Of a stretch of 64,000 bases of DNA, positions 1 through 64,000 are shown in pieces. The notes under the pieces are model-generated. The model saw only the letters and a list, made by a program, of their open reading frames with translations. It was not told where the DNA came from and ran no database searches. Position numbers and translations under genes: made by a program. Location: positions 586,433-650,432 of the forward strand of contig JAHRHY010000026.1 of the NCBI GenBank assembly GCA_019671135.1, read 5' to 3'. Origin of the DNA: Linnemannia hyalina. Lineage: Eukaryota > Mortierellomycota > Mortierellomycetes > Mortierellales > Mortierellaceae. The first letter of the stretch is position 1. Each line of letters begins with the position of its first letter.

Positions 1-146
1 ACGCTCCTGCGTATTCAAAATAAATAATTAAATCGCGCATCAATAAAAAGAAAGAAGAATGTAGAATAGTTGTAGGTATTATCGTAACTGGTTACCTCTG
101 TCCAATGTAAAGCACCCCAATGAGAGCAGACCACGCTCATCAATTC

Positions 147-455
147 CTAGATCATGTACACTGTGTCGTCCTGCTCCTTAACAGCAGCTACTCTATTCCC
201 AAAAACACGTAGATCAGCGGGAGCAACATGAGCAACAAAGGAAACATGAGTAGCAGGGGTAACATAAGCAGCAGGGGCAACAGGAGCGGCAGAAGCGGCT
301 GGAGTAGCAAGGACCGTGGAAGGAGTAGAAGCAAGAGATTCTGCAACGATTATGCGCTTCCTGCTCAAAAGGCAATCCGCATGAGCTGTACAACGGTGAC
401 CAAGTTGTCTGCAAGCATTACATCTCGTAGCAGAGGACTGAGGAGCACTATGCAA
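147..455 (-). pseudogene. Fragment with a CCHC-like zinc knuckle, probably a transposon relic
   Basis: On the minus strand an open stretch of about 100 codons contains a C-x2-C-x4-H-x7-C arrangement near its start, followed by a basic stretch and an alanine/proline/valine-rich tail. The frame opens with TTG, so there is no convincing start, and it runs into low-complexity sequence. Zinc knuckles of this shape occur in mobile-element proteins of early-diverging fungi. I infer a leftover of such a protein, but I cannot name the family and the open frame could be chance. Confidence 0.25.
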
Positions 456-744
456 TGCGATGGCAATAGCTCGCTCACGTTACCTAAATGGGCCGGAATG
501 GGTCGGAATGGTTGGCGTTGGGCTGGAGCCATGCGTGGCTGCTACAATCATGCGTAACTGGGACAATCGGCTTTTCTCCTTCAGCAGGTCGTCGTTGTCG
601 CTTATGTTACCTAAATGGGTCGGAATGGTAGGCCTCAGGCTGGAAGCATTCCCCCGGTACCAGTGCCTCCGCCGCCTGATCGATGACCCATCCTCACTCC
701 CCTCACCCTCTCACTCAATCGTTGTCTGACTTGTAGTTAGCCAA
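456..744. repeat. Intergenic stretch with a dispersed direct repeat
   Basis: Two copies of a roughly 40-bp segment start with TTACCTAAATGGG near 479 and 605 and share a GGTCGGAATGG core. Nothing else here looks coding. Confidence 0.4.
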
Positions 745-874
745 TCTAATCGATTTATTTGAATTCCCTATGGTTTGCATTGGGTTTGTGCGCATTCGAG
801 TCGAAAATTTTAATCCGTTTCGAATGCGCACAAATCCTAAGCAAAACATAGGAAATTCGAATAAATTCGATTAG
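745..874. mobile_element. Small foldback MITE relic with ATTCGAAT-type arms
   Basis: The stretch is an imperfect inverted repeat. The left end reads TCTAATCGATTTATTTGAAT and the right end is its near complement. The interior (CTATGGTTTGCATTGGGTTT, then GTGCGCATTCGA) matches the interior of the better preserved element at 40131-40311, so both belong to one family. No clear target duplication remains. Confidence 0.5.
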
Positions 875-1920
875 ACGCTCTACTTGTAGTCTCGAACTAT
901 TGAACCACGTCAGCAATTGCAACGTAAGCATCCCCGTCTGAAATGGCATCAAAGCTTGCTTCGCAGTTGTTACCATTATAACTTAGGAGTTGTGCTGTAA
1001 AGAGGCGGCAATCTGAGCAATTGTGGTCTGTTTACTCTAAAATACCGTTTGTTTTCCTTTATAGTAGGGACAGTAACAACTTGTCGACCTTTGTTGGCCG
1101 TTCCCACGTCCACGATGCTTGGCACACCTACTGATGGAGGAGGAAGAGGAGGTAAAAGGGGGGAAAGAGGGAAAAGAAGAAGAGGAGGAAGAAGAAGAGG
1201 AGGAAGAAGAGGAGGAATGAGGAGGAAGAGTAAGGGGTGATGGCATTGAGTTTGGCGGTGATAGTGGTGGTACATTTGGTGGAAAGGAAGTGGAGAGTGG
1301 AGGAAGTAGAGGGAGCGCTAGCAGTAGAGCGACCTTGTTAAGTTGGTCGCCTTGGCCCGTCTGTATCCTGTAAAGGTCGCAGAAGGAGAGACATCAGGGG
1401 TGGAAGTGGTAGTAAGAGTGACACGGTGAGAGCGAGTGGAAGGTATGCTGGCTACTGACAGATAAAAAAAAAAAAAAAAAAAAAGAGAAAGGAAGGAAAG
1501 AAAATATGCTTGTCCGTGAAAGAGAAAGAAAAGTCATCGGCTCTACTCTCTCCATTCTCCATTTTCGCATCTTAACATGCTTACTGCTTACCGGCAGATC
1601 TTCTTACCGGCGTGGCTCTCATTCCGCAGTCGCATTTTAACATGGTTACCGGCAGATCTGCTTACCGGTATGACTCTGATTGCAACCCCCATCCATCTCT
1701 CATTTTAATTTAATTAACTTTAAACTAAAAAAAACGCACACAGCACACACAACACACACAACACACACAAACACTTACACACACACTACACATACACCAT
1801 ACACACCATACACACACCACAACACCACACACACCACAACACCGTGAGAAAGAGAAAGAGGGAACATCACATGATTTACGATAAGTCAGGTGATGGAGAT
1901 AACGATTTTGTATTAGTAGA
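875..1920. other. Gene-free stretch with purine-rich and CA-rich simple sequence
   Basis: About 1137-1240 is a nearly pure GGA/GAA purine tract, 1464-1485 is an A run, and 1735-1845 is a degenerate CACAC/ACAACA microsatellite. The open frames here come from this simple sequence. Two TTACCGGCAGATCT segments near 1587 and 1647 form a short direct repeat. Confidence 0.6.
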
Positions 1921-1948
1921 CTAGCAAGTGGCCGCGGCTACGCCGCGG
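1921..1948 (-). other. Helitron 3' terminus: GC-rich hairpin plus CTAG
   Basis: Read on the minus strand, a perfect stem CCGCGGC / GCCGCGG with a GTA loop is followed seven bases later by CTAG and then T. This is the classic Helitron 3' end, with insertion between host A and T. It lies about 250 bp beyond the end of the helicase frame, where it would be expected. Confidence 0.65.
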
Positions 1949-2171
1949 ACGCTGCGCCGGTTTCTCGATTCCCAGGTTTGGCGTGTAAGGGCTAGAGGTG
2001 TTGCCGACCTGGGGTCTTTTCTCATTCATTTTGGATGTGTCTTGACTTCAAAGGGGGGAAAATAATATTAGGAATAAAAAAATGAGCCAGCAAAAAGGAT
2101 GAGAGGACTGATCTAAAGAACGGGCGAGCATTGTTCACTCTTTTAACATTTTGATCGATTCTATGGTGTAG

Positions 2172-5100
2172 GGTATGATTACGGAACTCTCTTATAGACA
2201 TCACTTCTAGTGTATGTGCCCTCAAGCTCGGGGATGCTGCCATGGATCATAAGAACTTTGACATTTTTGATGTCTGCGCATCAAGAAAGAGAAATATAAA
2301 GCTTACTGTGTGTGAACACAGGAGTAGGGAGATAGAGTCCGACATTTTCAAGGGTCTGACCCTGCGCCTTGTTGATCGTCATGGCAAAGGCAGGCCTGAC
2401 CGGGAACTGTCGTCTCTTGAATGTGATCGGGGAGGACTTGTCGTCTGTTGTTAAAATCGGCACTCGTGGGATGAAGACCAAGTCGGTGGCAAAAGGTCCC
2501 GTTAGGATTGTCGCCATGATGCAGCGTGGCCTGAGCCGGCGGACAATCAAGCGAGTTCCGTTGCAGAGTCCTTTTTTTTGGTCCACATTTCGGAGGAGAA
2601 TGATGGGCATGCCAACTTTCAGCACCAGATAGTAGGGAGGTAATCCAGTGGGGTCCAAAGAGTTGAGATACTCTGTAGGATAGTTGGCGACGCCGTTGGT
2701 ATCTGAATCCGGAACGGAGTCTTGGCCAAGGTACTCTGTTGCCTTGTCAGGAAGTAGTGTGGTCGGGAGGTTGTTCATGTAATTGACATCCTTGTTCAGT
2801 GTTGTCAAAATAGCGGTGCGCTTGATGTCGTGAGGTGCAAAGTTGCCGATGGAGATATTGGGGTAGATGGTGCGGATAAGTTGGATCTCGTGCTCGTTGT
2901 TGAGATTGGGTCCATGTGGCGTAAAAAGGATGTCGTCTGGAATCCTGATATAATCATCAGAGTCGCCAAGGAAAATGTCTGCTCCTTGCCTTCACCCACA
3001 TGTAGCAAAAAATCGACGGAAGAAAAAGAGCTGCTCTTGTCCTCCATGACTCGCATATTGCGAGTTTGCTTGAGTGCCTTGACCTTGGGCCAAATGGTGC
3101 CAGACATCTTTAGACATGCGCCTTCGATTTGAGACTGAGATCCATGAACAACCACCGGCAACACCTGTTGAAAGTCACCACCGAACACGACAATCTTTCC
3201 GCCGAAAGGAACCAAGGGTCGATCCATAATCCGGTCCACAGACTCAAAGACATTTCGATGCATCATGGGTACCTCGTCCCAGATGATGAGGTCGGCCGCA
3301 TGAATAATGGATCCGACTTGTTGCTCGCGGGTGATATTTCAGGTCGAGTCTTTGAAAACTGGATTGGGGAACTTGAAGACAGAGTGTGCAATGCGTCCAC
3401 CATGAAGGATCAGAGCTGCTATACCGGATGACGCGAGGACAACAACATTCTTTTTCAGAACACCACTGATTTATTCAATCAGTGTGTTGTAGAGAAAGAA
3501 TTTGCCGGTGCCACCTGGTCCGTCAATAAAATAGAGGTCGGTCCTTTGGGGGCGGACGGGTGTGGAGACAGAGGCGATGACTTCGTCAAATATTACCCGA
3601 TGCTCGACATTCATGGTTTGAATGTGAGGGCCCGCCAGCTTGGCGAGCTCTTCATGCGATTTTTCGCTGTGGTCAGAGGCGGACTTTGGGATGTAGCGGA
3701 GAATGCTGTCGCTGATGTCTTGTGGCATAGTGGGAAAGGCGGCCAGAGAAGGGAGACAGAACCTCTCGCCGTCCTTAGGCTGGACAAAGTAGATCCGGGC
3801 AATCTTGAGGGTGTCCTTTTGATGCCCCTTGTCCCACTTGCGATTGTTTTGGTCGTAGGTGTAATGCTCGCGAATCTCGGCGTATGTATATTTATGTGCG
3901 TCCTTGTCCTCTTGGTTCAGCTTAAAGTAGGCCATCAGTTGACTGTCGTTGTTACGGCGGGCGACACAAAGTAGATCCGCGTGTGTGACGTTGTGCTGGC
4001 CTATGAGATGGACCTGTAGACGTTGCACAGCAGGTGAACGACCGTACAAAGGATATCCAAGGACGCGCCACATGCTTTCATGGGAAGAGAGGTATCTCAT
4101 ATCGCGAAATTCGCGAATCTCGATGCGTGAAGGATGCTATTATACAAACGATAGCAAACAAAAAGAGAGTGAGAAAAAATAGTAAGCAAGGAGTTGCAAT
4201 GGTCAGACATCCAGGGAAAAAAATGCGCAAAAAAAGTACCTCCTTGCTTGCTGCATTTTTTTTGGTGTGCAGCGATTGAGCCTTCAGTGGCGGTGGTGTT
4301 ATACCCTGTAGCGGTAGCTGTAGCAGTGGCGGCGCTGCTGCTGGTGCTGGTGCTAGTGCTAGTGCTAGTGTTGGTGCTGGTGGATGCAAAGACGACGATG
4401 GGATTGATCAGTGGAGGCAAACAGAAGACCCTTCTTTTTCGAGGGCGATCTTGGCTCTGCTCGGTCCATTGGGAAAATGAAAAATGAAAAATAGAAATTT
4501 GTGTATGTCCATTGATGCTTTGACTTCTGTGCTGCGATACTATTGTTTCTTTTGCTTTGATAGAAATAAGGGGGCAATGAACAAAAGACATGCCTTACGG
4601 ATGTGCTCGTATAAATATTTCACGGCAGAGACGGAAAACCATATCTCGACATTGAGGTGGGTGTTGAACTTGGTTGCCAGCCAAAGGTTGTGAGGCACGA
4701 CCCAGCTATTGTCGATCTCTGTCGGGAGATTATCGGCCAGTTCTATTTGGTTACACCTTCCGGCACAGGCATCCAAGGTCGCCCTCTTAGTCCCAAAAGA
4801 CCTGGCAAGATGTTCAAGGTGGCCGACAGGATTCCGGCCATCACACCCACACTTGGTGCACATGCGTCTGGAGGTGGGAACTGGCGTGCGCGTGTTCGTG
4901 ATGCTGTTGGAGTCGCAGACGTTGGCGTTGGAATTAGTACCGCTAGTGCTGGTGGTACTGGTGGTGCTGGTGGTGCTGGTGGTAATGGTGGTGCTGGTGG
5001 TAATGGTGGTGGATGATGGTGCCGCTTCCGATTCCTCATCAGTCTCCTCTTCAACAATCATTCGCCGTCGCTTGTCCAACTTAACCGAGGTTGTCCCAAC

Positions 5101-5613
5101 AATGGGCGGGCGATCGCTATTGATGGTGCCGTTTTGGTAGGCATCGTAAATGTCTATTGAAAAGACATTGTCAAATTGCCATTCGTCAGCAAATCACTCA
5201 GGACGTCAATGAAATCATTGTCGTCATTGAATCCATAGTCTTTGTCCGTGTCCTGACCAGTGACAGGGACGGCGATAGTAGGTGTATTGTTGCTAGAGAC
5301 GTTTTTTGCAACCTGCTTCTGCTCCTGCTTCTGCCTCTGCTCCTGCTCCTGCTTCTGGTCTTGAGTTGAGTTGGTCCTGAAAAAGACCCTTAATCGACGT
5401 CCACTTACCTTTGAAGTTGGCGTTGGGGTGGGGAACAACAGTGGCAACCTTGGGCTTGAAACCCCGGAGGTGTGTATACGCATCCTCAAAATACGTAATG
5501 TTGTCGGGGACAGGGTCGTGAACAGGAGCCGTTGAGATCAAGACGCTTCTGCTGTCGATATCAGAGGTCATGTTGTTGACGGGGACATCAGGGGTTGGAT
5601 CAGAGACATTCAC
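2172..5613 (-). pseudogene. Helitron Rep/helicase gene, broken
   Basis: From high to low coordinates the minus strand encodes a Q/E-rich N-terminal part (about 5613-5154), a serine/threonine-rich linker, and then a segment matching the Helitron_like_N domain (VVPHNLWLATKFNTHLNVE and KYLYEHIRK, about 4700-4610). Next come the RYLSSHESMWR segment (about 4095), a Walker A motif GPGGTGK (about 3510), a Walker B-like WDEVPMMH with GGDFQQVLPVV (about 3270-3160), and the late helicase motif TINKAQGQTL (about 2370). This order is that of Helitron Rep-Pif1 proteins, which nick and unwind DNA during rolling-circle transposition. Frames change near 5170, 4130-4600, 3470-3270 and 2805. A TGA near 2281 sits where the conserved LSR arginine codon is expected, as a CGA to TGA change would give. 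The 4130-4600 gap may include an intron. Confidence 0.75.
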
Positions 5614-5640
5614 GATAGTTGTATTGTCGTTCTACGTATC

Positions 5641-6802
5641 GTCTGTATTGCAGCGCCTGCGATTATTGAGAGTGGTGCGCCCTTTACAATGCGCTGCAGC
5701 AGCCGAACCAAGACCTTAGAGCTCAAAGAGGACTGTTACCTGCGATAAGTAGGAAACAGTACTAAAGGTCAGGGATGAACAGAAATGAACATAAATAACA
5801 TAGTTGCATATAGACACTGACATAGACTTACTTTGGAGCAGCAGCAGAAGAACGGGTTCCGGTACGGGTATAAAGAGGCGTGGATGGTTTGCGCATGTTG
5901 AAGAGGATAAAACTTGAGACTGTAGAAGATATGTCAAAATATGGTCAAGGATTAATGAGAATCGATACTGAGAATTATGAGACGCTTACCCTTTTCTAAA
6001 AGAGAAATAATACAACCTCTTCACTCTCCTTGTGCCACGACATACCGTTACCCTACTGTTCACTGACCATGCTCAGTAGATTGGCGTCTGTGTTCTCTTC
6101 ATTCTTGTTCTTCCTTGTGGTATGTGTGCTCGCGTCTTCGTGTTTGTCCATGCCAAGCTGAGTCCTCATGTCTGTCCATGCTGAAAAGGATGGTGTATGG
6201 TCGAATATGTCAATGGAAAGAAAGAGAGGAATATTTTATTTCACACCTTAGAGGGGGTAATATGCGTACGCAACCCACTCTGATAGTGACGTTCTCACTT
6301 TGGTGTTAACATCATGAGTCTGGTGCATTTTTTCAAAAAAAAAAAGGGCCAAGCTGCATCTTCATGTCTGTCCATGCCAAGCTGCATCCTCATGTCTGTC
6401 CAGTCCATGCTGCGTCTGCATTCTCATGTCTCATTTTGTCCATGCCATGCTGGCGGATGTCTTTTTTGTTTCTGGTGTCGTTTGTTGCTTGCTGTTGTTG
6501 CTATTGTTGTTTGTTGCTTTCTGTTGCAGTTTTTGTTGTTGTAAAAGAAAAGAAGGGGTGGGTTAAAAAAAAGGGGTGATGTTATCGATAACATGATGTC
6601 AAGCATGGAGACGCCACGCGGTTGTGCAATTATGCAATTACAGAAAATTTGTCTATATCATGTGATAAAGAGACATTGATTTTAATATATGAGAAGCCGA
6701 TGTTTCTCCTTCTCCAGGACAACAACTGACTGCAACCTTGATTCCCGATCACACCTCTCCCGACCGCAACAACAACAATAACGGCTCCTTTTTAGACCAA
6801 TC
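5641..6802. other. Non-coding stretch with short direct repeats
   Basis: No supported gene. Between about 6143 and 6450 the phrase CATGTCTGTCCATGC recurs three to four times with spacing of 24-60 bp, followed by a T/G-rich TTGTTGCT tract (6478-6540). GTTATCGATAACATGATG near 6581 is a short palindrome. The last 100 bases probably hold the promoter of the next gene. Confidence 0.5.
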
Positions 6803-7195
6803 ATGCAGATCAAGACCCTCCACACAATCATGGCCCTTTTGCTTACCACGTTCGTCTCGGCTCTGCCCATTGGAAACGACAACGGGATCAACACAGTCAA
6901 TGGCAACGGTGCCCAGCAAATTTATGGAAATCAAAAGACTTCAGAGGATATGAGTCCGCAACTGGGATTGGTTCAGGGGACCTTGAACAAGCTCTGTATT
7001 GGTTTACCAGCGAAAATCAACGCGCAGTCTCTTGTGGCGCTGGTGAACGTCGGCGTACAGGATATCAACGTCCTCTCGAATCCACAGAATCAACAGTGTA
7101 CAGAGAATAGTACGCAAGCCAAGGGCGATGAACCGCTTTCCCATATACTAGACAACATTCCTGTCCTTTCAGGAAATGGTAGTCTCGGGTCCTGA
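6803..7195 (+). CDS. Small secreted protein, unknown function
   Basis: This single-exon frame of 130 codons starts at ATG. Residues 1-21 form a typical signal peptide: a basic start, then a hydrophobic core MALLLTTFVSA ending near SALP. The mature part is asparagine-, glycine- and glutamine-rich, has two cysteines (about residues 70 and 98) and has candidate N-glycosylation sites (NST near 101, NGS near 125). It contains no domain I recognise. The length and signal fit the many small secreted proteins of soil fungi. Non-coding DNA surrounds it, so neighbours give no clue. The end could differ if an intron removes the TGA at 7193, but I see no strong splice pair. Confidence 0.6.
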   Translation: MQIKTLHTIMALLLTTFVSALPIGNDNGINTVNGNGAQQIYGNQKTSEDMSPQLGLVQGTLNKLCIGLPAKINAQSLVALVNVGVQDINVLSNPQNQQCTENSTQAKGDEPLSHILDNIPVLSGNGSLGS

Positions 7196-7999
7196 AACAA
7201 CTAATAGTCACATTCCGCACAGGAAAGCACAAGTTGGCAATAAAGTCCATTCCTCTTCACCAGAAACTATTTAGCCCTAGTATAATAGTATCCATGCTAG
7301 CAAATATTAAACATGATCGTGCTCAGCAGGGTAACCTTTTTTCACATATTTGTTCGCGTGCACCTGTTTGCTCTGTCTTCATTCCTGGCCGTTATCCTTC
7401 TTTACATCTCCACTCAATTGCATTGACCACGTCGAAATTCAACTCCATGCTTAGGAACATCCAAAATCATAAACCATGATGTATGGTGCCGTTCTTGGGA
7501 CACTTCCGATGTCTGGTCCTACGAAAAGGCCAATACTTCACAATATTCCAGCTCCATAAGCAGACTCGAACATCCTGGTATTTTTTGACACACTCCTCTC
7601 CTTCATCGCTTCACTTTGATGTAATCGAATCTAGACGGGGCGGACGGGGATTGGCCTTCCAGTTCTGGAGGACTAACGCAAAGGCAAAGGCAGGACAAGG
7701 GCGTCAGTCTCTTGAGTTAAGGGGTACCAAAAGACGGATAATGATGTTGCAAAAAGATGTGGTGGCTAGGCAGCGGCGGTAACGCCTTAGATTAGCAGTC
7801 ATATTCTTTAGTAGACATAGTACTAGTAGTGCGCCGGGCCCTCTTGTCTGCTCTTTGTCCTTTTGCACACCACTTCTTGGACAAGAGCAGTACTAACAAG
7901 AGTTTCGCTGGCGCGCTGCAGTATATCGTTTGGTGTGATTCTTAGCATGAAGGCTAGCGGAAAGTGGCCGCTGTAGGGACGTTTCGCAATCCGAAGATA
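7196..7999. other. Gene-free stretch
   Basis: I see no gene with family resemblance or codon structure here. The 7483-7782 open frame has low-complexity basic content and no signal. Confidence 0.5.
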
Positions 8000-8490
8000 C
8001 ATGTAAAGTGCTCAACAAGAGTGTTTCAACTTTTAGTGGATTCTGGTTTTTTTTGAAATGCTTATTCATCTTCTCACCATTCACCTCCAGGATGCCTATT
8101 TATAGTTCTTGTGCGTCCTGTGCATGTTCAAGCACAAGTCTGAGCCATTTCGGATATGACGTCACGGTAACGATTTTTCTTGAATTTTGCATGCTAGATG
8201 AAACACTTTCGTTAAAAAGCTGCATCACTTACATCCTTACTTTTTCCATCCATCCTCTTACACTTCCCTTCATCATTTATCTTTCATCTACTCTCCCCAG
8301 CACCAAACACAATGCCACAAGCAGAAAACAACAATAAAAAAAAACACGCCTATATCCCCTACAAAAAAACACAATGTTATCCAGCAATTGATTTGAGGAC
8401 ATTCAGTTCGAGAGGTCAGGGAATCTCTTAGGATCTCGATCGCAACAGCAAGCAGGATCAGGAAAGAAGTCAAGAAGAACATTCCACCGA
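8000..8490 (+). mobile_element. Tc1/mariner 5' relic (terminal region and start of transposase)
   Basis: The stretch aligns by eye with 22470-22960, the left part of the better preserved Tc1-like copy. Shared words include TTTTTTTTGAAATGCT, CCATTTCGG.TATGACGTCA, a matching ATGCCACAA.CAGAAAACAA start region, and the following TTCGAGAGGT, GATCTCGATCGCAACAGCAA and AGGATCAGGAAAGA segments. The coding part is degenerate and stops after the first helix-turn-helix equivalent. Confidence 0.6.
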
Positions 8491-8592
8491 TGTCTTCTGT
8501 ATATAACTGCTTTCAATTTATCTGTAAAAAGTGTATTGAGCTTGCGGTATAAAAAAACAGCCCAATGCATGCTAAACCCTTGTAAAGTTATG

Positions 8593-8800
8593 CATATAAA
8601 GTGCTCCAGTCAGTTAATCAACCAAAACGCGATTTCGACGTTTTTTTTTTGAAATGCTCATTCATCAATGTTCTGATTAGACTCCAGATTCCTGTTTTTC
8701 ATTCTCTTGATTCGTAACCTCATTCATCACCAGTTTCCTTTTTTTGCATGAACCGACATTGTATCATCGTCGGAATTGAAATGCTTGATCTTGATCAATT
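8593..8800 (+). mobile_element. Tc1/mariner terminal relic
   Basis: The AGTGCTCCAGTCAGTTAATC start, CAACCAAAACGCGATTT, a T-run, GAAATGCTCATTCA and the following 140 bp match 28346-28530. This is the second terminal variant of the Tc1 family in this window. No coding part remains. Confidence 0.55.
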
Positions 8801-10059
8801 AATTGGATCGCATGTAGTGTCGAATGATTTCCATGTAAAAATTTACATGTGTTAGCAGTGACTGAGTGGCAGGACTGCCTTAACAACAGCACCACTTTCC
8901 TCGATTACATGTTAATACTCACGGACGCACTTGCACACCACACCTATGGCAACATGCGCAATGCCGCCGCCCTCTCCTCATTCCTTCCTTGGGCACCTCC
9001 TACCTTCCTACCACCGCTTCGTCGTCCACCTCGCCTCAGGACTTCCATGAGCATTTGCACCACAGTCAATGATATGGAAGTTTCACTGGGTTATAACCAT
9101 AGCCAACACATTCGTCAAAAGTTGTGGCTGATCCGCCTTAACAGCGCCAACTTCGCCCATCTGGCGTTCGAATATATGAACCTGACAGCATCTCAAGCAC
9201 TCCGCCACCCTGTAGGGTGGTCTCACAACTGTACCTCCTCAGGGCTCTACGTGCCTCTGCTCAGTGTGGTATGTTATCCCCTTGCTCCCAATCAACACTC
9301 GAGACATTTTTCCTGATCTGCCCCCGCTTCCTATCTGTTGAATGGATGCCTCCAGACCTGGCCATCTTGGTTAGAGTTGGACAGCATACGTCTCAGTATA
9401 ATCTACTGAAGACCAAGCCATTGGTGATACTACATCTCTCGCCTCGGCAAGCAGGAGATTATTAAGCACAGTTGACAGCGAAGTGATACCACTCTGCGTG
9501 CATGCAGTTCGACCCGCGTTTCATCCATTCCATATTCATACTGCCCATCACCTCTACTTCAGTATGATACAAATGGTGACAGACCGGCTCTTATCCCCAT
9601 AGGCAAACACGTACAGAGTGGGTAAACAGACAAATAAAAACCGTTTATCTATAGTATAATTGATTTGACTCTAAAATCTTACCAGCATCCCAATTATGAT
9701 GCTATATCCTATGTCGCGTTCTAAACTAGGGTTAGGTCAGACCAGTCGACTCTTGGCTCGATCGATCGACTCTTGACTTGCTTGGTCGACCCTTAGCACA
9801 ATCAATCAGCCCTAGTCAAACACGAAAGTTGCCCAAAGGTGTTGTTAGTTAATTACCTCCGAATTTGACGTAAGATACACACACATATATATACATAGCC
9901 CATAAAGTCCTTACCTAGTACTCAAATAACACTCTGTTAACACCCTGAAAAATCACTTTCTGACATCTATCCCCTTATCCTCTGCTTGCACGCCTTCATC
10001 CAACTCAGACCTTGGGAAAAGACCAACCCTGCCTCAGCCCTGTCAAGCTTCGCGACACC
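8801..10059. other. Gene-free stretch
   Basis: The 8849-9316 open frame starts at GTG and has no recognisable domain, so I do not call it. Near 9745-9830 the words GTCGACTCTTG, TCGACTCTTGACTTG and GGTCGACCCTTAG form a short degenerate repeat. A TATATATA run lies near 9885. Confidence 0.5.
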
Positions 10060-10818
10060 CTACACGTTGGAACAGAGAATGGGCTTTCTATCCTTGGTTC
10101 CATTGCGGTTGTTGCTGTTGTTGTTGTTGACGATAGTGTTAAATTTGCGCGCTGGGCATTTGTACATCCGTCTGATAGCGAGCACATCGCTCTGGGTGAA
10201 GTCGTCTCCGGTCCCGATCCTGCTGTAGTCGACATTTGGGATCTTTGAGGTGAAACCGGGTCGATTGTTGATGGACCAGCTCGGATGACGGTAGGAGTAG
10301 TGCATGATCGAGTAAATGTCGTAGTCTGTATATTTCCCGATGTCTCTGGAGGATTCTTTTGTAAACTGACTCTGCCAGCTATCCACGATGTTCCCCCAGT
10401 GTATAGTGATGTAGTTGTCGCGATCTGGTCGTTTCTGTGTATGAATGAGTCCTGCAGCATGGAGAAATTCGTGGATCACGGTTCCTCGATAAACGCAACC
10501 GTTGACTGACAGCGATAAAGCTTGACCGCCACCAACTCTGCCGATCATGCTAAAGCACCCTCCGCCATTAAAAACGTTGATATAGTCGCGATCGCCGGCT
10601 CTTCTTGGCTGAAGCGGGAGACAGTCGCCCAAAACTTGGTTCCATCTCTCAATGCCGCGCAGTACAGTCTGTCGTGCTTGCTGAGGATAGTTCGGATCGA
10701 AACTGTACGCCATTCGACGTACTCCGTTGACTCTCCAGCGCAAATTTTCGTTGAGTACGCCTTGCGCTGCGGCAAAACCAATCAATACGCAGACCAATAG
10801 AAATCTTGCAAGCATCAT
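10060..10818 (-). CDS. Secreted astacin-type (M12A) zinc metalloprotease
   Basis: Single-exon gene of 252 residues. I chose the ATG at 10818: the frame extends six codons further up, but only to a TTG, and the ATG-ATG pair leads straight into a good signal peptide (MMLARFLLVCVLIGFAAAQG). The catalytic signature HEFLHAAGLIHTQKRPDRD at residues 116-134 matches the astacin HExxHxxGxxHxxxRxDRD pattern, supplying three zinc-binding histidines and the catalytic glutamate. The Met-turn SIMHYS follows at about 172-177, with its tyrosine ligand. Astacins are secreted endopeptidases. Here the propeptide is nearly absent, since the catalytic domain begins about 15 residues after the signal. The tail after the domain is asparagine-rich and low in complexity. 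The cysteines fit the family's disulphides. The gene looks functional. Confidence 0.88.
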   Translation of the reverse strand: MMLARFLLVCVLIGFAAAQGVLNENLRWRVNGVRRMAYSFDPNYPQQARQTVLRGIERWNQVLGDCLPLQPRRAGDRDYINVFNGGGCFSMIGRVGGGQALSLSVNGCVYRGTVIHEFLHAAGLIHTQKRPDRDNYITIHWGNIVDSWQSQFTKESSRDIGKYTDYDIYSIMHYSYRHPSWSINNRPGFTSKIPNVDYSRIGTGDDFTQSDVLAIRRMYKCPARKFNTIVNNNNSNNRNGTKDRKPILCSNV

Positions 10819-11059
10819 GGACGGCAGGTACAGCAAACTAAAATACTGTTATATTAGACGATCGAGCGGCGACAGTTGTTGGTAGTGACAGAGTCATGGC
10901 ATGAAGAAGAGGAGATATTAAGGCGCCCGGTTAGCCTTTTGCAGTAAGATGTTATTGTATCATAGCATCTAACACAAGTACAGCAAAGGTTCCAGCATCC
11001 AAGAATTGTGATCACTCACATTGATAGCCTTGCGTGTTCTAGTGAAAAGGACAGAAAAG

Positions 11060-11155
11060 ACGATTGAAGAAGAGCAGATGTAATGAAGAAGAGTAGGTGT
11101 AGTGAAGAAGAGTAGTTGTAGTGAAGGAGAGTAGGTGTAGTGAAGAAGGGACTCT
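11060..11155. repeat. Tandem repeat, about 21-23 bp, four to five copies
   Basis: GAAGAAGAGTAGGTGTAGT recurs with minor changes (GCAGATGTAAT, GTAGTTGTAGT, GGAGAGTAGGTGTAGT). It lies in the upstream region of the astacin gene. Confidence 0.7.
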
Positions 11156-11197
11156 AGGCTGAAGTGAATTGATGAGAAAAAAGAAAAAGTTGCAGCC

Positions 11198-11207
11198 AGC
11201 TTTTATA
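11198..11207 (-). promoter_or_regulatory. Candidate TATA box for the astacin gene
   Basis: On the minus strand CTCTATAAAAGC lies about 385 bp upstream of the astacin ATG. The distance implies a long leader, or an intron in it, that includes the tandem repeats at 11060-11155. Confidence 0.3.
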
Positions 11208-11230
11208 GAGCGACCATCATATATATTGCG

Positions 11231-12955
11231 GGGGCTTATGCAAAGATATCTTCTATGAGTAGAGGTAAGTGTTGCGCAGGAGATGTATACATGGTCGGAA
11301 TCCAGCTTTTTGAAGAAGGCTAGCGTGTATCATCGATTCCGTGCTAGGATGGCACACAGATCACGATGACCGTTGGAGAAGCTCAAGTATTCGTATACAA
11401 TTATAAAATACACGGGGCTGGAGGTACATTAATCAACAAATGGTTATAAACACAGAATAAGCACTGTCCTTTGTCTTTTGAATGGGACACATGGTACCCT
11501 TTTTAATATACCCTAAACCATCGCGGTAACTTCGTGTTTCAAGACGCGGCAGTGAGCATAGGCGCCAGCAGAAAGAGGGACACAAGTAAGCACATTTGGG
11601 GGATGTGTTAACTAATCTATGCACAATTTTCATATGCAGGGTAATATACGCCCCCTTTTCTCAAATTTGAGAGATGACAACTCCGCCCATACGGATGCTA
11701 GGATACCTTAAGGAGGTTACAGAATAATCGGTAACTCCGCAAATCAAAGCCGTTTGAAGTCTGCAAGAAAACCTGGTAAACGATATAATACCCAAACTAT
11801 CCTTCGCTTTTCACCATCACTACAGAAAACAGCTAAGGACCTATATTCCAAGTTACTTTCGAACAAGAATAGTGGCCACGGCTTCGGTCGGGGTATCTTC
11901 GTTTTTTTTCTTTGTTTCGACCAATTTTTTCAATTGCATAACTCAAAGGGACCATCCGTGGCAGTGCCGCGGTCATCCTCTTTAACGCGACCTACTTTAT
12001 GACCTTCCAACTCTGTTTTTATTGAGGCGTTCTGCTTGCAGATAATCCCTGCTTTGACCACCACTTTTGCCACTTGGGGTAGAGTACCATCATTCAAATC
12101 CCTGGATGAAGAAAGTATGGTGATTGAACGCAGCGAGTTCTCCATTCGATCGAGCACTAGAAAGCGCGCATGAGCATCGGCTAACGATTACAGCCTGATA
12201 TCTTTGCACGCAACTGAGGGAGCGACTTGAACCGTATGATTTTGTATGGAAGGTGCCAAGATCGGCTTGAGCAAAATCACGCCTCATCTAATACATGACA
12301 AACTATTATCACCCTTCTCCTCTCCTTCCAGAGCCCACCCTTTTCCTGGTATTCCACTGTGACCCTTTCCCCCCCTCCCTCCCTTTTTTTTGAGATCAAT
12401 TTACACAAAAATGGTCTATCGAACTGCACCCATGCTCGTTTCCTACCTAAGCCCTGTGAAAAATATATTGGTTCCTGAAAAATGTCCATACATGTTTGCT
12501 GTATGTATCACTTTGGCCAAAATGACAATGAATCAAATGGAAACCACATGCCTACGATTATGATACGTTTGGGCTACACTAGGCAGATATCACTACAATG
12601 GACATACATGTACCTCATCATGAGTAACAGCCTGTCTGTTCTGCGAAATTGCAATTGAATGAATGAGAGAGCGTCGATAATACGGCGAGAATATGTCGAC
12701 AACGTAGTTCAGTGAAATACGGCAACAGTACATTGATATTATCCCAATCCAAGGGTGATCGCACGACAGTCGCTCTCATCGAAGACCTCCATTAGATAGT
12801 ATGTCTTCCTAACACCCAAGGGCAAGAGGCAGTGGTACCAAGAAATCTCTCACAGGGAACTACAGGCATAAAAGAAGCGAGATGCTGAAAATCAAGAGGC
12901 TGCTGGAAAATAAGGGCTGGTCAGAAACAAGGGCACCCAGATGAAGATAGTGATG
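11231..12955. other. Gene-free stretch
   Basis: I found no supported gene, RNA or repeat. The short open frames have no family resemblance. A run of T/C-rich sequence lies at 12300-12390. Confidence 0.5.
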
Positions 12956-12959
12956 CTAG

Positions 12960-13125
12960 GAAATAAAGGTACAAGAGTACAAAAACATTAAGGTACAATA
13001 TCAAGGTACAACACCAAGGTACATCTTAATGTACAATGTTAAGGTAAAATATCAATGGACATAATCAAGATACAACATGAAGGTACAACATAAAGGTATT
13101 ACATAAAGGTACAACACCAAGAGGT
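12960..13125. repeat. Degenerate minisatellite, about 13-17 bp period
   Basis: The word AAGGTACAACA(T/C)(C/A)A recurs about ten times with drift (AAGGTACAATATC, AAGGTACAACACC, AAGGTAAAATATC, AAGATACAACATG). The arrangement is irregular and has no coding sense. Confidence 0.7.
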
Positions 13126-13299
13126 AACAATAGCAATCAATGGTACAAAACAGCATCAAAGGACAACAAACGATGAAGAAGGAGGGATGGTCAGACTTTG
13201 GAAAGGATGACGACATATTACGTGACCGTAGAGCTATTGTTCGGTTTCCGAGAAATTTCTTTCGACGCGCATTTATCAACCTTCTTCGGTCGCGGAAAC

Positions 13300-15540
13300 A
13301 TGCACATTGTATGATCTTGAGAAGGGATAGCTAGTTTATTGTATCCAAGTGTTCATGGCGCGGTAGCTTTTCGATCCTTCAATGTCAGCTCTTTCTCACC
13401 TCTTTCATCAGAGTTCCCCCGACGCATTGTGGTACCTTCATTGTTCGCTTCAATAAATTCTTCACTACGTCTTCCTGTGCTTCTTTGGCGTTATTTGGTT
13501 TGGTTGGGTATGATACTGTGAATCGGGAGGAGGGGAGACCTCTCGAGCACTTGTCCTCGCTTGGTGATACAGCTCCACAAGCCAAAGATCAAATGGACAA
13601 TTAGTGTGTAATTTGTTTCAATTCATGCACATACTAGTTTCGGTTGATTTAATCCTCACTCACCTCTATGTAAAAGAAAGCGGAGATTATTCGACCAACC
13701 CCTGAGATATTCTCAACAGACTTGGGTAACGTGCCCGCAAACACTTTCATGAGACAGTTAATGAGTGATATCCGTTGATCCATCACATAAAACGCTATAT
13801 CATATCCAAAGACCTAGCATCCCCAGACAACCGGATCCTGTATACCCTTTTTGATCTGAGAGTCAATCTCACTTTTCATCATACGAAACAACTTCCATTG
13901 ATCCTTCAGTTCCAACTGTGCCGACTGTGTCTTCTCAGGTGGCTTCACCTCACCAACTAGGCTCACAAAGGACAAGTCCAAGCGAGGAATAGGCAAAACA
14001 ACGAAAAAATCGCTGCGAACACCGTGTTTGTGATCCCCCTTGTCCTCGCTTGGCAGAGTCGTGCTCAATATCCCCCCTCAACACCTTGTTTCCTCGTGCA
14101 GAAAACGTCACCGACAAAAATGGCTGCAACGCTCGATTCACAAAAGTTTGCTCTCCATCCTGCAGGTCCCGTCTAAGCTCGTTCGGTAGTGTGTCTAAAC
14201 TGAAAAAAGACATAAACAAAAATTAGTCAGGACGTGTATGAATGACTTTGGTGTCCATCATAGCCAGTCATTTCTTCACTTACAGCTGCTTCCAAACTTT
14301 AAGCGCCCTTCTGACTGTCCATGGTATGTCTGCAGTACACAGCTCATCAATCGCTTCCGCAATCTCCTGTTCAGTTCCAAACTGGAGAATCTCCTCAACT
14401 TGGGGCGGTAATGCTCCAATTTCCGGGTAATCTGGTATACGGTGCTCCTTGCCCATGGCCCTATGGATCTCTTTTGCATCCAAACACTCCAATATCGCCT
14501 TGTCAACAAACCAAATACCGTTCAACGCACTGCAAAGCAAGGAGCTAAAGTCAGCACAGTATATCAAAACAGCCTTGAGGGATTTCAAAATGCAAATGCA
14601 ACAGCACAACTTACATAGCTTCTGCTTTATGCGTGGCAAAATCAAGTGAGCCAGCTCCTGCTAGGGCTTTGCTTTTTTCCCTGAATTGTCGAAGGCAGAA
14701 TGAATGCTTGATCCTGATGGAGAATTGGGCGGAGGAAAAGCCGGAGGTTTGAGGTCCAATAAATACACGGAAGCTTTCCTCTTCTGCTGTGTGCCTGATC
14801 GCTTTGGAAGGGTATTTGAGGCTGTGCGATCATCAGTCGGCACCTGAGAGCCAGTGCTGTGCATATCTCTGGGAGCAGTGGTAAGGTCCTCACTGGCGGA
14901 TGGTGTGGGCGAGACCGATGTTGATTTTGATACTGTTGGTATAGACGATCGCTGACTCTCTATATTATACAACGTGGACATATCATATTTAGCAAAAAAA
15001 AATCCTAACAGTGCTCCCCTTGACCTCTCGAACGGTCAAAACAATCCTTTAAGCGTACGTCGAAGCTCCTGCAAACGTAAATATAGCTCTTGATATCCAT
15101 CCGCAAGTTGTTTTGACGAGTTCTCAAGAACAGCCATATGGCGCTGTACAGCTATTCGATTCCGGTAGTATTGGTCCAGACCCTCAATGGTTAGCGGACG
15201 TGTGGCAGTTGCGACCTCTCGAACAAAGGAGTATGCACTGCTCTTCAGATCTCGTATCCACCGGTCCATTCTTGAATAAGTCTTCAAGCGCGATTTTCCT
15301 CCAAGGCGCGAGATGCAATGTATCCGGTAGGTTCAAAACAGAGCCGTCCAGTTTGAGAGAGAAAATACCCTGCTCCTTTTCTGTTCGCATCGAATTCCGA
15401 CTGCCATTCAGCAGCTCCCACCCGCCGCCGATCTTATTGGGTTTTGGACACTGCACTGGAACTGAGGGGAGCGAATTACTCCGAAGAGAAGGCCGAGCTT
15501 GCGACTTTAAGAGAATTCTGTGAATGGACCTAGACAACAA
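13300..15540 (-). pseudogene. Broken multi-exon gene of unknown family
   Basis: Several minus-strand segments look like exons of one decayed gene. They are a helical segment (about 15290-15036), a serine/proline-rich linker (14981-14661), a segment ending in PWTVRRALKVWKQL (about 14645-14280), a segment with LPNELRRDLQDGEQTFVNRA (about 14215-14090), and a well-conserved-looking core with PIPRLDLSFVSLVGEVKPP (about 14010-13925) and DQWKLFRMMKSEIDSQIKKG (about 13895-13835). The core continues past a TAG at about 13808 (expected CAG) into VFGYDIAFYVMDQRI and a GT donor near 13664. A frameshift near 14070 separates two core segments. The pattern resembles conserved hypothetical proteins that I associate with Mortierella-type genomes and Crinkler-rich regions, but I cannot give a function. 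Confidence 0.45.
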
Positions 15541-16758
15541 CTCTGCAAAGTACAGATGAGGATGTTAGTTAACAGAATTTAATGCCGATTGTAAATAAAC
15601 CCAAAAAAATGTCACATGTTCTCGTCTTCCCAGTCGCATTTGTCCCGTGTTACAGCAACGCAATTGAGTACTGGAACAGGATCATTGCAGGGCATGAGGC
15701 CGGTATCCAGGATACGTTCCAAAGTTCGTGCAATAACCGCGATACTAACCCGTTCCTCTGCGACCCTGAGATCTCTTCATCACTTTGTAAAAAACAATGA
15801 AAGCCAGGGGGCGGAGAGAGTAGACGAAAAAGATGCGGAGGCAAGTGTAGCATACATCTACAATTTACCTTGCGTTGAAAAGGTAGCAAGTTGTGGATAA
15901 ACACAGAACGAAAGGAAACAGAGGAATTGAACAAAGGGCGTGGCGATCAACAAAAACGCAGTGGTAAATAAAAGAGAACGCCGATGGAGAGAATAAAGGA
16001 CAGTAGGAAAAGAGGGGGAGAATGGTTAGGAAGGGAAAAAAGAAAGGCGACAAAGAGAGGCAGTGACGAAAAGAACGTGGGGTAGAGATGCAAGCTGGTG
16101 TGATGAAAAGGGCGTGGGAGTGAGGATGGGGTTGCTGTGGAAGTGATGGAAGAGGGAGTGATGAAAAGAGATTAATGAAAAGAGCTTGGACGTGTAGAGG
16201 GAAGCGTGCCAAAAAAACGCTAGTCGTCACGTCATCATTTAATTTATTTTAACTGCACCTCAAACACTCGTTTCCTTGTTGTCTTCTTTTGTTTCTCACT
16301 CACCCTCTCTTTACCACCACCCCTCGTCTTTGCCATCGCTCGAATTCTTCCCGTGCTCTCCCTTTTCCTCAGTTCTTGCGTCTCGTTTCTTTGCCACCGC
16401 TCCCACGCCCTTTCTTGATTGCCTTTCCTACTTTTTTTTCTCACCATTCACATGCCACCTCGCCCTTTCTTCATCGCCTTCTCCGCTGTCCCATTCTTTT
16501 CCTTTACCAGTCTCACGTTCTTCATTGCCTTTGCCACCACTCCCACGCCTCCCATTCTTTCTTTTGTTATCACTCCCACGCCCTTCTCTTCTTTGCATCC
16601 GTCACTACTTTCTTTTTCATCCCTCACCTTCTATTTCTTCCTTTTCACTATTCATTACTCGACATCTTTCTTACTTCGTTTTCATTTCATTCCTCACTTT
16701 ACCTGCATCCTTCGCCTTCTCTCTTTCACTTTCAGTCTATTCAATGCTTCATAACACC
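15541..16758. other. Gene-free stretch ending in a pyrimidine-rich leader
   Basis: No gene is supported. From about 16255 to 16740 the plus strand is strongly C/T-rich, which makes long open frames by composition. Such tracts are common upstream of fungal genes and this one leads to the Crinkler start at 16759. Confidence 0.5.
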
Positions 16759-19700
16759 ATGACCGACAACCGTTTGAATCTGTTCTGTCTTGTTGATGGG
16801 GAGGCTACACCATTTTCTATCGAAGTCGACCGAACAAAGACCGTCGATCACCTCAAGGACCTCATCAAGGCAAAAAAGGCCAACGCTTACAGCGATGTCG
16901 ATGCAGACGTGCTTACGTTATGGCGTGTCTCGATTCCAATTGATCCGCCTAACAAGCGCAAACCAATCGTCCTTACCGAGGTCCAGTCAGCAGCAGAGCT
17001 TGACCCAACAGACGATGTTTCCGATGTCTTTGAAGGAACGCCACCCAAGAAAACAATCCACCTCATCGTGCAACGACCCTCACCAGGTAATGCACACGCG
17101 TCGCTTTCATTTACACCCTGGATCTGGACTTTTCTACTGTGTTTATGCTAACTGACTACGCTCATCCAATTATACCGACATAGTCCATGCACCCGTTCCT
17201 GCTCGAGCCTGTACTCCTCTCTCGGTTGATTCACATCCTGGTACACCGCTGTCGGGTGAGTCATTCGCATCGCCTTTTGCAATCCCACGTGAAATCCAGT
17301 CTTTAATGATCTAATGCCGATGCTTTACGAAGTGGAACGACATTGACTGTGTTTTTACTACCATTCAATAGACGAGAAATGGCAAGAACTTATTTCAAAG
17401 ATTGAGGACGAGTTCTTCGCACCTGCTTCGGCCGACTACACGGGCCTCGTCCAGTTCGTCACAGATGGTGTGAACGCTGAGCGGCCTACCATTTGTTGCT
17501 CCTCGCGCAGGTTCGCTCAAGGACCGACCGAGCTTGTTGTTCCTTAACTTGCCAGAATCGTCTGAGACACAGGACCCTCCCAGCATTGCCAACAAGGCGC
17601 TCGAGAAGGTTCATGGACGAACGATTCCCTTTTTACCACTCTTTGGCGTTTCTGAGTGTGGGAAAACGAGGGCGGTGATCGAGATGCTCTTCAAGAACTG
17701 GGGCTTCTACTTCAATGGAAGCATCGCGGATTGGGGTTCCCAGGATCTTGTCCGCTTTCATGACTTGGTCCAACAAAGGAAGCGGTATCGGAATCGTGAC
17801 TTCGAGAGCAACACCCATGTTCACATCCTGGCGCTGACTCTTGTTCTTAGTCGTGTTATCATTTTACAGCACTGTCTCAACATCGCGGAACAGGAAGGAA
17901 CGCCATGTACTTGCAAACACTGGATGCTATTGCAAGTTGGTTTCGACACGTTGGGTTTTAAGGACCTGTTTGCTTTGCTGTTCGCGTCGCTTGCGTATGT
18001 GATCCACCGTCACTCTATCGGAATCGCGCTCATGACAGCTTTGTTGGAAGACGATTCTCTAAACTCCACCAACGCCTTCTGAACCTCACCTTCAACACGT
18101 CCTCCCAGAGCATTGGCTTAAAGATCCTTCTGGTGATTGACGAGGCGCAAAATCTCGGCAAGATGGACTTTGGAACGTTTATCTCACAACAAATATCCTC
18201 GGAATCTGAGGGTCAAGACTACTTACGACCGATCCTCTCCCCCTTGGTTCACGGGTTCTACCAGATCGCTGCCGACCACAGGCCGTTTTGCGTAGTAACT
18301 CGTGGGACCGGCCTCAACATTCTCGATATGAATTGGCTCGAAGACTCGGCTGCTGTCCCCAAAGGTTACAACAAGCAGCTTGGTCCATTCACCGATTTCC
18401 AAGGCTGGGAATCGCTTGAACAAGTCCAGAACTATCTAGCTCTTGTGCGTAGCTCGTTGCCCGATGAGTCGGCCAGAGGAACTTTCGACATTCGTGTGTC
18501 GGGGGAAGCGGTGTCTGAGCTCTTCGCATGCTTGCGTGGTCGTTTTAGGCCCATTGTTACAGCTATTGGTAAGAACGTTCGACGGATTGTTGATACCCCC
18601 ATCTAGGAGGCGAAGAACGAGAAGAAAGCAATGGCCTAATTCATTGTTCAACTCATACTGATAGAGAGCATGATATGTGCCAGGAACGGTCACAGTGATT
18701 GGAAGAAGACGATCCAGGACACGGAAGAGGCGCTGACATCGACCGATCGCCAATCTCACGGCAAAGGCAACATCCCCTACGACATCGATCGAATGCTCCG
18801 CCAAGTCGCGCTACATCCATCACGGTACGCAAAGTATCAAAATATCAGGACCGTCCTTCAACTCTTTGTGCTGGAACATTACCTGCATAGGAGCCCCGTG
18901 GCTCTTCATGAGCTGGAGGCGCCTTTAGAGGAGGCCTCTGTTGGACGAATCTTGGGTGTTACTGGCCAACCAATAGCCACAGTTCTGGATGAGCCGTTTG
19001 CATTGCGTGCTGAGGTGAACTACTTTCGCAAGGATGACCCCGACTTTCATAGCGCGATCTGCAGCTTGTTCAGCCTGTCACCAAAAGCCTCCGTCCTTGG
19101 GTCCACATGGGAGATGGCGGTTATGCCTAGCCTGGTTCACGTTTTCCACAACAAAGTCCTGTCTGAGACGTCTCTGGTCCCCTTGGGAGACGGTACGCTG
19201 CGACAACGGCCTTTTGAGCAGCAGAGCCACGATTGTCGGTTTGGAGGAGCATATGCTTGGGACCGACCATCGCAGTATGTCGCTGAGCGAGGTTTTGAAG
19301 GCCCACGTTGAGAATGGCTCACGCTTACGTAGCGATGAGAGTCAAGTTCCAGCGTTTTACCATCCTGCCGAGACGCTTTCCGCCCGACATTGTGTTTGTT
19401 CTGCATTTCGACAACTATGGCTTTTGTCCTGTTTTTTATCCAACTGAAGCTGCGGGGTTCCATGGATTCAGAGGACATCTTGAGTGCGTTCGCAACGGTC
19501 AAGGCCGATGGAGTTCAACGCCATCTTGGCGACAGCAAGCTCCGGACGTTTTGTACCGTTTCTCCCAACTGGTACCTTGGCGTTGTCATTGCTAGAGTTT
19601 CTCAAAAATTATTCGCATGCGTGCGATGTCAATGCAAAATTATTCGCGGCACATAGGACTTGAGAAACTCCAGTCATTGCTTATCCGACTGAGCTGCCGG

Positions 19701-19930
19701 GTGTGGAGGGCTCATTTGCCGAGGTGAGAAGAAGCGAGCGAATTCGCGGAGCGCAAGAGGAGGAAAGCCCACAGTGCATTTCGCTCAAGGTCGACAAGAA
19801 CAATATACACGATCTCTTCCCGGAAGCGCACGTGAAAGTGCGGGATCGTCTCAAGAGCGTCAAGCGAGAGCTAGAACAGAGCCGCGATGACCCGGCGGAC
19901 GAGCATACAGCGAAACATCGTCGGTTTTAG
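16759..19930 (+). pseudogene. Crinkler (CRN)-type effector-like gene, broken
   Basis: Exon 1 (16759-17086) encodes a Crinkler N-terminal ubiquitin-like region starting MTDNRLNLFCLVDGEATPFS, with HLKDLIKAKK and LTLWRVSIP. A GTAATG donor and TAG acceptor lead to exon 2 (17184-17255), and a GTGAGT donor leads to exon 3 from 17372; phases join correctly. Downstream lie a P-loop GVSECGKT (about 17646), a Walker B VIDEAQN (about 18135), CVVTRGTGL (about 18290) and a long C-terminal domain to a charged end at 19930. In fungi this layout is a STAND-like or AAA-type P-loop domain behind a CRN header; roles in inter-organismal or nuclear signalling are proposed. Frames shift near 17490 and 18055, stops fall at about 18604 and 19308, and an 80-bp insertion sits at 19593. 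It is probably inactive. Confidence 0.75.
19593..19672. mobile_element. 80-bp hAT-like MITE in the Crinkler pseudogene
   Basis: The element starts TAGAGTTTCTCAA and ends TTGAGAAACTCCA, 12 of 13 bases matching as inverted repeats. It is flanked by an exact 8-bp duplication, GTCATTGC, at 19585-19592 and 19673-19680. The YAGRG-type end and 8-bp duplication are hallmarks of the hAT superfamily. The interior holds two ATTATTCGC words, linking it to the ATTCGCATTCGC-type elements at 28.5 and 38.3 kb. Confidence 0.8.
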
Positions 19931-19933
19931 GCT

Positions 19934-20929
19934 CCAGCTAAAGTCACCCTTGTACTCCTTGAACCGAATCAAGAGACAAAATAAAGGGTTATCTCTCCAC
20001 CGTGCCTGGATATTTTATTTGTTTGTTCCCTGTCACGAACAATGGAAGTTCGCAAGAAACATGTGCTTTGGTTGTCTATGTTTACTTCATCTGTAACAGC
20101 CACAGAGCCATAGGGAGGAGACGAGTGTGTGAACAAGGAGAAAGGGTGGAACAAGAAGACAAGGTGGGAACAAGAGAAGATCAGGAGAGGTAGGGGGACA
20201 ATAGGAAGAGGCTAGAACGGATGATGTTTATTATACAAAGAGAAGGATATATTTATACTAGAGTACAGGAGGGGTGATGGTGGAGGCGTGCTTGGCGATG
20301 GTGGCGTGGTTGGGGGCGATGTAGAAGATCAGTCTATGGTACTGTCACATCATCCTTCGTTATCTCTGCAACGCTATAAATAAATACTTCATCACGCCAT
20401 TCAATGAAAACACGAACATAGTTGCAACCAGTAATTCTGTCACAGTGTGTTAGTCTGTGTAGAGTATATTCTTCATTCGCCATCCCAGCTTGCGCTTTGT
20501 ATTTTGGTATCTTGTCTTACTTTCTCTTGGCAAAAAGTTCATAATCTTTTTGCGAATGCATGATTCGTCCGCTCCCTCTGCCTCTTTTGTTTGCTGTATG
20601 AAGGCAGCCCTTGGTCATTTTATTTGCTCTACAACTTGACACTGCGCTAGAGTCCTTCTGATACATACCTGACTGAAGAAAGGGGGTAAAAGTAAGATCG
20701 AGAGTGTGGTAGGAAAAGAAAAAAGAGGGCAACTTCTTTTCTCCTTACTCCTTCGCTTCCTCTACCATTGCTGTTCATTCACTCTGTCATTGGAGAGGTG
20801 ATCGATAGCCATATATTGATTACTGTTAAGGTCAGTACCAATTCTTTATCCGCCTCCATTGATGTTTACGGGCGACATATTAAAACGCCCATGTTACCAA
20901 ATCACAGCGTTTGCGTTTTGTTTTGAAAA
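19934..20929. other. Gene-free stretch
   Basis: No supported gene or repeat. Simple G-rich text lies at 20185-20320. The 20517-20732 open frame has no resemblance to a family. Confidence 0.5.
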
Positions 20930-21510
20930 GACGTGATGTTCTCAGATGAGTGGAGCAAAAGTCGTGTTGGGTCGTTTGGAAGGCAGTAATTTTATTCAGA
21001 CAAGGAACACAAGCGTCTGGAGCCTCATCAGGTCAAGGGAACAAAGCACAATGGCGGTGAAAAAATCATGGTCTGGGGTTGCATGACCTACCACCTCCTT
21101 GGCCACCGCTCCTGAATCCCCGGCAAGATCAATTCGCTAGACTACCTCACTGTTCTCAAGGATTATGTCCTCCAATCTCGAGACTGGTTTGGTATGGATC
21201 CGGAAACATTCATCTTCAGCAGGACAATGCAAGCATCCATACTGCCCACATTAGCAGAGACTATTTTGCCGAGGAGCAACTCGTAATTCTTGAGTGGCCA
21301 CCGAATTTCCCAGATCTCAACCAGATCGAAAATCTATGGGCGATCATAAAGCGACGCCTGTATAACTATGAAACGCACCCCAAGAGCTTTAATGAACTGT
21401 GGGAATGAGTTCAAGAAGTCTGGACAACAATCCATATCAAAGAGATCCAAAACTTGCACGAGAGTCTTCCTGAACACACAGAGAAAGTGTTGAATAGCAG
21501 ATGAGGTTAC
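20930..21510 (+). pseudogene. Tc1/mariner transposase relic (C-terminal DDE part)
   Basis: Translation gives MFSDEW, a frame break near 20988, GGEKIMVWGCMT, then FQQDNASIHTAHISRDYF (about 21220) and WPPNFPDLNQIENLWAIIK (about 21295). These are the three catalytic blocks of a Tc1-type DDE transposase, with the last pair spaced as in DD34E enzymes. The N-terminal DNA-binding half is absent and stops occur near 21117 and 21407. It is a different, more decayed copy than the one at 22788. Confidence 0.75.
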
Positions 21511-22449
21511 TCTGGCTACTAATAACGAGGTTTATCGGACGAAAATAAAAAAGCGTTTAAAAGGCACAAAATGATGTAAATGGACACGGGCGACATGGCA
21601 GAACTCAATTCCACTTTCCATGTAAGGAAACGAGACCAAAATGCACGCTTCTGCGTGATGATGATTACGATAAGTTACACTGGCACGAGCTTTATTTTGT
21701 GTTGGCATACTATTTACAATAAACCTTAAGAGTAAGTGCAACTAGAGGTACTGTAAGAGGTAATACTCAGGGCTTGCAACATGAAAATCTATAACGAAGA
21801 CTCCATATGCCGCCGCACCGTACATATCCGCGAGAGCCATCCTGGCATGCTCCTAATTCATCCCAGCATGCATTTTGGCCACTCAAAAAAGCAGAATAGT
21901 AGCAAGACGTCAACTCTCGCTTATCTTCGCTGCACTGTCGTCTATAGCACCCTTTCTCAGAGTAGTGTTTTGCAAAGACCGACTGCACGAGAAACAGGCT
22001 GACATTACGACGATCCTCATACTGATGGCTGGCTATGAGCTGTCAGATTCGAAGTATGTCCCCAATAGTGAAATTAGAAGTGAGACCGAGATGAATGACA
22101 GATAAGACAAAGACAACCATTTCATGGAACAAACTAGGGATATGCTTACACGTTTTGCTGGCAGAGCACTGAAGAACAAAAAAAGATCGAGAAGTTGGTT
22201 AGTTTTGGAAATGGGAGCTCAGATTGGGCGAGAGCAGTCTAGAAGCAATATGGATGTGAGATTGATATAGTAGCGGACGAAAGTTATGCAGGTGCACAAG
22301 GCAGCGAACAATTGATAGGAATGAGAGTTACTTACATTAGTTGGGGATGGAGAATGATGTGAATGATGGGAGGGACGAGAAGAGGAGGATTGAGTCCTTT
22401 ATATAGACGGGCAGGATGGGATGATGGAAATCATTGTGTAGGGAGAAGT
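21511..22449. other. Gene-free stretch
   Basis: No convincing coding region. The open frames at 21532-22105 lie opposite each other on both strands and show no motif. Confidence 0.45.
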
Positions 22450-23590
22450 TCATCTCGTTTCGCCGTATGTGCTTAAAGTGCTACACAAAGTGATCCATCT
22501 TTCTCCGAATTCATCTTTTTTTTGAAATGCTCACCATCCATCATTGCAATCGGCCCCAGGATGCCTCTCGATGATTCCTAGGCCTTGAGATCATGCTTCT
22601 GTTGGAGCTATACCCATTTCGGTGATGACGTCATTGTGAAATAAATTCTTAAAAACCGATTGCATGATGGATCACTTTTGTCGTGATTCTGCATCCTCTC
22701 GATCCACTTCTTTTTTCTTCGATATTTCTTTAGCTACCACTTCATCATGTTCTACTCTTACATCAACTCTTCTCACTACTAAACATCATGCCACAACCAG
22801 AAAACAAAAACGACAAAAAAGGAAAGAGAATCTCGCCTTCAGACAGAGCCACTGCCATTCAGCTGTTCATTCAAGGACAATCGGTTCGAGAGGTTGCGGA
22901 CTCACTCGGGATCGGCGTCGCAACCGCAATTAGGATCAGGAAAGACAACGAGGAAAACGTGCCGCCTCCAAAAATGGGCAGACCAAATAAGATCTCCTTA
23001 AAGACCAGAGGGGTTCTTGGTCGCCAGATTAATTCTGGTCAACTTACATCACTTCGGGATGCCCAGCGATTCATTCAGGAGAGAGATGGCGTGCATGTGG
23101 ATGTGGAGACAGTCCGGCGGAATCTACGACAGCAAAAGATCCGGGCCTATGTTCAACAGAAGAGGCCTGATCTGAAACGGAATCACATGCAGGAACGGCT
23201 TGCATTTGCACGGGAGCACATCAAGTAGACGGTGGACGATTGGAAACGCCTAATGTTCTCCGATGAGAGCGTCATCAGTTGCGTGGGGTCCTTTGGCAGG
23301 AACTACTTTTATAGTGATCGCGGGCACAGGCGATTGCTACCTCACCAAGTTCATCCAACGCCGCACGCCGGTGGAGGGAAGATGATAGTGTGGGGATGCA
23401 TCACCTTTTTTTTTTTTTTTTTTTTTGGCGCAGGAGACCTTTGTCGGATCAACGGCACACTCGATTCGGAGTTCTACCGCGAGGTCCTCAACGATTATGT
23501 TCTCGCCTCCTTCGAGTGGTATGGTATGGATCGAGCAACATCCATTTTCAGCAGGACAAATGCTCGGGTGCGCGCAATATACGGGTACTT
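22450..23590 (+). mobile_element. Tc1/mariner element, 3'-truncated
   Basis: The left terminal region (from AAAGTGCTACACAAAG near 22475) matches 8000-8340. The transposase start follows at 22788. Recognisable Tc1 sequence ends near 23590 in the middle of the second catalytic block and changes abruptly to PIF/Harbinger transposase sequence. Confidence 0.6.
22788..23590 (+). pseudogene. Tc1/mariner transposase, broken
   Basis: From ATG 22788 the frame encodes an N-terminal helix-turn-helix (about residues 15-50, AIQLFIQGQSVREVADSLGI), a GRP AT-hook-like linker (PKMGRPNKIS) and a second HTH (to residue 147). A TAG at 23226 interrupts it. The DDE domain continues with LMFSDESVI (the first catalytic Asp lies in SDE), a poly-T run (23406-23426) that reads as phenylalanines, and GADLCRING-like and YGMD segments. 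The second catalytic Asp block (HFQQD equivalent, about 23555) is frameshifted, and the third is replaced by PIF/Harbinger sequence. It catalysed cut-and-paste transposition into TA in its intact relatives. Confidence 0.78.
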
Positions 23591-23659
23591 CTGGCGCTGC
23601 ATCGATGTTCTCACATCTTTGTCTCCCAGGTTCGTCAAGTGGCCGGATGCAGCAAGACG

Positions 23660-24385
23660 CTGAGTCATCAAGCAGCACTTTCAAAACATGTGTGGTTGCC
23701 CCAAGTGATCGGTGCAGTTGACGGCTGCCTATGTCCTTTCGACTATGCTCCCCATTTCGAACCTCAGGCATTCAATAATTACAAGTGTCGTCGCTGCGCG
23801 ACATCCGTTGCAGTCTGCGACCATGATCTTTGATTCACCTTTTTTGAGGCTGGCGATTTTGGCTCGAGACATGATGAGACAGGATACAAGATGACTGACC
23901 TTTACAATCGCTGCAACATCTACTTCAATGGCGCCGAGTATCTGTTGGCTGATAGCGCCTACTCGAATATTCCAACTTGCATCACCCCTTTCTCAAGGAG
24001 GGAGGAGAGGAGAGCCCCTCTCACCGCAGCTCAGAAGAAATTCAATTTCAGGCACAAGAGTGTGCATGCTGTGATCGAACAAGCCTTTGGGCGTCTGAAG
24101 CCAAGGCGGAGGTTCCTACAGGCTATTTCCGTCGACGTTGATGATGGAGATAGCGTTGGTGGGGTGGGTAGAGTCATCACCACTTGTGTTGCTCTTCACA
24201 ATTTTATTATCGATCACCCCGAAGATGTGCTGATCGAGAGACCTGTCAATAAGTTTGAGCTAAAGTGGGCTCGGCGCTCTGGCGTGGAGCCTATTGTTGA
24301 CCACAATGAGGACCATGACAGGCGAGAAGGGTCAGCTAAGCGCGAGCGCATTGTCAATATTTCCCAGCGATTCAGACCATATTGA
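23660..24385 (+). pseudogene. PIF/Harbinger transposase relic
   Basis: After the junction, VIGAVDGCLCPF (about 23707) carries the first catalytic Asp in the usual GxVDGxH-like setting. AEYLLADSAYSNIPTCITPF (about 23937) holds the second, and FRHKSVHAVIEQAFGRLKPR (about 24050) the Glu. ITTCVALHNFIIDHPED follows as in the family's C-terminus. This is a DDE_Tnp_4-type (PIF/Harbinger) domain that cuts and pastes into 3-bp sites. The N-terminal half is missing, and a TGA near 23832 and a frame change separate the first and second blocks. It belongs to a different subfamily from the transposases at 36-62 kb. Confidence 0.75.
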
Positions 24386-24461
24386 TTGCCAATTAATGCT
24401 AATAAACAAAATATATTGATCTATATCCAGCTTAACATGAGACTCCGGCATGAACAAGGGA

Positions 24462-25041
24462 GGCCTTTCAACTCCAAAATGTAATATGGCGTTTGTTACA
24501 TCTCTGCAGATCTTGATGATATCCATAGCGACCATTAGATAAGAATGTATGCGGTCTCTCCATGTGCGAAGGATATAAAAAAGCATATAAAAAATGTCCG
24601 AAGCTCAAGGAATGCTGTGTAGACTTCCATAGCTGATCTATCTTTTCATAGTCGGCAACAGAACATGGAATAAAATAGCAGCAGACGGCACACGATTTTT
24701 TAAAATGTAATCTCTCCCTTGCATTTCGCCTCAAAGACACAGTTGAGAGTACAGGTGCTTTAGATGATCACATACAAGAACTGCTCTGCTGAATCTTGCA
24801 GTGATGGGTACAGTTTAATAGTAGATGGACACATTCAAGATATTGGTGCGCGAAAAAAAGAAGATTTTGTTGTTTGGAGAATGTGGTTGTGTTTAGTAGG
24901 ATAGTTACATGAGGAATGTTACAGTAGTTGTTTTACATGCTTGATATCATACATACATTCTTATCTGATGGTCGCTGTGGATATTATCAAAATCTGCAGA
25001 GATGCAACGAACACCATATTACATTTTGGAGTTGAAAGGCC
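24462..25041. mobile_element. Old GGAGGCC-type MITE with two 95-bp inverted ends
   Basis: The left end reads GGAGGCCTTTCAACTCC, and about 95 bp further come in reverse at the right end (GGAGTTGAAAGGCCTC). The interior carries the same backbone as the 494-bp U units (GATATAAAAAAGCATATAAA, CAACAGAACA, TTAGATGATCACATACAAGAAC) at perhaps 80% identity. It is the oldest copy of the U family here and, with 40992-41562, one of two that keep both long ends. Confidence 0.7.
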
Positions 25042-25079
25042 TCGTATGTGTGATATTAAGCATCTAAAACTACTACTGA

Positions 25080-25131
25080 AGCAGAATTCAGTCAGCGTTG
25101 GATTGTTCACCCACTAATAGGGAACGTGAGA

Positions 25132-25173
<42 letters not shown>

Positions 25174-25563
25174 ATGAATAGTAATTGAACTTAATACGAG
25201 AGGAACCGTCCATTCGGATATTTGGTATTTGGGCCTGCCCGAGCAGGCAATGGCCCGAAGCTATCATCCATTGGGTTATGGCTGGACACCCCGTCCTAGA
25301 ACGCGACGATTACCGCCTCGTGCCATTTTTAGTTGAATACGAATAGATCCACGGTCCTGAATCTTACGAACGTGGGATTATCTTGCAGAGCGAAAAGGCT
25401 TTGTGAGGTTCCCACTTATATTAATTTCAAATATAGCACTAGATAAATCCATTGCAGACGACTTTAATTGAACGGGTATTGTAAGCAGTAGAATAGTCTT
25501 ATTATTACGATCTGCTGAGATTAAGCCCATTGTTCTATAGATTTGTTCGAAAGAACAACATCT
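25080..25563 (+). rRNA. 3' fragment of the 28S (large subunit) rRNA gene, probably a pseudogene
   Basis: The sequence CAGCGTTGGATTGTTCACCC, then GAACGTGAGATGGGTTTAGA, and the GACAGGTTAG...ACCCTACTGATGA block are the universal 3' region of eukaryotic 28S rRNA, including the sarcin-ricin loop and the final GATCTGCTGAGATTAAGCCC. The rest of the gene, 5.8S and 18S are absent, and a MITE ends 40 bp upstream. Compared with the normal loop text AGTACGAGAGGA this copy reads AATACGAGAGGA. A block between the GGCTGGACACCCCGTCCTAG and AACGCG segments is shorter than in yeast. Both points suggest a dispersed, decaying rDNA fragment rather than a working gene. Confidence 0.85.
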
Positions 25564-26202
25564 CCTCTCTCTTTCTTTTTTTTTCTTTCTGGCGCGCCGT
25601 TTAAGGGTAGTTCAATCTATGCCCTTGCGCCCGAGTTGGCATGCGGATGACCAGGTTGAGCCCCTATGCACACTTAAGGCGACACCCCTCCCCCAGCCTG
25701 AATGAACCCCCCCCCCTCCTAACAAAAAATAAAAAAATGGCGGCCCATTGCCAGCTAATATTGATGCGGGCAAGTGGCTGCTATAGGGTAATCGTGCGAG
25801 TAGCCCTGTCGCTACGAGACCATATATTTATTCATTTTTGAACGCATCTCTCTATCTCATTCTCGCTTGTGGTGGCGTTTTAAAGGGCGGGTGATACAAC
25901 TTGCCCAGTGACAATGACATTCAAGCGACAATAGCTCAAGAGATCCGAGGCTGTTTGGAGGGAGCAAGCTGAGACTCCAAGTTGAAGGTATTTTGGTGTT
26001 ATGTTTTGGGGGAGTGGAGCGTCCTCTCCTCCCTTTTTACTTTTGTTTTTGCGAACAGCGGTTTGCACCTTCTTCCTCGTCCCAGCAACCCTAAGTAAGT
26101 CAAAATATTTCAGCGCATATTTCCTAGGACTCTTAAGCACGCACATGTATGTATTGGTACTACTCTATCCTTAAGACCATGTAATATTATACTGTAGCTT
26201 GC
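25564..26202. other. Gene-free stretch, possibly continuing rDNA spacer
   Basis: The first 200 bp after the rRNA fragment (pyrimidine run, GGCGCGCC, GTTGGCATGCGG) could be intergenic spacer carried with it, but I cannot verify this. No gene is supported. Confidence 0.4.
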
Positions 26203-27811
26203 TCACTTGTCCAGTGCATTAGTGATGCTGGTCGCAGATCCTGAGCTCCAGTAATAAGGCGGGCAAGCGGCCTTGACATGCTCCCAAGCCCCATCAAATG
26301 CATTCACAACTTGCTTCGGCAGAGGACCCTTCTCCAAGTCCCTCAGGTTGTCCTCCAGATGCTTAAGTGAAGACGCTCCGACGACGATACCATCATTGGG
26401 ACCCAGCCCAGAGTGGTGCTTCAACCAACGCAGAGCGGACTCAATCAACGTCAGGCCATGCTCTTCAGCCGACTTTTCCACGCTCTTAATTGCCTCGAAG
26501 AAGAGGTTATTCCAGTACAAGTCGCGGTATCTATGAAAATAAATTGACACGTTATTTTAGTATTGGTGGAGGCGTGTGATCAGCGGTTGTACATTGTGCA
26601 CTGGACTTACAGCTTCCCGAATTGCGACTGATCGAACATAATGTGTTATGAATAGTTGAAAAACCGTAGTGTTAGATGCTCTGCTTTAAATCTCCACTAC
26701 TTGTGCAACAACAGCATAAAGAAACAATTATCATTACCTTGAGGTCGAAGCGACCACCTTCACTTTCCACTCCTTCAAAGCTGTGTTTGCCTGAAAGGAG
26801 ACCTCCAGCCTGGTAGGATCATATGACCATTCGCAGAAATGATATGATGCGTGTCAGAATTGCAGTCCCCTCAGGTCATAAAATATAAAGCAAATTCGCG
26901 GTGACCATAGAGAGTGCCTGGCTTACAATTGGATTATATGCATAGAAAGAAATGTTAAGCATCTTCAGACAGGGCAGGAGCTCGGACTGAACGCCTCTGG
27001 TAATTGCGTTGTACTAACACGATCGACAAAAGATAATCAATAATATCAGAGTCAGATATCAATACATTCTGATGGTTCCAACCTTCAATTGTGGTGTGAT
27101 AGAACTTTAAAAAGAATAATGCATACCATTCCTTGATAGACTGTGGGTAGAACATATCCATTCTGCTTGCAAAGCTGGTGGACTAAGACTACTTGCCAGG
27201 CTGCAAAGTTGGACAGTCCAAACTGTCATACAAAGTAGAAGAATGTATTTCAGTGAGCAGACCGCTGCTGAGTTGCCCCAGCACATAATCACATTCATGG
27301 CGGAAGTTTTCATCCAGAAATCTTACCTTGCTGAAGAGTCCCTCACGATACAGCTCATCCACTGCTTTGACAGTTTCATCAAATGGCGTCGTGTCATCCA
27401 CCATGTGCAGATAAAAGACATCCACTTTGGTAGCCTTCAGTGCAGCCAGAGACTCCTTAAATGTGTGCTTGAGGTTGTTAGGTGCGAAAGCTCTAGGCAT
27501 GGTAGGCCAGACTTTGGTCGCAATCTTGAACGACTCCATCCGCAACTGACCCAATACCTAGTAATAAAAGATTTTATCAAGACAAGGTCTTTCATACTCA
27601 GGTATTCAGATAATGTCGATGAGGCAGGGATTTGCATGAGAGTCAAATAGCGTCTTACCAACTCTGTGTCGCCATTGCCATAGATCCTGGCAGTGTCCAC
27701 CTCTTCATGACCGTGTGACTTGAACACGTCCATGAATGGCTTGATGTTTTGGGCACCTCGCACACGGACGACGGAGGTCTCAAAGCTAGTAGTCTCAAGA
27801 CCAAATGTCAT
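26203..27811 (-). CDS. Aldo-keto reductase, AKR7 (aflatoxin-aldehyde reductase-like) type, seven exons
   Basis: Exons on the minus strand: 27811-27659, 27557-27327, 27222-27127, 27013-26927, 26809-26738, 26627-26611 and 26530-26203, all with GT-AG borders and matching phases, giving 327 residues. The sixth exon has only 17 bases, and the phases work only with it. The expected catalytic tetrad is present: Asp in EEVDTARIYG, Tyr in ARIYGNG, Lys in KIATKVWP and His in FYLHMVDD. GLSNFAAWQV, a YNPIAGGLLSGK block, and GASSLKHLEDNL near the C-terminus form the NADPH-binding parts of the barrel. AKR7 enzymes reduce dialdehydes and small aldehydes with NADPH in the cytosol. All family blocks are in order and no lesion is seen, so this is probably a working host gene. 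Confidence 0.9.
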
Positions 27812-28139
27812 AGTCCTAGATGGAGCAAGATATGTAGCGCATTAGAAAACGATGCCGGTTACTGAGCATTATGGCTCATACCTCGCAATACAGTAGTGAA
27901 ACATACCCAAGAATAATTTTCGGAGTACTGTTTGATTTAACCATAATGAATGAGATTATTTAATAAAGCAGTTAAAGAGAAGATTGAGGCTATATTAGTT
28001 ACCCTAGGCTATATTTATATTATTTTCAGGTTCATACTCCTTATGCGCCCTGATCCGGGTGGCATTTTGTCAGTGAATACAGTACGAGAGTGAACGACCA
28101 AAGGCAGAGGACCATGCAACAGTAAAGCGATTACCAGGC
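27812..28139. other. Gene-free stretch upstream of the reductase
   Basis: Presumed promoter region of the aldo-keto reductase. No distinct TATA box or repeat stands out. Confidence 0.4.
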
Positions 28140-28268
28140 TAAAGGACGTCTGCGCAGTAAGGTTAGAGGACTTCTGCGCAGTAAGGTTAATTTAAATTGC
28201 CTCTGCGCAGTAAGGTTAGAGGACTTCTGCGCAGTAAAGTTAACTTAAAGTGCCTCTGCGCAGTAATG
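28140..28268. repeat. Tandem array with CTGCGCAGTAA core, five copies
   Basis: CTGCGCAGTAAGGTTA and close variants occur near 28151, 28175, 28205, 28229 and 28256, joined by alternating spacers AGAGGACTT and AATTTAAATTGCCT. The core CTGCGCAG is a perfect palindrome. Confidence 0.75.
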
Positions 28269-28341
28269 TAATAGGAGCAGAGCAAGAGTGTATGAACAAG
28301 GAACAGAGAGAGAGAGACAAGTACTAGAGGATGGACAAGAT

Positions 28342-28535
28342 ACAGTGCTCCAATTAATCAACCAAAACGCGATTTGGTCTTTTTTTTTGAAATGGTCATT
28401 CACCAATGTTCTGAACGGCCCTCAGATTCATGTCATTCATTCTCTTGTTTCGTAACCTCATTCATCGCAACTTGCCTTTTTTTGCATGGACCTACATTGG
28501 ATCATCGCCGGAATTGAAATGCCCAATGTTTAGGG
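28342..28535 (+). mobile_element. Tc1/mariner terminal relic
   Basis: TA followed by CAGTGCTCCAATTAATCAAC and 190 bp matching 8593-8790. The TA-CAGTG start fits Tc1/mariner ends and their TA target. It is cut off at 28536 by the next element. Confidence 0.6.
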
Positions 28536-29008
28536 TTTCTCAAGTAGCGAATCAAATCGAATATGCGCCTTATTTGCATTTGACTCGATGGATGCGAATC
28601 GAATTGCATATAAAATCGATTTGCACAGTGCGAACAAAAACTTCATTCGATTCGCAGTGTATTCGATTTGCATTTTAATCGATTCACAATCATTCGATTT
28701 GAAGATATTTGCATTCGCTGTCATTCGATTCGCATTTATTCGCATTTGCATGTTATTTGCAGCGCGTAATTCGACTCGCATTTTATTCGCATTCGCATAT
28801 TATTCGCATTCGCATCTTATTCGCATTCGCATGCTATTCGCATTCTTTATTTGCATTCGCTATTCGCATTCTTTATTTGCATTCGCTATTCACATTCTTT
28901 ATTTGCATTCGCTATTTGCATTCTTTATTCGCATTCGCTATTCGCAATCTCTATTTGCATTTGCTATTCGAATTCTCTATTCGCATTCGCATTTCATTCG
29001 ACTGACAA
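28536..29008. mobile_element. Low-complexity element made of ATTCGCATTCGC words
   Basis: Starts TAGGGTTTCTCAA, the same end as the 80-bp MITE at 19593, and continues as about 450 bp of ATTCGCATT/ATTTGCATTC/CTATTCGCATTC words. The right end near 29008 shows no clean inverted match, so it is truncated or decayed. Long open frames here are by-products of the repeat. Confidence 0.55.
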
Positions 29009-29264
29009 ATTATTTGGCTCTTGGACGGCGTGCTTGCAGCTTTGTTTATTCCCTGCCAGACTGCGCTGCCCTTCTTCCCTTTCACATGTTTTCCTTTCCA
29101 TGCCCTCCATCTCTTTCATCACCCCATTTTTTTTCTGAAGAAGATAGGGGGTGAGAAAAAAAGTAAATGTGGTTTTGTTGCGTGTGAAAAAAACTGATGA
29201 TACCTTCTTGACCTCCAAGTTCTTCTTCTTTCCTTACTCTCACCCTTTTTGTCATCTCAACAAC

Positions 29265-29700
29265 ATGGCTCAATCCTCGAATTCCTTCCTTGACATTGTA
29301 ATGCAATGCAAAAAGCCTAATCACAAAACTAGATGATCGCCATTTCTTTTCTACACACTAATGGTTGAATCTTTTACTCTCTCGCTTTTCCATGCTCTAG
29401 ACCTTGGACCAGCACAGTGAGGACGATGGCTTATTCACAGCCAATCAACAGAGTATCATCGTGGAACAACACAGTCTTCGTTCTGTCTCGACATTTGACC
29501 TCCCATCTCCAGCACTCTCTTCAAAAGACGCAAAGAAAAAGCAGGACGCGAAATTGGACAAGGGGAGTTGGGTTTGGCGTTGGGCCGAGAGGCGAGCCGA
29601 CGCCAATGGCAATACCAGGATCTACTGTTTAATACCACGCTGCACACAGAAAAAAGGATGGGCTTTAATTAGGGGCTCAACCACCAAGGAGGCCATCCAT
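29265..29700 (+). pseudogene. N-terminal fragment of a hAT-type transposase (BED zinc finger)
   Basis: A likely first exon (29265-29297, MAQSSNSFLDI) joins through GTAATG...CTCTAG to an exon starting at 29401 in phase 0. It leads to a serine-rich segment and then GSWVWRWAERRADANGNTR, IYCLIPRC and a GSTTK segment, the layout of a BED-type zinc finger that binds transposon ends in hAT transposases. The frame then runs into a 27-bp end of the V element family and the LTR at 29714. Everything downstream, including the catalytic domain, is missing. Confidence 0.5.
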
Positions 29701-29713
29701 GTTCGGCTCCACC
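29687..29713 (+). mobile_element. 27-bp end of the V element family
   Basis: GGAGGCCATCCATGTTCGGC followed by TCCACC is identical to the outer end of V at 55942. It interrupts the hAT-like reading frame and is itself cut by the LTR. Confidence 0.7.
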
Positions 29714-29910
29714 TGTCAAGAAAGCAGACCAAGCAATAGAATGAAGTAGATAAAGAGAACCTTGATCAAGGACTAAGAAATGAGTATAAGGAATAGGTTA
29801 AAGAGTATGTTGTATTGGCGATACCAAGTAAAGAGCTATAGATTTGCTATCTAAGGCCCTTTTATACTCGTTAGGGCGAAGTCACAAGAGCAAGCTCTTG
29901 TCTCGTGACA
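29714..29910 (-). repeat. 3' LTR of the gypsy element
   Basis: On the plus strand it starts TGTCAAGAAAGC and ends CTCGTGACA. It contains GAGTATAAAAGGGCC on the minus strand, a TATA box at about 29863-29872. It is the same length as 35780-35976 and reads base for base the same. Confidence 0.92.
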
Positions 29911-29920
29911 ACCTCCCCCT

Positions 29921-30357
29921 CTAGGGCCGAGTTCCAAGAGGCCTTTGGCTGGGTTTGTGAGGGTGTTGCAGATGGAACTCGCGAACAAGGTCCGGGGAAT
30001 TCTTGACACAGGCGGCCGGTTCCCAGGTTCGTTCGGATACGGGGTAGCCTCTCCAATGTATATAGTATTCAAGGTGGTTGCGCCTGATCCGTGAATCCAA
30101 AATGGCCTCAACCTCGTACTCCTCATCGCCGGAGACGACAAGCGGAGGAGGTCGTTTTGAGGCTCGACCGGGGATCGTATCTGGATGCGCACGCTCAAGT
30201 AAGTTTACATGAAAGACAGGATGTAGCTTGGTCGTTGGTGGTAAATCGAGACGGAAGGATCGAGTGCCGATTTTTTCGAGAATACGGTAAGGGCCCATGC
30301 GCTTATGGTCGAGCTTCTTGCATGGTCTGTTCGTTTGGAGGTTCCGGGCGTCTAGCC
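29921..30357 (-). pseudogene. Pol C-terminus (integrase tail and chromodomain) cut off by the U insertion
   Basis: This is the continuation of pol beyond the U element. It has KRMGPYRILEKIGTRSFRLD and LHPVFHVNLLERA (the integrase GPY/F-type tail) followed by EYEVEAILDSRIRRNHLEYYIHWRGY-type chromodomain text and a WEPA segment. Chromodomains in these integrases steer insertion towards marked chromatin. Because U lies between this part and the catalytic integrase, it is no longer translated with pol unless the U insertion is removed. Confidence 0.85.
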
Positions 30358-30360
30358 ATA

Positions 30361-30854
30361 GCGGCCCCTTCATGTGCAGAGGATATAAAAAGGCATATAA
30401 AAAATATCCAAAGTCCAAGGAACGGAGTGTTGACTTCCATAACTGGCATATCTCTTCATAGTGGGCAACAGAACACAGAATAAAATAGCAATAGACAGCA
30501 CAAGAATTTTTAAAATGTAATCTCTCCCCTGTATTTCACGACAAAGATACAGTTGAGAATACAAGTGCTTTAGATGATCACATAAAGAACTACTCTGTCG
30601 AATCTTGCAGTGAGGGTTACAGGTTAATAGTAGATGGACATATTCAAGAGTTTGGTGTGCGAAAAATAAGAAGACTTTGTTGTTTGGAGAATAGGTTGGT
30701 GTTTAGTAGGATAGTTAAACAAAAAATGTTACAATGCTTGTCTTATATGCTTGGTATCATATATACATTCTCCTCTAATGGACGCGGTGGATATCGTCAA
30801 GATCTGCAGAGATGTAACAAACACCATATGATAATTTGGACTTGAAAGGCCTCC
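30361..30854 (-). mobile_element. U element (494 bp) inserted in gypsy pol
   Basis: On the minus strand it reads from GGAGGCCTTTCAAGTCC to CATGAAGGGGCCGC. An exact ATA duplication flanks it (30358-30360 and 30855-30857), so the two ends are true mobile ends. It has no coding capacity. Its host LTRs are identical, so this insertion is also recent. Confidence 0.85.
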
Positions 30855-33800
30855 ATACAAGATCTCCTACTTGCAGATTGGGTTGTGGTTGGGCCTTGGT
30901 GTCGAAGTTCCTGGCATGCTGTTCAATGGTGGTGTGAATATTGAGTTGCATCTCCGCATAGAGGTTCTTTAGGGCCTGGACGCGTTCCTGGGCTGGGACA
31001 TTGTCCTTCGAGACTCTTGGGATGGTGATGGTGAATTTCGGATGGTAGCCGAGGTTGGCAAAGAATGGTGTTGTTTTTGTTGTTGAGTGTGTTGCGTTGT
31101 TGTATGCAAATTCTGCTATCGGTAGAAGGGTGCTCCAGTCCGTTTGCTGATAGTCGATATACCCTCGTAGGTACTGTTCCAGTATTGAATTTACTCTCTC
31201 GGTCTGTCCATCGGTGCGTTGGTGGTAGGCGGTAGAAAGCTTCTGATTGATCCCCAGAGACTTGAACATGGTGGAAACGAAGGCTGAAGTGAAGGTGGCG
31301 CCTCTGTCAGAAACAATGTCATCCGGGAGACCGTGGGCTGAAAATACGCGTTCTAGGAACAAACAGACCGTATCCTGTGCATTGATGTTGTCGTAGGTGG
31401 GGACAAAGTGTGCCATCTTGGTGAATCGGTCCACAAAAACACAGATTGCCGTATAGCCGTTTGAGGGGGGGAGTTGGGTGATGAAATCCATCGATACTGA
31501 GGTCCAGGGGCGATCGGGTACAGGCAGGGGTTGTAAAAGTCCATAAGGCTTGTGAGTGGATGACTTTGTCCGTTGGCAGGTGTCACAACCGTTGATGTAA
31601 TCCTTGATGTAACGCCACATGGAAGGCCAGTAAAAGGTTCGACTGACAAGGTCTGAGGTCTTGGTAATTCCAAAATGACCGGCGGTTGGGGCGTCGTGAC
31701 ATTCTTGAAGGATTTGTTTCTTGAGTTCGGGATCGTCGGGGACGCAGACAAGGCCATCCCGCAGGAGTAGCCCATCTTGAATTGAGTACTGGGCATTGTC
31801 CGAGTTCGACTTTGCGGTCTTGGCGAGTATTGGACCAAAGTATAGATCATCGGGGATTAGTGTCTTGATTTTTTCCTGGATCGCTGGCGTCTCTGGTTGC
31901 AGTGACCGGGCCTGGATGGTGTTCAGAATCTGGATCGGCGGTAGGAGGGTCATCTCGGTCTTGCCGTGCTGGGCCGCACCTCCCTCTCCAGGGTTGTCCC
32001 GCCGGGACAAAGCATCGGCAGCGGCATTCTGGGAGCCAGGGCGGTAATGGATGGTAAAGTTGTAGTCAGACAAGATTTCAGACCAGCGGACTTGACGGCG
32101 GCTCAATTGGCGCGTGGTGGTAAAGTACTCAAGATTTCTGTGGTCGGTGATGACTTCCGTGGTAGCGGGCGAGAATTCCAGGTAGTGTCGCCAATGTTTA
32201 AAGGCAGACACAATGGCAAGGAGTTCTTTGTCGTAGATCTGATAGTTGAGTTCAGCAGGCAATAGTTTTCGGGAGTAGTAAGCGATAGGATGTAGGCGTC
32301 CATCTTGGTCACGCTGACTGCAGACAGCGCCGAGGGCCTTGTCAGAAGCGTCAGTTTCAATGATGCAGGGGCGATCTGGTTGGAAATGCCGAAGGACGGG
32401 GCCAGACATGAAGCGTGACTTGAGCTCCGTGAAAGCGGCTTGTGCGATAGCGGTCCAGACAAAGTTAGTATTTTTCTTGAGTAACGCGGTGAGAGGCGCG
32501 GCGATATGGGAGTATTTCCGTACAAAACGACGGTAGAAGTTGGAGAAACCCAGAAAGCACTGGACATCCGAAACGGAAGAGGGAGTGGGCCAATCGCGAA
32601 TGGCGGCAACCTTGGCGGGGTCCATAGAAATACCGTCAGTTCCGATCACAAAGCCGAGGAATTCGACTTTGTCCTTGTCGAACGAGCATTTCTCGAGTTT
32701 TAAGCATAGACCAGCGTCTTGGAGCTTGCTGAGAACTTTGCGGACATGCGCGGTATGTTCCTCAAGGGTGTCGGAGTAGATGAGAATGTCGTCAATGTAT
32801 AGCACGACAAAGTCATCTAGGTAATCGCGGAGGACGTCGTTGGCGAAAGCTTGGAAAGTTCCGGGAGCGTTCATTAGTCCGAAGGGCATGACTGTATACT
32901 CGAAGTGGCCATAGCGGCAGCGGAATGCAGTCTTCCATTCGTCGCCCTCCTTGATGCGGAGAAGATTGTATGCTCCTCGCATGTCGAGCTTGGTGAAATA
33001 CTTGGCTTTGCCTAGTCGGTCGAAAGTTTCGGAGATCAGTGGCAGAGGGCATCGATTGGGGACAGTCACCTTGTTGAGGCCTCGATAGTCGACACAGAGG
33101 CGGAGAGAACCGTCTTTCTTTTTAACAAAAAGGACGGGGGCGCCAGCTGGAGACTCGGATCGACGGATGAACCCTTTTGCAAGGTTTTCTTGAATATATT
33201 CGCGTAGAACTTGCAGTTCCGTTTGTGATAGGTTGTACACTGGTCCAAAAAGCACGGTGGCTCCTTCGACCACAGGGATATTGTGATCATAGGGTCGATG
33301 TGGCGGTAGCTTGTCGGCTTGCATCTTGGAGAATACCTGAGCATATTCGGCATATTTCTCGGGCAGTTGGACTGTGGGTTTTGATTCAGGGATAGAGTTG
33401 TCGTTGGTGGTTGCGCTGGCGAGTTCTTCGATTCGGGAGACGTCGAGCATGTATCCGACTCCTTGATTGGTCTTGAGGATCTGACGGAGTTGTGTATTGC
33501 TAATAATGGAGATGTTGGTTGCTGATCGGTTCTTGGCGGATTTGGATAGTTGGTTGGATCCTGAGGTGTACTTGGTGGGAATCAAAGTGGATTTGGGTTT
33601 GGAAGGTGGCAGAAGGATTCGGTCTTGTTCCTGGAAGGAAGGGATGGATCGAGGCATTGTTGATTGTGCAAGGGGGGAAAGCTTGTCGAGTGTGTGCTGA
33701 TGGAGGCATGGCATAGTAATGGTTCGTTTCTCCCAGTCGATATATGGGTTGTGTGAGCGGAGCCAGTCCATGCCAAGAATAATGGCATAATTGCCAAGTG

Positions 33801-34060
33801 CAATGAGTTGAAAAGTGTGTGTGGAAAAGTGTTGTGAGTGGGATTGCATAACCAATGTGGTGGCGTGATGAGAGGTATGTGTTGAACCATTGGCAAGAGA
33901 GATTTGTAATAAGTGTTGTGCTAGTGGAAGATTGTGCTGTTGTGCTAGATTTTGATGAATGAATGAGATGGTTGCTCCTGAGTCGATCATTGCATGGACT
34001 GGTAGTGAGGAGTTTTGGAAGTGAAGAGTGGAGAATAATAACCGGGGTTGTGATAGTAAA
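30855..34060 (-). pseudogene. Ty3/gypsy pol polyprotein, C-terminally interrupted
   Basis: The frame from about 34060 downwards starts with an aspartic protease (LPVHAMIDSGATISFIHQ; the first ATG at 33990 falls inside it). Reverse transcriptase follows with the catalytic YIDDILIYS (about 32800), then RNase H (ETDASDKALGAV; ITDHRNLEYF). The integrase has an HHCC zinc finger (GHFGITKTSDLVSRTFYWPS to CDTCQR, about 31640-31560) and DDE core (SMDFITQLPPSNGY, IVSDRGATFTS, DGQTERVN). The open frame exceeds 1000 codons without a lesion until the U insertion at 30854. It is in a different frame from gag with about 200 bp between, so expression may use readthrough or a separate start. Mobility is probably lost through loss of the chromodomain tail. 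Confidence 0.88.
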
Positions 34061-34258
34061 GGTTATGATGGGAATAGGAATAACGAAACAAAGAGAGGGA
34101 TCTGTTTAATTCAGGGACGAAGAGTCCTTATGTACTCTTCGTCCTAATGATACACGTGATTATAGCACAAAGAGTAATTGGAATAGTAATAGGGGATAGC
34201 AGAGGATCATTTGGAGATTTGTTATACAGCTCGCCCAGACACACTCCAACTTTACTGT

Positions 34259-35554
34259 CTAGGCTGAATCTTTTTCCAATTGGAAAGAGATTGCATCGGG
34301 CTGGTCGCTAGTCTGTGTAGGCTGAAGGGCCGAGATCGAGGCTGTTGCCTTTGGGGCGTTCTTGAACGAGGGCTTTGCAGGTTTCTTGGGGCAGTCGTCA
34401 AGCCAATGATCTGCTGAACCACAGTAGGTGCACAGTCCTTCCTTTTGACGACGAAGACGCTCAGACGGTGGCAAAGGACCATGGCGAGCATGCGAGAGAT
34501 CCATGTCCATCGAAGTGGTCGCGGGAGCTGAGGTAGCAGGGGTGGACGCGGTAGTTGGGGTGGATGAGGCTTGAGTGGTAGTAGAAGTGTGGGCAGTGGT
34601 GGAACGGGACGGAGTGCTGGAAGATTTGTTGCCGGAACGGGTCACTGCATAGCCGTACTGTCGGTTGTCGATGTCGATAGCCAATTGTGAAAACTCGGCA
34701 AAGGTAGGTGGCTCGGGGTAGTTTGCCATGGCTTCTTGAACAGACTCCTTCAGGCCGAGGCGGAACTGTGAAATCATTGCGCTATCATTCCATGCTGTAT
34801 CCGCTGCAAGGTTGACGAAACGGTTTGTATAGTCGATGGCAGAACCGCGCTGTCTAAGTTGACGGAGTTGGGTTTCTGCTAGGACGTGAGCATTGGAGAC
34901 TCCAAAGTTCTTACTCATAAGAGCAAAGAACTGATCCAGGTTAGAAATACATGCGGGTCTCTCCTCGACAGGCAACTTGAAGGACGGAACGTATCTCTGC
35001 ATGTACTTGAACGCTGCAGTATCACCGAGGCGCGAGATAGCCAGCACAATGCGGTCGTGGTCGTTCGGATAGAGGGTCTCGTTTGCAACGAAGAAGAGTT
35101 CCAGCTGAGCCTGAAACCCTTTCCAATCTTCACGCTTGCCGGAGAAGACTGCGGGGGGTGCTACTTTTGGCCTCGAAGGGGAGCTATTGCTGGAGTGAGG
35201 TGTAGTTGATTGGAAGATGGCACTCACTGTGTTGGTGACATCGGTCTTGTGATCATAAAATAGTTTGCCTAGTTCTGCGCGAGTGATGGGTGGTAATTGT
35301 GACGTCATCTTCTGGACGTTGGATTCGAGGCTGAGTAATCGAGGGTTGAGGTTGACGGTCAGGCTTGTGAAGAAATCTTCGTTCGAAAGAATGAAGTCCA
35401 GCATATCACGGTACTTCTGAACAGTCTCCTCGAGTTCGGTGACTTTGGCTTGCAAGGGAGTGACCGTTTGAACTATTTGTTCAAGTGTGGCTACTCGGTC
35501 CATCAGTGCTTGGAAGCGCGCGTTGGCTGTAAGGATCTCACTATCGGGTAGCAT
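34259..35554 (-). CDS. gag: Ty3/gypsy gag protein
   Basis: The frame of 431 residues starts at ATG 35554 (MLPDSEILTANARF); the open frame above it runs through a poly-lysine tract made by the long T run at 35681-35708. The first third is coiled-coil-like (leucine-rich heptads at about 20-100). The middle is a retrotransposon gag capsid domain (PPAVFSGKREDWKGFQAQLE, ISRLGDTAAFKYM, FRLGLKESVQEAM). A serine/threonine linker follows, then a zinc knuckle CTYCGSADHWLDDC (C-x2-C-x4-H-x4-C). Gag forms the cytoplasmic particle and packages RNA. The frame is intact. Confidence 0.88.
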   Translation of the reverse strand: MLPDSEILTANARFQALMDRVATLEQIVQTVTPLQAKVTELEETVQKYRDMLDFILSNEDFFTSLTVNLNPRLLSLESNVQKMTSQLPPITRAELGKLFYDHKTDVTNTVSAIFQSTTPHSSNSSPSRPKVAPPAVFSGKREDWKGFQAQLELFFVANETLYPNDHDRIVLAISRLGDTAAFKYMQRYVPSFKLPVEERPACISNLDQFFALMSKNFGVSNAHVLAETQLRQLRQRGSAIDYTNRFVNLAADTAWNDSAMISQFRLGLKESVQEAMANYPEPPTFAEFSQLAIDIDNRQYGYAVTRSGNKSSSTPSRSTTAHTSTTTQASSTPTTASTPATSAPATTSMDMDLSHARHGPLPPSERLRRQKEGLCTYCGSADHWLDDCPKKPAKPSFKNAPKATASISALQPTQTSDQPDAISFQLEKDSA

Positions 35555-35779
35555 TGTAGTTGATACGGAAAGTGAAGAGTTGTTGTAGTTTCTGAGGGTT
35601 GTGGGTTGTGTACGGAAGATGGTAGTAAAAGAGGAAAGAACTTGAAGATGATAGGGTTTGGTTTTGTTGTGGAAAAGGCTTTTTTTTTTTTTTTTTTTTT
35701 TTTTTTTTGAGCGCTGAAGTATATCAATAGAAAACAGACAAAGTTTGATCCAAGGTTCTTTAGGTGTATGACTTGGTAT

Positions 35780-35976
35780 TGTCAAGAAAGCAGACCAAGC
35801 AATAGAATGAAGTAGATAAAGAGAACCTTGATCAAGGACTAAGAAATGAGTATAAGGAATAGGTTAAAGAGTATGTTGTATTGGCGATACCAAGTAAAGA
35901 GCTATAGATTTGCTATCTAAGGCCCTTTTATACTCGTTAGGGCGAAGTCACAAGAGCAAGCTCTTGTCTCGTGACA
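35780..35976 (-). repeat. 5' LTR of the gypsy element
   Basis: Identical in sequence and length to 29714-29910. The transcription start lies within it on the minus strand. To its right is the upstream region of the zinc-finger gene of a 5.3-kb unit (GTAGGTTTGTACATG), not a match to the left flank. Confidence 0.92.
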
Positions 35977-36219
35977 GTAGGTTTGTACATGTGTTTATGT
36001 ATTCTTTTATGACGTAGGTTTGTACATGTGTTTATCCTCTTTGTTAAATAAAAAGGAATGTTGTAGAATAGCATAGAATAGCATCCGATCTACTACAATA
36101 ATACCATGACTTTTAATAATAGATACCGGTGCATATTAGCGTCTAGGCAGTTAATACCGTATCTCAACGCTGACTAAATAGGCTATGTATGTCTATTCTT
36201 TTAAAAACCTGCAATAAGT
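35977..36219 (-). other. Spacer of a truncated 5.3-kb unit
   Basis: This is the reverse complement of 53745-53990. It contains the same 37-bp tandem duplication (CACATGTACAAACCTACGTC) found downstream of the transposase at 53.9 kb. The rest of the unit, its zinc-finger gene, is lost at the LTR. Confidence 0.8.
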
Positions 36220-37509
36220 CTACAAATTACCATTAACATCCATTTGTCGCTTCGTACCTCTAAGCTCAATGGAAAGACCGGGTTGCATTATTACTGCTTG
36301 ATCCATTGGTGTGTCCTCATCAACATTAACATCAACATCACCATGAAGATTAATACCAAGAAATTTGTTCTGGAGTTGTGCCATTGTATTTCCATCCTCC
36401 ACTAGCGCACCAACATCAACATATCCCATTGGTTGCTCAACGTCGTTCTCTGTCGTCGGATACTCGAATCCTTCGCGAAGCCAAGCTGTATGAATTGGTT
36501 CTGCAGAAATCTTCAACAAAGCAACCATCTTTTTCATGTTTAAGAGTAACAAAGATAACTTCAACTGCAAATTATATGTTTGTTTCTTATCCACCAACAC
36601 AGGAGTACGGTTGTTGTGTTTCTCAAATGTGGAACCAAGGTCTGCAAACAGAGATTCCATCTGCGAGCGGAAACTACCAAAGGTGGTATTGTATAACGCT
36701 TCTTCCTGTGTAAGTTCCTTGTTCTTCTGTTTACGGTATGGATGAGCGAAATTTTGGACTTTAAGAGTATCAGACTCATCTATAAGCCTCCTTAAGAACT
36801 GTGGATACCCTCCATCGAGAGCAATGCAATCCATCTCATGCACTCTCTTGTCCAACTTCATCGTTAGCAGCATTGTTCCATCAGCATTGTTCTTGCAAGA
36901 TGCAGATTTGGAGACAAATAAAGCCATGCCATTACAATCCATTGCTACCTGTGTGCGTAATCCTGACTTTTTCAGCTTGTAAGAGTACATATCAGCACTA
37001 CTCTCACCTTTGTATGTTGCTCTTGTATCATGACCATCAAGATGCAATGTAACATGCTTAAATAATGGAGGATTCTTTTCCTTTGCAGACAAAAGGCGTA
37101 TTTTAATTGTGGAGAACATTGTTGCAATACAGTTGGTGATGTACTTGTTGTGCAAAGTATATTCTTTCTTATAAAACACAGAGTGCATTGCATGAAAACT
37201 ACTTTTTGGCATGTGTGGTTCCATTGCTTCCATAGACAGTCCTTTGACAAGATGATAGAGCATTAAAAGACCTTTCTCCACTTCTTTGTATGGACCAGGA
37301 TACTTAACCTTTGGCCAGATGTCAACAAGAAAGAAGTACACTGGAATAGGACCAAGGCGTCGATTTAGGGTTTCTTTTATTTCTGGCATATACCCAATTT
37401 CCTTGCTTACAGTACGATGATTATTACGTGGTGTAATTGTTGGCCATCCAGCGTTGAGGAAAGTCCAATGGTCATCAAGCAGTTGTTGGAAGTGTTTTGT
37501 TAGATCCAT
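36220..37509 (-). CDS. PIF/Harbinger-like DDE transposase, copy A
   Basis: Encodes 429 residues from the ATG at 37509 (MDLTKHFQQLL). I prefer this to upstream ATGs because the divergent relative at 60514-61773 starts at the same place (MANLKRLFQRLL). Catalytic candidates are Asp158 or Asp161 in HLDGHDTR, Asp232 in IALDGGYPQ and Glu285 in FRSQMESLFADLG. KSGLRTQVAMD and FAHPYRKQK fit the PIF/Harbinger (DDE_Tnp_4) pattern of S-x-K, PxR and R-x-x-[VM]E. It would cut and rejoin element ends in the nucleus. The C-terminus is acidic (VNVDEDTPMDQ). The frame is intact and about 98% like copies B and C. It is preceded by a U element at 37671 and cut off from its partner gene by the gypsy LTR. Confidence 0.8.
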   Translation of the reverse strand: MDLTKHFQQLLDDHWTFLNAGWPTITPRNNHRTVSKEIGYMPEIKETLNRRLGPIPVYFFLVDIWPKVKYPGPYKEVEKGLLMLYHLVKGLSMEAMEPHMPKSSFHAMHSVFYKKEYTLHNKYITNCIATMFSTIKIRLLSAKEKNPPLFKHVTLHLDGHDTRATYKGESSADMYSYKLKKSGLRTQVAMDCNGMALFVSKSASCKNNADGTMLLTMKLDKRVHEMDCIALDGGYPQFLRRLIDESDTLKVQNFAHPYRKQKNKELTQEEALYNTTFGSFRSQMESLFADLGSTFEKHNNRTPVLVDKKQTYNLQLKLSLLLLNMKKMVALLKISAEPIHTAWLREGFEYPTTENDVEQPMGYVDVGALVEDGNTMAQLQNKFLGINLHGDVDVNVDEDTPMDQAVIMQPGLSIELRGTKRQMDVNGNL

Positions 37510-37670
37510 AATAATATTTATGTATTGGATTGTCATGACGTTAACCAACAATAACAATTTTTTAAAAAGGCTTATACTTAACTGTATACACAACAGCATG
37601 TAGGATGGTATCTATCATACAGCAAGCACATAGTTGAGAATACAAATATATTTTTATATTTTATTCGGTA

Positions 37671-38165
37671 GCGACCCCTTCATGTGCAGAGGATATAAAA
37701 AGGCATATAAAAAATATCCAAAGTCCAAGGAACGGAGTGTTGACTTCCATAACTGGCATATCTCTTCATAGTGGGCAACAGAACACAGAATAAAATAGCA
37801 ATAGACAGCACAAGAATTTTTAAAATGTAATCTCTCCCCTGTATTTCACGACAAAGATACAGTTGAGAATACAAGTGCTTTAGATGATTACATACAAGAA
37901 CTACTCTGTCGAATCTTGCAGTGAGGGTTACAGGTTAATAGTAGATGGACATATTCAAGAGTTTGGTGTGCGAAAAATAAGAAGACTTTGTTGTTTGGAG
38001 AATAGGTTGGTGTTTAGTAGGATAGTTAAACAAAAAATGTTACAATGGTTGTCTTATATGCTTGGTATCATATATACATTCTCCTCTAATGGACGCGGTG
38101 GATATCGTCAAGATCTGCAGAGATGTAACAAACACCATATGATAATTTGGACTTGAAAGGCCTCC
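37671..38165 (-). mobile_element. U element upstream of transposase copy A
   Basis: 495 bp, ends GCGACCCCTTCATG and GAAAGGCCTCC on the plus strand, nearly identical to the copy in gypsy pol. Inner flank TACCGAATAAAATATAAAAA equals that of units B and C. The outer flank (TTAGTCCTGACAGG) differs from theirs, so a breakpoint lies at this edge. Confidence 0.85.
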
Positions 38166-38812
38166 TTAGTCCTGACAGGATCCAAGAGCAGATGCTACTG
38201 GACTCTTGGTATGATTATTTCAATCGCAAAAATAAGTGAAACTATACGTTTTCAATACTATAAATATGCCTGAATATGAATAACCATCAAAAAAAATGAA
38301 TCAAGTGGATGTAAATCAATGCAAATGCGAATGCGGATCTAATCAATGCAAATGCGAATGCGAATAATCGCGAATATCATGCAAATGCGAATTATTCGCG
38401 AATAAAATTAATCGCGAATCGAATGCGAATTATCGCGAATCGAATGCGAATTATCGCAAATCGAATGCGAATTATCGCAAATCGAATGCGAATAATCGCG
38501 AATAACATGCAAATGCGAATTAATCGCGTATAGAATTAATCGCGAATCGAATGCGATTAATTGCGAATAACATGCAAATGCGATTTAATCGCGGATGAAA
38601 TTAATCGCGAATCGAATACGATTATTTGCGAATCGAATGCTATTAATTGCGAATCGAATAAATGCGAATTCGAATAACATGCGAATCGAACAAGGCCTTT
38701 ATTCGCAATATGCGAATCGATTGACTGCAGAATTCGTATTCGAGAAATCGAATCGAATGCGAATCGAATTGCGAATATCGAATATTCGTGAGAAACCCTG
38801 CCGATGTTGCTA
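38166..38812. repeat. Low-complexity ATGCGAATTAATCGCGAAT element
   Basis: After about 120 bp of unique AT-rich DNA, 38310-38802 consists of drifting words AATGCGAATTATCGCGAATC and CAAATGCGAATTAATCGCG. The right end is TTCGTGAGAAACCCTG, the inverted form of the AGGGTTTCTCA end at 28536. Probably a relative of that element lying in the opposite orientation. Confidence 0.55.
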
Positions 38813-39846
38813 GGGCATCTAATCGAATCGAATTATCCGAATTCGAATGGGTTCGAATGCATTCAAATCGAATTCGAACTGATATGAATTCGATTCGAAT
38901 TCTAATAGACTTTGTGGATTCGATTCGAATGATTCGAATAATTCGAATGATGCCCCTTGAGTCTTACTCGAATTTGAATAGTTCGAATGGTTCGAATGGT
39001 TCGAGTGGTTCGAATGGTTCGAGTGGTTCGAATGGTTCGAGTGGTTCGAATGGTTCGAGTGGTTCGAATGGTTCGAGTGGTTCGAATACTTTGAATGGTT
39101 CGAATGGTTCGAATGGTTCGAATAGTCCGAATGGTTCGAATGGTTCGAATAGTCCGAATGGTTCGAATGGTTCGAATAGTCCGAATGGTTCGAATGGTTC
39201 GAATAGTCCGAATGGTTCGAATGGTTCGAATGGTTCGAATGGTTCGAATGGTTCGAATAGTCCGAATGGTTCGAATGGTTCGAATGGTTCGAATGGTTCG
39301 AATAGTCCGAATGGTTCGAATGGTTCGAATGGTTCGAATAATTCAAATTCGAATAGGTTCAAATGGTTCGAATGGTTCAAATAATTCGAATTCGAACAGG
39401 TTCAAATGGTTCGAATGGTTCGAATAATTCGAATTCGATTAGGTTCGAATGGTTCGAATAGGTTCGTTTGGTTCGAATACTTCGAATAGGTTCGTTTGGT
39501 TCGAATACTTCGAATTTGAATAGGTTCGAATACTTCGAATTTGAATAGGTTCGAATACTTCGAATTTGAATAGGTTCGAATACTTCGAATTTGAATAGGT
39601 TCGAATACTTCGAATTTGAATAGGTTCGAATACTTCGAATTTGAATAGGTTCGAATACTTCGAATTTGAATAGGTTCGAATGGTTCGAATGGTTCGAATA
39701 ATTCGATTGATTTTGTTCGAATCCAATCGAATCGAATTCGAATTAATACTTCTATTCGGATTCGAATCGAATTCGAACTTACTTTATTCGAACCGAATTC
39801 GAATCTGGCAAAAATCGATTCGAATGATTCGATTAGAAGCCCTACT
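38813..39846. mobile_element. 1.03-kb element of TTCGAATGG words with TAGGGC ends
   Basis: It starts TAGGGCATCTAATCGAATCG and ends GATTCGATTAGAAGCCCTA, an imperfect inverted pair. Between them 38990-39350 is a minisatellite of TTCGAATGG alternating with TTCGAGTGG and TTCGAATAGTCCGAATGG, and 39466-39680 repeats a 27-bp unit GTTCGAATACTTCGAATTTG. TTCGAA is self-complementary, so both strands read alike and open frames appear everywhere. I see no matching 8-bp flanks. Confidence 0.65.
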
Positions 39847-40490
39847 ATGGATTCAACGACAACAATGATTTCATTGACGCCCTGAATGGTGTGCTGACGA
39901 ACGGCAACTTTGACAATGTCTTTCAATAGCCATTCACAATGCCTACCAAAACGGTACCATTAATAGCGATCGCCCGTCCATTGTTGAAACGTCCTCGGTT
40001 ACGTTGGACAAGCGAGGGCGAATGATTGTTGAAGAGGAGACTGACGAGGAGTCGGAAGCGGCACTATCGTCCACCGCCATCACCACCAGCACCATCGGCA
40101 CCACTAACACCACCAGCACCACCACTAGGGCTTCTATTCGAATCCATTCGAATCCACTATGGTTTGCATTCGGTTTGTGCGCATTCGAATTCGAATCTGA
40201 TTCGAAATTTTTGTTCGAATAGGCGCACTATTGCAATGCGTTTAAATCGAGTTGAAGGCACTATATCTACTTAAACCAAGGCGAGTTCGAATGGATTCGA
40301 ATGGAAGCCCTAACCACCACCAGCACCATCACCAGCACCAGCGTCGCCACTGCCACAGCTACCGCTACAGGATCTTACACCGCCGCCACTGAAGGCTAAA
40401 TCACTGCAGACCAAACAAATGCAGCAAGTAAGGAGGTATTTCTTTTGGGCATTTTATTCCCTAAATGTCTGACCATTGCAACTCCTTGCT
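39843..40490 (+). mobile_element. Helitron fragment, inverted relative to the one at 2-5.6 kb
   Basis: 39846-40130 matches the minus strand at about 5235-4960 (TATGGATTCAACGACAACAA, GTTGAAGAGGAGACTGACGA). 40312-40490 matches about 4350-4165 (GCTACCGCTACAGG, GACCATTGCAACTCCTTGCT). The DNA between is deleted and a MITE sits at the junction. Confidence 0.75.
40130..40311. mobile_element. hAT-like MITE, about 182 bp
   Basis: TAGGGCTTCTATTCGAATCC at the left pairs with GGATTCGAATGGAAGCCCTA at the right. ACCACCAC flanks both sides as an apparent 8-bp duplication, although the surrounding CAC-rich text weakens this. The interior matches the relic at 745-874. Confidence 0.7.
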
Positions 40491-40492
40491 TA

Positions 40493-40988
40493 GGAGGCCT
40501 TTCAAGTCCAAATTATCATATGGTGTTTGTTACATCTCTGCAGATCTTGACGATATCCACCGCGTCCATTAGAGGAGAGTGTATGTATGATATCAACCAT
40601 TTAAAACAACCACTGTAACATTCCTTGCGCGATTATCCTACTAAACACAACTACATTCTCCAAACAACAAAGTCTTCTTATTTTTCGCACACCAAACTCT
40701 TGAATATGTCCATCTACTATTAACCTGTAACCCTCACTGCAAGATTCGACAGAGTAGTTCTTGTATGTGATCATCTAAAGCACTTGTATTCCCAACTGTA
40801 TCTTTGTCGTGAAATACAGGGGAGAGATTACATTTTAAAAATTCTTGTGCTGTCTATTGCTATTTTATTCTGTGTTCTGTTGCCCACTATGAAGAGATAT
40901 GCCAGTTATGGAAGTCAACACTCCGTTCCTTGGACTTTGGATATTTTTTATATGCCTTTTTATATCCTCTGCACATGAAGGGGCCGCT
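40493..40988 (+). mobile_element. U element with TTA duplication
   Basis: 496 bp from GGAGGCCTTTCAAG to GAAGGGGCCGC. TTA flanks both ends (40490-40492, 40989-40991), the 3-bp TWA target typical of PIF/Harbinger. Confidence 0.85.
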
Positions 40989-40991
40989 TAG

Positions 40992-41067
40992 GAGGCCTTT
41001 CAGGTCCAAGTTATCATATGGTGTTTGTTACATCTCTGTAGATCTCGACAATATCCATAGCGACTAT
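40992..41067 (+). mobile_element. 76-bp left end of a U-family element
   Basis: GGAGGCCTTTCAGGTCCAAG onward matches the first 76 bp of U and the inverted complement of the end at 41487-41562. Together with the next entry it makes a two-ended MITE like the one at 24462. Confidence 0.7.
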
Positions 41068-41562
41068 GCGGCCCCTTCATGTGCAGAGGATATAAAAAGG
41101 CATATAAAAAATATCCAAAGCCCAAGGAACGGAGTGTTTACTTCCATAACTGACATATCTCTTCATAGTGGGCAACAGAACACAGAATAAAATAGCAATA
41201 GACAGCACATGTTTTTTTAAAATGTAATCTCTCCCCTGTATTTCGCCCCAAAGATACAGTTGAGAGTACAAGTGCTTTAGATGATGACATACAAGAACTA
41301 CTCTGGCGAATCTTGCAGTGAGGGTTACAGGTTAATAGTAGATGGACATATTCAAGAGTGTGGTGTGCGAAAAATAAGAAGACTTTGTTGTTTGGAGAAT
41401 AGGTTGGTGTTTAGTAGGATAGTTAAACAAAAAATGTTACAATGGTTGTCTTATATGCCTGGTATCATATATACATTCTCATCCCATAGTCGCTATGGAT
41501 ATTGTCGAGATCTACAGAGATGTAACAAACACCATATGATAACTTGGACGTGAAAGGCCTCC
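41068..41562 (-). mobile_element. U element attached to a zinc-finger gene fragment
   Basis: 495 bp, GCGGCCCCTTC to AAGGCCTCC, followed by TAGGTGAATG. That flank is the inverted equivalent of CATTCACCTA at 51791-51800, so this U has kept the same junction with the upstream unit as the U at 51801. Confidence 0.85.
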
Positions 41563-42259
41563 TAGGTGAATGTTTTAAAAAAATATGGGTAATGCAATAA
41601 TGGTGAGGGTGCATGCATTGTGGAACGTCTCAGATGAAGTTATCGTGGTTTTTATAATGTTTGATGTAACATACTTTGTAGGAAGTTACGATTGTTATAA
41701 TATTTGTTGATATGCGGCCTCCTATACAGATCGTTGGTAAATATGCCAATGGTGAAAAAATAAATGTCATAAAGAGTGCATGCATTGTAGAACATATTAG
41801 ATATAGTTATTGTAATTTTCGTAATGTTAAATATAAGTAGATTGTGGATAAACACCACTGTGATCAAGAAAGAAATATTGTAAATTGTGCAAAGGATGGT
41901 GGAAGTTTTTAAAAAGATGGGTAATATATCTGGTGAATCTCATTGGAAGGGACGAGGATAATATTACATGTGTATTCCATATATAAAAGCTTTATTTGTG
42001 CAAGTGGTATATCTACAGTTTTTAAAATTCTTGATCTACTCTTCTGCGGTCTCAAATGTTACTTCAAGAGGCTTCTTTTCTTCCATCGTACTTTTCTCTT
42101 TGGCTTGAATACTATCTAATACACTTTGCACTATGGTTTTTCTGTTGTTAGATCCTTCTTTTGCAAACTTACATAATATATCGGAATGTGGTTCGCGGGA
42201 ACCAAACTTATCCATGTGCCATGTTTCGTAGTTGGAATAATCTTTCTCCAACAAACCTA
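41563..42259 (-). pseudogene. C-terminal fragment of the zinc-finger gene and its 3' spacer
   Basis: 42259-42036 encodes the last residues of the 753-residue protein at 49066-51327 (GLLEKDYSNYETWHMDKFGS to TFETAEE), and 42035-41563 is its 3' spacer, both practically identical to 51105-51800. It is cut by V at 42260. This is the relic of a further unit in inverted orientation. Confidence 0.85.
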
Positions 42260-42351
42260 GGAGGCCATCCATGTTCGGCTCCACCAACCATAGACTACAG
42301 TATAAAAATATCTGTCAACACCTATTAAAACAGTGTGTTCCTTGAGAGTAC
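42260..42351 (+). mobile_element. V element end, truncated by gypsy LTR
   Basis: GGAGGCCATCCATGTTCGGC onward, 92 bp identical to 55942-56033. It lies behind TA in the text CCTAGG of the zinc-finger gene and is cut after GAGAGTAC by a TG-starting LTR. Confidence 0.8.
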
Positions 42352-42520
42352 TGAAAATTTTTACGCTAGTCACGCACAATCGAATTGATAAGACAAGAGA
42401 GGGATCTTTGTTAACAGCCCAGACACCTCCATTTATGTCGGTGTCTGGTCATATGACTAAATTACTGTCTCTAGCCTAATTACATTAGCTGACACCCCCG
42501 AGACAGGCAAATATGCGACA
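42352..42520 (-). repeat. Probable 3' LTR of the second chromovirus
   Basis: On the minus strand TGTCGCATATTTG...TTTTCA, preceded by a purine tract GGGAGGGGAT. No second LTR is in the window to confirm the borders; an alternative start at TGTCAGC (about 42493) is possible. Confidence 0.45.
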
Positions 42521-42831
42521 ATCCCCTCCCATGGGAAAGGCTGAAAGCCGTCTGCTTAAAAACGCATATATGCTCTGCTCGTTTGTGTCTAAGAATCACT
42601 TGGACTCTGTGCATTATTTTACTGTTCTGCCAGGAAAAAATCTGAATAAAAACCTTGCAGACAGGTTGAGGATCAACAATCCTCACATGACATTAATTGT
42701 TCACTCAAGGCAAAAAATCGTTTAAAAATCCTTGCGAGGGGAAAACCCAAGAGGGAAAACCTCGAACGTGATTGTAGGGGAAGCGGAAAAACCCCTACTG
42801 CATTATTCATCGGATGCACTGATGATGCATG

Positions 42832-45800
42832 CTAATGACGATCAGGCATACGCCCGCGAATCGTCCTAAGCTCAATACTCATCTTCTCGCCATTAGCATT
42901 ATTTCTTCGCAGTCGTTTAGACCTGCGTCGATCGACCAATTGATCTTCTTCTTCGTCGGGGTTTGCACGCTTGCATGTACCCTTATTAAGAGCATCACCA
43001 TTGGATATGTTCTTTGATGTTTTAGTAGCACCTTTACGTTGCGATGGATTGAGCTCCTGCTCTTGACCCTTAGTCCCGAGAGTCGCGGCCGTTTGACGAG
43101 GCTGCGTTAGAGATTGCGATCCTGGTAGGTTTTTAGTCTTCCAGTAGTCTGTGATACACTTTCTCTCAATAAAATTCTCTTGAGGCTCCCAGGTTTCCTC
43201 TTTGTACCCTTTCCATTTTACGCGGTATTCCATCCCCCCCCTAGGTCCATGCCTGTGGTTGAGAACTTTTTCTACTACGTATGTGTCAGTTGCTTCAAAA
43301 TCGTCGAGCACAAGCTTTAGCTGCGACGGCGCAAATTTACGACCTAACTCTTCTCCTGTGGCATCCTTCAACACATAGGATCCACCAGTTGTTCGTCTGA
43401 CTACAATATAAGGGCCTTCATACCTAGGCGAAAGCTTGTCGCCCAAGATCGGGTCCAAAGACATAACCTTTGCTCCATCAGGGAATTCACTGTGCAGTAC
43501 TGTTCTATTGAAACGCTCAATCATTCGACGTTGAGTTTCGCGGGTCTTAGTGTCAATCGCTGGAAAGACGGTCTTGGTCATGTACTCAAGCCGCTTTAAG
43601 AGCTCCTCCTGGGATGATAACTTCTCTGTCGTGTCCGAAAAATTGCTAATACCATTATAACGCCGCGCAAAAAACAAAGAGAATGGGGACGAATTGTGTA
43701 GAGCCACAATTCTGGTGTTCATAGCTAGCTGTGCCATAGGAACATGTTTCGCCCATGCTTGTTTATGGTCTTGAACCTCTTTGCGAATGATAGTGCATGC
43801 TGTTTTCACATGATTTTCGGCGACTCCGTTTCCGCGAGGGTGATAAGGGGTGAGTAACCTATGTTGCACTCCCATAGTGGTAGTCATCACTTGCACCGCC
43901 TCGTTAACGAATTCTCTGCCATTGTCAGATTGGAGGATACGTGGAAAACCAATAGTGGTGAAGATTTTGAACAAAACTTTTGCAATGGTCATCCCCTTCT
44001 TGTCAGGTATGGGTTCCAAGAAGACGAACCTTGTACAAACATCAACCAAAATGAGTAGGAATAGGTTTCCATCGCTCTCCACAGGGAATGGACCGGTCAA
44101 ATCAACCGCCATATGTTCACCTGGTAACTGAGCATGAATGGCCGTCAGAGGGTGGTATCCCTTGCGTGCGATGTTGACTCGCTGGCATTCTTGGCAACGC
44201 TGAACATACTCCAAGCAATCCTTGGCCAGATTAGGCCACGTCTTTTGCAACGAATGAATATGCTTGACCATGGCATTGGTCCCAATGTGACCAAGCGCAT
44301 GTGCGTCGACTAACACTCCTCTTCTCTCTGAGACAGCTACCGTCACACGTTGAGTGTCGGCGTCCTGGATTAAGTGAACATAACCATAAATTTTGCTCGG
44401 AGCAGATCCTTGAATGCGGGCTGTCCACAACTCTTGAGGAAACTGGCGAGACAAAGCGTCTGGTAAAACGTTCAGAACGCCAGGTCGATAAACAACCTTA
44501 AACGTGTAATCCAAAATAGTCTCCTGCCATGCGGTAAGCATCGAGTTCATATCCTTCTGCGTATGCATAAAAGTAAGAGCGCGATGATCCGTGAAAAGCG
44601 TAAAGTGACGGCCCCACAAATAGTAATGCAACTTCTTCAGTGCAAACACAATTGCCAATAACTCCTTCTGAGTTGTACTATAGCGTCGTTCACTGGGTTG
44701 CAATGAGCGCGCAACAAAAGAAATATATCTAATGTTTTTGGGATTCGCCTCGCCTTCCGGCAGCTGATATAAAATTGCTCCAATTCCAACGTTAGATGCA
44801 TCTGTAGCAACATATAACGGCAAATTGAAATCCACCCAGCAAATTATGGGCGATAAGACCAACAAATTCTTTAGTGCCTCAAAGCTCTTCAACTGAGCAG
44901 CATTCAACGTAAATGGACCCACCACATTACGCATAGCATCTAGCGGAGCGCTAATGGTAGCTATAATGGGTACGTGATCGCGGAAAAAATTAAAAGTCCC
45001 CATATAAGATTGAACCTGCTTACCCGTAGTTGGGGGTTTCCAATCATTGATATTCACCAATTTATTGGGATCAATTCTTTTTCCATCAAGATCCACAATG
45101 AAGCCCAGCAACGCCACCTGCGTATTGTAGAACTTGCACTTGTCAAGGTTAATAATAAGCTTGGCATCAGTTAGCCGTTTAACCAACTCTATCATCTGAA
45201 TCGCATGATCGCTTCTGTTCTTTGATGCGAGAAGAATGTCATCGATAAAATTTCTGACAAATTTCAAATCCCCAAGGATTCGGCTCATGCCACGCTGAAA
45301 CAAACTGGACAAGGGCTTCAATCCAAAAGGAGCCTTCTTGAACATATATTGAATCCCGTTATGCATAAATGCCGTCAACGGCTGATCTTCTTCATGGATT
45401 GGTAATCGATGATACGCCTGCTTTAGGTCCACAGTCGAGAACACTGCATTGCCTCCAGCAAATTGCATGATGTCTGATATAAGTGGTACCGGAAAATTAT
45501 CATCGGGTAGGTGCGCGTTTAAGGGCCGCGGATCCAAGCACACTCGGTAGAGAGTCTTGTTTCCGTTAGCATCTTTCTTAGCCGCTAGCGTTAATGTGTT
45601 GTTGTGTGCATTACCTGCAGGTGCTAATGTAATTACATCATCCTTCAGCCAATTCTGGATTGCTTCATCAAGAACCGGCATTTGCGATGCAGCAAATACT
45701 TTAGGTCTGCGGTAGAGGATAACGTCATCAGGGACTGGCAAATACACCTTCATTTCAGGTATAGTACAATGACTTGTATTTGGAATCTTGGCGTTTAACC

Positions 45801-46495
45801 TCAGCGACTCTTCTATACTCTTCATGAACGCGTCCTTTTCCGCAATAAATTCCTGCGTCTTTTCTCGTTCTGGAATCGTGAGAGGTATCAGCGTGGGCTT
45901 TTCGTCTTCAACTGGCGCTGGCATCCGTCCAGACGACTCATCTGCATCGGGTAGTCCAACGATATTGAATCCATAGCGGTGAAAGAGATCCATGCCAATG
46001 GTAACTGCATGACTCTGTTCAATAACCTCATATGGCGCGCTAAGCACATTCTGTCCACAGACAATCTCTACGTTTTCCGTTTCTCCAACGCGTTTAATGA
46101 CAGACGAGTCAGCTAATTCAATGTATCCTTCCATTGGTTTAACCGGAATAGAATACTTTTTGACTACAGCTGCACTAATAAATGAATGTGTGGCACCAGT
46201 ATCAATGAGTGCAAGATGTCGCTCTTGATTAAGATAAACAGGAACAAACAGTCGATTATCCGGCTGATGTTTTCGTTTACTTGAACCATAGTGCTTGTGT
46301 ACTAACTCAAAGTCCTTCTCTCCAAAGGAGAATAATGGGTAACCATCACATGCGTCTGACACTGGGTTATCACTAATTGAAAATCTTTCGAAGGCCCTTA
46401 GGTACTCGTCGTCTACTACATCCTCGATGTTGTACTCGGCCGGTGCATTATCTCTTCCTTCTTTAACAATGCCCATAGCTCCATACTTCACCTTT
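42832..46495 (-). CDS. pol: Ty3/gypsy chromovirus pol polyprotein, 5'-truncated
   Basis: Open frame of about 1220 codons with no internal lesion. Domains in order: aspartic protease (LALIDTGATHSFISAAVV, about 46215), reverse transcriptase (catalytic FIDDILLASKN, about 45250), RNase H (VATDASNVGIGAIL; LFTDHRALTFMH), integrase HHCC finger (GHIGTNAMVKHIHS to CQECQRVN, about 44260-44180), integrase DDE core (AVDLTGPFPV, LQSDNGREFVNE, NGVAENHVK) and chromodomain (YVVEKVLNHRHGPRGG, YRVKWKGYKEETWEP, about 43290-43180). The basic tail is KR-rich. The start is lost: the U element at 46496 abuts the frame, and gag and the 5' LTR are absent, so the copy cannot move alone although pol itself is intact. 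It is a different chromovirus lineage from the one at 29.7-36 kb. Confidence 0.88.
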
Positions 46496-46989
46496 GGAGG
46501 GCCTTTCACGTCCAAGTTATCATATGGTGTTTGTTACATCTCTGTAGATCTCGACAATATCCATAGCGACTATGGGATGAGAATGTATATATGATACCAA
46601 GCATATAAGACAACCATTGTAACATTTTTTGTTTAACTATCCTACTAAACACCAACCTATTCTCCAAACAACAGTCTTCTTATTTTTCGCACACCACACT
46701 CTTGAATATGTCCATCTACTATTAACCTGTAACCCTCACTGCAAGATTCGCCAGAGTAGTTCTTGTATGTCATCATCTAAAGCACTTGTACTCTCAACTG
46801 TATCTTTGGGGCGAAATACAGGGGAGAGATTACATTTTAAAAAAACATGTGCTGTCTATTGCTATTTTATTCTGTGTTCTGTTGCCCACTATGAAGAGAT
46901 ATGTCAGTTATGGAAGTAAACACTCCGTTCCTTGGGCTTTGGATATTTTTTATATGCCTTTTTATATCCTCTGCACATGAAGGGGCCCC
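46496..46989 (+). mobile_element. U element of unit B
   Basis: Near-identical to the copy at 51801. Its left end has one extra G (GGAGGGCC) and abuts the truncated gypsy pol; its right end GGGGCCCC is followed by TACCGAAAAAAATATAAAAA, a TATA-like stretch for the transposase. Confidence 0.85.
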
Positions 46990-47150
46990 TACCGAAAAAA
47001 ATATAAAAATATATTTGTATTCTCAACTATGTGCTTGCTATATGATAGATACCATCCTACATGCTGTTGTGTATGCAGTTAAGTATAAGCCTTTTTAAAA
47101 AATTGTTATTGTTGGTTAACGTCATGACAATCCAATACATAAATATTATT

Positions 47151-48434
47151 ATGGATCTAACAAAACACTTCCAACAACTGCTTGATGACCATTGGACTTT
47201 CCTCAACGCTGGATGGCCAACAATTACACCACGTAATAATCATCGTACTGTAAGCAAGGAAATTGGGTATATGCCAGAAATAAAAGAAACCCTAAATCGA
47301 CGCCTTGGTCCTATTCCAGTGTACTTCTTTCTTGTTGACATCTGGCCAAAGGTTAAGTATCCTGGTCCATACAAAGAAGTGGAGAAAGGTCTTTTAATGC
47401 TCTATCATCTTGTCAAAGGACTGTCTATGGAAGCAATGGAACCACACATGCCAAAAAGTAGTTTTCATGCAATGCACTCTGTGTTTTATAAGAAAGAATA
47501 TACTTTGCACAACAAGTACATCACCAACTGTATTGCAACAATGTTCTCCACAATTAAAATACGCCTATTGTCTGCAAAGGAAAAGAATCCTCCATTATTT
47601 AAGCATGTTACATTGCATCTTGATGGTCATGATACAAGAGCAACATACAAAGGTGAGAGTAGTGCTGATATGTACTCTTACAAGCTGAAAAAGTCTGGAT
47701 TACGCACACAGGTAGCAATGGATTGTAATGGCATGGCTTTATTTGTCTCCAAATCTGCATCTTGCAAGAACAATGCTGATGGAACAATGCTGCTTACGAT
47801 GAAGTTGGACAAGAGAGTGCATGAGATGGATTGCATTGCTCTCGATGGAGGGTATCCACAGTTCTTAAGGAGGCTTATAGATGAGTCTGATATTCTTAGA
47901 GTCCAAAATTTCGCTCATCCATACCGTAAACAGAAGAACAAGGAACTTACACAGGAAGAAGCGTTATACAATACCACCTTTGGTAGTTTCCGCTCGCAGA
48001 TGGAATCTCTGTTTGCAGACCTTGGTTCCACATTTGAGAAACACAACAATCGTACTCCTGTGTTGGTGGATAAGAAACAAACATATAATTTGCAGTTGAA
48101 GTTATCTTTGTTACTCTTAAACATGAAAAAGATGGTTGCTTTGTTGAAGATTTCTGCAGAACCAATTCATACAGCTTGGCTTCGCGAAGGATTCGAGTAT
48201 CCGACAACAGAGAACGACGTTGAGCAACCAATGGGATATGTTGATGTTGGTGCGCTAGTGGAGGATGGAAATACAATGGCACAACTCCAGAACGAATTTC
48301 TTGGTATTAAACTTCATGGTGATGTTGATGTTGATGAGGACACACCAATGGATCAAGCAGTAATAATGCAACCCGGCCTTTCCATTGAGCTTAGAAGTAC
48401 GAATCGACAAATGGATGTTAATGGTAATCTGTAG
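47151..48434 (+). CDS. PIF/Harbinger-like DDE transposase, copy B
   Basis: Encodes 427 residues from ATG 47151. Upstream in-frame ATGs exist at 47061 and about 47124, but the divergent homologue supports this one. The catalytic candidates are those of copy A: HLDGHDTR, IALDGGYPQ and SQMESLFADLG. Differences from A and C are few, such as DILRVQNF for DTLKVQNF and a two-residue loss in the C-terminal VDVDED repeat. A TATA-like TATAAAAATATA lies about 150 bp upstream. The partner gene follows 630 bp downstream in the same direction with its own promoter. Confidence 0.82.
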   Translation: MDLTKHFQQLLDDHWTFLNAGWPTITPRNNHRTVSKEIGYMPEIKETLNRRLGPIPVYFFLVDIWPKVKYPGPYKEVEKGLLMLYHLVKGLSMEAMEPHMPKSSFHAMHSVFYKKEYTLHNKYITNCIATMFSTIKIRLLSAKEKNPPLFKHVTLHLDGHDTRATYKGESSADMYSYKLKKSGLRTQVAMDCNGMALFVSKSASCKNNADGTMLLTMKLDKRVHEMDCIALDGGYPQFLRRLIDESDILRVQNFAHPYRKQKNKELTQEEALYNTTFGSFRSQMESLFADLGSTFEKHNNRTPVLVDKKQTYNLQLKLSLLLLNMKKMVALLKISAEPIHTAWLREGFEYPTTENDVEQPMGYVDVGALVEDGNTMAQLQNEFLGIKLHGDVDVDEDTPMDQAVIMQPGLSIELRSTNRQMDVNGNL

Positions 48435-48845
48435 ACTTATTGCAGGTTTTTAAAAGAATAGACATACATGGCCTATTTAGTCAGCTTTAAGATACGGTAT
48501 TAACTGCCAAGACGCTAATATGCACCGGTATCTATTATTAAAAGCCATGGTATTATTGTAGTAGATCGGATGCTATTCTATGCTATTCTACAGCATTCCT
48601 TTTTATTTAACAAAGAGGATAAACACATGTACAAACCTACGTCATAAAATAATACTACATTCTTAACCATTTTTAAACCCCGTCTTTAATGCCAAGCAGT
48701 CTTAATAAGCAAGATCTACGTCATACGAGGAACACTACATTATTAACCACTTAGATGCCTTTTTAAAACTCTTTTGTTACTAAGCGCCAAGCAGTGCTAA
48801 TAAGCAAGCGCTATTAATGTCCATTGTGGCAGTGTTCCTGAATTA

Positions 48846-48856
48846 GTATAAATAAA
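48846..48856 (+). promoter_or_regulatory. TATA box of the zinc-finger gene, unit B
   Basis: GTATAAATAAAGG, conserved in unit C at about 54196. It lies about 215 bp before ATG 49066; the leader has two CCATA(C/T)CTATACAACCAT repeats. Confidence 0.6.
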
Positions 48857-49065
48857 GGAGTCCACTTCCCTCTTGCTTAATCTTTATCTAGTAACCAACC
48901 AACAATTATCCATATCTATACAACCATCCATACCTATACAACCATCTTTTATTGCAATTCTTTATATCAGTGTACTAAGCAGCTGCAATCTACCACACAT
49001 AAACTGAAAACTCATTCACACCCACCATACCACAAGTACAATCCATATTATTCATATCCAAAAAC

Positions 49066-51327
49066 ATGAAGTACGTTCAGCTTACAATCGAGCTCATCAC
49101 CAAGGCCTTTGAGACATTCTCCTCTAAGAAGGGAGTGGAGTTTAACAAGAAAGATGCAAATAAGATCTTTAAGGCGCTTGATGAGGATGAGGAAGTAGAG
49201 AGATACTACTTTTGTGGAGAAAAGTGCACCAAGTCCAAGCGCAAATGCATGAAGGAAGTTGATGATGAAGGCATGCATTGTTATGTCCACGATCCTGCGC
49301 GCAAGTGTCAAGGCACAACTATTAAGGGTGCTAATTGTGGTAGTGTAGCCAAACTTGGTCAAACATACTGTGGACGTCATCAAGATCAAGATAGAGGTTA
49401 TATAAAACGTAGTAACAACAACGCACCTGTCGACAAGCGTACCAAGTCTTCCAAGGCTTTAAAGAAGACACATACTTCTAAGTTTGTGTCTTCCGATGAC
49501 GATATGACTTCCGAGGATGAAGAACCAAAGAAGCGAAAGAGAAACAAGCAGGAGTCATCGGATGAAGAGCCGTCCGATGATGATGATGAAGAAGATATAA
49601 TTGCCGTCTCCTTTCCGTTGAGTCCAAAGGTAGTTGACATAACGTCCAAGAAAAATGTACCACTCGCTAATACATGTATATGGACGCGTTATGCAACTAA
49701 TCCAGCTTTCCTGTATGCAAAAAGCTTTACTGTAAATGGCAAGTACATTATTAGGCTAAAGGAAAAGAATCTCTACATTGCATTGTGTCCACCTAAGCTC
49801 ATGGGCAAGAATCTCCCTGCGCCAGAAATATCTGAGAAAGAGGCACGCATATTGGCCAAGATGGGTCTTCAAGAGGCAACTTCAGCAGATGTAGAAAAAA
49901 TAGAAGAGTCTTCTGCTGATGAGAATTCTGACGATGATACAGATGATGGTGATACGTCTGATAATGCTGACTCTGACGATGATTCCTCTAAAGATAAAGA
50001 CTCTGATGATGGCAAGTCCAATAACAGATCTGATGTAGAATCTGGAGATGATACCTCTAAGGATAACCCTGATGAAAAACTATCTCATAAAAAGCCATCT
50101 AAGGATGATGAGAAGAAGACTTCTCGAAAGAAAAGGCATTCAGAGATGCCCAAAAATGCAGAGCCATCTTCTAATGTAGATGTTTCTAAGGATGAAAAAG
50201 ATGAACACACATTTGCACTGGCCACAACGGTGCGTAACATTAGATCAGAGAAAGACATACCACTTGCAAAGGATGGAGGATGGATGGTTCATCCTAATAA
50301 CGACATGCTTGAGTATGCAACTAACTTTACGATGAAGGCTAAGTACATTGTCAAGCTATGTGGAAAGAATACATACGTTGGCCTGTTTACGCTTGATCAT
50401 CTGCGTGGCGGTGGTGATGTTCCAGAGATGGATATCTTGGAACGCTCCATGCTTAGCAAGATGAAACTTCAAGAAATGTCTGATGAAGAGAGAAAGATGC
50501 TTTTCAACGAGGAGGTCGAAGTAGAAGAGGAACTACCAGTGGAAGGACCGACAGATATATCCAAGATGAAATGGAAAAGGTTTCACAAGCAGCAATTGGA
50601 GTATTCCAAGAATGTACTTGTAAATGGAAAGCACATTCTCAAGATCCGCAAGCAAAACATTGTAGTTGGCTTGGTGACTGATGACCACATTAGTGCAGAG
50701 AATGTCGACTATGATAATCTTAACCAAAAGGAAAAAGAAAAGATCTTCGCTATGGGCTTTAAGCCACAATGGTCTAAGGATAGGTCGACAGAGAAAGGTG
50801 AACCGGTAGAAAAAATAGATGATGAGGTGCAAGAGTCGAATATTAAGGAAACTTTAGATGAACTTGTAGAAAAAGTAGATGATGAGGTGCAAGAGTCGGA
50901 TGTTAAGAAAACTCTAGAAGATGGTGGACCTATGGAAAGCGAAAATGTGAATGCCTCAAGTGTTTACACTACAAAAGACCATCATGATTTTCTGAAGGCA
51001 ATGGGAGAAGTATATAGCAAAATAACAGCTATCGAAGAAGAACTCCGCGAGGAATACGTTTCGGCAGATGGTAATGCAGAAGAAAAAGAACTAATTTTTC
51101 ACCTAGGTTTGTTGGAGAAAGATTATTCCAACTACGAAACATGGCACATGGATAAGTTTGGTTCCCGCGAACCACATTCCGATATATTATGTAAGTTTGC
51201 AAAAGAAGGATCTAACAACAGAAAAACCATAGTGCAAAGTGTATTAGATAGTATTCAAGCCAAAGAGAAAAGTACGATGGAAGAAAAGAAGCCTCTTGAA
51301 GTAACATTTGAGACCGCAGAAGAGTAG
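49066..51327 (+). CDS. Large acidic protein with CCCH zinc-finger modules, partner gene of the transposase
   Basis: Encodes 753 residues. Residues 1-44 form a small helical region. Two zinc-binding modules share spacing: C54-x6-C61-x10-C72-x2-H75 and C81-x9-C91-x10-C102-x2-H105 (KCQGTTIKGANCGS, YCGRH). A lysine/serine/aspartate linker precedes three copies of an approximately 80-residue module at about 186-270, 386-470 and 499-567, each with a YA..FTVNGKYI(I/V).L..KN.YV.L core and a KMGLQ-like end. A strongly acidic stretch (about 283-355) separates modules 1 and 2. Near 595-640 a VEKxDDEVQES repeat occurs twice. The CQGTT..G..C.......YC.RH finger resembles short modules I associate with giant-virus proteins. 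By position it replaces the Myb-like second protein of PIF/Harbinger elements. I infer a DNA-binding partner of the transposase, without direct proof. Confidence 0.7.
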   Translation: MKYVQLTIELITKAFETFSSKKGVEFNKKDANKIFKALDEDEEVERYYFCGEKCTKSKRKCMKEVDDEGMHCYVHDPARKCQGTTIKGANCGSVAKLGQTYCGRHQDQDRGYIKRSNNNAPVDKRTKSSKALKKTHTSKFVSSDDDMTSEDEEPKKRKRNKQESSDEEPSDDDDEEDIIAVSFPLSPKVVDITSKKNVPLANTCIWTRYATNPAFLYAKSFTVNGKYIIRLKEKNLYIALCPPKLMGKNLPAPEISEKEARILAKMGLQEATSADVEKIEESSADENSDDDTDDGDTSDNADSDDDSSKDKDSDDGKSNNRSDVESGDDTSKDNPDEKLSHKKPSKDDEKKTSRKKRHSEMPKNAEPSSNVDVSKDEKDEHTFALATTVRNIRSEKDIPLAKDGGWMVHPNNDMLEYATNFTMKAKYIVKLCGKNTYVGLFTLDHLRGGGDVPEMDILERSMLSKMKLQEMSDEERKMLFNEEVEVEEELPVEGPTDISKMKWKRFHKQQLEYSKNVLVNGKHILKIRKQNIVVGLVTDDHISAENVDYDNLNQKEKEKIFAMGFKPQWSKDRSTEKGEPVEKIDDEVQESNIKETLDELVEKVDDEVQESDVKKTLEDGGPMESENVNASSVYTTKDHHDFLKAMGEVYSKITAIEEELREEYVSADGNAEEKELIFHLGLLEKDYSNYETWHMDKFGSREPHSDILCKFAKEGSNNRKTIVQSVLDSIQAKEKSTMEEKKPLEVTFETAEE

Positions 51328-51800
51328 ATCAAGAATTTTAAAAACTGTAGATATACCACTTGCACAAATAAAGCTTTTATATATGGAATACACATGTAAT
51401 ATTATCCTCGTCCCTTCCAATGAGATTCACCAGATATATTACCCATCTTTTTAAAAACTTCCACCATCCTTTGCACAATTTACAATATTTCTTTCTTGAT
51501 CACAGTGGTGTTTATCCACAATCTACTTATATTTAACATTACGAAAATTACAATAACTATATCTAATATGTTCTACAATGCATGCACTCTTTATGACATT
51601 TATTTTTTCACCATTGGCATATTTACCAACGATCTGTATAGGAGGCCGCATATCAACAAATATTATAACAATCGTAACTTCCTACAAAGTATGTTACATC
51701 AAACATTATAAAAACCACGATAACTTCATCTGAGACGTTCCACAATGCATGCACCCTCACCATTATTGCATTACCCATATTTTTTTAAAACATTCACCTA
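51328..51800 (+). other. 3' spacer of unit B
   Basis: AT-rich, no gene. It contains AATAAA-like text shortly after the stop (ACAAATAAAGC at about 51364), a candidate polyadenylation signal. A nearly identical inverted copy is at 41563-42035. Confidence 0.6.
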
Positions 51801-52293
51801 GGAGGCCTTTCACGTCCAAGTTATCATATGGTGTTTGTTACATCTCTGTAGATCTCGACAATATCCATAGCGACTATGGGATGAGAATGTATATATGATA
51901 CCAAGCATATAAGACAACCATTGTAACATTTTTTGTTTAACTATCCTACTAAACACCAACCTATTCTCCAAACAACAGTCTTCTTATTTTTCGCACACCA
52001 CACTCTTGAATATGTCCATCTACTATTAACCTGTAACCCTCACTGCAAGATTCGCCAGAGTAGTTCTTGTATGTCATCATCTAAAGCACTTGTACTCTCA
52101 ACTGTATCTTTGGGGCGAAATACAGGGGAGAGATTACATTTTAAAAAAACATGTGCTGTCTATTGCTATTTTATTCTGTGTTCTGTTGCCCACTATGAAG
52201 AGATATGTCAGTTATGGAAGTAAACACTCCGTTCCTTGGGCTTTGGATATTTTTTATATGCCTTTTTATATCCTCTGCACATGAAGGGGCCGC
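51801..52293 (+). mobile_element. U element at the junction of units B and C
   Basis: GGAGGCCTTTCACG to GAAGGGGCCGC, 493 bp, with TA on both sides (CCTA and TACC). Sequence nearly identical to 46496-46989. Confidence 0.85.
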
Positions 52294-52454
52294 TACCGAA
52301 AAAAATATAAAAATATATTTGTATTCTCAACTATGTGCTTGCTATATGATAGATACCATCCTACATGCTGTTGTGTATGCAGTTAAGTATAAGCCTTTTT
52401 AAAAAATTGTTATTGTTGGTTAACGTCATGACAATCCAATACATAAATATTATT

Positions 52455-53744
52455 ATGGATCTAACAAAACACTTCAAACAACTGCTTGATGACCATTGGA
52501 CTTTCCTCAACGCTGGATGGCCAACAATTACACCACGTAATAATCATCGTACTGTAAGCAAGGAAATTGGGTATATGCCAGAAATAAAAGAAACCCTAAA
52601 TCGACGCCTTGGTCCTATTCCAGTGTACTTCTTTCTTGTTGACATCTGGCCAAAGGTTAAGTATCCTGGTCCATACAAAGAAGTGGAGAAAGGTCTTTTA
52701 ATGCTCTACCATCTTGTCAAAGGACTGTCTATGGAAGCAATGGAACCACACATGCCAAAAAGTAGTTTTCATGCAATGCACTCTGTGTTTTATAAGAAAG
52801 AATATACTTTGCACAACAAGTACATCACCAACTGTATTGCAACAATGTTCTCCACAATTAAAATACGCCTTTTGTCTGCAAAGGAAAAGAATCCTCCATT
52901 ATTTAAGCATGTTACATTGCATCTTGATGGTCATGATACAAGAGCAACATACAAAGGTGAGAGTAGTGCTGATATGTACTCTTACAAGCTGAAAAAGTCA
53001 GGATTACGCACACAGGTAGCAATGGATTGTAATGGCATGGCTTTATTTGTCTCCAAATCTGCATCTTGCAAGAACAATGCTGATGGAACAATGCTGCTAA
53101 CGATGACGTTGGACAAGAGAGTGCATGAGATGGATTGCATTGCTCTCGATGGAGGGTATCCACAGTTCTTAAGGAGGCTTATAGATGAGTCTGATACTCT
53201 TAAAGTCCAAAATTTCGCTCATCCATACCGTAAACAGAAGAACAAGGAACTTACACAGGAAGAAGCGTTATACAATACCACCTTTGGTAGTTTCCGCTCG
53301 CAGATGGAATCTCTGTTTGCAGACCTTGGTTCCACATTTGAGAAACACAACAACCGTACTCCTGTGTTGGTGGATAAGAAACAAACATATAATTTGCAGT
53401 TGAAGTTATCTTTGTTACTCTTAAACATGAAAAAGATGGTTGCTTTGTTGAAGATTTCTGCAGAACCAATTCATACAGCTTGGCTTCGCGAAGGATTCGA
53501 GTATCCGACGACAGAGAACGACGTTGAGCAACCAATGGGATATGTTGATGTTGGTGCGCTAGTGGAGGATGGAAATACAATGGCACAACTCCAGAACAAA
53601 TTTCTTGGTATTAATCTTCATGGTGATGTTGATGTTAATGTTGATGAGGACACACCAATGGATCAAGCAGTAATAATGCAACCCGGTCTTTCCATTGAGC
53701 TTAGAGGTACGAAGCGACAAATGGATGTTAATGGTAATCTGTAG
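52455..53744 (+). CDS. PIF/Harbinger-like DDE transposase, copy C
   Basis: Encodes 429 residues from ATG 52455, intact. Catalytic blocks are as in copy A. It shares with A the DTLKVQNF text, the longer VDVNVDED tail and, downstream, the 37-bp tandem duplication, so A and C are closer to each other than to their neighbour B. The tandem was therefore not made by one recent local duplication of B. Confidence 0.82.
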   Translation: MDLTKHFKQLLDDHWTFLNAGWPTITPRNNHRTVSKEIGYMPEIKETLNRRLGPIPVYFFLVDIWPKVKYPGPYKEVEKGLLMLYHLVKGLSMEAMEPHMPKSSFHAMHSVFYKKEYTLHNKYITNCIATMFSTIKIRLLSAKEKNPPLFKHVTLHLDGHDTRATYKGESSADMYSYKLKKSGLRTQVAMDCNGMALFVSKSASCKNNADGTMLLTMTLDKRVHEMDCIALDGGYPQFLRRLIDESDTLKVQNFAHPYRKQKNKELTQEEALYNTTFGSFRSQMESLFADLGSTFEKHNNRTPVLVDKKQTYNLQLKLSLLLLNMKKMVALLKISAEPIHTAWLREGFEYPTTENDVEQPMGYVDVGALVEDGNTMAQLQNKFLGINLHGDVDVNVDEDTPMDQAVIMQPGLSIELRGTKRQMDVNGNL

Positions 53745-54418
53745 ACTTATTGCAGGTTCTTAAAAGAATAGTCATACATAGCCTATTTAGTCAGCGTTGA
53801 GATACGGTATTAACTGCCTAGACGCTAATATGCACCGGTATCTATTATTAAAAGTCATGGTATTATTGTAGTAGATCGGATGCTATTCTATGCTATTCTA
53901 CAACATTCCTTTTTATTTAACAAAGAGGATAAACACATGTACAAACCTACGTCATAAAAGAATACATAAACACATGTACAAACCTACGTCATAAAAGAAT
54001 ACTACATTCTTAACCATTTTTAAACCCCGTCTTTAACGCCAAGCAGTCTTAATAAGCAAGATCTACGTCATACGAGGAACACTACGTTATTAACCACTTA
54101 GATGCCTTTTTAAAACTCTTTTGTTACTAAGCGCCAAGCAGTGTTAATAAGCAAGCGCTATTAATATCCAATATGGCAGTGTCCCATGAATTAGTATAAA
54201 TAAAGGACTCCACTTCCCTCTTGCTTAATCTTTATCTTATCTAGTAACCAACCAACCATTATCCATATCTATACAACCATCCATACCTATACAACCATCT
54301 TTTATTGCAATTCTTTATATCAGTGTACTAAGCAGCTGCAATCTACCACACATAAACTGAAAAGTCATTCACACCCACCATACCACAAGTACAATCTATA
54401 TCGTTCATATCCAAAAAC

Positions 54419-55941
54419 ATGCAGTACGTTCAGCTTACAATCGAGCTCATCACCAAGGCCTTCGAGACATTTTCTTCTAAGAAGGGAGTGGAGTTTACCA
54501 AGAAAGATGCAAATAAGATTTTTAAGGCGCTTGATGGGGATAAGGAAGTGGAGAGATACTACTTTTGTGGAGCAAAGTGCGTCAAGTCCAAGCGTAAATG
54601 CATGAAGGAAGTTGACGATGAAGGCATGCATTGTTATGTCCACGATCCTGCGCGCAAGTGTCAAGGCACAACCATTAAGGGCGCTAATTGTGGTAGTGTA
54701 GCCAAAATTGGTCAAACATACTGTGGGCGTCATCAAGATCAAGATAGAGGTCATATAAAACGTGGTAACAAGAATGCACCTGTCGTTACGCGTCCCAAGT
54801 CTTCCAAGGCTTTAAAGAAGACACATACTTCTAAGTTTGTATCATCTGATGACGATATGACTTCCGAGGATGAAGAGCCGTCCGACGATGATGATGAAGA
54901 AGATAAAATTGCCGTCTCCTTTCCGTTGAGTCCAAAGGTAGTTGACATAACGTCCAAGAAAAATGTACCACTCGCTAATACAGGCATATGGATGCGTTAT
55001 GCAACTAATCCAGCTTTTCTGTATGCAAAGAACTTTACTGTAAATGGCAAGTACATTATTAAGCTGAAGGAAAAGGATCTCTACGTTGTATTGTGTCCAC
55101 CTGAGCTCATGGGCAAAAATCTTCCTGTACCGGAAATATCTGAAAAAGAGGCACGTATATTACAAAAGATGGGACTCCAAGAGGCAACTCCTGCAGATGT
55201 AGAAAAAATAGAAGAGTCTTCTGCTGATGATAAGAAGAAGACTCTTCGAAAGAAAAGGCCTTCAAAGATGCCCAAAAATGCAGAGCCATCTTCTAATGTA
55301 GACGTTTCTAAGGATGGAAAAGATGAACATACATTTGCACTGGCCACAACGGTGCATAACATTAGATCAGAGAAAGACATAGCACGTGCGAAGGACAGAG
55401 GATGGATGATTCATCCTAATAACGACATGCTTGAGTATGCAACTAAGTTTACGATGAATGGCAAGTACATTGTCAGGCTATCTGGAAAGAATACATACGT
55501 TGGCCTGTTTACGCTTGATGCTCTGCGCGGTGTCGGTGATGTTCCAGAGTTGGATATCTTGGAACGCTCCATGCTTAGCAAGATGAAACTTCAACCATTG
55601 TCTGATGAAGAAGAAAGACGCTTTTCAACGAGGAGATCGAAGTAGAAGAAGAAGTACCAGTAGAAGGACCAACAGATAAATCCAAGGTGATATGGAAAAA
55701 ACTTAACAAGTACTTGGAATATTCCGAGAATGTACTTGTAAATGGAATGCACATTCTCAAGATGCGCAAAAAAGACACTGTAATCGGCTTGATGACTGAT
55801 GACCATATTGCTGCAGAGAATGTAGAATGTCATTCTCTTAGCCAGAAGGAAAAAGAGAAGTTGTTTGCTATGGGATTTAAACCGCATGAGCATAAGCAAA
55901 GCTTGCCACAGAAAGATGAGAGCACATGTGAGGATGATAAA
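54419..55941 (+). pseudogene. Zinc-finger partner gene of unit C, frameshifted and truncated
   Basis: Matches the protein of unit B from the start (MQYVQLTIELITKAF). Both zinc-finger modules are kept (C54, C61, C72, H75 and the CQGTTIKG...YCGRH module). The acidic stretch between modules 1 and 2 is deleted. A one-base shift near 55610 ends the first frame at 55645. Module 3 continues in another frame (LVNGMHILKMRKKDTVIGLM). The V element at 55942 removes the C-terminal part. A TATA box GTATAAATAAAGG lies at about 54196. Probably inactive, though an N-terminal product of 408 residues with both fingers could still be made. Confidence 0.8.
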
Positions 55942-56392
55942 GGAGGCCATCCATGTTCGGCTCCACCAACCATAGACTACAGTATAAAAATATCTGTCAA
56001 CACCTATTAAAACAGTGTGTTCCTTGAGAGTACAACAAATCTCATCAGCTTTTTCCTTCCACCAGTCTCCATTTTCTACATTCACCACCACTACTTTGTA
56101 ACATCATCTACTTTAGCTGAGAAAGCCTTGGACATGATCATCTCATATTGGATCCTAGATATTACAGATAGTAATTTCCTTTCCAATATGAGATGATCAT
56201 GTCCAAGGCTTTCTCAGCTAAAGTAGATGATGTTACAAAGTAGTGGTGGTGAATGTAGAAAATGGAGACTGGTGGAAGGAAAAAGCTGATGAGATTTGTT
56301 GTACTCTCAAGGAACACACTGTTTTAATAGGTGTTGACAGATATTTTTATACTGTAGTCTATGGTTGGTGGAGCCGAACATGGATGGCCTCC
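55942..56392. mobile_element. V element: 451-bp near-perfect palindrome
   Basis: Begins GGAGGCCATCCATGTTCGGC and ends with its complement. Arms of about 208 bp surround a short loop (TCCTAGATATTACAGATAGT). It contains no gene. Partial copies at 29687 and 42260 show it also exists apart from the large element. The GGAGGCC end is shared with U. Confidence 0.85.
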
Positions 56393-58379
56393 TAGTAGAG
56401 CATTTGTTTTCGTGTTTATATAATTAGCGATGGTTACTAATATCTCCTTTTCATGATATATCCTATGTGTATATCCAATATAGCACTCGTGATACTGGTG
56501 ATGATGTAGTGGTAGTTTTAAAAAAAAGTTGGATCCCGATTTTTTAAAAAAGTAGCATAGTGGCTTTAACAAACATTGGTTGTTGGAAAGAAAGGGTAGC
56601 TGATACGTTTTTAATGGCGTTATTGCTACACTTTCTCAACAATATTCGACATTCGACATTTGACATTCGGCATTCGATTCGACAGCTGACAAACTGTAGT
56701 TATTACCACAGTTATGATATTTGATATGAACGCATTTTGGATTACCTCGTGATTATTGTGATGTTTAATTTTAATACATTCTTGATAAACTCGTAAGTAT
56801 TACAATGTTTAATGTTGACATACTTTAGGTAAGCCCACGATTTGCACGACGTTTAATATTATTACACTTTGGTTGACTTACAATTGTTATAGCATTTATT
56901 GTTATACAGATTGTAGGTAATTACGACAATGGTAAAAACAGAGATATCGCAATTAGACCATGTATTGTGGGTAGTTGTAGATATAACAATTATATCGTTT
57001 AAAATAGACGTTCTTAAAACACATCACATATTTTATAATGCAAATGGCTATTATATTACAACGTTTCTATTGCATTTTGTGTGATAACAAGATAGAAAAA
57101 ATGTGTTGTTAATAGAGTAATTATATCGTTAAAAATAGACGTTTCTTAAAACACATCACATATTTCGTGATGCAAATGGGTATGAACATTGTAACATTTC
57201 TATCGCATTTTGTGTGATAATAAGGTAGAGAAAATGTGTTGTTAACAGAGTAATCATGTCGTTTAAAATAGACGTTTCTTAAAACGTATCACATATTTCG
57301 TGATGCAAATGGGTATGAACATTGTACCTTTCTATCGCATTTTGTGATAATAAGGTAGAGAAAATGTGTTGTTTAAAGAGCAATTATGTCGTTAAAAATA
57401 GACGTTTCTTAAAACACATCACATATTTCGTGATGCAAATGGGTATGAACATTGTAACATTTCTATCGCATTTTGTATAATAACAAGACAGAAAAATGTA
57501 TTGTTAACAGAGTAATTATGTCGTTTAAAATAGACGTTTCTTAAAACGTATCACATATTTCGTGATGCAAATGGGTATGAACATCGTGGCGTTTCTCTCG
57601 CATTTTGTGTGATAATAAGGTAGAGAAAATGTGTTGTTAACAGAGTAATTATGTCGTTTAAAATAGACGTTTCTTAAAACGTATCACATATTTCGTGATG
57701 CAATGGGTATGAACATTGTGACATTTCTATCGCATTTTGTGTGATAACAAGACAGAAAAAATGTGTTGTTAACAGAGTAATTATGTCGTTTAAAATAGAC
57801 GTTTCTTAAAACGTATCACATATTTCGTGATGCAAATGGGTATGAACATTGTGACATTTCTATCGCATTTTGTGTGATAATAAGAGAGAAAATGTGTTGT
57901 TAAAGTTATGTCGTTTAAAATAGACGTTTCTTAAAACACATCACATATTTCGTGATGCAAATGGGTATGAACATTGTACATTTCTATCGCATTTTGTGTG
58001 ATAACAAGACAGAAAAAGAAGTTGTTAACAGAATAATTATGTCGTTTAAAATAGACGTTTCTTAAAACGTATCCCATATTTCGTGATGCAAATGGGTATG
58101 AACATTGTGACATTTCTATCGCATTTTCTGTGATAACAAGACAGAAAAAGAAGTTGTATAAATAAAAGTTATGTAGACTTAGGAAATGTCTATAAAATAT
58201 CGTTTGTATACTTTGGTGGTTGGGAGAAAATTGGTGGTTACAAAAAAGTTGTCGCAAAACCGCCATGATGAAATACTTTGACATCTGGTTGAGGGGCTTG
58301 CTCCCTATCGTGTTTATCGTTAATAGTTTTAAAAAATCCAAAAGTGTGTTATATAAAGGAATTTTTGCTAATAGTTTAC
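56393..58379 (+). repeat. Left inverted arm
   Basis: Starts TAGTAGAGCATTTG and ends GCTAATAGTTTAC. Besides the repeat array it contains a TCGACATTCGACATTTGAC segment (56646-56685) and, at its inner end, a TATA box (TATATAAAG at 58350). Confidence 0.85.
56995..58160 (+). repeat. Tandem array, nine copies of about 132 bp (left arm)
   Basis: The word TCGTTTAAAATAGACG or TCGTTAAAAATAGACG recurs near 56995, 57126, 57259, 57389, 57522, 57654, 57786, 57910 and 58042. Each unit contains CATCACATATTTCGTGATG, or a variant of it, an inverted repeat with 6-bp arms, a likely protein-binding site. Confidence 0.85.
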
Positions 58380-58525
58380 GTTTAAATTCTCTTGAAATAG
58401 ATGATATATGCATTATATTTCTATCCAATCTATCATGGAATATGAGATAACTTCTTTTATAGTGCAACAAATCTAAAAGTGTATTGTAGTATAGGCATTC
58501 TTCCTAATGGTTTACTAGTTATGCA

Positions 58526-58771
58526 ATGCCAACACTTAAAGAAATTAAGCAAATAATAGCCATTTATATACATGAGCATCATATGCATCCTACAATGGCA
58601 ATGTACTTGAGAGCTGTTTTGTTACGTGGTAAGTCTCAGCAAGAACTTAATGGTATGTCAAAGGAAGAACTGTGGGGATTAGTAGACTTTTTTGCACCAG
58701 ATTTACAAAAACATATGCATACAATTGGTGCATTATCATGGTCAGCATACCAAAAATTTGCTTCAGAGTAA
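58526..58771 (+). CDS. Small protein of 81 residues, unknown
   Basis: ATG at 58526, first gene inside the left arm. The sequence is largely helical with histidines near the start (IYIHEHHMHPTMAMYL) and a KSQQELNGMSKEELWGLVDF helix. No family recognised. It lies about 170 bp after the arm's TATA box. A drifted second copy of the arm's last 60 bp (AAATCTAAAAGTGTATTGTA) precedes it directly and may be its own promoter. Confidence 0.5.
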   Translation: MPTLKEIKQIIAIYIHEHHMHPTMAMYLRAVLLRGKSQQELNGMSKEELWGLVDFFAPDLQKHMHTIGALSWSAYQKFASE

Positions 58772-58825
58772 AGTGGTTTTTAAAAAGTTTGTAGTACATA
58801 TCTCTGCAAACAGTAAGCTTTCAAC

Positions 58826-60476
58826 ATGTCCGCTATACCTAAATCCATTAACAAGGCGCTGAACTCATATGCCCATCTTATCTCTGATGTGGGCAAAGAG
58901 ATTGCATTGCCTGGCAAACCGAAGACTGGCTGGAAAAAGTACTCAGAGATATTCTGCGATAGTTTAATACTCTGGGGATTGCACAACCGGGCTGCACTTG
59001 TTGACGAGCAGCGCAAAAACACCACTTCCAATATTCGCGAAGCTTTTAAAGACCTCGATGTTAGCCACTCCATGGTTAAAGTTGTTAACGAGGGTTATAT
59101 CAAAGACAATAGTTTTTTTAGCTCTAAACTACTAGAAAAACATAGAAAAAAGTTTAGAAGTACGGCCTTATACCATGCAGGATATTTCAGCATTAAGGTA
59201 ACGCTCAATGAACTGGAGGCCATCTCTTTAATTTCCGAGTTACCACCAATATTTCATGAGCTTGAGGTTGACTATGTTATCTCCATGATATAGACATTGC
59301 TACGGATTGTAGATATGTTACAAGCCGTCCAATTCTTCAGCAATACCTTCAAGAGAGATTTGGAGAAGATTTGGATATTGCCGACGATCTCCATAAGGTT
59401 GGTAACCACTGTCTCTCTTGGTTTGGAGTCACCGAAAAAGACCAAAAGGTCCGTTGTAAGGTTTATAACAAACTTGTACAGATGTTGGAGAGTGCTGAAG
59501 TAAAAATGTCGTTGGGTTCAAGAATGGAAATTTTGTTATGGATGTGGATAAGGACCTACATAAGAGACTTCGAAAGGCGAAGAAAACAGGTCTAACAAGA
59601 CTTGAACTTACCTTTTATGGACAGGAGATATATACATTCTCCTATTATAAAGGAGTCTTGGATGCCATAAAGGAAGAGATCCAAGAATGTCCCACCTTCT
59701 GCGTAAAACACAAGGCATATTGGAAGTATATAGTTGGTAATATATCATCCATGGTAGGTATTCATGTAACAATGGGTGAAAAATCGGCATTCGCATATTG
59801 CCATTGGTGGAACTCTGTTACAGGTAAGAAGTATGGTTCATATCGTAACAATGTCGAGAAAGAGGAAGCAATGACGTTGTTAGCCAACTATAGCTTCAAC
59901 GATAGACCAATATACTTTTTGGAGGTTGAGATGGATGAGAATAGCATCAAGGATATTACAGTTACCAAGTACAAACGGCCTGACGAATGTACAGCAATAA
60001 CACTTGTTGCAGGAGCACATAAAGGCATGTACCCATACATTTACGATGATGATGTTTTACAATTCGAGGATATGGGTATAGTGGAGGTGGATAATGTAAA
60101 GATCCAATGGCCTGAGAGAAGAATCCGCAAAGGTGCACCACCAATTGTTGATATTCATCTAGAAAACATGAATGGTGAGAATTTTATACAAGTCCATGAT
60201 AGAGCTATCCACAAAGCAACATACAAAGCTGGATATAATGTACTTGAAATAAATACCAGCTATACAGTCATAGCAATTGCAATGGATATGTATCACAACA
60301 AAGAATATATTTTTGCAACATTGTCCAATGGTATTAAAGTACGATGTGGACTTAGTTTAGAAACAAAGATCGTTGCATGGCTGGAAGAATATCCCGATGG
60401 CCAAGTTCCGTATATGAATTTCACCACATTGCAATGCAGAACTGTTCGCGGGTTCAAGGATATTTATATACGTTAA
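58826..60476 (+). pseudogene. Gene of about 550 codons, replication-initiator-like features, two frameshifts
   Basis: Three frames connect end to end: 58826-59293, about 59284-59534 and about 59530-60476. The joins are single-base shifts, the first near 59285 and the second in the GAAATTTTG run near 59530. The order of recognisable text is an N-terminal helical part, an acidic DIDIATD segment, HKVGNHCLSWFGV, a VRCKVYNKLVQMLES segment with a YNK motif, and GLTRLELTFYG. A charged C-terminal domain to 60476 includes FAYCHWWNSVTGKKYGS. A YNK-then-glutamate block followed by R-x-E is reminiscent of phage and plasmid replication initiators. I could not identify an HUH motif. The function is unproven. 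Other readings are an unknown DNA-binding cargo gene or a gene with introns that I cannot place. Confidence 0.5.
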
Positions 60477-60513
60477 GAATGCTAATAGATAGTTTTTAAA
60501 AATTACAATGGGC

Positions 60514-61773
60514 TTACTTTGTACGCTTATATGATGGAATCTCCACTCCTGCAAAAATTTCACGTCGCTTATTAGTCGGCTCTTCCCGTTGTTTATCCTC
60601 GACATCCATAGTAGTCATCTCCAAGAACTGCTCTTGTAACTTTGTTATATCTCGTGCATCATGCAACATCTCATCCACTGGAATATAATCCAAGATTTGT
60701 TCCATTGCACCATTGGCATATGGAAAGTCGAAGCCATCTCTAATCCAGGCACTATGAATGGGTTCCAGATTTAACTGCAGTAGTGCCACCATCTTCTTGA
60801 TGTTCATAAGCAAGAGACACAATCGCAATTGCAAATTATATGTTTCTATCTTGGTTACCAACACTGGTTTCCTATTGTTGTGCTTCTCAAAGGTTGCTCC
60901 AAGATCTCCAAATTCGGCTTCTATCTGAGAGCGGAAACTGCCGAAAATCTTATTGTAGTTAGTTTCATCTTGTGCAAGATCTTTCCCACGGCTTTTGCGA
61001 ATTGGATAACAAAAGTTTTTCTTGCTCATGCTTGTTTCTTCTACTATTTTCTTAATGTATTGTGTGTACCCTCCATCCAATGCAATACAATCTAGCTCGT
61101 GGATGTGCTTATGTATCTTCATACCAACCAACATAGTACCATCGTTGTTATCCTTGCAAGGTAGCGATTTAGAGACTAGTATTGCCATGCCATTGCAATC
61201 GACACACACTTGCGTTCTTACACCAGATTTCTTCAGCTTGTAAGAGTACATGTCTGAGCTAGACTTTTCTTCACATGAAAGACGTGTATCATGACCATCC
61301 AAATGCAATGTTACATGTGGGAATAGTGGTGGATTCCTGAGTTTAGCAGAAATCAAGCGTATAGGAAATGTGGAGAACATATTCGCAAGTGCATGGTTAA
61401 TATGCTTCGAATGCACATTATAGTTAGTCTTGTAGAACTCTGTATGAATGGAGTGGAAACTACTTTTTGGTATGTGGGTTGACATTCCATCCATTGCCAA
61501 GCCTGCAACTAAGTGGTACAATATCAACAATCCTTTGTCGACTTCTCTGTATGGACCTGGATACTGCTTGAGAGACCAAATAACTACAAGAAAGTAGAAT
61601 ACAGGAATTGCACCTAATCTTCTTATAAGTAAGTCTTTAACAGTTTTCATGTGTGCTACTAGCTTCAACGCAGTCCTATGATTATTGGATGGTTCTTGCG
61701 TAGGCCATTCTGCATCCAAAAAAGTCCATTCATCCTCTAACAACCGTTGAAATAGGCGCTTTAAGTTTGCCAT
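60514..61773 (-). CDS. Divergent PIF/Harbinger-like DDE transposase of the foldback element
   Basis: Encodes 419 residues from ATG 61773 (MANLKRLFQRLL) on the minus strand, convergent with the preceding gene (37 bp between stops). It aligns over its length with copies A-C at perhaps half identity: HLDGHDTR (Asp), IALDGGYTQ (Asp) and FRSQIEAEFGDLGATFEKHN (Glu), with KSGVRTQVCVDCNGMA and FCYPIRKSRGK between them. All catalytic candidates are kept and the frame is open. The ATG lies only 19 bp inside the right arm and about 39 bp from the arm's TATATAAAG box, so the arm itself is the promoter. The C-terminal tail is different from that of A-C (basic, TNKRREIF). Confidence 0.8.
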   Translation of the reverse strand: MANLKRLFQRLLEDEWTFLDAEWPTQEPSNNHRTALKLVAHMKTVKDLLIRRLGAIPVFYFLVVIWSLKQYPGPYREVDKGLLILYHLVAGLAMDGMSTHIPKSSFHSIHTEFYKTNYNVHSKHINHALANMFSTFPIRLISAKLRNPPLFPHVTLHLDGHDTRLSCEEKSSSDMYSYKLKKSGVRTQVCVDCNGMAILVSKSLPCKDNNDGTMLVGMKIHKHIHELDCIALDGGYTQYIKKIVEETSMSKKNFCYPIRKSRGKDLAQDETNYNKIFGSFRSQIEAEFGDLGATFEKHNNRKPVLVTKIETYNLQLRLCLLLMNIKKMVALLQLNLEPIHSAWIRDGFDFPYANGAMEQILDYIPVDEMLHDARDITKLQEQFLEMTTMDVEDKQREEPTNKRREIFAGVEIPSYKRTK

Positions 61774-61811
61774 GACTGTAATTACAACCTGGTAAACTAT
61801 TAGCAAAAATT

Positions 61812-61821
61812 CCTTTATATA
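61812..61821 (-). promoter_or_regulatory. TATA box in the inner end of the right arm
   Basis: TATATAAAGG on the minus strand, 39 bp before the transposase ATG; the mirror copy at 58350-58359 points towards the 81-residue gene. Confidence 0.6.
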
Positions 61822-62019
61822 ACACACTTTTGGATTTTTTAAAACTATTAACGATAAACACGATAGGGGAACAAGCCCCTCAACCAGATGTCAAAGTATT
61901 TCATCATGGCGGTTTTGCGACAACTTTTTTGTAACCACCAATTTTCTCCCACCACCAAAGTATACAAACGATATTTTATAGACATTTCCTAAGTCTACAT
62001 AACTTTTATTTATACAACT

Positions 62020-63180
62020 TCTTTTTCTGTCTTGTTATCATACAAAATGCGATAGAAATGTCACAATGTTCATACCCATTTGCATCACGAAATATGGGAT
62101 ACGTTTTAAGAAACGTCTATTTTAAACGACATAGTTATCTTTAAACAACACTTTTCTCCTTCTTTTATCACACAAAATGCATAGAAATGTCACAATGTTC
62201 ATACCCATTTGCATCACGAAATATGTGATGTGTTTTAAGAAACGTCTATTTTAAACGACATAATCTCTGTTAACAACTTCTTTTTTCTACTTTTATCACA
62301 CAAAATGCGATAGAAATGTCACAATGTTCATACCCATTTGCATCACGAAATATGTGATACGTTTTAAGAAACGTCCATTTTAAACGACATAATTACTCTG
62401 TTAACAACACATTTTTCTACTTATTATCACACAAAATGCGATAGAAATGTCACAATGTTCATACCCATTTGCATCACGAAATATGTGATAAGTTTTAAGA
62501 AACGTCTATTTTAAACGACATAATTACTCTGTTAACAACACATTTTCTCTACTTATTATCACACAAAATGCGATAGAAATGTCACATGTTCATACCCATT
62601 TGCATCACGAAATATGTGATACGTTTTAAGAAACGTCCATTTTAAACGACATAATTACTCTGTTAACAAACATTTTTCTGTCTTGTTATTATACAAAATG
62701 CGATAGAAAGTACAATGTTCATACCCATTTGCATCACGAAATATGTGATGTGTTTTAAGAAACGTCTATTTTTAACGACATAATTGCTCTTTAACAACAC
62801 ACATTTTTCTACCTTTATCACACAAAATGCGATAGAAAGTCACAATGTTCATACCCATTTGCATCACGAAATATGTGATACGTTTTAAGAAACGTCTATT
62901 TTAAACGACATAATTACTCTGTTAACAACACATTTTTCTCTCTTATTATACACAAAATGCGATAGAAATGTTACAATGTTCATACCCATTTGCATCACGA
63001 AATATGTGATGTGTTTTAAGAAACGTCTATTTTTAACGACATAATTACTCTATTAACAACACATTTTTTCTATCTTGTTATCACACAAAATGCAATAGAA
63101 ACGTTGTAATATAATAGCCATTTGCATTATAAAATATGTGATGTGTTTTAAGAACGTCTATTTTAAACGATATAATTGTT
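62020..63180 (-). repeat. Tandem array, nine copies of about 132 bp (right arm)
   Basis: The complement of the left-arm array. The word CGTCTATTTTAAACGACATA or its variant recurs nine times. Copy number equals the left arm. Confidence 0.85.
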
Positions 63181-63768
63181 ATATCTACAACTACCCACAA
63201 TGCATGGTCTAATTGCGATATCTCTGTTTTTACCATTGTCGTAATTACCTACAATCTGTATAACAATAAATGCTATAACAATTGTAAGTTAACCAAAGTG
63301 TAATAATATTAAACGTCGTGCAAATCGTGGGCTTACCTAAAGTATGTCAACATTAAACATTGTAATACTTACGAGTTTATCAAGAATGTATTAAAATTAA
63401 ACATCACGATAATCACGAGGTATCCAAAATGCGTTCATATCAAATATCATAACTATGGTAATAACTACAGTTTGTCAGCTGTCGAATCGAATGCCGAATG
63501 TCAAATGTCGAATGTCGAATATTGTTGAGAAAGTGTAGCAATAACGCCATTAAAAACGTATCAGCTACCCTTTCTTTCCAACAACCAATGTTTGTTAAAG
63601 CCACTATGCTACTTTTAAAAAATCGGATCCAACTTTTTTTTAAAACTACCACTACATCATCACCAGTATCACGAGTGCTATATTGGATATACACATAGGA
63701 TATATCATGAAAAGGAGATATTAGTAACCATCGCTAATTATATAAACACGAAAACAAATGCTCTACTA

Positions 63769-64000
63769 GGAGGCCATCCATGTTCGGCTCCACCAACCAT
63801 AGACTACAGTATAAAAATATCTGTCAACACCTATTAAAACAGTGTGTTCCTTGAGAGTACAACAACTCTCATCAGCTTTTTCCTTCCACCAGTCTCCATT
63901 TTCTACATTCACCACCACTACTTTGTAACATCATCTACTTTAGCTGAGAAAGCCTTGGACATGATCATCTCATATTGGATCCTGGATATTACAGATAGTA
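63769..64000. mobile_element. V element, right copy, cut by the window end
   Basis: GGAGGCCATCCATGTTCGGC onward, same as 55942-56173 with one or two changes (CAACAACTCTCATC for CAACAAATCTCATC; TCCTGGATATT for TCCTAGATATT). Confidence 0.85.

What the first reader, a model, noticed from the sequence alone, without database searches (positions are those of the whole stretch)
55942..64000. Foldback-like element with 2-kb arms of nine 132-bp repeats, a transposase and a possible replication initiator
Seen: near-perfect inverted arms, each with nine tandem repeats and an inner TATA box, enclosing an 81-residue ORF, a frameshifted gene of about 550 codons and an intact DDE transposase. Known: PIF/Harbinger elements normally have short inverted ends and one Myb-like partner gene; long repeat-bearing arms are typical of Drosophila FB and some MULE elements. 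Inference: a PIF-like transposase has adopted a foldback architecture and carries a cargo gene with YNK and RLE blocks like replication initiators. This combination is not one I know.
Basis: partly seen in the sequence, partly recalled or inferred. Interest (0 to 1): 0.88.

Follow-up and report, generated by a model that had tools for sequence, protein, structure and literature searches.

The report
Fungal transposon with flip-flop hairpin ends
A fungal genome carries dozens of near-identical copies of a jumping gene whose two ends are 451-base DNA palindromes that also occur alone with insertion footprints and have their tips in either orientation, and whose second protein is predicted to be a plasmid-style DNA-nicking replication starter, a pairing that would link cut-and-paste movement to hairpin copying.

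Summary
The window lies at a contig end of a likely Mortierellaceae genome. The transposase has 36 near-identical copies. Six of 19 fetched copies are two-ended with identical 3-bp flanks (7,797-8,321 bp); three have exact empty sites. Each end is a 451-bp palindrome that also occurs alone: 14 of 16 two-ended solo copies have 3-bp duplications. The palindrome tip occurs in both orientations (34 against 30 of 64 arm-joined ends; all four combinations in 16 elements), even where the arms are otherwise identical. The partner gene is broken in the window but has a full open frame in 29 of 37 full-length matches. Its product keeps most of the catalytic set, order and spacing of Rep_trans (pT181/pSTK1-class) initiators and a compatible fold, but Pfam and profile-profile tests give no significant link. 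A sister family with the same gene pair has short ends, so arms and palindromes look added. Best reading: a PHIS-type transposon with composite-like palindromic ends and a predicted Rep_trans-like nickase that likely processes them. A DDE/rolling-hairpin hybrid is possible but unproven.

The parts
55939..55941 (.). left flank AAA; the same insertion on contig C5 (L031) has AAA on both sides, the 3-bp target duplication
55942..56392 (.). left terminal palindrome (451 bp), ends GGAGGCC...GGCCTCC
   Evidence: same length in other copies
56152..56182 (.). palindrome tip (29-31 nt), invertible between copies
56393..58379 (.). left arm inside the palindrome, with nine 131-132-bp repeat units (about 56989-58150)
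58350..58358 (+). TATATAAAG in the inner end of the left arm, promoter-like (inferred)
58526..58771 (+). 81-aa ORF, no family match
58826..60476 (+). Rep_trans-like partner gene, frame broken in this copy; intact 586-codon ORF in L033
60514..61773 (-). DDE_Tnp_4 transposase, intact, 419 aa from the first ATG
61792..63768 (.). right arm, with nine repeat units
61813..61821 (-). TATATAAAG in the inner end of the right arm, promoter-like (inferred)
63769..64000 (.). right terminal palindrome, cut by the contig end inside its tip

Best explanation
It is a multi-copy PHIS-type (PIF/Harbinger-related) DNA transposon whose two ends are 451-bp palindromes that also occur alone with 3-bp target duplications, in a genome that is likely that of a Mortierellaceae fungus, and its partner protein is predicted to be a Rep_trans-like tyrosine nickase that likely nicks those palindromes when they extrude as hairpins. 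Shown: two-ended elements with target duplications and exact empty sites, solo palindromes with their own duplications, tips in both orientations at about 1:1, and arms nearly identical within most copies measured. Inferred: the DDE transposase cuts at the GGAGGCC termini, so it could move either the whole element or one palindrome, as in a composite transposon. The partner would nick the extruded tip and let one end or arm be re-copied from its inverted partner; that would keep the arms alike in sequence and repeat number and invert the tip. The repeat units would be binding sites for one of the two proteins.
Against: No Pfam hit for Rep_trans in the partner, its relatives or the genome. Profile-profile comparison not significant (trimmed, P 0.14 on 13 columns around the Tyr). 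Motif I Arg is Asp here, A195 is not in the conserved list, motif II matches poorly. TBP and ribosomal S6 rows outrank Rep in the fold lists, and 4cij is not among the 50 rows for the second model; Foldseek gives no PDB match at E <= 0.001. L035 arms differ by 24 substitutions; L036 and L028 arms differ by 266 bp. Tips of one element can carry different single-base alleles (L031, L036), which points to exchange between copies. No biochemical or replication-intermediate data.
Confidence: 0.55

Rival explanations
1. A PHIS cut-and-paste transposon with long inverted arms in which flipped tips and identical arms are passive results of host recombination (gene conversion between inverted repeats and among about 100 palindromes), solo palindromes come from recombination between the two ends, and the partner only helps the transposase, as Myb-type partners do in relatives.
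For: Palindromes are many and near-identical. Tips within one element can differ by a base. One palindrome is shared by neighbouring elements (C13, C27, and a shortened one at C9), and the outer flanks of the C13 pair, TAA and ATA, differ. PHIS elements usually have a partner DNA-binding protein (PMC4482050, parts 1 and 2 of 4 read).
Against: The partner keeps a catalytic-looking set as near-invariant columns and has no Myb/SANT match. Two arms of one copy match even where other copies differ by many substitutions and whole repeat units.
Confidence: 0.3
2. [quoted passage not shown] the Rep_trans-like blocks are structural or coincidental.
Confidence: 0.12
3. Assembly artefact: hairpin reads or collapsed repeats created the arms and tips.
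For: Contigs C6, C19 and C23 stop at one base inside the tip; 4 of 14 contig-end stretches read lie inside arms or palindrome (C1 right, C2 left, C4 left, C44 left).
Against: Two-ended copies inside contigs have different flanks and duplications, and exact empty sites exist. Solo palindromes have their own duplications. Repeat-unit numbers differ between copies.
Confidence: 0.03

Closest known systems
PHIS superfamily (PIF/Harbinger, ISL2EU, Spy, Pangu, Nuwa; PMC4482050)
   Same: DDE_Tnp_4 transposase, 3-bp target duplication, two-gene core, first bases GG
   Different: About 93% of PIF/Harbinger terminal repeats are under 60 bp and the partner is a Myb/SANT protein; here the ends are 1.9-2.4 kb with a terminal palindrome, and the partner has no Myb/SANT match
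KolobokP composite-like transposons of animals (PMC9587614; outline and sections 7, 8, 15 read)
   Same: Two long end modules of about 450 bp with their own termini, solo modules with target duplications, modules shared by neighbouring elements, transposase plus a predicted nuclease
   Different: Another transposase superfamily; KolobokP modules are direct repeats with short inverted tips, here full palindromes; nuclease is His-Me finger there, Rep_trans-like here; long inverted arms are extra
Rep_trans initiators (PF02486: pSTK1, pT181, ICEBs1/Tn916 relaxases, many inoviruses; PMC4797284, PMC5714925 passages)
   Same: Order and spacing of catalytic residues around Tyr, D-x-A-x-D and R-x-E blocks, compatible strand/helix placement
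   Different: No HMM or profile-profile match; motif I Arg is Asp; a longer stretch between Tyr and R-x-E; fungal transposon instead of plasmid or phage
Drosophila FB and MULE foldback elements (recalled)
   Same: Long inverted arms with internal tandem repeats
   Different: Transposase matched is DDE_Tnp_4; additional terminal palindromes that occur alone
Parvovirus/AAV hairpin ends (recalled; AAV passage in PMC5714925)
   Same: Terminal palindromes with tips in two orientations in all four combinations
   Different: No HUH Rep recognised, no capsid gene recognised in the core, integrated with a target duplication by a DDE-type transposase

Membership tests
PHIS superfamily | DDE_Tnp_4-type transposase | tested here: met
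   PF13359 E 2.5e-7, 30.9 bits over cut-off 24.8
PHIS superfamily | 3-bp target duplication (most groups) | tested here: met
   6 two-ended copies and 15 solo palindromes (14 and the one in L030) have identical 3-bp flanks; misses: L028, L061, L062
PIF/Harbinger proper | TWA target duplication | tested here: not met
   TTA or TAA in 9 of the 21 duplications above; others AAA, AAG, CAA, TTT, TAG, CAT, ATG, ATA
PIF/Harbinger proper | Myb/SANT partner protein | tested here: not met
   no such Pfam match for the partner at E up to 5 or for the 81-aa ORF; for the 59 relatives 25 of 41 weak families were shown and Myb/SANT is not among them
Rep_trans (PF02486) | match to the family HMM | tested here: not met
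   no match for the partner or in the genome at E <= 1, while B. subtilis rings as control
Rep_trans (PF02486) | profile-profile similarity | tested here: inconclusive
   hhalign not significant; trimmed best match is the Tyr block, P 0.14
Rep_trans (PF02486) | catalytic Asp/Asp/Glu, Tyr, Lys and Gln/Glu in the published order | tested here: met
   D81, D193, E297, Y250, K252, Q255 at least 90% conserved; Arg of motif I absent, motif II weak
Rep_trans (PF02486) | catalytic-domain fold | tested here: inconclusive
Rep_trans (PF02486) | nicking activity | not testable with these tools
   needs protein
HUH endonucleases (Helitron, parvovirus Rep) | conserved H-hydrophobic-H motif | tested here: not met
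   the only conserved His columns are H190 and H363, far apart
KolobokP | Kolobok transposase and His-Me finger nuclease | tested here: not met
   DDE_Tnp_4 and no nuclease family match
KolobokP | solo end modules with target duplications | tested here: met
   14 of 16 two-ended solos
FB/MULE foldback | MULE transposase | tested here: not met
   only DDE_Tnp_4 matched the transposase at E up to 1

The most novel reading that the evidence does not exclude
A eukaryotic DNA transposon with a two-enzyme life cycle: a Rep_trans-class tyrosine initiator, a class I found described only for bacteria and their phages, replicates the element through its terminal hairpins (flipping the tips and re-copying one arm from the other), and a PIF-type DDE transposase inserts the copies, so that it behaves like an integrating parvovirus without a capsid.
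Probability: 0.25. Interest if true: 0.92.

Novelty: new variant of a known kind. Interest (0 to 1): 0.72.

Why it matters
PIF-type transposons are described with a Myb-like helper (PMC4482050). Here the second protein carries the active-site signature of plasmid rolling-circle initiators, and the ends look like hairpin replication ends. If real, it would be a second route, beside HUH enzymes, by which bacterial-type initiators entered eukaryotic mobile DNA. It would give a testable system for hairpin copying without a virus and would explain how kilobase inverted arms stay identical. The short-ended sister family in the same genome offers a before-and-after comparison.

Tried and rejected
Tried without result: Pfam and PHROGs scans of partner and 81-aa ORF; PDB sequence search with one protein and with profile A1; tblastn of the partner against 72,556 plasmid and 50,697 phage records (one chance match each, E 6 and 8); widened protein search with an alignment (104 proteins; one is labelled a Nitrososphaerales MAG, which I take for a mis-binned contig). 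Viral structure library: nine matches at E <= 0.001, unnamed or uncharacterized; an inovirus G2P replication protein at E 2.8e-3.

Considered and dropped: contig end as a hairpin telomere (three contigs stop at one identical base; 3 of 14 contig-end stretches read carry TTTTTTAGGG-type repeats); the C13 pair as a replication dimer of one insertion (outer flanks TAA and ATA differ); a RIP-like origin of the 24 arm differences in L035 (mixed substitution types); L030's 6,790-bp TTA/TTA span as an element (its right palindrome is a solo with its own copy of the same flank). 'TBP-like factor' is kept as a rival.

Limits of counts: the motif string was written after seeing the family; three versions are met by 32, 36 and 27 of 59 relatives, each by 10 of 13 references and 0 of 120 transposases; in 200,000 shuffles the middle version appears once and the version with the published W/L 117 times. 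Contig-length coincidences: 12 of 88 partner rows (one of 89 has no length) against 118 of 120 listed transposase rows (two lost in typing); shifted controls mean 2.5, maximum 7. Genome counts are lower bounds: only the best candidates are scored.

Literature: searches; I saw listings, plus the parts of six papers named in the report. No listed title or abstract describes this combination; Repbase Reports and most subscription journals are not held.
Full report
WHERE IT LIES. The window is contig C19:586433-650432 of an unnamed 51.5-Mb genome in 50 contigs. The named relatives of the partner protein are Haplosporangium, Mortierella, Podila, Linnemannia, Actinomortierella and Gryganskiella, all Mortierellaceae (family membership recalled), so the host is most likely a Mortierellaceae fungus (inference). 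The window's last base is the contig end. Contigs C6, C19 and C23 stop at the same base of an identical 8,384-bp stretch, which I read as an assembly break. Three of 14 contig-end stretches read (C1 left, C33 left, C4 right) carry TTTTTTAGGG repeats. Of 36 full transposase copies, 27 lie within 100 kb of a contig end, 7 lie farther and 2 are of unknown distance, against at most 19% of the genome being that close; the family is concentrated near contig ends.

OBSERVATION. The outer V is half of a 451-bp palindrome (212-bp stem, 29-nt centre). Arms including the palindrome are 1,917-2,449 bp in the copies measured, leaving out a 1,048-bp value in the rearranged copy L030; the core between arms is 3,410-3,426 bp, and 3,923 bp in L036.

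COMPLETE COPIES. 36 transposase copies match at 99-100% over at least 426 of 437 residues without stops, of 96 scored from 306 candidates; three of them are the identical contig-end copies. Of 19 copies fetched with flanks (L021-L039), six are two-ended with identical 3-bp flanks: CAT, TAG, AAA, ATG, ATA, TTA; four are 7,797 bp, the others 8,321 and 8,028 bp. Three have an exact 160-bp empty site elsewhere: L033 in the window's zinc-finger gene (50196-50355), L035 in the window's other PIF-like transposase gene (36728-36887), L021 in L038. L022 and L036 found no empty site, and L031 only messy matches to its own flank. L028, with a shortened palindrome, has no duplication. In the other fetched copies one or both ends were missing, joined or outside the stretch.

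PALINDROMES ALONE. The tip sequence occurs 100 times (94 exact, the rest with 1 or 2 mismatches); 72 inner palindrome-arm junctions were found (71 exact). 38 of the 100 tips have no junction beside them. I fetched 20 of these 38: 16 have both termini 451 bp apart, 14 of the 16 have identical 3-bp flanks, and 4 lack one or both ends. Three of the 14 match exact empty sites, a fourth matches at 96.9% and a fifth weakly at 78%. One (L058) lies inside a copy of this element. A further solo with TTA on both sides lies in L030. Each end module is thus found as a 3-bp-duplicated unit. Whether solos arise by transposition or by recombination between ends is open; for KolobokP in animals the authors argue for both (PMC9587614, sections 7, 8 and 15 read).

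FLIP-FLOP TIPS. Relative to the outside-to-inside direction the tip is F in 34 and B in 30 of 64 arm-joined palindromes (8 of the 72 junctions have no readable tip). Of 21 two-ended pairs, 16 have both tips readable, in all four combinations (FF 5, BB 5, BF 4, FB 2) without association (Fisher P 0.36). With the tip left out, the two arms of one copy differ by 0 substitutions in L021, L022, L031 (2,417 bp) and L033 (single-base gaps in L021, L022 and L033), by 1 plus a 266-bp step in L036, and by 24 in L035; yet in L031, L033 and L036 the tips are inverted relative to each other. The left arms of L022 and L024 show 0 substitutions and one single-base gap, with opposite tips. Other pairs of copies differ by up to 102 substitutions and by whole 132-bp or 266-bp steps. 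So in these copies tips have inverted where almost no base has changed, and arms are matched within most copies measured. Against a strict replication model, tips within L031 and L036 carry different single-base alleles, which points to exchange between copies; host gene conversion among palindromes is a fair rival.

SISTER FAMILY. L040 (C33) holds the same convergent pair (partner 567 aa, transposase 426 aa) with a 20-nt inverted repeat at 258-277 and 3712-3731 around about 3.5 kb and no long arms; I saw no clear target duplication there. A 90-aa ORF stands where the 81-aa ORF stands here, without significant similarity. Adjacent locus tags BGZ52_005333 (transposase) and BGZ52_005334 (partner) in Haplosporangium bisporale, and 12 contig-length coincidences against a control mean of 2.5 and maximum of 7, suggest indirectly that the pair is common in Mortierellaceae. 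Arms and palindromes thus look like a layer added to an ordinary two-gene PHIS element.

MECHANISM. Shown: insertion with 3-bp duplication, palindromic ends, solo ends, tip inversion, arm likeness. Inferred: transposase recognition of the GGAGGCC termini, movement of single palindromes, nicking by the partner at an extruded tip, arm re-copying, repeat units as binding sites, and twin promoters in the arms driving the two gene blocks. The boldest version, rolling-hairpin replication plus DDE insertion, gets 0.25.

MEMBERSHIP AND NOVELTY. It belongs to the PHIS superfamily by transposase and 3-bp duplication, but not to PIF/Harbinger proper by partner gene, strict TWA target (9 of 21) or usual end length (PMC4482050, parts 1 and 2 of 4 read). 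It resembles KolobokP in layout without being one, and Rep_trans in active site without a family match. My paper searches listed nothing that describes this combination; PMC6668415 and PMC12730594 were seen in passages. I call it a new variant of a known kind.

Noticed in passing
window 36220-37599, 47061-48434, 52365-53744 (transposases); 49066-51327 and 54419-55645 (neighbours): A second PIF-like transposase family (about 56% identity to the first) with at least 92 scored genomic matches; two of its three window copies stand before a Cys/His-rich, acidic 753-aa-type protein gene, one of which this element interrupts.
   Followed up: partly
L079 (C1:1-300), L084 (C33:1-300), L090 (C4:1918300-1918592): Contig ends carry a 10-bp telomere-like repeat TTTTTTAGGG instead of plain TTAGGG.
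   Followed up: no
window 56152-56182 and the other tips: The tip contains ATTAC-AGATA-GTAAT, a 5-bp mini-stem, and a TATTAC string that recalls the geminivirus origin nonanucleotide (recalled, one mismatch); may be chance.
   Followed up: no
L030 (C15:812826-821736) 414-865 and 6753-7204: The same target flank plus TTA stands before both an element end and a solo palindrome 6.3 kb away, as if flank and end had been copied together.
   Followed up: partly
L024, L028, L078 (C9, C33): Palindromes shortened by 93 bp that lack the tip, in copies with otherwise intact termini.
   Followed up: no
G000:C2:2030-3340: A transposase copy at only 89% identity with seven stops beside dozens at 99-100%: an older layer or a mutated copy.
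   Followed up: no
P0090 (747 aa, 55 member sequences): An Asn/Lys-rich distant relative of the partner (27% over 381 residues) from an unnamed source, so the protein family may reach beyond Mortierellaceae.
   Followed up: partly
window 38341-39699: Satellite-like arrays of 9-, 25- and 65-bp units (GAATCG/GAATGG type) near the start of the AT-rich part of the window.
   Followed up: no
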